Source of the DNA: a bacterium
GTDB taxonomy: Bacteria; Auribacterota; UBA6266
DNA: 45,509 nt
NCBI GenBank assembly: GCA_028717725.1
Contig: JAQUNG010000003.1
Location: 1-45,509 of the forward strand
Direction of reading: 5' to 3'
Shown: one piece after another, positions 1 through 45,509 of the stretch
Numbering within the stretch: the first letter of the stretch is position 1
Layout: every line of letters starts with the position of its first letter
Notes under the pieces: generated by a model
Seen by the model: only the letters and a program-made list of their open reading frames with translations
Told to the model about the DNA's origin: nothing
Databases searched by the model: none
Position numbers and translations under genes: made by a program

Positions 1-773
1 GGGATACCTCCGCCCAATGTTTTGGCCAAAGTCATAATATCCGGCTCGACACCGTAATGCTGGTAAGCAAACATCCGGCCTGTCCTGCCCATCCCGGTCT
101 GTATCTCATCCAGTATTAAAAGGATATCACGTTTATCGCATAAATCTTTAATATATTTGAGATAATCCCGGCCCGAAACATTAATGCCTCCCTCACCTTG
201 AATAGGCTCAAGCATAACTGCAACCGTTTTATCCGTAATGGCTTTTTCAAGGTCATCTTTACTCCCGAACTCCGCGTATTTGAAACCCGGGACCAGGGGT
301 TCAAAACCCTTATGGTATTTTTCCTGGCCGGTAGCAGTGACCGCGGCAAGAGTCCTGCCGTGGAACGATTTTTTCATCGTTATTATTTCGTATCTGCCTG
401 TTTTGCTCCCGTATTTCCTCGCAATTTTAAAAGCGGTTTCATTAGCTTCAGCGCCGCTATTGCAGAAAAAACATTTTCCCTTAAACGCATGTTCGACAAT
501 TTTTTTCGCGAGCACAGGCTGAAGTCCGGTCATAAAATTATTCGGCATATGGATAAGTTCAGCCGCCTGTCTTTTTATGGCTCTGACCACTTCAGCGTTA
601 CAGTGGCCCAGACCGCTTACGGCCCATCCCGGGAAAAAATCCAGATATTTTTTCCCGTTTATATCCCAAACCCACGACCCCCTGCCCTTAACGACAACAA
701 TTGGATTCCACGCATATGTTTTCATCACATATGTATTGTAAAAATCAATAATGCTATCAGCCCGATTCCGCAT
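1..773 (-). CDS. argD: Acetylornithine aminotransferase ArgD, 3' end cut off by window edge
   Basis: PLP-dependent aminotransferase that converts N-acetylglutamate semialdehyde to N-acetylornithine. I translated about 257 codons with no internal stop. They read MRNRADSIIDFYNTYVMKTY at the start, then SGLGHCNAEV, CFFCNSGAEANE (cofactor phosphate loop), SFHGRT, EPIQGEGG, and finally LAKTLGGG. The Lys of that last motif (codon at 21-23) is the expected Schiff-base residue. The start ATG at 773 follows a GAGGTGG Shine-Dalgarno that overlaps the argB stop, and only 8 bases separate the two genes. It is the last visible gene of the argCJBD operon. The C-terminal third lies outside the window. Identity is secure; exact substrate preference (acetylornithine or succinyl-DAP) cannot be read but follows from the operon. 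Confidence 0.93.
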   Translation of the reverse strand, partial: MRNRADSIIDFYNTYVMKTYAWNPIVVVKGRGSWVWDINGKKYLDFFPGWAVSGLGHCNAEVVRAIKRQAAELIHMPNNFMTGLQPVLAKKIVEHAFKGKCFFCNSGAEANETAFKIARKYGSKTGRYEIITMKKSFHGRTLAAVTATGQEKYHKGFEPLVPGFKYAEFGSKDDLEKAITDKTVAVMLEPIQGEGGINVSGRDYLKYIKDLCDKRDILLILDEIQTGMGRTGRMFAYQHYGVEPDIMTLAKTLGGGI

Positions 774-781
774 CCGCCACC

Positions 782-1663
782 TCATATGATAATTTCAGTC
801 CCTATCCCTTTATCGGTAAAAATCTCGAGTAAAAGGGAATGTTGTATTTTAACATCTATTATATGTGTTTTCCGGACTCCCGACCTTACCGCATGGATAC
901 AGGAATCCACTTTGGGCAGCATACCGCCCGTTATAACCCTGCTTGTTTTCAGCTTTTCAATTTCCACCACGTTAATAGATGGAATCAAGTGTTCCTCTTC
1001 CCCCCTGTTAACCATAACGCCTTTTACATTTGTCAAAAATACCAGTTTCTCGGCTTTAAGCGCGGATGCGATATCCGCCGCGGCATGATCGGCGTTTATG
1101 TTGAATACCTCCCCTTTCTTCCCGTATCCGAGAGGCGCTATGACCGGAATCATATCGGACCCGCAGATTTTCCTGATTTTCGCGGGATTCACCTTCTTCA
1201 CCTCACCCACATAACCGAGATTTATCTCCTTTTCGGGATTCTCCGCGTCGAAAAATCTTTTCTTTCCGGCATGTATTATCCTGTCCTTGTTTCCCGAAAT
1301 TGACTTTGCCCTGCCGCCGATTTTTTTTATCGAGCTGACTAATTCTTTATTTACCGCATCGAACAATGTCCTTTCTACGATTTTAATCGTCTCAAGATCG
1401 GTCACCCTGAGCCCGCCGGAAAAAACCGGCTCTTTTCCGGCTTTCTTCATTTCTTCAGATATCGCCCTGCCGCCGCCATGCACCAGAACGGGTTTCATGC
1501 CGACAAGTTCCATAAAAACAATATCTTTAAGCACATTATCGGTTATAATTTTATCGTCCATGGCGTTCCCGCCGAACTTTATAACGACAACTTTATCCCT
1601 GAAGCGCTGTATATAAGGCATCGCTTCTATAAGAACGGCCGCTTTTGAAATAGCCTTTTCCAA
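782..1663 (-). CDS. argB: Acetylglutamate kinase ArgB
   Basis: Phosphorylates N-acetylglutamate in the second step of arginine synthesis. The 293 residues match the usual family length. Visible motifs are VVIKFGGNAM with the phosphate-binding Lys29, LVHGGGRAI, the SGGLRVTD substrate loop, NINADHAAADIASAL and GGMLPKVDSC near the end. The start codon is TTG at 1663. It is preferred because AGGAGGG lies only a few bases upstream, overlapping the argJ stop, and because the N-terminus matches the family (KAAVLIEAMPYIQRF). The next in-frame ATG would remove part of the conserved first helix. The gene is coupled to argJ upstream and argD downstream. Confidence 0.96.
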   Translation of the reverse strand: MEKAISKAAVLIEAMPYIQRFRDKVVVIKFGGNAMDDKIITDNVLKDIVFMELVGMKPVLVHGGGRAISEEMKKAGKEPVFSGGLRVTDLETIKIVERTLFDAVNKELVSSIKKIGGRAKSISGNKDRIIHAGKKRFFDAENPEKEINLGYVGEVKKVNPAKIRKICGSDMIPVIAPLGYGKKGEVFNINADHAAADIASALKAEKLVFLTNVKGVMVNRGEEEHLIPSINVVEIEKLKTSRVITGGMLPKVDSCIHAVRSGVRKTHIIDVKIQHSLLLEIFTDKGIGTEIII

Positions 1664-1671
1664 AAACCCTC

Positions 1672-2880
1672 CTAAATGTTTACTTCTATGTACCTTCTGC
1701 CTATATCGCAGGTCAGAATTTCTTCCTGGTAACTGCCCAGAGAAAGCTCTATTAAAATATCTATTTCCCTCTGTTTCATATATGACTTCAGGAGATGCTC
1801 TGAACTTTCCACGGCAACTCCGTTTTTTACGGCCTGGATATCCCCGAATTTAACATTTATCTTGTCAGCGGATAACGCCGCTCCTGAATAACCTAGCGCG
1901 TCCATAAGCCTGCCCCAGTTCGGATTTTGCCCGTACAACGCAACTTTAAATAAGAGGGAGTTGGCAACGGTCCTGGCCGCAAGCGACGCGTCTTTTCCGC
2001 TTTTAGCTCCGGTTACCCTGATTTTGACAAATTTTGTAGCTCCTTCCCCGTCTCTAACTATCATTTCGGCAAGCGCAAAGCATATCCTGCCGAAGGCAGC
2101 GCTGTAAATCTTTTCATCCGCGGAATCGGGTTTAACTCCAACCTCCGAAAAACCGTTAGCCATCGCAATGACGGAATCGTTAGTGCTCATATCCCCGTCT
2201 ATATTAATCTTGTTAAAAGATTTTTCCACGGCGTTTGCCAGAATTTTTTTCAACTGAACAGCGTTCAATTTTGCATCGGTGGTAATCAGGGCAAGCATTG
2301 TCGCCATATTCGGATTTATCATGCCGGCGCCTTTTGCCATGGCCCCTATTTTCACTTTACCACCGCTTAAAGTCACCTCATAAGCAAGTTCTTTCTCTCT
2401 CGTATCCGTAGTCAATATCGCTTCAGCGGCATAATGGCCGCCTTCCGCAGACATCTTCTTGGACAGATATTTCAATCCCCTTTTTATCGTTTCCACCGGC
2501 AGAGGAACCCCTATTTTCCCCGTGGAACACATTGTCACCATATTTTTTTTCAGACCGAGGATAGCAGCAACTTCTTCGGTTATTTCATCGGCGTCTTCAT
2601 ACCCCTGCCTGCCGGTACAGGCATTTGCAACGCCGCTGTTGATTACTACAGCCCTCAACCTGCCGTTTCTCAGCCGCATTTTGGACAGCAATACCGGAGC
2701 CGCGGGAAGGACATTGGTCGTAAAAAAACCTTTCGCTACGGTTTCTTCCGCCTCCGAATATATTATAGCCAAATCTTTCTTGCCGCTCCTTTTAATGCCG
2801 CAGTGCCCGCCAGTGGCTTTAAAACCCCTGGGCGATGTCACTCCCCCCTGGGATATCTGCCTGATAAAAGACTCATTCAT
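1672..2880 (-). CDS. argJ: Ornithine acetyltransferase / N-acetylglutamate synthase ArgJ
   Basis: Transfers acetyl from N-acetylornithine to glutamate, giving the recycling form of the arginine pathway. Members that also use acetyl-CoA are bifunctional. The 402-residue precursor has the self-cleavage site in PNMATMLALIT: cleavage is expected between Ala193 and Thr194, and Thr194 becomes the nucleophile. Other family marks are CSTGKIGVPLP, KGAGMI and NSLLFKVALYGQNPNWGR. The start ATG shares its A with the argC stop (TGATG), so translation is probably coupled. The protein stops at CDIGRRYIEVNI. Family members normally run about six residues further, to an Asn-Ala-x-Tyr-type tail whose last Ser/Thr contributes to the active site, so the C-terminus looks clipped. 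Confidence 0.94.
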   Translation of the reverse strand: MNESFIRQISQGGVTSPRGFKATGGHCGIKRSGKKDLAIIYSEAEETVAKGFFTTNVLPAAPVLLSKMRLRNGRLRAVVINSGVANACTGRQGYEDADEITEEVAAILGLKKNMVTMCSTGKIGVPLPVETIKRGLKYLSKKMSAEGGHYAAEAILTTDTREKELAYEVTLSGGKVKIGAMAKGAGMINPNMATMLALITTDAKLNAVQLKKILANAVEKSFNKINIDGDMSTNDSVIAMANGFSEVGVKPDSADEKIYSAAFGRICFALAEMIVRDGEGATKFVKIRVTGAKSGKDASLAARTVANSLLFKVALYGQNPNWGRLMDALGYSGAALSADKINVKFGDIQAVKNGVAVESSEHLLKSYMKQREIDILIELSLGSYQEEILTCDIGRRYIEVNI

Positions 2881-3902
2881 CAGATTAATCCTTCTTTCTG
2901 GTCGTAACCGAACATAATATTCATATTCTGCACAGCCTGTCCGGCCGCTCCTTTGAGCAGGTTATCCACCGTCGATACTATGATTAATTTACCCGATTCG
3001 CTATCGTAACCAAATCCTATGTCGCAGAAATTATTGGAACTTATGTCTTTTGTGTGGGGGAGTTTTCCTTCAGGATAAATCCTCACAAAAGGGCTTTCCC
3101 GGTAAAAATCCTCATATGCGCCGATTATTTCTGTCAACCGCAGCCCACCCCTTATATCCGCATATATAGTGCTTAAAATTCCCCTTGACGCAGGGACTAC
3201 ATGAGGAGTAAAAAGCACGCCGGTCTTTTTTCCCGAAATACGCGAGAGCTCCTGAACCATTTCGGGAGTATGTTGGTGTTGTCCGATCTTGTAAGCCCAA
3301 ACACTTCCTTCACACTCCGGAAAATGGAAACTGAGGGTCGCTTTCCTGCCGGCTCCCATAATACCCGTTTTGGAATCCACTATAAAATTATTGCTTGTAT
3401 TAAACCCGTTTTTGAGCAAAGGCGCCAGTCCCAGTATTACACTCGTCGGATAACACCCGGGGTTGGCGATAAGTTCAGCGGTCCGTATTTAATCTTCATA
3501 CAATTCCGGCAGACCATAAACCGCTTTCTGAACATTCTCTTTATCCTCATGCCCGCATCCGTACCATTTTTCATAATCACCGATATTTTTAAGTCTGTAG
3601 TCAGCGCTCAAATCTATAACCTTTTTACCCTTCTCCAGAAAAAAGCTCGCGAATTTCATGCTGACCGTGTGGGGAAGAGCAAGGAAAACAACATCTGCAT
3701 CAGCAGCGGCAATCTCCTTTTCGAACGGATAGCACTTAATGCGGACAACATGCTTTAATTCAGGGAATTCTTCATCAATAAACACTTCCTTGTCTATTTT
3801 GGCAGTCAGGGACGCTATTTTTGCGTGCTTATGCCTTGTAAGTATTTTTATTATTTCCTCACCGGTATACCCGGTGGCTCCAACTATCGAAGCCTTAAGC
3901 AT
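2880..3902 (-). pseudogene. argC: argC, N-acetyl-gamma-glutamyl-phosphate reductase, interrupted by an in-frame TAA
   Basis: Reductase for the third step of arginine synthesis. Reading through one TAA (3489-3491) gives 340 residues, the usual family length, in a single frame. The upstream part holds SIVGATGYTGEE (NAD(P)-binding) and VYGLPELYED. After the stop, the same frame continues with IRTAELIANPGCYPTS, which carries the catalytic Cys. The stop falls where homologues usually have Lys, so one base change (AAA to TAA) explains it. Start is ATG at 3902 (MLKASIV), 6 bases after AAGGAG; the ATG at 3908 abuts the Shine-Dalgarno and is unlikely. The rest looks intact, so this is either a recent nonsense mutation, a strain variant or a consensus error. 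The first half alone could not be an active enzyme. Confidence 0.9.
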
Positions 3903-3945
3903 ATCCATCTCCTTTAAAATACGTTATACGTTTAAAATGTATCCG

Positions 3946-3974
3946 ATTATATTTTACTGCGGCAAAAGTGTCAA
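3946..3974 (-). promoter_or_regulatory. Consensus sigma70-type promoter of the argCJBD operon
   Basis: On the minus strand a perfect TTGACA (3974-3969) is followed after exactly 17 bases by a perfect TATAAT (3951-3946). Predicted transcription start is near 3939, leaving a leader of about 37 bases before the argC ATG at 3902. No ArgR-type operator is evident. Confidence 0.85.
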
Positions 3975-3997
3975 ACGTTTCTAACGTAAAGTTTTAT

Positions 3998-4039
3998 AAA
4001 AAATAAATAAAAAAAGGGCAGAGGTAAGTCCTCTGCCCT
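3998..4039 (-). terminator. Intrinsic terminator after rpsI
   Basis: A perfect 10-bp stem (4015-4024 with 4030-4039, AGGGCAGAGG and its complement) and a 5-base loop. On the minus strand it is followed by a T-rich run (4014-3998). It lies 18 bases past the rpsI stop and ends the rplM-rpsI transcript just before the arg promoter. Confidence 0.9.
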
Positions 4040-4057
4040 GATAGTTGCGCGTATATA

Positions 4058-4447
4058 TCAACGTTTTGAGAACTGGAACCTCTTTCTGGCGCCTGCCCGA
4101 CCATATTTTTTTCTTTCCTTCTTGCGGTCGTCCCTTGTAAGGTGCCCTTCTTCTTTAAGGCGGCTTTTAAGGTTGAGATCCGCCTTGATAAGAGCTCTGG
4201 CTATACCATGCCTGGTGGCACCGGCCTGGCCCGCGACTCCGCCGCCCCTGACATTCACAATTACATCATACTTGCCTATATTGTTGGTATCCATCAAAGG
4301 CCTCTCGACAAGCCGGACTAAATTTTCCATCGTAAAATATGTTTTTAAAGGTTTCTCATTCACTTCAATTTTACCTTTTCCCAGCATCATACGCACATGG
4401 GCAACAGAAGTCTTACGCCTTCCTATAGCTCTGTATTCTTCGATCAT
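4058..4447 (-). CDS. rpsI: 30S ribosomal protein S9
   Basis: Small-subunit ribosomal protein of 129 residues, the usual size. It shows GRRKTSVAHVRM at the N-terminus, the RGGGVAGQAGATRHGIARAL core and the basic tail ending in FQFSKR. That C-terminal Lys-Arg reaches the P-site tRNA in known ribosomes. It follows rplM by 4 bases, the conserved bacterial order. Confidence 0.98.
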   Translation of the reverse strand: MIEEYRAIGRRKTSVAHVRMMLGKGKIEVNEKPLKTYFTMENLVRLVERPLMDTNNIGKYDVIVNVRGGGVAGQAGATRHGIARALIKADLNLKSRLKEEGHLTRDDRKKERKKYGRAGARKRFQFSKR

Positions 4448-4451
4448 TGCT

Positions 4452-4880
4452 TTATTTTACTCCTAAATTCAGGTTTTCCGGCTGCTGAGCAGCATGAGGA
4501 TGCTCGCATCCGGCGTATATCTTAAGTTTTTTGATAATGGCGCTGCTTAATTTGTTTTTCGGGAGCATACCTTTAACAGCATGAAAAATAATCCGTTCCG
4601 GTTTTTTTTCCAAAACTTTTTTAAACGGAACTATTTTTTGTCCGCCCTGATATTCGCTCTTGGAAATATACACTTTTTGCTCTTTCTTCTTGCCGGTCAG
4701 TTTAACTTTTTCCGCATTAATGATTACGACAAAATCGCCTGTATCGGCATGAGGTTCAAAAGTGGGCTTATCCTTTCCCCGAAGAATATCGGCTATTCTG
4801 GTAGCCATTCTTCCCAGAACCTGCCCCTCCGCGTCTACCAGATACCATTTTTTGCTTTTTTCTTTATTTTTTGTTTTCAT
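4452..4880 (-). CDS. rplM: 50S ribosomal protein L13
   Basis: Large-subunit ribosomal protein. KWYLVDAEGQVLGRMAT, the GKDKPTFEPH segment, GDFVVIINAEKVKLTGKK and VKGMLPKNKL are all family signatures. The reading frame is open up to an ATG at 4907, but the ATG at 4880 (MKTKNKEKSKKW) is chosen: it gives 142 residues, the typical length, and has a GGGA element at suitable spacing. The ATG at 4907 has GAGGA directly against it. First gene of a two-gene operon with rpsI. Confidence 0.96.
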   Translation of the reverse strand: MKTKNKEKSKKWYLVDAEGQVLGRMATRIADILRGKDKPTFEPHADTGDFVVIINAEKVKLTGKKKEQKVYISKSEYQGGQKIVPFKKVLEKKPERIIFHAVKGMLPKNKLSSAIIKKLKIYAGCEHPHAAQQPENLNLGVK

Positions 4881-4933
4881 ATATATCCCGGTTTCAGTAA
4901 TAACCATTCCTCTTCATTAAAAAACAGACGCAT

Positions 4934-4962
4934 AATTTAACATACGCCCGATAGCATGTCAA
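4934..4962 (-). promoter_or_regulatory. Promoter of rplM-rpsI
   Basis: Perfect TTGACA (4962-4957), 17-base spacer, TAAATT (4939-4934; 4 of 6 to consensus) on the minus strand. Predicted start near 4927, about 47 bases before the chosen rplM ATG. Confidence 0.7.
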
Positions 4963-5008
4963 CACTAAATTTTATCCGCGTTTACACGTTTTTATGGCCT
5001 GTTTGCTG

Positions 5009-5587
5009 TTATGATTTTTTCCTTTTTGCATAACCGGAACCGTGGTGGTTCCTGCTGACAATTTCCTGCTCATCCAGATTGTTTTCCGAACCGGCAATGG
5101 CCATCCCGGCCTTATACGCTCCGTTAAAAATATCGAATATCACGCCGGTTAATACGGAATGCTTTCCGCTCTCAACTACCGATTGCGGGACTTCAGTAAA
5201 TGCCCCGGCGAACAGGCAGCCGTAAAAGACAATCCCTATCATTAAAGTCCTTTTCAGGCATCCCACGACAGCCCCTCCGTACTTTTCAAAATTCTTGGCA
5301 AACCTCATCTGCAGAACCGAATGGAAAAATTTCTGGACCGCGATACTTAAAAAAATTATCATGGCGCATATAATCCCGAAGGCGATAAATCCCGAAAAGC
5401 CTTCCCCTATCGGTACCAGACCGTCTATCTCCGCTCCGATATCTTTATAAAAATGCAGCGCCAGAATACCGGCCGCCACAAAACCCATCAGCGAAATGAT
5501 ACCCGCTGAAAATCCTTTCTGCATTCCTTTTTTCGCGCCGTGCAAAATGACTATCAGTAAAATTATATCCAGCCAGTTGAAAGACAT
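5009..5587 (-). CDS. cvpA: CvpA-family membrane protein
   Basis: A 192-residue integral membrane protein with four hydrophobic segments: roughly residues 5-20, 28-45, 62-85 and 108-130. The N-terminus FNWLDIILLIVILHGAKKGM followed by KGFS matches the CvpA (colicin V production) fold, as does the later GGAVVGCLKR. The C-terminal 40 residues are polar and end in RKKS. The biochemical role of CvpA proteins is not settled; they have been linked to envelope homeostasis. The ATG at 5587 is preferred over GTG at 5596 because GGGTGG precedes it at normal spacing. It has its own promoter and no operon partner here. Confidence 0.8.
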   Translation of the reverse strand: MSFNWLDIILLIVILHGAKKGMQKGFSAGIISLMGFVAAGILALHFYKDIGAEIDGLVPIGEGFSGFIAFGIICAMIIFLSIAVQKFFHSVLQMRFAKNFEKYGGAVVGCLKRTLMIGIVFYGCLFAGAFTEVPQSVVESGKHSVLTGVIFDIFNGAYKAGMAIAGSENNLDEQEIVSRNHHGSGYAKRKKS

Positions 5588-5661
5588 ATTATCCACCCAT
5601 AACAGCCGATTTTTGAACTTTTTCGGAAAGACACTGAAGAATGATTTTTAACTGTCGCCGG

Positions 5662-5690
5662 ATAGTAACACCTTGATACTTCGGTGTCAA
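5662..5690 (-). promoter_or_regulatory. Promoter of the cvpA-like gene
   Basis: Perfect TTGACA (5690-5685), 17-base spacer and TACTAT (5667-5662; 4 of 6) on the minus strand. It leaves a leader of about 70 bases. The -35 box lies inside a short imperfect dyad (CTTGA...TCAAG, 5672-5691) of unknown meaning. Confidence 0.6.
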
Positions 5691-5744
5691 GAAATTACGG
5701 GCAAAAGATTGTTTGTCGACGGCAAAAAAGCCTGCGGCACGAAA

Positions 5745-6668
5745 TCAGGGTTTCAGTACATAATATACTTTGTTCTCAAATCTTTTCTCTCCCACTTTCC
5801 TCAGTTTGATAAGTTGTTCAATCGCTTTTTCGGCCGCTAATCTTGTCGCGCCGAACGAATTCATAATCTCCCGGAGCGTTGCCGGATGACTTTCCAAAAG
5901 GCCAAGGAGATTTTCCGCGCTCAGTCGACCTTTTTCAAACTGCGGCACTTCGGGCAGATTCCCTATGACATCCGCCTTTTCTCCTAAACGTTCCGCGATT
6001 TTTATAAGCGTATACCTGTCAATAGGCAATACGTTCTTTTCGGCCGGCGGCCTTACAACGGTATTCAGATGAACTTTATCGGGTTTGATTTTTTTAATAA
6101 CTTCCGAAAACCCGGATATTTCTTCATCACTGTCGTTTATGCCTTTAACAAGCATTATTTCAAGCCAGATCTGTCCCGGGAAATCTTTCCTGAATTCAAT
6201 AAGCCCATCGATTATTTTTCCCACATCCGCCCCTTCAAACGGCCTATTTATCTTTTTAAACATTTCGGGGGAAACTGCATCCAGGGACGGCATAACCAGA
6301 TCCGCGCCGAGCAGATCATTCCTGACATCCCTTAAATCTATCAGGGAACTGTTTGTAATCACGCAAATTTTCTTTGAAGCGGTTTTTTTAATCTCCCGTA
6401 TTATATATCCCAGCGACGCGTTTAAAGTGGGTTCTCCCGAACCGGAAAATGTTATCCATTCATAGACGGCATTTTCTTCGTTAAACCTGTTAAATTCATC
6501 TATAACCTCTTCAGGCGGGACATAATTTTTTCTTCGCGTCACGCAGTCCGAGGCAGAAGATAATTGGCAATAGACACAATTAAAAGAACATGTTTTCAGC
6601 GGTATAAGGTCCACTCCCAGCGACAGCCCCAGTCTCCGGGAAATAACCGGACCGTATAAATATTTCAT
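5745..6668 (-). CDS. Radical SAM protein, COG0731 (TYW1-like) family with C-terminal winged helix
   Basis: A 307-residue radical SAM enzyme. YGPVISRRLGLSLGVDLIPL is followed by CSFNCVYC, the CxxxCxxC motif for the 4Fe-4S cluster. Next come FSGSGEPTLN (SAM-binding GGE-like element), VITNSSL and EIMLVKGIND. The last 80 residues look like a winged-helix module (LLESHPATLREIMNSFGATR). Related proteins resemble wyosine-type tRNA-modifying enzymes, but the substrate of this bacterial group is unknown. ATG at 6668 is chosen: it overlaps the stop of the upstream gene (ATGA) and follows GGGAGGGCAGG. The frame is open for 47 more codons, but that stretch overlaps the small gene and resembles nothing. 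Last gene of a six-gene operon. Confidence 0.85.
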   Translation of the reverse strand: MKYLYGPVISRRLGLSLGVDLIPLKTCSFNCVYCQLSSASDCVTRRKNYVPPEEVIDEFNRFNEENAVYEWITFSGSGEPTLNASLGYIIREIKKTASKKICVITNSSLIDLRDVRNDLLGADLVMPSLDAVSPEMFKKINRPFEGADVGKIIDGLIEFRKDFPGQIWLEIMLVKGINDSDEEISGFSEVIKKIKPDKVHLNTVVRPPAEKNVLPIDRYTLIKIAERLGEKADVIGNLPEVPQFEKGRLSAENLLGLLESHPATLREIMNSFGATRLAAEKAIEQLIKLRKVGEKRFENKVYYVLKP

Positions 6669-6925
6669 TTCCTGCCCTCCCGCGCTTTTCTGACCTGCTC
6701 TGAAATAATGTCCATACGGGACATCTTCCTGTCCGATATTTTTCCGACTTCGTTTTTGGAATAAGCATCCGACAAAAAATTTTCTATGTCCAACACACCT
6801 TTCCAACAACCCGCGATATCGCCGCAGGGAAGACCGTTTTCCGCCGTCCTGCAGTATCGGAAATTAATTTCATGTCCCAATTTTCTGCATCTCGGCAATA
6901 TTTTATCATCATATTTTGTGTTCAC
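6665..6925 (-). CDS. Small four-cysteine protein, function unknown
   Basis: An 86-residue soluble protein with Cys13, His18, Cys25, Cys34 and Cys40. The core reads CRKLGHEINFRYCR...GLPCGDIAGCW. The spacing suggests a zinc or Fe-S site, but that is inference. The C-terminal half is helical and charged. It starts with GTG at 6925, with GGGA 8 bases upstream, and lies 13 bases after the DUF89 gene. Its stop overlaps the radical SAM start by ATGA, so the two are probably translated together. It may be a partner or electron carrier of that enzyme. I do not recognise a named family. Confidence 0.75.
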   Translation of the reverse strand: MNTKYDDKILPRCRKLGHEINFRYCRTAENGLPCGDIAGCWKGVLDIENFLSDAYSKNEVGKISDRKMSRMDIISEQVRKAREGRK

Positions 6926-6938
6926 CGCAAAATTCCCG

Positions 6939-7790
6939 TCAGTCGCTGTTTGCTTTAAATATTATGTCCCCGATTTTTACGTTCAGATGCCTGGAAACGA
7001 CCCTGCATTTGGCTTTCAGCATAAAGAAAACGTTCTTTCTGCCAATGTCTTCCAGCGCTTCGTAATTACCCTGTCCCTTGCTTATAATCATATCGCTTTT
7101 TTTAACGGTTTCCAAAAAATCGGATGAACACAGACTGAGCACCGTGCCGGGAGCGCACGAACCGCTTTCGACAACGGCGGCAAACTTGTCTATGCCGGCT
7201 TTTAAAGCATCTTCGACCGTAGCGTCGTTTATTATGGGAGCCGATTTAACGGCATACACAATATCTTTGCCTTTCAATTCCTCTATAAGTATTCTGTCAA
7301 AAAACGTTTCCGGAACATTATCGGCCAGATACAGGATTGAGCGCGACCCCGACAGGACTTTCTTGAATCTGTCATAATCGAAATACGCAAAATCCTGTGT
7401 CATTACCTTTTCGATATCTTTTTCCGCGTCGAATTCGCCCGCCACGCCAAAGTCAACTACATTTCCTGCGATAGCGCACCTTATTGAAGAAAGAAGCCCG
7501 TCTTCCGATTCTTTGACTTTCCTCTTATATTTTTCATAAAACGCAGGGCCAAGGTTGTTGTAATAGTCCTTTATCTCCTGATAAGGGTCTTTTCTGCCCG
7601 TGATAAATTTTATTATTGAATGTATCTTCATTCCCGCTTCGGGCGGAGTCATATCCCTGTCCATATTTATTATCAACTTAAGGCATTTCTGCAAAATTTC
7701 TTCCCTCTGTTTCGCGCTTGCCGAAAGTATGTTGCCGGCTTCAACAGCCTGTTTTACAAAACAAGGGATACATTCAAGATAGCATTTCAT
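6939..7790 (-). CDS. DUF89 / ARMT1-like damage-control phosphatase
   Basis: A 283-residue protein of the DUF89 family, metal-dependent phosphatases thought to clear harmful phosphometabolites. It starts with the family's MKCYLECIPCFVKQA, a Cys pair near the N-terminus. It then shows AGNVVDFG, YLADNVPETFFDRILIEEL (metal-binding Asp-Asn), VKSAPIINDATVEDA and ISKGQGNYEALED. Substrate cannot be deduced. The start ATG at 7790 lies inside the end of def (17-base overlap), just after a run of eight A residues. Family members are often found with cofactor or tRNA-modification genes, which suits the neighbours thiD and the PP-loop gene. Confidence 0.88.
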   Translation of the reverse strand: MKCYLECIPCFVKQAVEAGNILSASAKQREEILQKCLKLIINMDRDMTPPEAGMKIHSIIKFITGRKDPYQEIKDYYNNLGPAFYEKYKRKVKESEDGLLSSIRCAIAGNVVDFGVAGEFDAEKDIEKVMTQDFAYFDYDRFKKVLSGSRSILYLADNVPETFFDRILIEELKGKDIVYAVKSAPIINDATVEDALKAGIDKFAAVVESGSCAPGTVLSLCSSDFLETVKKSDMIISKGQGNYEALEDIGRKNVFFMLKAKCRVVSRHLNVKIGDIIFKANSD

Positions 7791-8274
7791 TTTTTTTGCT
7801 TTCTTTTTTCAATCTTTTCAATTTGCTCGAAGCGAGTTTTCTACTCAGGAAACTCGTCCTGTCTACTATCAGCACTCCGTTAATATGGTCTATCTCATGC
7901 TGTAAAGCCCGGGCAAAAAGCCCGCAAGCCGCTATTTGCACTTCTTTTCCTTCGTCATTAAGGCCTCTGACCTCGACTTCCGCCGCCCTTTCTATTTCGA
8001 ATTCGATTCCGGGGAAACTGAGGCAACCCTCCGGACAGGTTTCTTTTCCGCTCTTTTTCATTATTTCGGGGTTGACCAAGGCGACCCCTCCTTCCCCTAT
8101 ATCTATGACTATAACTCTTTCCGATTTTCCAATCTGAGGAGCGGCAAGACCGACGCCTCTTGCTTCCCTCATAGTCCTGAACATATCCGCGATAAGTTTT
8201 CTGATATCTTCGGACCACGCTGTTTTTTCGGCTTTTCTCCTTAAGATGTCTGAACCGTATTTAAAAATTTTCAT
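7774..8274 (-). CDS. def: Peptide deformylase
   Basis: Removes the N-formyl group from nascent proteins. All three deformylase motifs are present in 166 residues: GVGLAAPQIG (40-49), EGCLS with metal ligand Cys84, and HEIDH with ligands His126 and His130 and catalytic Glu127. The start ATG overlaps the thiD stop by 4 bases and the 3' end overlaps the DUF89 gene. Length and motif spacing fit a normal active enzyme. Confidence 0.97.
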   Translation of the reverse strand: MKIFKYGSDILRRKAEKTAWSEDIRKLIADMFRTMREARGVGLAAPQIGKSERVIVIDIGEGGVALVNPEIMKKSGKETCPEGCLSFPGIEFEIERAAEVEVRGLNDEGKEVQIAACGLFARALQHEIDHINGVLIVDRTSFLSRKLASSKLKRLKKESKKNEMLS

Positions 8275-9089
8275 GTCGTTTTATCTCTGTTTTCAGGGAA
8301 CCGCGGCCTGACAAAATGGTTAACCGGACCGCAGCCTTTGCCGGGATTATATCCTTTTTTAATACCTTCTTCAACAAACTGTTTTGCTGTCCTGACTGCC
8401 ATTCTGATATTATAACCTTTTGCAACACACGACGCTATTGCCGACGATACCGCGCAGCCTGTGCCATGGGTAAATAATGAGGACTGTCTTTTCCCCTTAA
8501 TGACAACGTATCTGTTTTTTGAACACAGGACATCGGACGGCTCTCCTTTAAGATGCCCCCCTTTTATAAAAACGTTTTTCGCGCCCAACTCAACTATTTT
8601 TCCCGCGGCTAAACGCATATCTTCAACCGAAGATATCTTTATTCCCGTTATTTTTTCAGCTTCAAATATATTCGGGGTAATAACCGCGGCAAGCGGCAAA
8701 AGTCTTTTCACCAGCGCGCGGACGGCGTTTTCCTCAAGAAGCGCATGGCCGCTTTTGGAAATCATAACGGGGTCGACAATAATATTTTTAACATTTCGCC
8801 CAACAAAAAATTCGGATACCGTTTCTACTGTCCGGGCGTCGCAAAGCATCCCCGTTTTTACCGCACCCACATCAAAGTCATCGAACACCGCTTCCAACTG
8901 TTCGATGACAAATTCCGGAGGGATTTTAAACACGGACCTTACACCGACCGTGTTTTGGGCCGTCAGTCCGGTTATAACACTGGCGCCGTAAACACCGAAT
9001 GCATAAAATGTTTTGAGATCAGCCTGGATTCCGGCTCCGCCCCCCGAATCAGAACCTGCAACTGTTAAAACCACTGGTCTCTTTTTCAT
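8271..9089 (-). CDS. thiD: Hydroxymethylpyrimidine (phosphate) kinase ThiD
   Basis: Phosphorylates hydroxymethylpyrimidine and its monophosphate for thiamine synthesis. VLTVAGSDSGGGAGIQADLK is the substrate and anion-binding start. GASVITGLTAQNT, VDPVMISKSGHALL, ITPNIFEAEKITG and HGTGCAVSSAIAS (anion hole and catalytic Cys region) follow in order. The 272-residue start at ATG 9089 is chosen because it overlaps the preceding stop as ATGA; a TTG four codons earlier is the alternative. No other thiamine gene is in the window. Confidence 0.95.
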   Translation of the reverse strand: MKKRPVVLTVAGSDSGGGAGIQADLKTFYAFGVYGASVITGLTAQNTVGVRSVFKIPPEFVIEQLEAVFDDFDVGAVKTGMLCDARTVETVSEFFVGRNVKNIIVDPVMISKSGHALLEENAVRALVKRLLPLAAVITPNIFEAEKITGIKISSVEDMRLAAGKIVELGAKNVFIKGGHLKGEPSDVLCSKNRYVVIKGKRQSSLFTHGTGCAVSSAIASCVAKGYNIRMAVRTAKQFVEEGIKKGYNPGKGCGPVNHFVRPRFPENRDKTT

Positions 9090-10066
9090 ATAAGCATCCA
9101 ACCCGTTTTCCCCGGATTTTCAGGAGATACGGATAAAACACTTTCCTTGCCCGCAAACCTGTATATTATTTCGACTTTATCGAGACTTTTCCCTTTTCCG
9201 AAACAAGACAATAGCGATGCCGCGTTTTCAATATCTTTTCTCCCTTTGGGCATATAAACAGCCGCCGCACCCGGAATATTATAATGTCGCATATTAACGG
9301 CGCCGCGTTTTTGCTCATCCCACAACAACATACTTTCGCTCCTGTTTCTGGCTATTATGATACGGTCACCGGCATTATTTCTGTAAAACCTGCCGTGTTT
9401 AATCAAATCAACATCCCCCAAAGAAAATTCTTTATGCTCTATGAGATTTTTCACCCTTTTTGAAAAACCCGAATCCGCAAGCAGGCATCCTCCCGCCGGC
9501 TGGGGAATATCTTCTATCCCGAAATATTCGGCAAGTTCGATCTGCCTTTTCCTGCCCCTTCCAGACAAAGACAATAATTTATCTCTGTCCACTATCCCTT
9601 TTTTTTCGGGAACCGTCGGATTCATATTGAGGGCGGTCAAAGGGCGGAGAACATACCCTTTTAGAAACGCTCTCTTATCCATCATATACATCGTAGCTTT
9701 ATTCTGTGTCATAGGTCTCTGCCCTACTATATCTCCCGTGACTATAAATGATGCCTTCTCTTTTTTAAACATACGCGCGGCTTCTTCATACATATAGACT
9801 TTGCAGTCAATACATGGGTTCATGTTTTTCCCTCTGCCGAACCGGGGGTTTACAACCATATCAAGATAGCTTTTCCGCACCTTCTTCTCCAGAATACGGA
9901 TGCCGTTTTTTTCAAGTATGCGCTCGATGTTTTCTGAACGAGGTTTTTCGAAAAACGGCGAAACAAACCTTAGCGCTACAACCCTGACCCCCTGATTCTT
10001 AACCGCCAAAGCAGCCAAAATACTGTCCAGACCGCCCGAGAACAAAGCTATACACCCTCTTTCCAA
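9086..10066 (-). CDS. PP-loop ATP pyrophosphatase, putative tRNA thiouridylase (MnmA/ThiI-like)
   Basis: A 326-residue protein with the PP-loop CIALFSGGLDSILAAL that adenylates a substrate. It has NPCIDCKVYMYEEA with a CxxC pair and PQPAGGCLLAD with a further Cys. This pattern, two separated catalytic cysteines, is that of sulfur-transferring tRNA enzymes. The C-terminal 130 residues (HGRFYRNNAGDRIIIARNRSE and on) form a separate domain resembling the RNA-binding NFACT-R type. Target nucleoside is unknown. The start is TTG at 10066, supported by AAGGGAGG at ideal spacing. First gene of the six-gene operon that runs to the radical SAM gene. Confidence 0.82.
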   Translation of the reverse strand: MERGCIALFSGGLDSILAALAVKNQGVRVVALRFVSPFFEKPRSENIERILEKNGIRILEKKVRKSYLDMVVNPRFGRGKNMNPCIDCKVYMYEEAARMFKKEKASFIVTGDIVGQRPMTQNKATMYMMDKRAFLKGYVLRPLTALNMNPTVPEKKGIVDRDKLLSLSGRGRKRQIELAEYFGIEDIPQPAGGCLLADSGFSKRVKNLIEHKEFSLGDVDLIKHGRFYRNNAGDRIIIARNRSESMLLWDEQKRGAVNMRHYNIPGAAAVYMPKGRKDIENAASLLSCFGKGKSLDKVEIIYRFAGKESVLSVSPENPGKTGWMLI

Positions 10067-10106
10067 AATACGCCTCCCTTACTGAATACGCGAAAACAAG
10101 ATTTTC

Positions 10107-10135
10107 ATTCTACCATATTAAATCAAAACTATCAT
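10107..10135 (-). promoter_or_regulatory. Candidate promoter of the PP-loop/thiD/def operon
   Basis: In the 128-bp divergent spacer, minus strand: ATGATA (10135-10130), 17 bases, TAGAAT (10112-10107). Each box matches consensus at 4 or 5 of 6 positions. The region is strongly AT-rich. Confidence 0.4.
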
Positions 10136-10154
10136 ATTTAAATGGGTATTGTAT

Positions 10155-10183
10155 TTTACTGTTATTTTTTAATATTTTATGAT
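10155..10183 (+). promoter_or_regulatory. Candidate promoter of the anti-sigma-like gene, near-leaderless
   Basis: TTTACT (10155-10160), 17 bases, TATGAT (10178-10183). The predicted start, near 10190, is only a few bases before the ATG at 10195, and no Shine-Dalgarno site precedes it. The message may therefore be leaderless. Confidence 0.5.
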
Positions 10184-10194
10184 ATTAAATTTAT

Positions 10195-10620
10195 ATGAAA
10201 AAACGCCGTCTTAGTCCAGATAAACTCATCCTTTCGGGAAAAATCAGGGAACTGGACAGTCTCCACAAATTCGTGCATAAATTCGGGGTTAAAAACACCC
10301 TCGACTCAAAAACACTGTTCGACATCGAACTTGCCGCTGATGAAGCGGTGACGAACATAATAAGGCACGGGCTCAAGGGCAAAAAGGGCAGGATAACGAT
10401 TGAAATAGCGAAAAACCCCGGAAAATATACCGTAAAGGTAACCGATAACGCGCCTCACTTCGACCAATCCATACCGACACACCCAAACCTTTCTTCCGAC
10501 ATTACCGAAAGAGCCGTGGGAGGGCTGGGGATATACCTAATACATCAGGTTATGGACAGCGTTTCTTATTCCCGTTCGGGAGATAAAAACATCCTTGTTT
10601 TCGAAAAAAAACTGAAGTGA
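10195..10620 (+). CDS. Anti-sigma-factor-type serine kinase (RsbW-like HATPase)
   Basis: A 141-residue GHKL ATPase. ELAADEAVTNIIRHG is the N-box (Glu and Asn for Mg-ATP), VTDNAPHFDQ the G1 box and ERAVGGLGIYLIHQVMD the G2 box. No sensor or membrane domain is present. Known relatives such as RsbW and SpoIIAB bind a sigma factor or phosphorylate an anti-anti-sigma protein. Neither partner is encoded nearby, so this is an orphan switch component and its target is unknown. It is one of only two plus-strand genes here, with its own promoter and no visible Shine-Dalgarno. It converges on hemW with 9 bases between stops. Confidence 0.85.
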   Translation: MKKRRLSPDKLILSGKIRELDSLHKFVHKFGVKNTLDSKTLFDIELAADEAVTNIIRHGLKGKKGRITIEIAKNPGKYTVKVTDNAPHFDQSIPTHPNLSSDITERAVGGLGIYLIHQVMDSVSYSRSGDKNILVFEKKLK

Positions 10621-10629
10621 CCGAAACAC

Positions 10630-11736
10630 TTAAAGAAGGACAAATTCGGAAGCGACTGCGCTGTGAAAAAGCATTCCTTTCAATGTGGGTTTCAGATATC
10701 CGTTTTCCACGGATAAAAACCCTTCTTTATAATATTCTTCGACCGTATCACGGTAAAAATCCCAGAAATCCATGTTGTGTGCGCGGCTGACATACTCTAT
10801 GTTGATTCCTTTCTTCATACGCAGACCCATGCATATCGTTTCATAAAACCTGACCTGTTTTTCAGCCCTGTCTTCCTCTTCAACACAGCGCTTGCCGGTC
10901 CCTGCGGCAACCATATATTTTCCCAGATCGGATATATTTTTAAACCTGATATTCTTTATAAAAGACCATGCTGACGGCCCGAGCCCCGCATACTGCCCGT
11001 TTTTCCAGTAATTCATATTATGTGCGCATTCCTTCCCGCTCTTTGCAAAATTGGATATTTCGTAATGATCATAACCTTTGGATTCCAGGAAATTATGCGT
11101 TTTCAGGAACATTGAGGCCGTGATATCATCGCATGGAAGGCTGATAATATTTTCCCCAGATTTTTCATGGAATGCGGAGCCTTTTTCCAGAGAAAGGCAA
11201 TAGCATGAAATATGCTCGGGTTCATATTCCGTGACTTTCTCTAAATTCTCCATCCATTCTTTTAAACCCTGATTCTGAAGACCGTAAATCAAATCAATAT
11301 TGATATTTTTAACGCCCGCGGATCTCGCCCCGGCAAAACATCTGTCAAAATCTTCCGGCGAGTGTATTCTTCCAAGAAATCCCAGGTCTCCGCGCCGCGG
11401 GGATTGGAGACCTATACTCAACCTGTCAAACCCATGTTTTTTCAAGATGGAAATCTTTTCCGAAGAAAGGCTTTCAGGATTAGCTTCAATCGTTTTTTCC
11501 CCTTTTACTTTTGCGGCAAACCCGCATATACCGTCAAAATCCTCATCTGAAACAGCGGTCGGCGTACCTCCCCCTATATAAAGAGTCTCAAAATCCAAAC
11601 CGTTATAGTCCCTGAGTTCGGTTTTAAGGGTTCTTATAAATCCTGACACGTCTGCCCGTTCCGCACAGCACACGGAATAAAAAGAACAATACCCGCATTT
11701 TTTTCTGCAAAAAGGAATATGAATATATAATCCCAT
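10630..11736 (-). CDS. hemW: HemW-like radical SAM protein (heme chaperone / coproporphyrinogen oxidase family)
   Basis: A 368-residue radical SAM protein. GLYIHIPFCRKKCGYCSFYS has the CxxxCxxC cluster motif without the extra Cys typical of true HemN. YIGGGTPT, IEANPESL, RLSIGLQS, INIDLIYGLQNQ and a C-terminal HemN-type domain follow. HemW proteins bind heme and are thought to insert it into respiratory enzymes rather than oxidise coproporphyrinogen. ATG 11736 gives the usual N-terminus; a GTG at 11745 is in frame but lies inside the inverted repeat of the neighbouring element. The insertion ends 4 bases upstream of the ATG, so the native ribosome-binding region has probably been replaced. 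Confidence 0.9.
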   Translation of the reverse strand: MGLYIHIPFCRKKCGYCSFYSVCCAERADVSGFIRTLKTELRDYNGLDFETLYIGGGTPTAVSDEDFDGICGFAAKVKGEKTIEANPESLSSEKISILKKHGFDRLSIGLQSPRRGDLGFLGRIHSPEDFDRCFAGARSAGVKNINIDLIYGLQNQGLKEWMENLEKVTEYEPEHISCYCLSLEKGSAFHEKSGENIISLPCDDITASMFLKTHNFLESKGYDHYEISNFAKSGKECAHNMNYWKNGQYAGLGPSAWSFIKNIRFKNISDLGKYMVAAGTGKRCVEEEDRAEKQVRFYETICMGLRMKKGINIEYVSRAHNMDFWDFYRDTVEEYYKEGFLSVENGYLKPTLKGMLFHSAVASEFVLL

Positions 11737-11740
11737 CTCC

Positions 11741-11771
11741 GTCACAGGGGTCAGACCTTGAAATGTGAAAT
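11741..11771 (+). repeat. Left inverted repeat of the RAYT element
   Basis: 31 bases starting GTCACAGGGGTCAGACC and ending in AAATGTGAAAT. It mirrors 12733-12763 with one mismatch (fifth base). It contains the small palindrome GGTCAGACC. It covers the last codons and TGA of the transposase and the GTG alternative start of hemW. Confidence 0.9.
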
Positions 11772-12695
11772 GAGTTCCGCTACTTCAGCCTTCACATCCT
11801 CACTTCTTTCCATTATCTCTATAACATCCTTATTGATTTTACTTACCGCAGAATAACTTATCTGAAATTTATTGCCGATACATTCGTTAGTCATATCGGT
11901 AAATCGCTTAAGTAAATATACTGCTATTTTTTTTGCAAGGAGCGGCCTTTTTTTTGCTTTTTTTAGATATTCGGGGTTTTTGCCGTAATATACCGCAACC
12001 CTGTTTATCAGAATTTCGGGATCAATGGCCGATATTTTTTTCTTGTAGGCAAAATCCTTACTCTGTATTTGTGTCTTTAATTTACAAAAAGTGTCCTTGA
12101 TAAATCTCTCATCTCCCAATATAAGCCCGGCATGAACTTTATTCAGAGGATTAATTTCGTTATCCAAGGTTTCTAAAACAAAATTTCTGTATTCGGCCAT
12201 CGGCATCTTACAATATTTTTGCAAGATTTCTTTATCAATCAAACCTCTTTTTACATCGTTTGCATATTCGTTGTAACTCGACCACTTATATTTTTCGGGG
12301 CTATCCTGAATATTGGCTTTTACCGGGTTAAGATGAATATAACGAGTAAGCTCCAAAAGATAATTATCCGCATCTACTATTACAGATTTATATCTGCCTT
12401 GAAAAAGATGCCCGCAACGTTTCCATTTAGTGTTATGGTAAACCGCATAAGATGTATTTATATGCTGCATTATTTTAGATATATTGGCCTGCGGAGTTTC
12501 TAAGAGTAAGTGATAATGATTTTCCATTAAACAATAGGCGTAAAGATAAAAATTAAATTTTTCTTTTGCATTTGCCAGATATTGCAAAAACTTTTCACAA
12601 TCACGATCGTTTACAAAAATTTTCTTGCGATCGTCACCTCTGCTGATTACATGATACAACAACTCTTTAGCTTGCAATCGATATAGTCGTGGCAT
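11751..12695 (-). CDS. REP-associated tyrosine transposase (RAYT, Y1/HUH) with C-terminal DnaA-like helix-turn-helix
   Basis: A 314-residue single-strand transposase. The N-terminal domain begins MPRLYRLQAKELLYHVISRG. It carries the metal-binding HYH in MENHYHLLLET and the nucleophile Tyr in LTRYIHLNPVKA, with GRYKSVIVDADNYLLEL between them. A C-terminal helix-turn-helix (KKIAVYLLKRFTDMTNECIG...SYSAVSKI) resembles DnaA domain IV and probably recognises the ends. All catalytic residues are intact. The start ATG at 12695 has no Shine-Dalgarno and lies about one turn after a strong -10 box, so the message may be leaderless. The last four codons and stop are part of the terminal repeat. Confidence 0.93.
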   Translation of the reverse strand: MPRLYRLQAKELLYHVISRGDDRKKIFVNDRDCEKFLQYLANAKEKFNFYLYAYCLMENHYHLLLETPQANISKIMQHINTSYAVYHNTKWKRCGHLFQGRYKSVIVDADNYLLELTRYIHLNPVKANIQDSPEKYKWSSYNEYANDVKRGLIDKEILQKYCKMPMAEYRNFVLETLDNEINPLNKVHAGLILGDERFIKDTFCKLKTQIQSKDFAYKKKISAIDPEILINRVAVYYGKNPEYLKKAKKRPLLAKKIAVYLLKRFTDMTNECIGNKFQISYSAVSKINKDVIEIMERSEDVKAEVAELISHFKV

Positions 12696-12701
12696 ATTAA
12701 G

Positions 12702-12729
12702 AGTATACCCTTTGAAAAAAGATTGTCAA
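12702..12729 (-). promoter_or_regulatory. Transposase promoter, leaderless configuration
   Basis: Perfect TTGACA (12729-12724), 16 bases, TATACT (12707-12702; 5 of 6). Only six bases separate the -10 box from the ATG at 12695, so transcription should begin at or next to the start codon. Confidence 0.7.
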
Positions 12730-12732
12730 ATA

Positions 12733-12763
12733 ATTTCACATTTCAAGGTCTGACCCCTATGAC
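12733..12763 (-). repeat. Right inverted repeat of the RAYT element
   Basis: 31 bases complementary to 11741-11771 with one mismatch. It carries ATTTCACATTTCAAGG and GGTCTGACCCC. It lies 70 bases upstream of the lpxD start. Confidence 0.9.
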
Positions 12764-12833
12764 TTTTTTTGTTTGCTTCCTTGTTTTTTTATGCAATAAT
12801 ACTCGAAATTTTTCAAATGGAAAGAGAGTTCAG

Positions 12834-13889
12834 ATGAAACTATCTAAAATCGCAACTTTCTGCAAGGGAAAGCTTAATGGAAATCCAGATGCTGAAATAA
12901 TGTCTTTTGGGAATATAACAAACCCCAAAAAAGGCGAAATCATATTCATAGTTTCTTCCAATTACCTTGAAAAAGCAGAACTTACCGACGCGGAAGCAAT
13001 TATAGTCCCTGAAGGGACGGGGAAATCGAAAAAACCCACTATAGAAGTCAAGAACCCGAAACTGGCTTTCGCTTTGGTTGTCGAACTTTTCTCGCCCGAA
13101 CCAAAACCCGAACCTTCCGTTCACGGAACGGCGCTCATCGGGAAAAACTGCAGTATATCAAAAAATGTATACATAGGGCCCTATGCCGTCATTTCCGATC
13201 ACTGCACCATAGGGGAAAACTCTGTAATAGACGCCCATTCGTTCCTGGGAGAAAATGTTAAAATAGGCAATAACTGCAGAATATTCCCGAGAGTCACGAT
13301 ATATTACAACTGCTTGCTTGGGAACAATATCAGGGTGCATTCGGGCACTGTCATAGGAAGCGACGGTTTCGGATATGAAAAAGAAAGCGGCACTTACCGC
13401 AAAATCCCTCAGGTCGGAAACGTGATAATCGAAGATAACGTTGAACTCGGGGCAAACGTTGCTATAGACAGGGCCGCACTCGGCGCAACAAAAATCAGGG
13501 AAGGAACAAAAATCGACAACCTCGTTATGATAGCGCATAATGTCGAGGTGGGAAAAAACACGCTGATAATTTCTCAGGTCGGAATTGCGGGAAGCTCAAA
13601 AATAGGAGATAACTGCATCCTGGCCGGCCAGGTCGGAGTAGGCAATTACGCGGTGATAGAAGATAACGTGACGGTGGGAGCCCAGTGCGGCATCCCGATG
13701 AAAAAACGCCTCCGCTCAAATGAATTTTATCTCGGTTCTCCTGTCAGAAAAATGAAAGAAATGGCCGAAATTTTCGCGCTGGAAGGCATGCTTCCCAAAT
13801 TCTTCTCAAAATTCAAACGCCTCAGGAAGGATATGGATGAATTAAAAAGCCAGATAGACACAGATGTGAAGGAAAAAGATAAAGATTAG
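12834..13889 (+). CDS. lpxD: UDP-3-O-acylglucosamine N-acyltransferase LpxD
   Basis: Adds the N-linked hydroxyacyl chain in lipid A synthesis. The N-terminal uridine-binding domain (about 1-100) is followed by a left-handed beta-helix of hexapeptide repeats (IGKNCSISKNVYIGPYAVIS and on). The catalytic His lies in NLVMIAHNVEVG, and VIGSDGFGY is also diagnostic. A C-terminal helix (LRKDMDELKSQID) completes 351 residues. ATG 12834 is chosen, with GAGAG just upstream; the frame extends to 12723, but those 37 codons run through the transposon repeat. It shows that the host has a lipid A outer membrane. No other lipid A gene is in the window. The original upstream region may have been displaced by the insertion. 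Confidence 0.95.
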   Translation: MKLSKIATFCKGKLNGNPDAEIMSFGNITNPKKGEIIFIVSSNYLEKAELTDAEAIIVPEGTGKSKKPTIEVKNPKLAFALVVELFSPEPKPEPSVHGTALIGKNCSISKNVYIGPYAVISDHCTIGENSVIDAHSFLGENVKIGNNCRIFPRVTIYYNCLLGNNIRVHSGTVIGSDGFGYEKESGTYRKIPQVGNVIIEDNVELGANVAIDRAALGATKIREGTKIDNLVMIAHNVEVGKNTLIISQVGIAGSSKIGDNCILAGQVGVGNYAVIEDNVTVGAQCGIPMKKRLRSNEFYLGSPVRKMKEMAEIFALEGMLPKFFSKFKRLRKDMDELKSQIDTDVKEKDKD

Positions 13890-13892
13890 CGC

Positions 13893-14822
13893 TTACAGGA
13901 ACCCTTCGGCAGTCTTGAAATTTATCTTTGCAACATTTTCCAATTCGCTCTTCCCGTATTTTAAAAGGAACGCTTTAAGCGCATCGGTGATTTTATCCGA
14001 TCCTCCCCCCTTGGGAAAGACTACCCCGTATGTATCGCCAAGGCGCTTCATTTCCCTGAGATAACCGGCCCTCGCGCAAATCGAAGCCGCCGCCACAACT
14101 ATATCAGATTCCGCTTTTGTTCTCTGCACGACCCTGGCTTTCTGACCGCGCTCCTTCAGCATCTGGAGCAATGTCGCCTTAGGCGCAAACTTATCCACTA
14201 TAACAAGCATACATCCTGTTTTTTCAATCAAGTTTTCTATGGCACAGGCATGCGCCCACGCAAGCACTTTATTCATATTCCTCATGTCGGCGTACATCTG
14301 ATTAAACCGTTTCGGGCTTATTGAAACAGTCTCGGTTTTACACATCTTTATTATGATTTTTTCAAGATAATATATTCTCGAATCGGAACTTATTTTCTTC
14401 GAATCGCGGACACCGGCCTTTTCCATTTCGGTTATTTCACCGTCCCGCGCGCAGACACCGCTGACTACCAGTGGACCGAAAAAGTCGCCTTTGCCGCTCT
14501 CGTCGGAACCTATCCTTTTCGCTCTGTCGTTAACCTCTAATACAGAGTAACCGAAAGAAAGCTCTTTCACGACAAGCGGTTCCAGGACAAATTCGACAAA
14601 ATCCGGTGTTTTTCTCCCCTGCACAACAACTTTGCCGGAATTATACACGGATACCGACACATCTTCATTCCGGGCATTGAACAGCGTGTGCGGTTTCGGG
14701 GAAAAAATAAAATTCTTTTCTTCAAGCAGGCTTTTAAGCATCCCCGTTTCTTCGGGAGACAAAGGTCTTGTGTGCGTATAAGTGTGGATATTTTTTTTTA
14801 CGGTCACAGATTTACTTTCCAC
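13893..14822 (-). CDS. rnhC: Ribonuclease HIII
   Basis: Cleaves the RNA strand of RNA-DNA hybrids. The 309 residues comprise an N-terminal TBP-like substrate-binding domain (about 1-95, with FNARNEDVSVSVYNSGKVVVQG) and the catalytic domain. The active-site start is RIGSDESGKGDFFGPLVV (Asp107, Glu108), and a later Asp lies in MLVIVDKFAP. It starts with GTG at 14822, inside the end of sppA (19-base overlap), so it is the last gene of the long ATPase/T2SS operon. It converges on lpxD with only 3 bases between stops and no visible terminator. Confidence 0.94.
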   Translation of the reverse strand: MESKSVTVKKNIHTYTHTRPLSPEETGMLKSLLEEKNFIFSPKPHTLFNARNEDVSVSVYNSGKVVVQGRKTPDFVEFVLEPLVVKELSFGYSVLEVNDRAKRIGSDESGKGDFFGPLVVSGVCARDGEITEMEKAGVRDSKKISSDSRIYYLEKIIIKMCKTETVSISPKRFNQMYADMRNMNKVLAWAHACAIENLIEKTGCMLVIVDKFAPKATLLQMLKERGQKARVVQRTKAESDIVVAAASICARAGYLREMKRLGDTYGVVFPKGGGSDKITDALKAFLLKYGKSELENVAKINFKTAEGFL

Positions 14823-15832
14823 AAATACATGAACCTACAGCCCGGCGGAACGCCGCCCGTTATTTTTGAGACAGGGTTTATGTCATCCATTCTCATAAAA
14901 AAAAGTTCGCTTATGGAAGATTCCTTTTTGTATTTTACAATTTTTGCATCCGGAGCATCCGCAAGCTCTCTGACTTTGTTTATCGCGTCTTCTATATATC
15001 CTATGTCGTCTATCAGACCCAACCGCAACGCTTCATCGCTCGCCAATATTCTCGCATCCGCAACAGCTTCTATTTTCTCAACCGGCAAATTCCTCCCCTC
15101 CGCCACTACGGATATGAAGCGCCTGAACATAAAATCCACCATATTCTGTATAAGCTTCTTTTCCTCTTCCGTTATATTCCTCATGGGAGAAAAAATATCT
15201 TTCATCTCCCCGGATTTAAATATGATATCCTGCACTCCTACCTTATCGAGCAAGCCTTCTATATTAAAACTCTGCATCAGCACACCTATGCTGCCGGTAA
15301 TGGTAGTGGGATGGGCGATAATATAATCCGACGGGGCCGAAATGTAATAAGCACCCGATGTGGCCACATCTTCCATGCTGACCGCTATTATCTTGCCCGA
15401 ACTCCTGAAATCCTTCACTCTGTTGGCCAGGATGTCGCTTGCCGTAACGCCTCCGCCGGGACTGTCCACCTGCAGGATAACAGCGGCAACCTTTTCGTCG
15501 GACTTGGCTTTTTTCAGTTTTTCGCCGACCTCTTTCACCATATCCGGCCTTCCCCAAGAATCGCCGCCCGAATCCATAATCAACCCTTTGACCGGGATTA
15601 AAACTATTTTTTTATCCCCCTTGCCTTCAACATAAACCTCTTTGAACCTAACCTCTTCTTCGGAAGAATACTGCAAAGAGGCCTGCGCTTCCCTGAAAAT
15701 ATAAAGAATCCCCGCGCCGGCGACCCAGAAAGCGATAATCACCAGAACAAATAAAGTAAATACCGCCCAGAACCACGCCGGTATTTTATCTTTTCGGGAT
15801 TCCTGTTTGATTATTATATTCTCATCCGTCAT
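14804..15832 (-). CDS. sppA: Signal peptide peptidase SppA (short form)
   Basis: A membrane serine protease that degrades released signal peptides. One N-terminal membrane anchor (about 18-46) precedes the protease domain. That domain has VDSPGGGVTASD, the nucleophile Ser159 in VATSGAYYISA and the general base Lys211 in KSGEMKDIFSP. The 52-residue spacing of Ser and Lys is the same as in Bacillus SppA. TGSIGVLMQ is also diagnostic. It lies 24 bases after gspM, so it is transcribed with the T2SS genes, a sensible but unusual pairing. Confidence 0.94.
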   Translation of the reverse strand: MTDENIIIKQESRKDKIPAWFWAVFTLFVLVIIAFWVAGAGILYIFREAQASLQYSSEEEVRFKEVYVEGKGDKKIVLIPVKGLIMDSGGDSWGRPDMVKEVGEKLKKAKSDEKVAAVILQVDSPGGGVTASDILANRVKDFRSSGKIIAVSMEDVATSGAYYISAPSDYIIAHPTTITGSIGVLMQSFNIEGLLDKVGVQDIIFKSGEMKDIFSPMRNITEEEKKLIQNMVDFMFRRFISVVAEGRNLPVEKIEAVADARILASDEALRLGLIDDIGYIEDAINKVRELADAPDAKIVKYKKESSISELFFMRMDDINPVSKITGGVPPGCRFMYLWKVNL

Positions 15833-15856
15833 TTTGCCGCCTCCGTATTTTTGTTT

Positions 15857-16399
15857 TTAATCAAGCAGAAGGAGGGTAACAATTAAACTCCCTTTCAGCT
15901 CGTTCGAACCTTTATCCTTAAGCGCAAAATTAAAACTTTTTATCCTTATCATTTGGGGAAGCCTCTCTATCTGATAAACAAAATCGACAATATACGATAT
16001 TTCGGACTCTATCCTGATTTCCGCGGAATAAGCCTTTCCGTTTTTCACTTTTTCAACATTCCCCGGCTTGATATCCGAAAGAAACACATTGCTGCTGCTG
16101 GCTATATTCTCAATCTCGGAAAGGAACACGGCTATTTCTTCTTCCTCATTGCGGTTCTGTTTCACGAATTTTATCTTTTCCTCATATTCCCTTGTGATAG
16201 TGTTTTCCCTGAAAAGAATCTGATAGGCTTTATGCAGTTTTTTCTCGGCCGTTAAAATCCTCAGGTCAAAATCGCTCATTTTATCAGCCAGCGGGCCCAT
16301 AACATATGTTTTCGCCGCAAAAACAACGACCGTAAGCGCGGCAACCGCCCCTATTATTTTTTCCCTTTTTGATATTTTAGCCAGAATATTATGTTTCAT
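15857..16399 (-). CDS. GspM/PilO-like inner-membrane assembly protein
   Basis: A 180-residue bitopic protein. A short cytoplasmic start (KISKREK) precedes one membrane helix (about 15-34), a coiled coil (about 40-90) and a periplasmic ferredoxin-like domain ending in LIVTLLLLD. This layout matches GspM of the T2SS and PilO of type IV pili. It overlaps the GspL gene by ATGA, as expected for the interacting GspL-GspM pair. Sequence similarity in this family is low, so the call rests largely on layout and position. Confidence 0.78.
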   Translation of the reverse strand: MKHNILAKISKREKIIGAVAALTVVVFAAKTYVMGPLADKMSDFDLRILTAEKKLHKAYQILFRENTITREYEEKIKFVKQNRNEEEEIAVFLSEIENIASSSNVFLSDIKPGNVEKVKNGKAYSAEIRIESEISYIVDFVYQIERLPQMIRIKSFNFALKDKGSNELKGSLIVTLLLLD

Positions 16400-17865
16400 T
16401 TTTTCTCTTTCATATTATTTCCCAGCGGCATTTCCAAAGGGCACACTATTTCGAAATCCGTAAGTTCCTTGTCTTCCTCGCTTCTCTTTGTGGCGTATCT
16501 GGCTTTGACGTTTATAAAAAGTCCGGATTCTTCGAGACTACTCACGAATTTAAACACTTCTGATGTGTTTTTTGATGTTCCCCGCAGAATAAGCTGTGTT
16601 TTCCCGTCGTAAACAAGCGACGTCAGATGAATATCCGGCGAAATGAGCCCGTGGATTTCATGCATCAGGTTCAGGGAATAATCCCTTTCTTTCAGGCGGG
16701 TTTCTATTATCTCTATTTTCGCGGTCATATTTTCAAGTTTTTCCACTTTCTGCTTAATATCGCCGAATTTAGACTGAAGCTGGTTCAGATATCTCTCCCT
16801 GTTATATATCCTGCCGAGAAACAGCGTAGAACCGAGCAGGATAAGCAAAAAGATATACGTCCCTAAAAGAAAAAGGTTTTTTCCCCTTTCCTTGACTTCC
16901 CTCTCAAGCAGAAGTTCCTGCGGAATCAGATTTATATCATGCTCAGGGTAAGTGAGCGCCATACCAATAAGTTCCGGATAGGATACTTCTTTCGATAATT
17001 CATCGTCTCTGAATTCCCTGTTTTCGGGCACGTTTTTGAATTGAGGAATCAGATCCACCGCCATATTCAGGTCTTTTTTCAGGTCTTCGATACTGATTAT
17101 CTCGTTAACCCTGTCCGCTCCGGTAATGACCAGTTTCGGAACTTCCTTTTCCGGAAATTCATTCTGGAAAGCATACAGGCAATGATTAATTTGCTCCGCA
17201 AATCTTTTTCTCCATTCATCCTTGCTGTCCGAAAAATCCGCCATCCCAAAAGATATATTACGCGAAAATATTATGTGCTTCTCGTGAACTACTTCAAAAT
17301 CGCAGTTATCATAATCAATATCGGCGAGGACGAATGAATCGCCGCCTATTTTTCCCTGGCATGTGATTTCGGCCCATTTAAGCAGTCCTTCGGAGCTCAG
17401 CCCTATGTTATCGGTTTTCAGACCAGCGCCGTGTATTATGCCAAGAAACCTTTCGACAATATCTTTATGTATTATTACGAGCAGTACTTTGCTGTAACCC
17501 TCTTCGGAAATATTAAGCACTTCGTGGTCAAAAATAACTTCTTCGCGGGAAAATGGCGTCTGTTTTCCTATCTGGAGGTCCAGCATATTTCTTATTTCGC
17601 TCTCGTGAGTCGATGGAAGCTCAATGCTTTTCACCGTTGTCTGGGTATGAGGAACGCAGAGGCATAAATACCGAGGGTTGATATCCTCGGCTTTGGCGAT
17701 ATTTTTAAGCCTTTCAGAAATAAGGTCGTCGGACAAACCCGATATTTTTTCGACGACGACTTTACTGATTTTCTTTTCCTTGGAGAAAAGCTGAGCCTGG
17801 ATGATTTTAAGCCAGTCTTTCCCTATCTCAATAACCGATATTTTTTTATTTCTTTTCTTAAACAT
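16396..17865 (-). CDS. GspL-type protein: PilM-like actin-fold domain fused to PilN-like domain
   Basis: A 489-residue protein. The cytoplasmic actin-like half begins ISVIEIGKDWLKIIQ and continues with ELPSTHESEIRNMLDLQIGK and TDNIGLSSEGLLKW. A single membrane helix (about 333-353, LFLLGTYIFLLILLGSTLFL), a coiled coil and a periplasmic ferredoxin-like domain follow. This is PilM plus PilN in one chain, the arrangement of GspL, which couples the GspE ATPase to the membrane platform. ATG 17865 is chosen because GGAGAAACAGG precedes it; the frame extends 12 codons further. It lies 68 bases after gspK. Confidence 0.85.
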   Translation of the reverse strand: MFKKRNKKISVIEIGKDWLKIIQAQLFSKEKKISKVVVEKISGLSDDLISERLKNIAKAEDINPRYLCLCVPHTQTTVKSIELPSTHESEIRNMLDLQIGKQTPFSREEVIFDHEVLNISEEGYSKVLLVIIHKDIVERFLGIIHGAGLKTDNIGLSSEGLLKWAEITCQGKIGGDSFVLADIDYDNCDFEVVHEKHIIFSRNISFGMADFSDSKDEWRKRFAEQINHCLYAFQNEFPEKEVPKLVITGADRVNEIISIEDLKKDLNMAVDLIPQFKNVPENREFRDDELSKEVSYPELIGMALTYPEHDINLIPQELLLEREVKERGKNLFLLGTYIFLLILLGSTLFLGRIYNRERYLNQLQSKFGDIKQKVEKLENMTAKIEIIETRLKERDYSLNLMHEIHGLISPDIHLTSLVYDGKTQLILRGTSKNTSEVFKFVSSLEESGLFINVKARYATKRSEEDKELTDFEIVCPLEMPLGNNMKEKK

Positions 17866-17933
17866 CCTGTTTCTCCGCCCGCGCCCACACAAGCACCGCA
17901 CTATTATACAATTTTCGGATTCCGCTTTAAATT

Positions 17934-18944
17934 TTAATCTTCAACCCACCTCAATATAACGGGGTTTTCTCCCTTTTTTCTCTGCACAAAACACATCACT
18001 TTTTTTGCATAACGTTTATCTCCCCCTGATACAAACCCCGTCGAACTGATTTTAAACACGTCGGAATTAACGCCGAGCAAGCCGGCCGATGAGAGCGAAT
18101 TAACCGCTGTCGAATCGGCCCAGGACAAAAATCCGGTTTCTCTTATTTCACCCGGAGATAAAAAAACCATATCATCTTCAGTCCCCGCTATCCCGTCGCC
18201 GCCCTTCCTGTACTCATCTATACTGCCGGCAAATTCGGGGCTGAACCCCAGCGCCAGCATGGTTTTTTTCTTCATCGTATTGATATTTACTTTACCCGTC
18301 CCGTAAACGGTTATGACACCGGATATTTTTTTAAAAATATCCGGTGTCATTCCTTTGACCAACATCAGTTCCTCCTCGATCTCAAAATCCGAATTTTTGC
18401 AGCGGTAAGGCATATCAAGTTCGCTGTAATATGATTCTTCGGCTCCTCCATCCGAAATATGCGAATCCTTATCCCTCCAATCGACAATAGAATTCGCTAT
18501 CTCCAGCGCTTCTTCAGGGCTCACATCCGCCGTGTTAACAAGCATACTCACCAGGACTTCGGAAGGCGCTTTATTTATATTAATCTTGGCTGATTCATCT
18601 TCAACCCCGTACAACACCTGCTCCTCATCTCCTTCGCGGTCACCGCAAACGGTAAAAAACCCCGCGCCGAGCGGATACTCTTTGAAAATATCCTCATCGT
18701 TAAGGATAGGAACACTAAAAGATATAACCCCTTCGGACTCATCGGCCTCAATCATAAAAACCGCTTTTTCGATACCCGCTTTCGCGAGATAATAAGATAT
18801 AATCCTGTTTTTCGCGTATTTCGCAAACAGCAACCTGGAAAACGCCATATTGCCGGCTCCGACCGCAAGTATGGACAGGTAGCACAAGACCCATACCGTA
18901 AAAACAAGAATGCTTCCCCTGACGTTTTTTGTCATCCCGTTCAT
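17934..18944 (-). CDS. gspK: Minor pseudopilin GspK
   Basis: A 336-residue T2SS tip pseudopilin. The short leader MNGMTKNVRG is followed by a hydrophobic helix SILVFTVWVLCYLSILAVG with no Glu at position 5, as is normal for GspK. The large globular domain has helix-hairpin-helix-like segments (ININKAPSEVLVSML and NINTMKKKTMLALG) and acidic loops that could bind calcium. Its size and lack of Glu5 separate it from the other pseudopilins. It begins immediately after the gspJ stop. Confidence 0.88.
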   Translation of the reverse strand: MNGMTKNVRGSILVFTVWVLCYLSILAVGAGNMAFSRLLFAKYAKNRIISYYLAKAGIEKAVFMIEADESEGVISFSVPILNDEDIFKEYPLGAGFFTVCGDREGDEEQVLYGVEDESAKININKAPSEVLVSMLVNTADVSPEEALEIANSIVDWRDKDSHISDGGAEESYYSELDMPYRCKNSDFEIEEELMLVKGMTPDIFKKISGVITVYGTGKVNINTMKKKTMLALGFSPEFAGSIDEYRKGGDGIAGTEDDMVFLSPGEIRETGFLSWADSTAVNSLSSAGLLGVNSDVFKISSTGFVSGGDKRYAKKVMCFVQRKKGENPVILRWVED

Positions 18945-19616
18945 TTAAAATAATTTTTTCCGGCCGGATAAAGAAATAGGTATCAAAACCATTTTTTCAA
19001 AATCAAGCTTAATACCGTCTTTATCCAGCTCGATAAATATTTTTACCGCACGGGGGATTCCCGCGGAATCCCCCTCCGTCTCCCATGTGTCTTTCCATAC
19101 GTAACTTTCAGCATCATCGTCCATATAACAATACGTTAAAGAAAACTTATTTATATTGCAGATAAGAGCCTTTCCTCCGGTTTTTTTATCGTCCCCTTCC
19201 TCATTCACGGCTTCAGGGTATGTTTTTTCAATTTTCATTATCGAAGAACGGCTTTCGTCGAAACAGTAAGTTATAAGCCCAAACTCTCTGTCCAAACCTT
19301 TTGTGATCAGGCCGGAAAAACTTATGCTGTCCTGACTTCCTTCAAAAGGCAAAAGCGTTGTTTCAACGCAATTCCTTATATCAACTGTCATTTCCTGCAA
19401 TGAACCGAAAACGCTTTTTTCCAGAAACCGCATATCCTGGGCTTTCTTCCACGTTTTCACGCCGCTTGAAAAAACAGCGTATACGATAACGCTTAAAACG
19501 GAAATTATCGCCGCCGAAATAAGCACTTCGAGCAGTGTAAACCCCTTCGCGCGCTTCAAACAGGCGATTGTTTCATAATCCCGGTATTTCTTTTTTTTGC
19601 CTGAACAGGGTTTCAA
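18945..19616 (-). CDS. gspJ: Minor pseudopilin GspJ
   Basis: A 223-residue protein (as called from TTG 19616) with the prepilin peptidase site KG|FTLLEVLISAAIISVLSVI. GspJ normally joins GspI and GspK at the pseudopilus tip. The TTG at 19616 gives an unusually long 24-residue leader and overlaps gspI by 44 bases. A TTG at 19559 would give the leader MKRAKG, the usual length, but has no clear Shine-Dalgarno. The downstream domain is beta-rich (SVFGSLQEMTVDIRNCVETT). The call between GspJ and GspH rests on size and on the order G-I-J-K. Confidence 0.82.
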   Translation of the reverse strand: MKPCSGKKKKYRDYETIACLKRAKGFTLLEVLISAAIISVLSVIVYAVFSSGVKTWKKAQDMRFLEKSVFGSLQEMTVDIRNCVETTLLPFEGSQDSISFSGLITKGLDREFGLITYCFDESRSSIMKIEKTYPEAVNEEGDDKKTGGKALICNINKFSLTYCYMDDDAESYVWKDTWETEGDSAGIPRAVKIFIELDKDGIKLDFEKMVLIPISLSGRKKLF

Positions 19617-20013
19617 TTTTTATATCCCCTTTTCTTTTGCCCCCGCTCCACTTCAAATCCGAGAGCGCTTTAAAAAGTGTCACACCCGCATTTTCCGTTC
19701 CCGGCATATCAACAACCTCTGCCACAAATTCCCATGAGAAATCCAATCTCCCGGACATGAAATATTCTGAAGGTTTCAAAAGCACAAATTCGGGACTGTT
19801 TTCCGACTCGAGCTGAGAGTAAGCCATTCGGTCATCGGCCATAATACACGCCTTCAGGGTGTCTTCCGAAATTTTTACGGCGTTGAGGCTTGAGACAAAT
19901 CCCTGCAGAATCATTACAAGCCCGACAGAGACAATAGCGACGGCTATTATCACCTCTATAAGAGTAAAACCGCTGACTGTATCCTGAAAAGTTCTCTTCA
20001 AAATATTATTCAC
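19573..20013 (-). CDS. gspI: Minor pseudopilin GspI
   Basis: A 146-residue type IV pilin-like protein. The leader of about 15 residues is cut at SG|FTLIEVIIAVAIVSVGLVM. The small globular domain fits GspI. It lies between gspG and gspJ; GspH, usually found between G and I, is absent. Confidence 0.83.
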   Translation of the reverse strand: MNNILKRTFQDTVSGFTLIEVIIAVAIVSVGLVMILQGFVSSLNAVKISEDTLKACIMADDRMAYSQLESENSPEFVLLKPSEYFMSGRLDFSWEFVAEVVDMPGTENAGVTLFKALSDLKWSGGKRKGDIKIETLFRQKKEIPGL

Positions 20014-20031
20014 GGATTGAGAGTTAACCGT

Positions 20032-20484
20032 TTATTCTTCCCAGTTATTCACGTCGTCGCCGCTCTGGACTCCGTCAGGCCCGAAAGAAAAAAGGTCATA
20101 GTCTGTCGCATGGTTTGACGGGCATCTGTATTGATACTCTTTTCCCCACGGATCAAGAAATTTATTTTTCTTTGTATAGGGGCCTTTCCAGTTTTCCAAA
20201 CCCCCGGGCTGCTGAACAAGCGCTTTTAATCCTTCTTCGGTCGTGGGATATCTCCCGTTATCGATTTCGAACATATCCAGCGCGACGGGGATGTTCGCGA
20301 CTACGTCCGTTTTGGCCACAGCGATTTTAGCCTGTTCCGACCGGCCGGCCAGGCGGGGAAGTATCATGGCCGCCAGAGCCCCTATTATTATAACCACCAG
20401 CATCAATTCTATAAGGGTAAACCCCGACAGAAAATTTCTTCCCTCTAATCTTTTTAAACCCGAAATAGTTTTACAGCAACTCAT
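20032..20484 (-). CDS. gspG: Major pseudopilin GspG
   Basis: Main subunit of the T2SS pseudopilus, 150 residues. The processing site SG|FTLIELMLVVIIIGALAAM follows an unusually long 21-residue leader. The globular domain has the GspG hallmarks ALDMFEIDNGRYPTTEEGLKAL, DPWGKEYQYRCP and FSFGPDGVQSGDDVNNW. That last loop is the calcium site known from family structures. The gene lies 15 bases after gspF. Confidence 0.94.
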   Translation of the reverse strand: MSCCKTISGLKRLEGRNFLSGFTLIELMLVVIIIGALAAMILPRLAGRSEQAKIAVAKTDVVANIPVALDMFEIDNGRYPTTEEGLKALVQQPGGLENWKGPYTKKNKFLDPWGKEYQYRCPSNHATDYDLFSFGPDGVQSGDDVNNWEE

Positions 20485-20499
20485 ATTGACTCTCCTTAA

Positions 20500-21738
20500 T
20501 TAACCCGCCAGGTTCATCTGGAATACAGGCAACAACATGGCAAACACTATAAAACCAACCACAAGTCCCATTATTAAAATTATAACCGGCTCAAAGAGAG
20601 AGGTAATAACTTTAGTGATTTTATCGGCTTCCCTATCATAAAAATCGGCCACATCGGACAAAGCCGACTCGAGAGAACCCGTTTTTTCCCCGACGGCTAT
20701 CATATTAACCATAAAAGGGGGAAACAGGCCCGTTTTCTTTAAACTGTCTTTGAATGACGCTCCGTCCACAACGCCTTCCCGGATTCCGGCGATCTCCTTG
20801 CGGAAAACCTCGCTGTTAACGGTCGGCAAAGCTATATCTATCGACTGGGCAAGAGGTATCCCGTTCCCAAGCAGTGTCTGCAGTGTCCTGCAAAACCTTG
20901 AATAAACAGTCATCTTAAAGAATGTTCCCCACACAGGCAGTCTCAGCCTGAACCTGTCAATAGCCAGTTTCTTTTTCCTTATTATTCCCGTTTTGTCCAG
21001 CATAAAAATAATAACGCATAAGGCCGCGACAAACCACAAGCCGAATTTTTTAACCGGCAGGCTTAAGAATATAAGCATCTTTGTCAGGAACGGCAGAGAC
21101 TGCTCCATTTGCTGGAACAGGACAGCCATTTTCGGTATCACAAAACCCAGCAATATAAAAACCGTAATGATTCCGACCGCTACGATAAAAAGCGGATACG
21201 CAAGAGCCGAAACTATTTTTGATTTTATCTGTTCTTCCCTGTCGCGCAATTCGGCAAGCCTTAAAAGCGTTTTATCGAGAACCCCGCCTTTCTCGCCCGC
21301 ATCTATCATATTGACATACAGGGAGCTGAACACATGGGGATACCCGGAAAGCGACCCCGCAAGCGTGGCGCCGTTCTTAATCTTCCCCTGAATCGCCATA
21401 ATTATATTCCTTAAAAACGAATTCTCAGTCTGTTCACATAAAATTTCCAGAGATTCCGCCAACCGCACTTTAGCCTTCAGCAAAGCCGAAAGCTGTTCGG
21501 TAAACACCGTAATATCTTTTGCTTTTACTTTTCTCGAAAGTATTTTTGTTTCCAAAGGGTTTTCTTTTTTCTCCCCTTTTTTACGGTGCCCCGAAGAAAA
21601 ATGTTTCAATTCCATTACATTAACGGGGATCAGCCCATCCTGCCCCAATTTATCAACAACCTGTTCCCTGTTTCCGGCTTCCATGGTCCCTTCAACCACT
21701 TCATGAGGACCTTTCTTCGCTTTATAATAAAATTCCAT
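20500..21738 (-). CDS. gspF: T2SS inner-membrane platform protein GspF
   Basis: A 412-residue polytopic protein with two copies of the T2SS-F domain. The first includes FTEQLSALLKAKVRLAESLE, the second FCRTLQTLLGNGIPLAQSID. Three membrane segments are visible near residues 165-190, 215-240 and 380-405. It forms the membrane platform driven by GspE. ATG 21738 is chosen for the GGGGGA upstream; a GTG at 21762 would overlap the epsilon gene by 4 bases. It is separated from gspE by the ATPase epsilon gene. Confidence 0.93.
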   Translation of the reverse strand: MEFYYKAKKGPHEVVEGTMEAGNREQVVDKLGQDGLIPVNVMELKHFSSGHRKKGEKKENPLETKILSRKVKAKDITVFTEQLSALLKAKVRLAESLEILCEQTENSFLRNIIMAIQGKIKNGATLAGSLSGYPHVFSSLYVNMIDAGEKGGVLDKTLLRLAELRDREEQIKSKIVSALAYPLFIVAVGIITVFILLGFVIPKMAVLFQQMEQSLPFLTKMLIFLSLPVKKFGLWFVAALCVIIFMLDKTGIIRKKKLAIDRFRLRLPVWGTFFKMTVYSRFCRTLQTLLGNGIPLAQSIDIALPTVNSEVFRKEIAGIREGVVDGASFKDSLKKTGLFPPFMVNMIAVGEKTGSLESALSDVADFYDREADKITKVITSLFEPVIILIMGLVVGFIVFAMLLPVFQMNLAG

Positions 21739-21758
21739 CCGGATATTCCCCCGAAAAA

Positions 21759-21998
21759 TCACAACGGTTCAGCGATTATTTTGAGTCCGGCTCCGTCCAT
21801 AGCGGCTATACCGCCCATTATCTTAAAAGATTTACTGCCGTCAATCCTGATTGTTCCCCTGCCCAGGGCGGAAACTATAGGACGGTGAAAATCCATAATC
21901 GATATCTCGCCGCCTTCGGCCGGCAACACGACACAGGCAGCCTCATCCTGATATAACAGCGCCTCCGCCCCAACATCATATATGCTTACCCTAAACAT
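21759..21998 (-). CDS. atpC: F-type ATPase epsilon subunit, beta-sandwich domain only
   Basis: A 79-residue protein matching the N-terminal domain of AtpC: FRVSIYDVGAEALLYQDEA, VVLPAEGGEISIMDFH, PIVSALGRGTIRI and a final GGIAAM...LKIIAE. These align with the usual PGEDGE, GHAP, LKPG and GGFxxV...VTVLAE landmarks. The C-terminal helical hairpin that inhibits ATP hydrolysis in many bacteria is missing. The gene sits between gspE and gspF rather than directly after atpD. It has GGAG upstream and no frameshift, so the short form looks genuine. Without the neighbouring beta subunit gene it would be easy to miss. Confidence 0.8.
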   Translation of the reverse strand: MFRVSIYDVGAEALLYQDEAACVVLPAEGGEISIMDFHRPIVSALGRGTIRIDGSKSFKIMGGIAAMDGAGLKIIAEPL

Positions 21999-22013
21999 TC
22001 GGCAAAACTCCGG

Positions 22014-23747
22014 TTAATCCGCCGTTTGCGTAACTCTCATCACTTCTTCGGGTGTCGTAAGCCCTTCCAAAACTTTTTCCCAGCCGGAAACACGCAGGGT
22101 TTTCATACCCTGTTCGATAGCTTTATCCCTTATCCTGTCAGTGGAAGCTTTTTCGAGTATAAGCTCTTTTACCGCCCTGTTAATCAAAAGAATTTCGTAT
22201 ATAGCGCTTCTTTGTTTGTATCCCGTATGATTGCACGAATCACAACCACTGCCTTTATAAAATCTGACCTGTCCGGGAAACTCGATCAGATTCCCGGATT
22301 TTTGTTTCGCGTTAAAGTTCTCTATATCCCGGCATATCATTTTCCCGACATCATCAGTCACCGATAAATCTTCCTCTTTGCATTCCGGGCAAATGACGCG
22401 CACCAGCCTCTGCGCGATAAAACTTTCAACCGACGAAGTTATAAGAAACGGTTCTATCCCGATGTTTATAAGTCTCGTTATCCCTCCCGCGGCGTCATTG
22501 GTGTGCACCGTCGAAAAAATCAAATGCCCGGTTAAAGCTATCCTTATAGCCAGCTCGGCGGTTTCGTAATCCCTCACTTCTCCGACCATCATTATATCCG
22601 GGTCATGCCTCAGGACGCTTCTGAGCCCCTGCGCAAAAGAAAACCCTATTTCAGGCATTACCTGTATCTGCGTAACTCCCTCTATCTCGTATTCAATCGG
22701 GTCTTCAAGCGTAATTATTTTGTTTGCCGGGCTTTTAATCTTATTCAGGCAGGCATATAAAGTCGTGGTCTTCCCGCTGCCCGTCGGGCCCGTAACAAAT
22801 ATAATACCGTTGGGTTTTTTCACAAGTTCTTCCATTATTTTCAGCTCGCCGGGTTTCAATCCGAGTTTTTCAAGGCTGAAAAGCATTTTGGCGGGGAGCA
22901 CCCTTACAACAAGGCTCTCGCCGTGCCTCGTCGGTATAACGGAAATCCTCAAATCAAACTCATCTTTACCTATTTTTATCGAGGCTCTTCCGTCCTGCGG
23001 CAGTCTCCTTTCCACAATATCGAGTTTAGACATAATTTTTATCCTTGATATTATGGAATGGAAAAGCCTGCTCATCTCCACGGGAACATTGGCATTATAC
23101 AGCACCCCGTCTATCCTGTAACGCAAACCCAGCTTTCCGCGAAAAGGTTCTATATGGATATCGGTGGCCCTTGCTTTATGCGCGTCGAGGATGATCTGGT
23201 TGACCAGTTTGAGAACCGAAGCCTCCGCGGCCATTTTCTCGATATCCTCGACTTCTTCTCTGATTTCTACAACGTCCGGTTCCCGTTCCAAACGCTGTTT
23301 GGCCATAATGCTTTCTACGGTTTCCGCGCCGACACCGTAGTATTTTTTTATTGTCTTGACGGTTTCTCTTTCGGGAGCGAGAACTCCTTTTATTTCAACC
23401 CCGAGGAATAACTGCAGGTCATTCAGGGAATGCAGAGGGTCTGACGTAGCGACTGTCAGAGTGTTTCCTTCAAGCCTGAGGGGCATTATTTTATAATGCC
23501 ACGCGAATTTCGCGGGAACTTTTTTCACGGCCTCAGCGTCGATATCGGCCTTTTTTATGTCAACAATCGGGATCTCAAGCTGTTTTGAAAGCACGGGAAG
23601 AAGCTCTTCCTCTTTCAGATATCCCATTTTTATCAGCACCTTAGCAAGAGGTTCCGAGGTCTTCTGCTGTTCTTTCAGCGCGGAGTTAAGGTCATCCGCG
23701 GAAATGAGATTATCTTTTACGAGTATTTCCCCCAGTTTCATAACCAT
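22014..23747 (-). CDS. gspE: T2SS assembly ATPase GspE
   Basis: A 577-residue secretion ATPase. The N-terminal MshEN-like domain (1-150: LGEILVKDNLISADDLNSAL) is followed by the ATPase core. That core has GPTGSGKTTT (Walker A), ITLEDPIEYE (Asp box), DIMMVGEVRDYETAELA (Walker B) and STVHTNDAAGGITRL (His box). A zinc site with CPEC and CDSC follows. It powers pseudopilus assembly. PilB is similar, but the gene order with gspF, G, I, J, K, L, M supports GspE. It lies 50 bases after atpD and 15 bases before atpC, so it splits the ATPase genes. Confidence 0.93.
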   Translation of the reverse strand: MVMKLGEILVKDNLISADDLNSALKEQQKTSEPLAKVLIKMGYLKEEELLPVLSKQLEIPIVDIKKADIDAEAVKKVPAKFAWHYKIMPLRLEGNTLTVATSDPLHSLNDLQLFLGVEIKGVLAPERETVKTIKKYYGVGAETVESIMAKQRLEREPDVVEIREEVEDIEKMAAEASVLKLVNQIILDAHKARATDIHIEPFRGKLGLRYRIDGVLYNANVPVEMSRLFHSIISRIKIMSKLDIVERRLPQDGRASIKIGKDEFDLRISVIPTRHGESLVVRVLPAKMLFSLEKLGLKPGELKIMEELVKKPNGIIFVTGPTGSGKTTTLYACLNKIKSPANKIITLEDPIEYEIEGVTQIQVMPEIGFSFAQGLRSVLRHDPDIMMVGEVRDYETAELAIRIALTGHLIFSTVHTNDAAGGITRLINIGIEPFLITSSVESFIAQRLVRVICPECKEEDLSVTDDVGKMICRDIENFNAKQKSGNLIEFPGQVRFYKGSGCDSCNHTGYKQRSAIYEILLINRAVKELILEKASTDRIRDKAIEQGMKTLRVSGWEKVLEGLTTPEEVMRVTQTAD

Positions 23748-23797
23748 AATTCATATCTCCGTTTTAACGCTTCAAATGTCCCGGACATAAAAGGCTT

Positions 23798-25219
23798 TCA
23801 CGCGATTTCGCCTGTCATATAAAGGTCTTCCGCGGGGATTTTGTCCATTTCACCCGAAATTATCCTTTCACAACCCCGTATGGTTTTTTCCAGAGGAACA
23901 TACTCGCCCTTTTTGCCCGTATAAATCTCCGCCGTAAAAAACGGCTGGGTCAGGAAGTTTCTCAGCCTCTGCGCCCTTTCGAACATAATCCTGTCTTCGC
24001 GCGACAATTCCTCGATTCCGATTATGGACACTATCCTCCTTAATTCCTCAAATTTATTCAGGGTGATTATCACATCCTGCGCCACTTCAAAGTGCCTGTT
24101 CCCTATTATATGCGGGTCCATATATGACGACGACGACAAAAGAGGGTCTATCGCCGGGTAAAGGCCCAGCTGGACATGCTGTCTGGAAAGGATAAGTATC
24201 GAATCAAGGTAACTGAATATGCTGACCACGGCGGGATCGGTCAGGTCATCGCTCGGCACATAGACAGCTTCTATGGCGGTGATGGCGTTTCTGCCCGAAG
24301 ACCTTATTCTTTCCTGAAAATCGCTCATCTCGGATGTCAAAGTCGGCTGGTACCCCGTTTCAGACGGAATCCTCCCGAGCAGTGTCGATATTTCGCTTCC
24401 CGCCTGAGCAAACCTGAAGACACTGTCCACAAAGAAAAGGACGTCGTCTCCTTGTTCATGGAAATGTTCCGCAAGCGTAATCCCTGTATGCACTATCTCG
24501 AACCTGGCTCCGGGAGGTTCGTTCATCTGTCCGAAAGCAAGCACCGCGCGCTCAAGGATATTTTGCCTGTCAAGTTCGTGGTAAAGCTCATTGCCTTCCC
24601 TTATCCTTTCTCCCGCTCCGGTAAATATACAATAACCCTTTTGCTTTCTTGTCACGTTATGCATAAGTTCAAGTATGATAACGCTCTTGCCGAGCGCCGC
24701 CCCGCCCAGAATACCGGTCCTGGTCCCTTTTATCATCGGGAAAAGCAGATCTATGACTTTTATTCCCGTCTCAAGTATTTCAAATTTCATCTGGCTGGCC
24801 CCGGATACACTGGAATCTATTTTTTTCTTTTTATGTATCGGCGCGGATTCTTTTGATACTATGGGGCCTTTCTTATCCACCGGTTCGCCGAAAACATTCA
24901 GGATCCTTGAACACACTTCTTTGCCTACGGGTATCTTTATCCCGCCTCCGGTCGGAACGGCTTCGGCGTTTCTCTGAAGACCCGACAGGGGGGAAAGAGA
25001 TATGCATCTTACCACATCGCCGACGTCGGTAGCTCTCCGGGAAAGATACTCCACGACTTCAAGGACGACTTTCTTTCCGTCATATGTTCTCGCTTCCAGG
25101 ACATCATACATATCGGGCATATGTTCCGGCGATTCGAACTTGACGATTACAACCGGGCCCTGGACCCCGATTACTTTTCCGGGCTTGCCCGCGCTTTTCG
25201 TTTCATCTCTGTCCGGCAC
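23798..25219 (-). CDS. atpD: F-type ATPase beta subunit
   Basis: Catalytic F1 subunit, 473 residues. The Walker A motif is GGAALGKSV (Lys178) instead of the near-universal GGAGVGKTV. Catalytic Glu204 lies in [45 protein letters not shown] is nearly canonical. The DELSEED loop reads EELSRED. All residues needed for catalysis are present, so it should be active though divergent. It starts with GTG at 25219, supported by GGAGGG 7 bases upstream. It is followed by gspE, not by atpC. Confidence 0.95.
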
Positions 25220-25244
25220 TTATGTTCCCTCCGCTTATATGTCT

Positions 25245-26111
25245 TTATGCTTCGTAAATTTGGACGTTTTGCTGGGAAACGGCAAGCCGGCTGGAAAATA
25301 TCTCCCTGATGTTTTTATCGCTGTGTTCATGAAGCATCCGGAAATACCTGAATTTAAGCTTCTTGTCCGTTTCTTTAATTTCATTGGAACTCCTTTCCAA
25401 ATGCATCACCCTTGCCGACCATTCGGAAAGCTTGCTCTCCCAAAATATACCGTAGAAAACATGGTTGACCCATACTCTAACAAGATATTCCAACACCTTT
25501 TCATACGCGGGTTCAACTATCAGATATTCGTTTTTTGCCTTTTCGCCCGGCGTTTCGAATATACGCCCGCAGGGCAGCAATTGCCTTTCTTCGACTTCCC
25601 ACACGCCGAACGAAATAAAATGAGGGAAAACAACCCTCGTTTTGCCCGTTTCCCCGCCGGCAAATCTCCCGAAAACATAGTTTCCCACCGAATCCGCCTC
25701 GCCGTGGGCCACTTCATCGCTTATTCCCGGAAAAGCGGTTATGTTTTCTTTTCCGGTCTCTATATATCTTAAACCCTGTTTTCCCACTACAACAAGATTT
25801 CTCCCGGCGGGATATTTTTCCATCACATAATTCACTATAGCCACATTCAGTTTGCCGAGAAACCCCAAATCCGAAGTAATCATGACAACCGTTTCGGGAA
25901 GGGATGACTCTTTCATAAAAATATTTTGCCCGCCGGCAAACGGAAGCAGAGAGAAAATACCGTTAAGGCATTTTTCAAAATCATCCAATCTCTTTCTTTC
26001 GCGCTGAAGCCTGTAAAACTCCGAAGAAGCGACCCCTCTCAATACGTTAATGATACCGCCTATCTCCCTGTTGAATTGAAGTTCCTGCCTTAATTTCGTC
26101 AAATCAAGCAT
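25245..26111 (-). CDS. atpG: F-type ATPase gamma subunit, divergent
   Basis: A 288-residue central-stalk protein. The N-terminal helix (LRQELQFNREIGGIINVLRG then VASSEFYRLQ) and C-terminal helix (FYGIFWESKLSEWSARVMHL, then ERSSNEIKETDKKL) match the two coiled-coil ends of gamma. ITSDLGFLGKLNVAIVN replaces the usual ITSDRGLCGGFN. The middle Rossmann-like domain is barely recognisable. The position between alpha and beta confirms the call. Confidence 0.88.
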   Translation of the reverse strand: MLDLTKLRQELQFNREIGGIINVLRGVASSEFYRLQRERKRLDDFEKCLNGIFSLLPFAGGQNIFMKESSLPETVVMITSDLGFLGKLNVAIVNYVMEKYPAGRNLVVVGKQGLRYIETGKENITAFPGISDEVAHGEADSVGNYVFGRFAGGETGKTRVVFPHFISFGVWEVEERQLLPCGRIFETPGEKAKNEYLIVEPAYEKVLEYLVRVWVNHVFYGIFWESKLSEWSARVMHLERSSNEIKETDKKLKFRYFRMLHEHSDKNIREIFSSRLAVSQQNVQIYEA

Positions 26112-26125
26112 ATATTAAATAAATC

Positions 26126-27586
26126 CTATTTGAAAAACACGGCGAAAGCCTCGTCTAAACCCTGTTTGATGTCTTCGGCCAGTATCAGCTTATCGGAAAG
26201 CCTTTCGACCAAACGGGGATTTTTATCCGAAATAAATTTAAAAATATTCTTTTTGAAATTCAGCCTCTTATACGGGTCTTTGAGTTCGGGTATATTCCTG
26301 CCGTAAGCGTAGAAAAGGATAACTTGTTCTTCTATGGAAACCGGGCTTGATTTATCCTGCACAAAAAAACCGCTTAATATTTCCCCTCTCTTTAGTCTGT
26401 CTTCGACTTCCGGAGACAGCTTCGCGCGCACCCTTGTCAGGCTCACAAGTTCCCTGTAACGCGCGTATTCTCCCTTAAGGCGGGCAACAACCTCTTTTAT
26501 CGCCTCGCACTGGACCTTACTGCCTATCCTCGAAACGGAAAGCCCCAGGTCAACGGCCGGCTTAAACCCCTCATGAAACAACACCGTATTCAGGTAAATC
26601 TGCCCGTCAGTCATCGATATCAGATTTGACGGGATGAAACCCGTGACATCCCCTTCCTGTGTTTCCACTATGGGGAGCATGGTCATCGAACCGCCGCCGT
26701 TTTCGTCGTTCAATTTCGCGCCTCTCTCCACCAACTGCGAATGTATGTAAAATATATCGCCCGGATACGCTTCCCTCCCAGGAGACCTTTCAAGAAGAAG
26801 AGACAGTTGCCGGTAAACCCAGGCATGCCGGGTCAGGTTATCGAACACCACCAGCACATCTTTGCCTTTATACATAAAATATTCGCCCAGAGTGGCGGCA
26901 GTGTAAGGCGCGATATACTGTTCGGCGGGAGAATCAGAAGCAAGGGCCGAGACAACTATACTGTAGTCCATCGCCCCTTCTCTCTGCATCTGCTGAATTA
27001 TTTTCTGGAAGGAAGAGAAACTTCCGCCTATCCAGCAGAATATACATATGACATCTTTTCCTTTCTGGTTGAGAATCGTATCGAGGGCAAGAGTCGTTTT
27101 TCCCGTGACCCTGTCTCCTATTATCAGTTCTCTTTGCCCCTTGCCGAGAGGGATGACCGTGTCTATCATCTTTATTCCGGTCAGGAGAGGCTGTGTTATG
27201 GGGGCCCGGTCCATAACGCCGGGAGCGTCCCTGAATATAGGATAATTGTCTTCGGCCGCGATTTTACCTTTTTCGTCTATAGGCTCTCCGAAAGCGTTTA
27301 CCGTGCGCCCTATCAGGCTCTCGCCCACAGGCACCTCGAAGATACCGGATTCCGCGTAAACAGTATCGCCGACACTCAATGAAGTCTCATCGCCAAGAGC
27401 AAGCGCCACAACGCTTTTTTCCGTAAACCCTATCACCATCCCCATTAAATTCTGGCAGAGTTCGACCAACTGCCCGTTTATACAGGAGGGAAGTCCCGAT
27501 AACCTTACAATACCCTTTTTAATTTCCCTTATTTCTCCCGTATCTTTTATTTCCACAAGAGGAATTTTAATTTCCCTGTTTTCCAT
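26126..27586 (-). CDS. atpA: F-type ATPase alpha subunit lacking the N-terminal helix
   Basis: Non-catalytic F1 subunit, 486 residues. GDRVTGKTTLALD (P-loop Lys163), SPAEQYIAPYTAATLGEYF, the LSVSRIGSKVQ arginine finger and the C-terminal domain are typical. The protein starts MENREIKIPLVEIKDTGEIR and enters the beta-barrel at once. Compared with E. coli alpha it lacks about 15 residues, the helix that docks on the delta N-terminal domain. The upstream frame offers no better start. Delta also lacks the matching domain here (see the b-delta fusion). Confidence 0.95.
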   Translation of the reverse strand: MENREIKIPLVEIKDTGEIREIKKGIVRLSGLPSCINGQLVELCQNLMGMVIGFTEKSVVALALGDETSLSVGDTVYAESGIFEVPVGESLIGRTVNAFGEPIDEKGKIAAEDNYPIFRDAPGVMDRAPITQPLLTGIKMIDTVIPLGKGQRELIIGDRVTGKTTLALDTILNQKGKDVICIFCWIGGSFSSFQKIIQQMQREGAMDYSIVVSALASDSPAEQYIAPYTAATLGEYFMYKGKDVLVVFDNLTRHAWVYRQLSLLLERSPGREAYPGDIFYIHSQLVERGAKLNDENGGGSMTMLPIVETQEGDVTGFIPSNLISMTDGQIYLNTVLFHEGFKPAVDLGLSVSRIGSKVQCEAIKEVVARLKGEYARYRELVSLTRVRAKLSPEVEDRLKRGEILSGFFVQDKSSPVSIEEQVILFYAYGRNIPELKDPYKRLNFKKNIFKFISDKNPRLVERLSDKLILAEDIKQGLDEAFAVFFK

Positions 27587-27609
27587 GATGTTTCTTGTCT
27601 CCCCTTAAC

Positions 27610-27828
27610 TCACTGCCAGTGGCCGTAAAGCATAAACACCGAAAGGATGCCAAGCACCGCGATAACCTCGGCAAAAACAAAAGCAAGAAGCATAGAAATC
27701 AGGATTTTGGCCGCGGCGGAGGGATTCCTGCCGAGAGCTTCAACGCTTTTATATCCCACAAAAGCGATTACAGCTGAAGGGCCCAACGTGCTTATAAGCA
27801 TAATGAGGATTACCGTTGCATTTTTCAT
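27610..27828 (-). CDS. atpE: F-type ATPase c subunit, atypical first helix
   Basis: A 72-residue hairpin. Helix 1 (about 5-31), polar loop Gly33-Arg34-Asn35-Pro36 (the R-x-P loop that touches gamma and epsilon), helix 2 (about 42-67). The ion-binding carboxylate is Glu54, 18 residues after the loop Pro, the same spacing as Asp61 in E. coli. Helix 1 has only scattered glycines (Gly16, Gly25) in place of the usual GxGxGxG ladder. The Glu is followed by Val, not the Ser/Thr of Na+ rings, which hints at protons. ATG 27828 overlaps the peptidase stop (ATGA) and follows AGG; the frame extends to a GTG at 27861. Confidence 0.85.
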   Translation of the reverse strand: MKNATVILIMLISTLGPSAVIAFVGYKSVEALGRNPSAAAKILISMLLAFVFAEVIAVLGILSVFMLYGHWQ

Positions 27829-28604
27829 TTTGGAACCTGCTTGTTTATGTTGTTTACCCACGCTTCCTGAAAACCTTCAAGACTCCTGAATCCGTATGTT
27901 TTAAAAAACGCTTCCTGCCAATCCGTCCCGTCCCTTATCTTCCTGCAGAACTTTATAAATTCATCCCGGCCGTATTCTTCCAGCAGAAAACCGATCAGGC
28001 TCGCCGCCTCGCTGTAAAAAACCACGGGAATAACATATCTATAATCCCTGATTTCCGAGAGGGACTTCACGGAAATATAGAGGTCTCTTTTTACCAGCTC
28101 TTTCGCGGCATCCAGGTAAAAATTCCTGTCTTTTTCCTGAAGGACCGCCACGCCCTCGTCAATCCACAACGGTATTCTGGCGTTATACCCTATAACCTCC
28201 CTGAAAACAATATGCCCCATCTCATGGGGAAGTATGTTTGTGAAAAACTCTTCCTGCATCACAAACGTGATTATTTCTTTTTCTTTTATATCTACATGGG
28301 CCCTGGACCATTCTTCATAACCGGTGGCATCCAGATAACCCTGAAGATTTTCGAATATGTATATCTTGCAGCGGTTATCAAAAGTCCAGAAAGTGATTCT
28401 TTTCAATCCGAGATATTCGGTTATATCCTTATAGTATCTTTCCGCTTCCCGGGCCGCATTGTTGATATATCCGTATGGAGCCTGCTTGTAATAGACCAGA
28501 AAATGTTTGCTTTTCTTTACTTTCCAGCCGCTGCCGGGTTTAAAACCGCAAAAAACGGCAATTACGGCAAAAAATAATATCAACGATTTAAAAACAGATT
28601 TCAA
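27825..28604 (-). CDS. Membrane-anchored or secreted HExxH metallopeptidase (MA-like), function unknown
   Basis: A 259-residue protein from a TTG at 28604, just past the stop of the b-delta gene; an ATG at 28700 would add 32 residues inside that gene. The N-terminus (KSVFKSLILFFAVIAVFCGF) is a signal peptide or anchor. The mature part has LPHEMGHIVF, the zinc-binding HExxH, followed 19 residues after its second His by Glu in WIDEGVA. This is the gluzincin arrangement of the peptidase MA-like domain. The substrate is unknown. It sits between two ATPase subunit genes, and its stop overlaps the c-subunit start, so it is expressed with the ATPase. It is probably periplasmic. Confidence 0.8.
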   Translation of the reverse strand: MKSVFKSLILFFAVIAVFCGFKPGSGWKVKKSKHFLVYYKQAPYGYINNAAREAERYYKDITEYLGLKRITFWTFDNRCKIYIFENLQGYLDATGYEEWSRAHVDIKEKEIITFVMQEEFFTNILPHEMGHIVFREVIGYNARIPLWIDEGVAVLQEKDRNFYLDAAKELVKRDLYISVKSLSEIRDYRYVIPVVFYSEAASLIGFLLEEYGRDEFIKFCRKIRDGTDWQEAFFKTYGFRSLEGFQEAWVNNINKQVPK

Positions 28605-28621
28605 CCGCTGTTTCTTTCTTT

Positions 28622-29362
28622 TTAAACGGTCCTGGATTTTTCCCTCATCGCCGGCAGAATCTTTTTCAGTTTGTTTTTCAATGAACCGTCTATAATACAT
28701 TCTCCTACTTTTACCACGATTCCGGCGACGATATCGTCATCCCGTTTCTCAATGAATTCCAGACTTTTGCCGTCTTTTCCCGCAAGCGTCTCTTTCAATT
28801 TCTTCATCTGGGAATCCGAAAGCTTAACCGATGTGATGATTTCAACCGCTGATACGGAAGCGGCGCTTCTTTTGTTCTCATCTATTTTTTTTATTTCGTC
28901 TATAACGTCATCCACGAAATGCCGGTGCATCTCCTCAAGGTTCCTGTCGGTAAAAATCTGTTTTATCATATCGACCGCCAGATAAAGGGATTTTGTCTGC
29001 ATTTCGACGACAAGTTCGGCTTCCTTTTTCCTGTTTTCGCGCGAAGCTTCTTCCAGTATCTTTTTTGATTCGTTCTTCGCCTTTTCGATGATCTCTTCTC
29101 TTTCTTTTTCCGCCGCCGCGCGCCCCTTTTTCCTTATCTCATCCGCGTCCCTTTTGCTTTTTTCCATCTCTTCCTGAATCTGTTTTTTCGCACTCTCGAT
29201 TTTTTCTTTCAGCGCTTTTTCCTCCTTTTGCTTTTCCTCGTTGAGTTCCCTGAGTCTTTTTATCGTTTTACGGGTCTGATTGAGAAAAAGCCATCTCAGG
29301 AAAAGTATGATGAGAAGGAAAGTTACCACCTGGATAAGGATCAACTGCCAGAAAAGTGACAT
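28622..29362 (-). CDS. atpF: F-type ATPase b subunit fused to the C-terminal domain of delta
   Basis: A 246-residue protein. An N-terminal membrane helix (about 5-27, LILIQVVTFLLIILFLRWLF) leads into a highly charged coiled coil (about 32-125), as in b. The b-type end (SLYLAVDMIKQIF...VDDVIDEIKK) follows. The last 80 residues match only the C-terminal domain of delta: VEIITSVKLSDSQMKKLKET, DDDIVAGIVVKVGECIIDGS. The six-helix N-terminal domain of delta is absent. ATG 29362 (MSLFWQLIL) is preferred over TTG 29398. First gene of the long operon; no a subunit gene precedes or follows it. Confidence 0.85.
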   Translation of the reverse strand: MSLFWQLILIQVVTFLLIILFLRWLFLNQTRKTIKRLRELNEEKQKEEKALKEKIESAKKQIQEEMEKSKRDADEIRKKGRAAAEKEREEIIEKAKNESKKILEEASRENRKKEAELVVEMQTKSLYLAVDMIKQIFTDRNLEEMHRHFVDDVIDEIKKIDENKRSAASVSAVEIITSVKLSDSQMKKLKETLAGKDGKSLEFIEKRDDDIVAGIVVKVGECIIDGSLKNKLKKILPAMREKSRTV

Positions 29363-29412
29363 TGCCGTCTGCCTTTCTTCTTCGTTTTTAAAATCCAAAG
29401 TTCAATATTGAA

Positions 29413-29442
29413 ATTTTATCATAACGGCAGAGCGAGAGGCAA
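29413..29442 (-). promoter_or_regulatory. Candidate promoter of the ATPase/T2SS operon
   Basis: TTGCCT (29442-29437; 4 of 6), 18 bases, TAAAAT (29418-29413; 5 of 6) on the minus strand. It lies between the terminator and the b-delta gene. No other convincing promoter was seen in front of the following 17 genes. Confidence 0.45.
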
Positions 29443-29454
29443 TAAATAGATAGC

Positions 29455-29492
29455 AAAAAAGGGCTTGCTCTATAGCGCCAAGCCCTTTTTTT
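29455..29492 (-). terminator. Strong terminator between the surface-protein cluster and the ATPase operon
   Basis: A 7-bp GC-rich stem (29461-29467 with 29479-29485) extended by A6/T6 arms and followed by T runs on either strand. It lies 20 bases past the stop of the coiled-coil protein gene. It looks bidirectional, but only minus-strand genes flank it. Confidence 0.88.
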
Positions 29493-29512
29493 GACGTTTT
29501 TTATGTAACACT

Positions 29513-30310
29513 TTATTCTTTTTCCTGTTTTTCGGCCTGTCCGCTCTCTTTCTCCCCGGAAACCGGTTTCGTGATTTCTTTTTCTCCGCCGCGCTCACTC
29601 TCCCCCACCTGCTTATGCCACACGACAAAGAAAACCAGCGACATAAACCCCAAAAATACGATAACGCCGAGGATAAGCCACCAGCTGGCTTTGACGGATA
29701 TTCTTTCCGCGGACACGAACGAGCCGCCTGCGCCGCCGGCCGAAACACTTCCCGCCTTCCCGGCATTTTTCTCCATTTTAGCGAGCATATCGCGCATCTT
29801 TTCCAGTTCTTTCATATTCTCTCTGTAAACGGCGATATGCGTCTGTGGCTGGGCATCCATAGCTTCCTGCTGTTTCAGGAGTATCTGCCGGCTTTTTTCC
29901 TCTATGTCTCTCTGCGTCTCCGCGGCCGAATCGTAAAATTCCGAGTCTCTCAAAACCTTCACATACTCGAGAGCCAGAGTGTTCAGGGCATCTATTGTTT
30001 CCGCGGGTATTACCCATATATCGTCTATGGTTATTTCCCTCGATTCGCTCTCTCCCGGTCCCAGTTCGAACATCTTATAAACATAATAAAGCGATTTCTC
30101 TATATCGTAGTCTATTTTTAGGTCGCCGAGTTCTTTGATATCGCCGGGTTTCGCTTCTTTCGGAAGATATGCCTTGAGAAGGGCGCTCTGGGTCTTTGTT
30201 TTTGATGGGTTTACCACAAGCGTCTTAAGAACTACGTCTTTTGAATCGGCGTATCCGGCAAACAGGAAAAGACATAAAAAGAAAACCGGCAAGCGTCTTA
30301 TAAATCTCAT
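29513..30310 (-). CDS. Signal-peptide, coiled-coil and C-terminal membrane-anchor protein, partner of the giant protein
   Basis: A 265-residue protein of unknown function. It has a cleavable-looking signal peptide (1-22, LPVFFLCLFLFAGYADS). A beta-rich region (25-100) follows, with LVVNPSKTKTQSALLKAYLP and LGPGESESREITIDDIWVIP. Then come helices and a coiled coil (105-182), a Gly/Ser hinge (185-200), one membrane helix (210-231) and a charged tail (232-265). By topology most of the protein is periplasmic, held in the inner membrane by the C-terminal helix. It begins 7 bases after the giant gene ends and shares its transcript. A role as anchor or export partner for the giant is inference only. 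Confidence 0.8.
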   Translation of the reverse strand: MRFIRRLPVFFLCLFLFAGYADSKDVVLKTLVVNPSKTKTQSALLKAYLPKEAKPGDIKELGDLKIDYDIEKSLYYVYKMFELGPGESESREITIDDIWVIPAETIDALNTLALEYVKVLRDSEFYDSAAETQRDIEEKSRQILLKQQEAMDAQPQTHIAVYRENMKELEKMRDMLAKMEKNAGKAGSVSAGGAGGSFVSAERISVKASWWLILGVIVFLGFMSLVFFVVWHKQVGESERGGEKEITKPVSGEKESGQAEKQEKE

Positions 30311-30317
30311 TGAAATT

Positions 30318-33300
30318 TTACTCCCCTTCTTCTCTCGATTCCAGCCATGTCTTTACTATGGGTTCGTCACTGCTTCTTGAAAGTATGTCCTGGCTGAGCT
30401 CTACAAGGGCTTTTATCTCAAGCGTCTTGTTTTTGATATAATCCATATTATCCGCGTGGTCTTCTGAAAGATCGAACATTTTCTCTATTTTCAGTCCCTG
30501 CCCTTCGTTTATCTCCCTCAGCTTGGCCATAGCGATTTCAAGCTGGTCATAGACAGCGCCCGTGGTCTTATCCGCAAGGTCTTTGACCTGCGCGCTCAGG
30601 CTTGTAATCTCATCTATATTGGATATAATCTTTGTTATGACGGAATTAATCTCGTCAACGCTTGTCGCAAGGTTCCCGAATTCATCGGTATCGATATTCG
30701 CAAGTTTCGACTGGACTGTAGTCGCGGTGGATGATATATCCTCCAAATCCGTGGTTATCACTTCGATATGTATCCCGTCAACAGTCCCTTTGGTTTCCTC
30801 TTCGCATACTATCGTATGCTGTCCTTTGCCCCAGGCAAACCTTACGTCATACTCATATATACCCGAACCCGGGACCTTTTCTGTCATAACCTGTTTATTT
30901 ATCCTTATGGTGCCGCGAGAATCATAAACCGTGATTGTGGGAGAAAGACCCGTATCCGTCTTATACTGCACCGTCAGGGTCTTGTTCTGCTGGATATAAT
31001 CCTGCTGTGTCAATATCCTTGAAGCATGCTCCCTCTTCAGAGTGCTCGCAAGGGTTTCACCGGAAACCAGGTCCGCGACACCTATGATATCCTGTGTCTT
31101 TTTCGCTTCGGCGGTCACTGTCTGTTTCACACCGGCGACTTCGGTCCTGATTTCGGTGCTCATAGCCCTGATGCTGTCGGTAACTTCTTTCATTTTCATC
31201 GCGACCGGTATCGTAAATGTGGTTCCCGAATGATAAGTCATCAAATCACCGTAAGCGATACTGCATCTCGCGAAATAACTTTTCCCGCTTTCAAGCAATT
31301 CTGTCATACCCGAAGGCGGCAGGCCCCCGACACCTTCTACAGGATCTTCAAGCGTAAACCAGTAATTACCGAGGTCATCCGCGCTTGTATCTATAATCGC
31401 GCCTATCAGCGTATCTCCGTCATAAATCTTTATCGTAGCGGTTTTCAGCTCCATAGACGGCGTGCTCGTAACAATCTGCCCCCTCTTCTCAAGACGGAGA
31501 GACGCAGCCAGTATGTCATTGTTTTCATCGTAAACAAAATCGGACATAACTTTATAGTCGGCAAGTGTTTCGGCTATCGATGTAATATAAACCGACCATG
31601 TGATTTCGTTGTCATAGATGCCGTCAAGGGCGTCGGCCATTGTGTCGGCGATTTTACCCACGGTCGTCTCGACATAAGCGTCTTTTTCGAACTTGAAGTT
31701 ATATGAACCGTAAGGCAGGCTGAACGAAAACGGGCTGTTGCCAGTCATCGGGTTATCGGCATCGGAAATATTTACGACCTCTCCCGTATTGGCGTTAAAA
31801 ACAGTAACCCTGACCTCGGTAAGAGCGCTTGCCGTAGTCTGGTCAAGGACTTTAAGAGTAACGGCGTATTTCTCGACAACCGTGACAGCGCCGGAAGCTC
31901 CAGTTTCCGCGACACCGGTCGCGGTCGCGTTTACCGTTACCTGCCTCGGATAATCGGCACAGTAAACCGCGAAATTGGTAAATCTCGCGACCCCGGAATT
32001 GGCCGTCGCTACATATGAAGTCCCCGGCGTCCATGAGCCGCCTGTGGGCGTTGCCGTGATATTGATACTGCTCGGCGTGGTATTCCCGTAAGCGTCGGTT
32101 ACGTTTACCGTAAATGTTTTCCACGGCGCATTCGCCACAACTGTGGTTTCGGGCTGTGTCCCCCATAATAATTGTCCGGGAACTCCTCCCGTTACTACAA
32201 TTTCAAGGTCATCGCTGTCGGAAGTCGTTATAGTACTCGAGGCATTTCTCGCCTTAACAGCGACGGCTTCCGCTTTATAAAGTTTCATCGTAATCGCCGA
32301 CGCGCTTTCACCCGAATTGAAACTTACAAGTGTGGTGTCGCCGAAGTCAATCGTCACTCCGGAGTAATTCGTGCACGAGGGTTTTACTCCCGTGGCAGAC
32401 TGATTGGCGCCGCTGAATATTATGCTTTTGACACCTTCGTAACTCGTATCGGTATTGTAATTACCGTCAGTCGCTTTCAGATAAACCTGGCTTTCTTGTC
32501 CCGCCGCGATAAGAGAAGCGCTTCCCGTCACGATAAACTGGGAAGCTATTATATCCACGACGGAAGAACTTGTTACGGAATCCCCTTCCGTAAACAGAGA
32601 CCCCGGTGTCTTTACGCTTATATCGTCATTGGGGTCAACATCGAACATTATCCTTTTCCCGTCGGCATCGGAGGGCAGTGTCCTCTTAAGGTATATACTC
32701 AGGACATAAGTCTTATTCGAGTTGTCGGAAACGGTGTACATAACATTCACACCGTCCCCGAATGTCAGGGCGTTATCGGTGATTGTTCCGGCGACTGTCG
32801 TAGTCCCGTCAAACAGGGAAGCTCCCTCTATATAATCAGACCAGCCTTTTGTCGTGTCGGAGCCGCCGCGCGTCACAGCTATTCTCGTAATATTTATACT
32901 GGCTCCGTCGGAACCTAAATCCGTAACTTTAAAATCGAATACCTGCACTTTAGTCTCGGGCGAAGAAGCCGCTGAAGATATGGTCTCGGGCTCCGCTAAA
33001 GTGCCCGCCGTCAAAGTTCCGTCGGCCGCGTTTATAAATGTTATCTTATTCGAATAAATATCATCCACGCCCGAAGTGGACGCCCTTAGATAAATATCTT
33101 CCGGGTAATTATATTTTACGCCGCTGAACGAGGCCAGACCGTCTTCCGCTATTACCTGGAGCGCCGTCGCGCTAAGCGTTCCGTTTACATCAGGGTCATA
33201 CTCTGTATTGCTTGCCGACGCGCTTAACGTGATAAGAGGTGTTTCTCCCATACAGGGGTTGCCGTACTGGTCGGCAATAGCCACCTTCGGCTGTTGGGCA

Positions 33301-36300
33301 AGAGCTACATTCGTGAGAGAATAAGATGACGGCTGCCGGTAGAAATAAAGACCCGCGACGGAACCCGACCTTACCGTAACTGAATTGGACGCTATATTCC
33401 TTCCGCTCGCGTAATCTGCAAGGTCCCCCGCGTAAGCCGTTATAGTCGTATTCTGGTACCTGTATAAAGTGGTATTAAGCACAGTTATAGAAGCACCGTC
33501 GGCAAATGAGACGGAAGTGGTATACGAATCTGTCGCGCTGCCGTTAGGGGCGTCGGCCGTGCCGCTCAACACATAACCTACGGTCTTTGACCCGCTGTAG
33601 GCGGCGGTTGACCCAGTCCCGTTAACTACGTTTCCGTAAAGGTCCACAGCCTGCAGATGCCCGAGGTCAAACTCCACTCCTACATCCCGGGGAGACGCTA
33701 TGTTGCTCTGGAATTTGAGATGATCGGCGGCCGCGTGAAGGACTGTTATTCCGCTTTGTGTGGAGGTTAACACCGCTTCGACAGTATCAGCTACTGTCAC
33801 CGACTGCTCTCCGGCGGTCTTGAGTATAAGACCACTGAAAGTATGGTCGCCGGCATCAGCCGGTTCAAACTGATAATTCGAGGGAAGCACAGCCTGCGGG
33901 TCGGAAGATGTAAATCTGATAACACCGACATACTCGGAAACAAGGTTCCCGAGATAATCCTTTATCTCAACAATCGCGTCTGTTTCTTCTCCCGCGATTA
34001 TGGGATCCGTTATGCCTTTCAATTCCACAATCGGCGTATAGGCAAACATATCGCTCCCGTAATTCGCCGGAAGCGTAACGTTTCCGGCATTATCCGTAGC
34101 CCTTGCCCTGACGGTGTAGATCCTGCCGGCTGTCAGGTCGGACACCGCAAGAGTATATCTCCACGCCGTTGTCCCGCTTGTGACATTCAGCCATTGTTCG
34201 GTCGTAGCATCCCATGTTGTCCCGTTCCAGTAATGGTCATTCAACCCGTCTTCTCTTTTTACCGATATTTCGACTTTACTTATTCCCCTCGAATCACTCG
34301 CTGTCCCGTTTATAGTCGTGACTTCATTCCACGTTGAAGCGCTGTAATTGGCTTTCGCTATCGTAACGGTTGATGACGGAGGAACCGTATCACAGATTAC
34401 CATCGTGCTTGAAACAGGGTCGGCCGGGTTACCCGCAAGGTCCAAAGCTTCAAATGTGACGGTATAAACAGCTTCATTTACCAACGCGACTTCGCCAAGT
34501 GTTATATCCGTATGGGCGCCTTCAAGCAGGTTGTCGCCCGTTAAATTAGTTATATGAGGAGAATTGATATCGGCTTCGCCGCCCGTTCTCGTCCATGTAA
34601 TAGTAACCGAACTTGCTTCTTCGGATAATGTATAGCTTACGTTCGCGTTTTTAACCGTAGCCGTAGAGGAAGGAGATACATTGCTTATAACAACCGCGGT
34701 TATGTCACAGGTGATATTCGTGTTGATTACCGGCGTCGCGGTATTGCCAACAAAATCGGCCGCTTCAAACCTGACGCTGTAAACCGCGCCTCCGACAAGC
34801 GAAGGATTATCATTCAACGTAATATCGCTATGGACACCCTCGTAAAGTTCTTCACCGACAAGCGCGCACGTATGAGGAGACGCCGGGTCGGCCGTCCCGC
34901 CTGTCCTCGTCCACCTGATAGTCCCCGAAGCGCAGGTCTCGGACAATGTGTAAGTAACTTTAGCGTTATTTATTCTCACGTTTGTCGCGGGAGCCGTATT
35001 TGTTATGGTGGGAGCAATATTTTCTTTCGGAACTCCGCTCGCGGTATATCTTTCGTAAGGTACGGCGGCGTTGCCGACCAAGTCCAGAACGGAATCCGCG
35101 ACCGGATTGACCTCAACATATTTTCCGTTAGGTATATAAGCCCTGTCAATCTCTTCATTAAGGGTAATCACCGCGATCTTTCTCGAGACATCCCAGTTTA
35201 CCGCGGCATTATCAACCGTTATATCCACCCTTCCATCGCCCAGCGTATTATCCGTATAGGCGACATTCAGAGTCACACAGCCGCCCGTTATCGAAGCGGT
35301 GTTCATCGGCTCATCAAATGTCAGAGTAATGGTATCTCCGCCGGAATGGACAGATTGCGCCGTAACTGAAAACAGAGGAGGTATGGTTTCCGCCGCAACG
35401 GGAGAAGATGTATATTTCGCCTGGATTCCGGAATTTCCTATAAGGTCTCTTATGTTGCTGTTCGGTGTTACCCTGACATATTTGCCGTCGGGAATATAAG
35501 CTCCGTCAACACCTTCGTTAAGCGTGACCGTCACTATCTTGCCGGTTGAATCAAGCGCTATCTGCGCGTTTGCCGTGACAAACGTCGTCTCATCGCCCGG
35601 AACACTATTATCGTCATACTGTATAAGCCAGTTGGATATATTTTTCGCGGGATCAGGCCTCAACACTTCATTGGACGTGATTGTTATAATATCGCCGGCC
35701 GCATGTCTTGATACGGCGCTGACAGTGATAGCGGGCGCCGTTGTTTCTCTCTCGACAGGGCCCGAGGTGTAAATTTCCGCGGCGCCGACAGTATTGCCCA
35801 CAAGGTCTTTTACCGCGCCCGCGGCAGGTGTCACACCTATATATTTATAACTCGGGATAAACGCCCCGTCGGTTGCTTCGTCCAGCGTTATCGTCGCGAC
35901 TTTTCTCGCCGTATCCCATTCTACCGTGGCATTATTAAGGACAATGTCACCCTCGTTTATATTTCCGGCGTTATCCGAATAATCTATCTCTATGTTGGAA
36001 GCCACATTCGCGTCGTTCAAGCTCGAGATATCCATCGGCTCGCTAAATGTCACGACTATCGTATCTCCGGCGGCGTGGACCGAGGTTCCGACAACGTTTA
36101 TAATTGACGGCGACACCGCCTCTTTTGAAACCGCGGCGGCGGTATAAACAGGTGTATTTGCCGCGCTGTTACCCGCAAGGTCTTTAACACTGTCGGCGGC
36201 CGGGGTTACTCTTACATATTTGCCGTCGGGGATATACGCGCCGTCAACACTTTCATCGAGCGTGATTGTCGCTATTGTATTCCCTGTCCAGATAACAACC

Positions 36301-39300
36301 GCGTTCGCGGCCGTTATCTCTACCGGATTTAAGCCCAGAGCGTTATCACAGTATTCTATTACAATGGTGCCGCATCCGTCGTCAATAGTCGAAGTATCCA
36401 TAGCCTCGTTAAATGTCAACTCTATGGTATCTCCCGCGTTATTGAGAGACGTTGCCGCGACACTGCTCAGTTCCGGAGCCGAAGTCTTTATAGTAACGGT
36501 AAGCGCCTCTGACGGCGCCGACACGTTGCCGAATAAATCGATTGTTCTCGCGCTTATATGATGTTCTCCGTCCGCGAGGTCAATATCTATGCTGTAGTTC
36601 CCTCCCGTAGCAATTCCCGGGCTTCCCACGGGCGAGACTCCGTCATAAAGCCGGACAACCATATCCGCTTCCGCGGTTCCGGTAAAAGTCAGGTTTTCGG
36701 TAACATTTGTATAATTATCCGAATCCGATACCCCAAGGTCGTCTTCAGCCGCCAGATCCGGAGTCGAAGGCACGGCGGGAGCAAGGTTATCGACGCGGAA
36801 CGCAGCCGACACCGTATAATCCTTTGAATATAAATAATATTTTACATCGTTGGGGAACACGCCCTGCGTGTTCCAGTCTTTGATTTTAAACCTTATCCTG
36901 ACATCTGACTGGTCAATATTATTGAGTCCGCTCAAATCGGCATGTTTTGTATTCCATGTGAAACTGTATTCAGGCGCATTACTGAACAGTGTAGCGCCTT
37001 CATAAAACGGACCGCTGTAATCCTGGTTATCCGCCTGCCAGTAACCTGTCAGGCACGCCGACTGGTCCCCGTTATCGGGAGTGTTCCACGTCAACCCTCC
37101 GTCAACGGAATATTCAAAACCGGATAAAGTGTGGTTCTCGTTATCGAGCCCTGTCTTAGCCCAGATATCATTACCGTTATAATAAAGCCCCTGTTTTTTG
37201 CCGGAAGCTCCTTCAGGCGTTTCCCATCCGTTTCCTCCGTCGTAAGTCTGCGTTTCGCCCCTGTCATAGAGCCTGTTAGCGCTTATGCTTTCCGTCCAGA
37301 TATCCTCGCCCGTATCATATTTCCCGTTCCCGTTGACATCGTAGTAGCATATATTAGCGTAACTGCCCAGAGTTTTATCCGCAGTGCCCCAACCGTCGCC
37401 ACCGTCATATACCTGTGTGTCGCCTGTCCTGTATTTATAATAATCCGTGTTATTAATCTGGTCACCCGCGTCTTTTATTCTGAAATTCACGTTTACAACG
37501 CCCGAACCGTCTGTCGCCTGTGTTATCTGCTCAGCGGGTATCTCGTTATCATTTGAATACCCTCCTATCGGTGCACAGACAATCGTACCCGATTCGCTTT
37601 GCAGATAAGCACTGGAAACACCCGAGCCGTTAAGCCCGCCGGCAACCCTGATATATGAAAGAGAATTGGAATAACTTGAAGCGTTAATCGAAATCCTTCC
37701 TCCTCCGGCGCCGCCCGCATATTGCCCACCGGCGCCGCCGTCAGCTTCGAGATACCCCGAACCTGCAAGCGTATCGGCGTCAATATATATACTCCCTCCG
37801 GACGCTCCGGGATAATCACTTCCATAATTCCCTCTTCCGGTCGCATTGATATAACCATCTATTTCAACAGTCCCCTCCGCGGCTATTTTTATAGCCCCGC
37901 CGCCATAAGCAGCACTGCTATAACCACTGCCCGAACCTAAAGACATCGGCTCTGCCAGAGAACCGTAATATATTTTCCCCGGAAGAGTAGTTCTGTTATA
38001 ACCTTCTCCTCCCCATCCGCCATGGCTCGAGCCGCCGCCTCTATATCCTTGTCCTTTGCCGGGTCCCTGGCTGCCGGGAAAACCATAGTTATATCCGACA
38101 TAAATCCTTGAAGTCGTGTCAACGGTCACATTCCCCGCGTTTATCGTGCCGCCAAGCCCATCAGTGACATCTGTCTTGCCGTAAAAATACATATTGCTTG
38201 AGGTTTCAATGTTCAGGTTGCCGCCTAATGTTAATGTCGCGCCAAACCCGCTGTCTGGATAAAAATATATATTGCTCGCGTTTGCAAGATTTAAATCACC
38301 CGGTAATGTGAACAAACTTCGCTGGTCTATATTAAAATTATCAAGCGTCAGGTCTTCTATACCCGATGGAAATGTAAGCGCCTTCAAAATTTTTATAGTA
38401 CCGTCCGTCAGCGTGTAGTCCGACCCTGACTGGTCGTTCAGCGTCTCTTCTATCGTCAGGCTTCCCGTCGAATAAAGATACGCGAGATTCCGGACTGCTA
38501 GATTATCTATTATGTAATCCGCCTCCAGGGGCGTGGGTGTTTCATAATAATTGTTGTTATCTATAATCAAATCGAAGTTGGATTGGGCGGCTTGTTTCTT
38601 ATAGATTGTCCCCGCTCCTCCGGTGTAAGTGGCGGAATAAACACTGCTGTTTTTACCTCCGTAAGCGGTAATATCGCCGCTGAACGAATCCGTCGTATAA
38701 TATACCGCTACCCTGCCTCCGCTGCCGCTCCCCGAATAATAACCGCCGTAACCGCCGTTTGCCCTTATTGTGCCGGAACCTGCCAGTGTGTCTGTTATTA
38801 TCCAGATACTTCCGCCGGCGCCGCCGCTGACATCCTGCTGGCTGGTAACATTTCCGGCGCAGGCGCTTATATATCCGTTGACGGTAAGAGTACCCGCAAC
38901 ATTGAATTTAATCGCCCCGCCGCCCTCATTCGTATAGCCGGTGCCATAATAAGAACTGCCGCCGGTTCCGAGAGCCGTCGGCTCAGCCAATGAACCGTAT
39001 GTGTTCTGGTTCCATGAACTGTAATTATAACTGTATCCTCCGTAACCTCCGTGGGCGGTGCCGTATTCCCTGGTATTATTTCTGGCGCTGGGCCCCTGTC
39101 CCGGGGGAAAACCCAGCCTGTCAGCGTGGATTGAACAACCCGCGTCTATCGTAATATTATCGGCGTTTATTGTCTGTCCTGTCCCGTAAGAAGAACCTGT
39201 ATCACCTATGAAACTGTATGTGCTGCCGTTTGTGAGATTGAGAGTGGAAAGCGTTAAATCACATTTCTGTTTTAAATTAAAGTTGCTGAGCGTCAGGATG

Positions 39301-42300
39301 TTGGGTACGACAGGATACGTAATCGATTCGGTCACCATTATGCTCCCGTCGGCAAGCGTATAGTCGCTGCTTGCCTGTCCGTTAAGTGATGACGTAACCG
39401 TAGCACTTCCCGTAACGATAAGCTGTGAAGAACTCTGGACAACCAGATTTTCAGCAATAACGTCGCCTGTGTTGGTTACAACGGACAAGTTCTGTATGCT
39501 TAAATCCTCAACATTGATACTGCCTGTATTAGTCAAAAAAGACCTTACATTGATGTCAATATTATCCGCCGTAAGACTGCCGGTGTGAATCAGACCCGCG
39601 CTGTTCGCGATCGTCAAATTATCTATGGTGTGGTTGCCCGTAAGATATGTTCCCTCCCTATATTGATTATCCGCTTCGTTGTTAAGTATCAAATCAAAAT
39701 TGGTCTGACCTGACTGCTTCAGATAGATTGTTCCCGCTCCGCCGAAATAACTGTCTGAGCGGTTGGCGTATGCCTGGCCGGCGCGCGCCGATATTGTTCC
39801 CGTAAAATTATTGTCTGTGTAATAAAGGGCTATTCTTCCGCCGGCGCCGCTGCCGCTGCCATAGTTATTCGGATTCCCGCCTCTCGCCGTTATCGTTCCC
39901 GAACCTGCCAGTGTCGCGACATCCATCCATATGCTTCCGCCGGCGCCGCCGCTTTGCCACTCACCGTTTGAATTTTTCGCGTTGGCGCTAAGCGTCCCGT
40001 TGACGGTAAGCGTGTCGGAAACAACCAGTTTAACCGCCCCGCCGCCTGTTGACGTGCCGCCGTTATAATAACCGCCGCCGCTTCCGAGAGCGGTAGGTTC
40101 TTCCATTATCCCGTATGCCGTAACGGAATTGCTTGAACGCTCACCCCGCCCGCCGCGGCCGCCGTGTGTAGCGCCACACATCCTGTAGTCGCTGTTTGCT
40201 TTTCCCGGGCCGGTAAGCATAGGGAAACCGCGCTCATCCGCTGAAATCTTGGATGTGGCGTCAATCGCAATGTTGGCGGCGCTGATTGTAACGCCGGTTC
40301 CGTGAGGATTTGCGGGCTGAACTCCGGGAACTTCAGGCGTTCCGCCGGAGGGTTCATTTATCGCTGTCAAATCCCCCTGTATCACAAGACTGCTGGAGTT
40401 TGTGAGACTGAGGTCGCCCGATATAATAAACTCATCGGTCGAGTCATATTTCATAAATTCGAGGTAATATTTGCTTAAAGTAAGGTTATCCACCGCGGAC
40501 GGGAAATTAAAACTGTTCGTGACTTTTATGGTGGCCGAGTAGTTATCGGCAAGCGTGTAATCAGGCCCTGTCTGGCCACTTATGGAGTTATTGATATAAA
40601 GACTTCCTGTAACATACAACGCGCCATAATTATTTACCGTAACATCCTCTGCAGTTATATCACCCGTATGTGTCATTCTCGAAGCATTTCCGCTAACCGA
40701 CAGTTCCCCTATATTAAAGTCACATGTTGAAACCAGCCTGGCGTTACTCCTGACCGCAAGTGATTTTAATGTAAAATCCTCCGCAACCGGAGTGCTTGCC
40801 ATATAAGCGTTATATGTGGTGCCGTGTTCTATAACTATTTCCGGCTCTTCGCCTGTTTTCTTAAAACAAATCGTTCCGGCTCCGCCGAATTCGGTATCTG
40901 AACGGCCGGTCGCAGAATAACCGCCTCGCGCAGTCAACGTTCCGGAAAAAGTGTTGGCAGTATAATATATGGCTATTCTTCCGCCGCCTCCTCCGCCGCA
41001 GCCGTATTGCAAATTTCCCTCCTGCCCGCCTATCGCGGTAATCGTTCCCGTTCCTGTCAGTGTCGCGGCGCTGAGCCATATACTTCCGCCCGCGGCGCCG
41101 GCCTGCCACTCACCGGTTGAATCCTGGGCATTTGCATTGATTGTCCCGTTGACAGTGAGCGTCCCCGAAGCAGTCAGTTTAACCGCCCCGCCGCCTGTCG
41201 CAGAACCACCGTTATAATAACCGCCGCCGCTTCCGAGAGAAGTCGGCTGTGTTATAGAACCATAACTTTTCGTATTGGTGGCGGCATCCGTTCCACGGCC
41301 ACCATAACCACCGTGAGCGGCGCCGTTCCGCCTGTAACTGCTTGAACCAGTCTTCCCGGGACCTTGAAGGTAAGTAAAACCCTGTATATACGCGTCAATA
41401 GTTGCTGTCGCGGCAATATTTATATTCGCGGCTTTAATCGATATACCTAAACCGTTCACCGGCACACCGTCGGTATCACCTTTGCAGATAATACGCGTTC
41501 CCGGATGAAGAGTCAGGTCGCCGGAAAGAGTGATTTCGTTGCTGTCACCGACAAAATCAGTGTTGAGATAAAGTATCCCCGTATAAGTGCTCTCAAGCGT
41601 AATCGAGCCGAGGTTATTTACCACGATATCCGCCGTGCAGTTAGCCGTAGTCCCTACAGCTCCCTGGACTCTAAACACAACAGCGTCTCCAGGCCCCGGA
41701 ACACCGCTTTTCCTGTCCCAGTTCAGGGGATTAGACCACAGTCCGTCGCCCGAACCGTTATCCCATATATATGTATGTATATTAACCGAATCCGTATAAA
41801 ATACGTCGTTATCTCCTCCTGACTGTGCGCCTGAGCCGCCGGCGCTGCCGCCGTTACTTTCGGCACTTCCGTTAAACGGTATTGTGATATTTCCTCTCTC
41901 GATATATATCCTTCCCGCGCCTCCGCCTCCGCCGCCTATAGTTCCGTTTCCGTCGCCGGCGCCGCCATTTGCCGATATCGTTCCCGAACCGAACAGGACA
42001 TTCGTAATTATCGTTATGCTTCCGCCCGAACCGCCTCCGCCGTAACTTCCGGATTCGGCATTGTTACCGTTAGCGGACACCCTCCCGTTTACAACAAAAC
42101 TTCCCGCGACATTAAACCATAACGCTCCGCCGCTCTCTCCTCCTTCCGAGCCGCCGCCTTTACTGCCAAGATATCTGGGCGAAACATAAATCCCGTAAGT
42201 AGCGCCACCCGCGCCGCCGTCCGAAGAACTCCCGCCCGCCGACCCGTAACCCGCGCCAGAACCATAACCTGAAGAACCTGTCGCTCCGGCGCCGGGTCCG

Positions 42301-44360
42301 CGCTGACCGATATAATCGCCGAATCCGAGCCCGTCGGCTCTTATGCCGGCGTTTGACTCTATGGTAATATTACCTGCGGTGATTACCCATCCTGTCCCTT
42401 CGCTCGCCGGCGTGGCGCTGTTGCAATCCGTCGCGATATCCCCCTCGAATATCATCTCGCCCTTATTAAGCGTGATATCACCGGCAACCGTAAATGCCAT
42501 AGCGCTCTCGACTGAATTATCTTCAAAATACATAAGGCACGGCGCGTCCGCCGTCAGCGAAAGCAGATTATTTGCGGCGGATGTGACTCTTATATAACTC
42601 TGGAGCAGCGCTGTCCCGACGGGACCGGTTGTAATATTCGATGTCGCGCGCGCCCTTATATAATACTGCGAACTGCCGTTTACGCTTGTGCTCCCCCAGT
42701 CGGGCGGGGGAGTAAACCTTATATAACCTGAGCGTGTAAGAGAAGATGTCGTATCCTCTGTGATTGTCGTCAGCGTATTCCAGAAACTGTAAGCCCCGAC
42801 CCAATATTCAAATACGATATTCCCGCCTGTTCTCGGCGTCGACAGTTCAAAATAAACCGCGTTAAAAGTATTGCTTCTTCCCATATATAACGCGTCGTCC
42901 GTATTTTTCAGGAACGCGTTTGTCGAGGAGTGTTTGATGTCGGCTTCAGTTTCGTTGCCCGCCTGGTCGGTCATATTTTCGTATGTCGCGCCGTCATAAA
43001 CCCAGACTTTCGAAAAATTAGCGCAGGTATAATCGATGACGACGGGAACTCCGGAGGCGGGAAGTATGTTTCTCACCCAGTTACCCGCGTCCGCCCACTG
43101 GCTGTTTCCGGTAGCGTTACTCCACACACAGCCTATCTGGTCTGCGCCTATATCCCAATCACCGGACCTTGCCTGCGCGTCGCAGTCATCGGTAAAAACA
43201 GCCGACAGGTCTTCGCCGGCGCCTATGGCGTCAGAGCCCGTTTTGAGGTGCAGGTCTTCCGAACCGGACACTATGCTGACAAACTCATCGGCAACAGTTA
43301 CGCTGATGATATCATTGTCTCCGCCGGTGGCGGAAGCTGAGGAAGAAAGGTTGTAATCCGTTGACGCGCCCCATGAACCGCCGTTGATGTTATAATTTGT
43401 CCCGCACGATGTAACATGGTTATTGCGTACATCAGGTGAGCCTCCAGCCCTGATTATACCGTTATCAAGCGCGTTATAAACCGTATTGTTATAGATTTTA
43501 TTGTTCGAGCCGCCCGCGGAAATACCGTAACCTTTCGCGGTGCCGGCGATATTGTAGACTATATTATTGAATATATTCGCCGCACAATCTCCGGCAAGTA
43601 TTCCTATATGTTGTTTGAGCGCCCCGCTGTCGGGGTCATGGACGACACAACTTTTTACCGTAACATTATCGGCGTTGATTTTTATGCCGCAGACATCTGC
43701 CGAATCAGCGCCCTGCCAGCCTTTCACCTCTACATACTCAAATACGGTGTAGTCATCGGAAATAACCACCGCGTCGCCGTCGGACGCGGGATTAACGCAA
43801 AAACCCGTTCCCGCCTGCCCGTCGGGCCTTTCCCCCTCCGGAGATGTGACTTTCGCGTAGCGGGTTGAATCCGTCGTAAAACCGTCTATCGTAACATTAT
43901 CTTCCAACCCGGATGCCCAGTCATCATAACACTCGGCAACGGCTATTTCGTCCGCGGAGACCAGGTTTTTCTGTTCGCCCGCGACCCATGAAGTAAGGCT
44001 CGTATAATCGCCGCCTGCCGTCCCGCCCGAGCTCGATTCATTGTCTCCCGTCTGGGAATAGGTGAAATTCTGCTGGCTCGCGACCGTTGAAATCGTAAAT
44101 GTCCCGTTAAACGAAGTGTTGCCGACGCCGGAGATAACTATCGACTGGCCTGATTTAAGGTTGCCGTTCGGGTAATTGGAAGAAAGATTAACAGTAACGA
44201 CATTGCCGGTTCTGCTTATAGAACTTATGGACTGGCCGGCCCTTATTATCTTCGTAACTTCAGCCGCCGAGTAAGAGTAACCGGATAATACCGAGAAAAG
44301 CAGTAAGACCGTGAGCAAGAGCCCCAGCGATATTATTGATTTTCTTCCCGCCATAGCCAT
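30318..44360 (-). CDS. Giant modular secreted or surface protein, 4,680 residues
   Basis: One uninterrupted 14-kb frame. A signal peptide (1-32) is followed by: a right-handed beta-helix region (about 100-405, INADNVTVKSCVVHD then ending DIGADQIG); two WSN/W...NW modules (about 406 and 870); five Gly-rich beta modules (about 660-2,265); a short Asp-rich loop like EF-hand or dockerin (DVNGNGKYDTGEDIW, near 2,343); and an Ig-like domain (about 2,500-2,610). Then come four tandem SbsA-type Ig repeats (about 2,620-3,115), two more repeats with TITWTRTGG, invasin-like Ig domains (about 3,450-3,600), a carboxypeptidase-regulatory-like domain (near 4,200) and a coiled-coil tail (about 4,300-4,680) with no membrane anchor or sorting signal. 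It probably acts as an adhesin or surface fibre. It follows the upstream gene by 16 bases. Confidence 0.88.
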   Translation of the reverse strand: MAMAGRKSIISLGLLLTVLLLFSVLSGYSYSAAEVTKIIRAGQSISSISRTGNVVTVNLSSNYPNGNLKSGQSIVISGVGNTSFNGTFTISTVASQQNFTYSQTGDNESSSGGTAGGDYTSLTSWVAGEQKNLVSADEIAVAECYDDWASGLEDNVTIDGFTTDSTRYAKVTSPEGERPDGQAGTGFCVNPASDGDAVVISDDYTVFEYVEVKGWQGADSADVCGIKINADNVTVKSCVVHDPDSGALKQHIGILAGDCAANIFNNIVYNIAGTAKGYGISAGGSNNKIYNNTVYNALDNGIIRAGGSPDVRNNHVTSCGTNYNINGGSWGASTDYNLSSSASATGGDNDIISVTVADEFVSIVSGSEDLHLKTGSDAIGAGEDLSAVFTDDCDAQARSGDWDIGADQIGCVWSNATGNSQWADAGNWVRNILPASGVPVVIDYTCANFSKVWVYDGATYENMTDQAGNETEADIKHSSTNAFLKNTDDALYMGRSNTFNAVYFELSTPRTGGNIVFEYWVGAYSFWNTLTTITEDTTSSLTRSGYIRFTPPPDWGSTSVNGSSQYYIRARATSNITTGPVGTALLQSYIRVTSAANNLLSLTADAPCLMYFEDNSVESAMAFTVAGDITLNKGEMIFEGDIATDCNSATPASEGTGWVITAGNITIESNAGIRADGLGFGDYIGQRGPGAGATGSSGYGSGAGYGSAGGSSSDGGAGGATYGIYVSPRYLGSKGGGSEGGESGGALWFNVAGSFVVNGRVSANGNNAESGSYGGGGSGGSITIITNVLFGSGTISANGGAGDGNGTIGGGGGGAGRIYIERGNITIPFNGSAESNGGSAGGSGAQSGGDNDVFYTDSVNIHTYIWDNGSGDGLWSNPLNWDRKSGVPGPGDAVVFRVQGAVGTTANCTADIVVNNLGSITLESTYTGILYLNTDFVGDSNEITLSGDLTLHPGTRIICKGDTDGVPVNGLGISIKAANINIAATATIDAYIQGFTYLQGPGKTGSSSYRRNGAAHGGYGGRGTDAATNTKSYGSITQPTSLGSGGGYYNGGSATGGGAVKLTASGTLTVNGTINANAQDSTGEWQAGAAGGSIWLSAATLTGTGTITAIGGQEGNLQYGCGGGGGGRIAIYYTANTFSGTLTARGGYSATGRSDTEFGGAGTICFKKTGEEPEIVIEHGTTYNAYMASTPVAEDFTLKSLAVRSNARLVSTCDFNIGELSVSGNASRMTHTGDITAEDVTVNNYGALYVTGSLYINNSISGQTGPDYTLADNYSATIKVTNSFNFPSAVDNLTLSKYYLEFMKYDSTDEFIISGDLSLTNSSSLVIQGDLTAINEPSGGTPEVPGVQPANPHGTGVTISAANIAIDATSKISADERGFPMLTGPGKANSDYRMCGATHGGRGGRGERSSNSVTAYGIMEEPTALGSGGGYYNGGTSTGGGAVKLVVSDTLTVNGTLSANAKNSNGEWQSGGAGGSIWMDVATLAGSGTITARGGNPNNYGSGSGAGGRIALYYTDNNFTGTISARAGQAYANRSDSYFGGAGTIYLKQSGQTNFDLILNNEADNQYREGTYLTGNHTIDNLTIANSAGLIHTGSLTADNIDINVRSFLTNTGSINVEDLSIQNLSVVTNTGDVIAENLVVQSSSQLIVTGSATVTSSLNGQASSDYTLADGSIMVTESITYPVVPNILTLSNFNLKQKCDLTLSTLNLTNGSTYSFIGDTGSSYGTGQTINADNITIDAGCSIHADRLGFPPGQGPSARNNTREYGTAHGGYGGYSYNYSSWNQNTYGSLAEPTALGTGGSSYYGTGYTNEGGGAIKFNVAGTLTVNGYISACAGNVTSQQDVSGGAGGSIWIITDTLAGSGTIRANGGYGGYYSGSGSGGRVAVYYTTDSFSGDITAYGGKNSSVYSATYTGGAGTIYKKQAAQSNFDLIIDNNNYYETPTPLEADYIIDNLAVRNLAYLYSTGSLTIEETLNDQSGSDYTLTDGTIKILKALTFPSGIEDLTLDNFNIDQRSLFTLPGDLNLANASNIYFYPDSGFGATLTLGGNLNIETSSNMYFYGKTDVTDGLGGTINAGNVTVDTTSRIYVGYNYGFPGSQGPGKGQGYRGGGSSHGGWGGEGYNRTTLPGKIYYGSLAEPMSLGSGSGYSSAAYGGGAIKIAAEGTVEIDGYINATGRGNYGSDYPGASGGSIYIDADTLAGSGYLEADGGAGGQYAGGAGGGRISINASSYSNSLSYIRVAGGLNGSGVSSAYLQSESGTIVCAPIGGYSNDNEIPAEQITQATDGSGVVNVNFRIKDAGDQINNTDYYKYRTGDTQVYDGGDGWGTADKTLGSYANICYYDVNGNGKYDTGEDIWTESISANRLYDRGETQTYDGGNGWETPEGASGKKQGLYYNGNDIWAKTGLDNENHTLSGFEYSVDGGLTWNTPDNGDQSACLTGYWQADNQDYSGPFYEGATLFSNAPEYSFTWNTKHADLSGLNNIDQSDVRIRFKIKDWNTQGVFPNDVKYYLYSKDYTVSAAFRVDNLAPAVPSTPDLAAEDDLGVSDSDNYTNVTENLTFTGTAEADMVVRLYDGVSPVGSPGIATGGNYSIDIDLADGEHHISARTIDLFGNVSAPSEALTVTIKTSAPELSSVAATSLNNAGDTIELTFNEAMDTSTIDDGCGTIVIEYCDNALGLNPVEITAANAVVIWTGNTIATITLDESVDGAYIPDGKYVRVTPAADSVKDLAGNSAANTPVYTAAAVSKEAVSPSIINVVGTSVHAAGDTIVVTFSEPMDISSLNDANVASNIEIDYSDNAGNINEGDIVLNNATVEWDTARKVATITLDEATDGAFIPSYKYIGVTPAAGAVKDLVGNTVGAAEIYTSGPVERETTAPAITVSAVSRHAAGDIITITSNEVLRPDPAKNISNWLIQYDDNSVPGDETTFVTANAQIALDSTGKIVTVTLNEGVDGAYIPDGKYVRVTPNSNIRDLIGNSGIQAKYTSSPVAAETIPPLFSVTAQSVHSGGDTITLTFDEPMNTASITGGCVTLNVAYTDNTLGDGRVDITVDNAAVNWDVSRKIAVITLNEEIDRAYIPNGKYVEVNPVADSVLDLVGNAAVPYERYTASGVPKENIAPTITNTAPATNVRINNAKVTYTLSETCASGTIRWTRTGGTADPASPHTCALVGEELYEGVHSDITLNDNPSLVGGAVYSVRFEAADFVGNTATPVINTNITCDITAVVISNVSPSSTATVKNANVSYTLSEEASSVTITWTRTGGEADINSPHITNLTGDNLLEGAHTDITLGEVALVNEAVYTVTFEALDLAGNPADPVSSTMVICDTVPPSSTVTIAKANYSASTWNEVTTINGTASDSRGISKVEISVKREDGLNDHYWNGTTWDATTEQWLNVTSGTTAWRYTLAVSDLTAGRIYTVRARATDNAGNVTLPANYGSDMFAYTPIVELKGITDPIIAGEETDAIVEIKDYLGNLVSEYVGVIRFTSSDPQAVLPSNYQFEPADAGDHTFSGLILKTAGEQSVTVADTVEAVLTSTQSGITVLHAAADHLKFQSNIASPRDVGVEFDLGHLQAVDLYGNVVNGTGSTAAYSGSKTVGYVLSGTADAPNGSATDSYTTSVSFADGASITVLNTTLYRYQNTTITAYAGDLADYASGRNIASNSVTVRSGSVAGLYFYRQPSSYSLTNVALAQQPKVAIADQYGNPCMGETPLITLSASASNTEYDPDVNGTLSATALQVIAEDGLASFSGVKYNYPEDIYLRASTSGVDDIYSNKITFINAADGTLTAGTLAEPETISSAASSPETKVQVFDFKVTDLGSDGASINITRIAVTRGGSDTTKGWSDYIEGASLFDGTTTVAGTITDNALTFGDGVNVMYTVSDNSNKTYVLSIYLKRTLPSDADGKRIMFDVDPNDDISVKTPGSLFTEGDSVTSSSVVDIIASQFIVTGSASLIAAGQESQVYLKATDGNYNTDTSYEGVKSIIFSGANQSATGVKPSCTNYSGVTIDFGDTTLVSFNSGESASAITMKLYKAEAVAVKARNASSTITTSDSDDLEIVVTGGVPGQLLWGTQPETTVVANAPWKTFTVNVTDAYGNTTPSSINITATPTGGSWTPGTSYVATANSGVARFTNFAVYCADYPRQVTVNATATGVAETGASGAVTVVEKYAVTLKVLDQTTASALTEVRVTVFNANTGEVVNISDADNPMTGNSPFSFSLPYGSYNFKFEKDAYVETTVGKIADTMADALDGIYDNEITWSVYITSIAETLADYKVMSDFVYDENNDILAASLRLEKRGQIVTSTPSMELKTATIKIYDGDTLIGAIIDTSADDLGNYWFTLEDPVEGVGGLPPSGMTELLESGKSYFARCSIAYGDLMTYHSGTTFTIPVAMKMKEVTDSIRAMSTEIRTEVAGVKQTVTAEAKKTQDIIGVADLVSGETLASTLKREHASRILTQQDYIQQNKTLTVQYKTDTGLSPTITVYDSRGTIRINKQVMTEKVPGSGIYEYDVRFAWGKGQHTIVCEEETKGTVDGIHIEVITTDLEDISSTATTVQSKLANIDTDEFGNLATSVDEINSVITKIISNIDEITSLSAQVKDLADKTTGAVYDQLEIAMAKLREINEGQGLKIEKMFDLSEDHADNMDYIKNKTLEIKALVELSQDILSRSSDEPIVKTWLESREEGE
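35010..36500 (-). repeat. Four tandem SbsA-type Ig repeats inside the giant gene
   Basis: Copies of about 121-124 codons share SVxxAGDTIxxTFxExM near the start and GAYIPDGKYVRVTPxxxxVxDLxGN near the end. The KYVRV-like anchor recurs near 36213, 35840, 35470 and 35108, a period of 362-373 bases. The third copy is the most changed (ITITSNEVLRPDPAKN). Confidence 0.85.
37570..42380 (-). repeat. Five long glycine-rich repeat modules inside the giant gene
   Basis: Modules recur about every 0.94-1.15 kb, with LGSGG-like anchors near 42172, 41232, 40082, 38965 and 37937. Each runs through a Gly-rich entry (GGYGGRG), LGSGGGYYNGG, GGGAVKLxxxGTLTVNG, a GGSIW turn, GTGTITAxGG, GGRIAIYYT and GGAGTI. Beta-strand terms such as TLTVNGTINANA suggest a stacked beta-solenoid. 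Copies 2 to 4 are closest to each other, pointing to duplication within the gene. Confidence 0.85.
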
Positions 44361-44376
44361 ATTTTTACCCGCTTTT

Positions 44377-45509
44377 TTATTTTTGCTCTATTACATCAGG
44401 TTCAAACGCTTTTTTATTAAGGATATCCTGGGCCTGGGAAACACTGCCTCCGGATATCCCCAGTTTTTGCAGATTGACTTTGTTTTTCCTTCTGCCTACC
44501 GTTTTCATAATCGGGTTGCCGATCCTGTCGAATTTTCCCGTTTCTATTTTTTTCTCCTGCGTAATATCTTTTACTTCCTCTTCGGTCAGATAAACCTTCA
44601 CTATCAGAAATTTCCTTTTTTCCTGGGCGCCCCATCTGTGTCCCGAAGGCCTTACTATCACTATATCCCCGTTTTTAAAACTGGCAACTGCATCTTCCTG
44701 CTGATTCAAAGAAACGTTGTCTCCCACTTTTATAAGAAGGTCGTACAGTTTGGTCCCCGGCCTCTCTCCTTCTTCAATGGCCTTCTCAAGGTCAAACTCG
44801 TCGGGCCCTATTGTTTCAATCTTATCAGGGTCTTTTGCTTCTTCCGGTTCTTCCGCCGCTTTTATGTGAAACAGCCCGTCGCTTGTGTCATTTGCCGCCG
44901 AATCGAGAGCGTCGGAAACCCTGATTAAAAAACTTCCCGTTTCGAACCCGGTGGGTATATTCCATATATAAGTCCCGGAATTCGGGATTTTATCGGCGAT
45001 CATTTCATATGAGCTTCCTCCGTCAGGCGAATATTCTATTTTCATGCGGTAATATTCGTCATAATCAAGCGCTGTCCAGGATATGGCCGCTTTGCCGCCC
45101 GCGCCGAATTCTTCCCCCCCGTTAGGGGAAATCACCAGTATATTGCCCGGCAGGCACTCGGCTCCCGCCGTTTCCACACCGCAAACAGCCGTTTCCTCTT
45201 TGTTTTCCGTCGAACGGACAGCTATCCTCAATTTAAGCTCACTGCCTGATGAGAAATCCTTTTTCGCCGAATAATATTTCCTGCCTTCGGCGCAGTTTGA
45301 GCAATAAGTCTTTCCGCCGTCCAGCGAAATATCCACGGACATTTTTTCATCGGATGTCCCGGACATCTTAAATTCGCCCATAAATATCCGGGCCGCGAAA
45401 GGAAGGCCGAAACTGTCCGAAATATAGATGCCGGAAGTTTCCCCTTCTTTTAAAACGGCATCCCCTTTCGCGTTCAACACGATATTGGAAAAATAGGGAA
45501 GCGCCGGTT
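44377..45509 (-). CDS. Secreted protein with KNH-like Ig domain, 5' end cut off by window edge
   Basis: The frame is open to the end of the window; a GTG at 45480 is internal, since the codons before it continue without a stop (PALPYFSNI). The visible 376 residues hold beta-rich repeats (MSVDISLDGGKTYCSNCAEG) and a Ser-Thr-rich GPI-anchored/KNH-like domain (VISPNGGEEFGAGGKAAISW then RMKIEYSPDGG and GTYIWNIP). A charged linker and a C-terminal region with GDIVIVRPSGHRWGAQ and basic stretches follow. Such domains occur in bacterial surface proteins. Function is unknown. It is upstream of the giant gene in the same transcript. Confidence 0.75.
   Translation of the reverse strand, partial: PALPYFSNIVLNAKGDAVLKEGETSGIYISDSFGLPFAARIFMGEFKMSGTSDEKMSVDISLDGGKTYCSNCAEGRKYYSAKKDFSSGSELKLRIAVRSTENKEETAVCGVETAGAECLPGNILVISPNGGEEFGAGGKAAISWTALDYDEYYRMKIEYSPDGGSSYEMIADKIPNSGTYIWNIPTGFETGSFLIRVSDALDSAANDTSDGLFHIKAAEEPEEAKDPDKIETIGPDEFDLEKAIEEGERPGTKLYDLLIKVGDNVSLNQQEDAVASFKNGDIVIVRPSGHRWGAQEKRKFLIVKVYLTEEEVKDITQEKKIETGKFDRIGNPIMKTVGRRKNKVNLQKLGISGGSVSQAQDILNKKAFEPDVIEQK

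Follow-up and report, generated by a model that had tools for sequence, protein, structure and literature searches.

Background

A 'symbiotic', non-respiratory F-type ATPase encoded beside type-4a pilus clusters has been described in Omnitrophota, which also carry giant open reading frames (Seymour et al. 2023, PMC10066038); the main text of that study mentions neither a peptidase nor a diguanylate cyclase beside the ATPase and does not state that subunit a is missing. In Mycoplasma, the Type 3 cluster consists of seven genes, with F-type homologues limited to alpha, beta, gamma and epsilon and with one gene for a 12-TM protein, X0 (PMC3369863); the MIB-MIP surface protease system depends on this F1-like X0 ATPase and is co-purified with it (PMC12994834). 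The Type 2 G1-ATPase of Mycoplasma mobile (MMOB1660/1670), a gliding motor, derives from F1 and is coupled to large proteins of the cell surface.

The locus considered here lies within a stretch of 45,509 nucleotides (the window; contig JAQUNG010000003.1) from a bacterium of the phylum UBP3. Its block of genes appears, on sequence grounds, to belong to the Omnitrophota system of PMC10066038, which likewise combines F-type alpha and beta genes beside pilus-type genes with giant open reading frames in the same organisms, although the window comes from another phylum and its pseudopilins GspG and GspK are of the type II secretion system (T2SS) kind. Homologues of GspE, F, G, J, K and PilM/N/O of the T2SS and type IV pilus stand beside the peptidase's block, and the adjacent pilus/T2SS operon is present both in the window and in a genome of the same genus, G001 (UBP3 bacterium UBA6266). 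The association of ATPase and pilus in Omnitrophota was already known; the parts list and the mode of action were not.

By analogy, the nearest functional parallel would be the Mycoplasma Type 3 F1-like ATPase with MIB-MIP (PMC3369863, PMC12994834), where a protease on the cell surface and the protein that partners it depend on an atypical F1-like ATPase. The Mycoplasma cluster lacks a counterpart of b and includes the 12-TM X0 protein, and the surface protease there is unrelated, whereas the window has c and a fused b-delta, a zinc peptidase of the gluzincin clan and a T2SS. Like the M. mobile gliding motor, the window ATPase adjoins a large surface protein, but the window alpha and beta score 398 against a cut-off of 600 and 404 against 850 with the corresponding models NF045863 and NF045858; these two, together with NF045936 and NF045934, all remain well below cut-off. 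Membership in Mycoplasma Type 2 or Type 3 was accordingly rejected, on gene content (c and b-delta are present) and on model scores.

The peptidase gene and its product

All genes described below lie on the minus strand. The peptidase gene (27825..28604, TTG start) stands between the gene for the fused b-delta subunit (28622..29398; PF00430, PF00213) and that for c (27610..27828; PF00137, 5.6e-7), inside an open frame that extends over 28700..27825. In G001 a TTG is aligned with the window TTG at 28604 and there is no usable peptidase start upstream of it, so that the TTG at 28604 is most likely the start. The sequence-only reading had described an exported, HExxH-containing, gluzincin-type gene between b-delta and c whose stop codon overlaps the c start; the frame is intact, and the ATGA overlap is exact (CCAAAATGAAAAAT; c ATG at 27828-27826, peptidase TGA at 27827-27825). 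That reading further held that the overlap couples translation of the peptidase to that of Fo's most abundant subunit, which is not borne out, as the G001 gene ends in TAA-AAA-ATG, leaving a 3-nt gap and no overlap, and in Omnitrophota other genes usually intervene. Between the window and G001 the peptidase evolves with a dN/dS of 0.13. This value, together with the frame, motif, export signal and position, indicates a real gene under purifying selection.

The protein matches Peptidase_MA_2 (PF13485) with an E-value of 1.7e-16 and 61 bits, against a curated cut-off of 32.4; none of the NCBIfam families searched with it matched. Its N-terminus is a predicted helix of the signal-peptide type, and most of its relatives have an evident signal peptide. 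Loss of the zinc ligands had been named as a point to check: the HExxH residues H127, E128 and H131 and the downstream E150 are invariant among 88 homologues, as is Y197, which could be the transition-state tyrosine of the gluzincin fold. AlphaFold2 gives a confident single-domain model (mean pLDDT 92.9). The best Foldseek matches in the PDB are the peptidase domains of the clostridial collagenases G, H and T, with E-values from 4.7e-6, followed by Vibrio collagenases, M1 aminopeptidases and the M30 lugdulysin; sequence profiles of the peptidase also touch M1 enzymes. With the M9 collagenases, M1 and M30 the window peptidase has in common the HExxH...E motif with the tyrosine and the overall fold, although identity is only 11-16% and it is a single small domain. 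The model and the conserved residues identify it as a gluzincin with an intact active site, for which proteolysis is predicted.

The operon in the window

Downstream of c follow the genes for alpha (26126..27586; Arg finger SVSRIG; Pfam and NCBIfam matches), gamma (25245..26111; PF00231, 2.5e-30) and beta (23798..25219; catalytic GERxREG present; Pfam, with TIGR01039 above its cut-off). The c subunit keeps its ion-binding glutamate (FAEVIAV), and in b-delta the delta part is matched only in its C-terminal portion (OSCP profile positions 89-168). Epsilon (21759..21998; PF02823, 4.2e-11), located between gspE and gspF, is a protein of 79 aa with the beta-sandwich domain only. Thus alpha, beta, gamma, epsilon, c, b and delta are all found, with b and delta fused and epsilon short; lacking subunit a, the operon falls short of a complete ATP synthase. 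The short epsilon was considered as a hallmark of this ATPase and dropped, since canonical Omnitrophota epsilons are equally short; those read (L131-L141) are about 77-93 aa long, that is, without the C-terminal helices.

The T2SS genes begin behind beta with a GspE/PilB ATPase (22014..23747; NF053729, 59.9 bits, cut-off 38) that has an N-terminal MshEN-type c-di-GMP-binding domain, and continue with GspF (20500..21762; TIGR02120, 1.4e-109), the major pseudopilin GspG (20032..20484; PF08334, 3.3e-32), the minor pseudopilins resembling GspI (19573..20013; N_methyl motif) and GspJ (18945..19616; PF07963, with PF11612 below its cut-off), the minor pseudopilin GspK (17934..18944; PF21687, 5.1e-18), a GspL-like PilM-PilN fusion (16396..17901; PF11104, PF05137) and a GspM-like PilO homologue (15857..16399; PF04350). 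Homologues of the T2SS proteins GspE, F, G and K are all present, GspE and GspF under equivalog cut-offs.

On the other side of b-delta lies a gene for a surface-protein anchor, which we call TMsig (29513..30310), with a signal peptide, a beta domain, long helices, one TM segment and a short tail. Its model (pLDDT 85.6) shows the beta domain, long helices and single TM and has no PDB match at E <= 1e-3. Directly upstream of it, a giant surface protein of 4680 aa with Ig-like domains is encoded (30318..44360; PF19077, PF13205). Elsewhere TMsig occurs alone or, in many genomes, as the C-terminal domain of giant proteins of more than 2000-3000 aa; this fusion, and the adjacency of TMsig to the 4680-aa protein here, hint that giant protein and anchor may work together. 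TMsig can be described as a conserved surface anchor domain of about 219 residues, found beside the block ATPase and outside any Pfam or NCBIfam family.

A conserved block in Omnitrophota

When six peptidases were used to scan GTDB contigs, nearly all matches came from Omnitrophota. Independently of the peptidase, the window gamma was searched against 285 Omnitrophota genomes, and the scores separate into a high group of about 105 matches above 120 bits, a dividing line drawn by eye, and a low, canonical-like group. Eighty loci centred on gammas of the high group, from 72 Omnitrophota genomes, were annotated with profiles built in this analysis. Their usual gene order is TMsig - [peptidase] - [response regulator-GGDEF] - epsilon - c - b-delta - alpha - gamma - beta - gspE - gspF - [peptidase] - gspG - J - K - pilM, with gspE downstream of beta in 78 of the 80 loci. 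The window differs slightly from this order, having b-delta upstream of the peptidase and epsilon behind gspE; the latter arrangement is common to the window and its nearest relatives (L144-L151). In the congener G002 the contig begins inside alpha, which makes this genome uninformative. In one locus (L215), a 518-aa membrane-like protein and a GGDEF fragment stand between beta and gspE, about 2281-3837 downstream of the gamma start.

The peptidase occupies one of two places in the block, either between TMsig and the response regulator-GGDEF, epsilon or c gene (first position), or between gspF and gspG (second position). Among the 48 loci that show both positions, it is found at the first in 17, at the second in 19, at neither in 12 and at both in none. 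Since a quarter of the complete clusters are without it, the peptidase is not indispensable in the block. Its position between b-delta and c, which the sequence-only reading proposed to follow through related genomes, is kept in G001, and a related arrangement is found in most Omnitrophota clusters. A chance insertion, the outcome that would have refuted that reading, is rejected by this conservation in G001 and in 36 of the 48 Omnitrophota clusters. One assembly (JADHWH01) has two different blocks (L092 and L120), with the peptidase at the first position in one and at the second in the other.

In the Omnitrophota blocks a diguanylate cyclase and epsilon usually stand between the peptidase and c. 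The extra gene there had been considered as a candidate for subunit a and was discarded; it encodes the response-regulator GGDEF protein, accompanied by the short epsilon. The occurrence of such a response regulator-GGDEF diguanylate cyclase inside an ATPase block, upstream of a c-di-GMP-binding GspE (L048:10756-11652 and other Omnitrophota), suggests second-messenger control of the block machine. No diguanylate cyclase is encoded in the window operon, whose GspE has a c-di-GMP domain that fits the cyclase found in many Omnitrophota blocks.

Absence of subunit a and loss of the c glutamate

Subunit a (PF00119) was found in control genomes and in none of the genome of the window (96% complete), G001 and G002. 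Another contig of the window's genome (C5) carries a V-type ATPase operon with consecutive E, A, B, D, I and c-type genes, and this V-type ATPase is probably the energy-coupling enzyme of the organism. As the genome has this enzyme and no detectable a, the F-type block is not the cell's ATP synthase.

The same pattern extends over the block-bearing Omnitrophota. Of their 72 genomes, 34 are without PF00119, one of them with a contig of 1.97 Mb, and 38 have exactly one. Eleven of the PF00119 regions were read: ten belong to separate, full canonical operons in the order a-c-b-delta-alpha-gamma-beta-epsilon, and the eleventh is truncated where its contig ends. The peptidase is not found in the separate canonical operons that were read. 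The V-type I subunit is present in 23 of the 34 genomes without a, as against 2 of the 7 tested genomes with a. A very divergent a subunit could escape the PF00119 profile.

Among 70 block c subunits, 21 have another residue, mostly glutamine, in place of the ion-binding glutamate, which all 11 canonical c subunits examined retain. The substitutes (Gln, Ala, Val, Thr, Phe and Gly in L144-L223) form a natural series of c rings without a carboxylate. The catalytic GERxREG of beta is kept in 81 of 81 cases and the alpha Arg finger in 76 of 77. We infer from these residues that the block ATPase would hydrolyse ATP and turn its ring, and, because subunit a is missing, would do so without moving ions by the classical route; for the window itself, where c retains the glutamate, the latter reading is carried over from the family. 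The missing subunit a and the loss of the c carboxylate in nearly a third of cases argue that a rotary ATPase became an ATP-driven mechanical motor in which the c ring was kept. The missing a, the glutamate loss and the linkage of this ATPase to gspE-F-G-K, the anchor, often a diguanylate cyclase, and the peptidase are findings of the present analysis.

Phylogeny and probable transfer of the block

In the peptidase tree, the window and G001 sequences fall inside the clade of Omnitrophota copies at the first position (99* for the clade as a whole; starred sets of 6 and 11 rows), while the peptidases of G003, from the window's family, and of the UBP3 family f5 fall on the second-position side. 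In the alpha tree the window groups with eight Omnitrophota cluster alphas in a starred set (100*), and ten canonical alphas form a separate starred clade. A block-type gamma is not found in G003, and there is no close gamma in the rest of the window's phylum. From the two trees and this distribution of gamma, the block was likely transferred from Omnitrophota into the window's UBP3 genus. An AU test does not reject a single clade for all machine-linked copies (p 0.73), and we therefore do not claim that the block recruited two peptidase lineages independently.

In f5 genomes the order is gspF-peptidase-gspG, and in G003 the peptidase directly follows the secretin gene, in both cases with no ATPase alongside; going by this gene order, the tie of the peptidase to the T2SS does not depend on the ATPase. 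G003 is the one genome in which a secretin gene was seen. We know of no zinc peptidase of this family as a T2SS component, and a search of the open-access literature for the peptidase in a T2SS or dcw context found nothing relevant.

Possible function

What has been observed directly is the gene with its motif and fold, the conservation of the block, the lack of subunit a and the recurrence of the peptidase at one of two positions. On this basis, we consider it rather probable that the exported zinc endopeptidase is a dedicated part of a rotary, ATP-driven surface machine linked to the T2SS; most likely this machine, rather than the cell's ATP synthase, is what it serves. The exported gluzincin (Peptidase MA) would thus act for a cell-envelope apparatus encoded by one conserved block, which would comprise the giant surface protein with its TMsig anchor, the a-less rotary F-type ATPase, a T2SS/type IV pilus-like motor (GspE-F-G-I-J-K, PilM/N/O) and, often, a response-regulator diguanylate cyclase. 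Because no ions would move by the known mechanism without a, ATP hydrolysis would turn the c ring for mechanical work on the secretion or surface apparatus. The peptidase would act outside the inner membrane; the likeliest of its possible substrates, to be trimmed or set free, would be the surface protein or a secreted client, although we give this choice of substrate a fairly low probability.

Members of a large, uncultured phylum may use such a machine for attachment or predation. A bolder version, which we put forward tentatively, is that a non-pumping F-type motor sits on a T2SS/pilus base with the giant protein, while the dedicated peptidase cuts the surface protein or a prey or host target, which would make the whole an equivalent, in Gram-negative bacteria, of the gliding and MIB-MIP machines of Mycoplasma, in the latter of which an F1-like ATPase acts with a surface protease. 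The recurring peptidase, with its paralogue in the division cluster, provides a concrete handle on the machine, since it is a soluble domain whose active site can be predicted.

The sequence-only reading had envisaged that the peptidase matures an Fo component or an exported T2SS client. The T2SS link is real, but a role in Fo maturation or assembly, translationally coupled to c, is very improbable. It would account for the ATGA overlap with the c gene directly downstream in the window; this overlap is not conserved, c is usually not the next gene, the canonical Fo operons read in Omnitrophota and 12 of the 48 clusters do without the peptidase, and copies with T2SS genes occur where no ATPase stands beside them. 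That the peptidase is a mere passenger, functionally unconnected to the block and present there through descent and horizontal transfer, would fit these 12 clusters and the apparent movement of the whole block into the window's genus. We regard it as improbable, given that two clades each hold a fixed but different place in the block over great divergence and never occupy both, that the catalytic residues are invariant and dN/dS is low, and that some genomes maintain a dedicated block copy beside another in the dcw cluster.

These dcw copies, a third set placed between murG and murC in Omnitrophota, bear on one further alternative, namely that the peptidase remodels the envelope, acting on its peptidoglycan or its proteins, and thereby permits the construction or use of a machine that spans it; division or growth would be the task of the dcw copy, the secretion machine that of the cluster copy. 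Among 50 non-cluster homologues, about 42 directly follow a MurG-like gene and 46 directly precede a Mur ligase; in one such locus (L068) Pfam confirms MurD, FtsW, MurG, MurC, MurB and FtsA around the peptidase. The dcw copies carry signal peptides, and in seven genomes a dcw and a block copy occur together. Against this stand the fold, which is that of gluzincins cutting proteins and peptides, and the lack of a second copy in the window's genome. To our knowledge, gluzincins do not cut peptidoglycan. We consider this explanation unlikely, if less so than the two preceding ones, and prefer the peptidase as a dedicated part of the surface machine; the large dcw clade of the family makes a general envelope function possible.

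Such a paralogue with a signal peptide is placed between murG and murC in the locus mentioned above (L068:10001-10774) and in about 40 further loci; in L068 its gene overlaps each of its neighbours by 4 nt.
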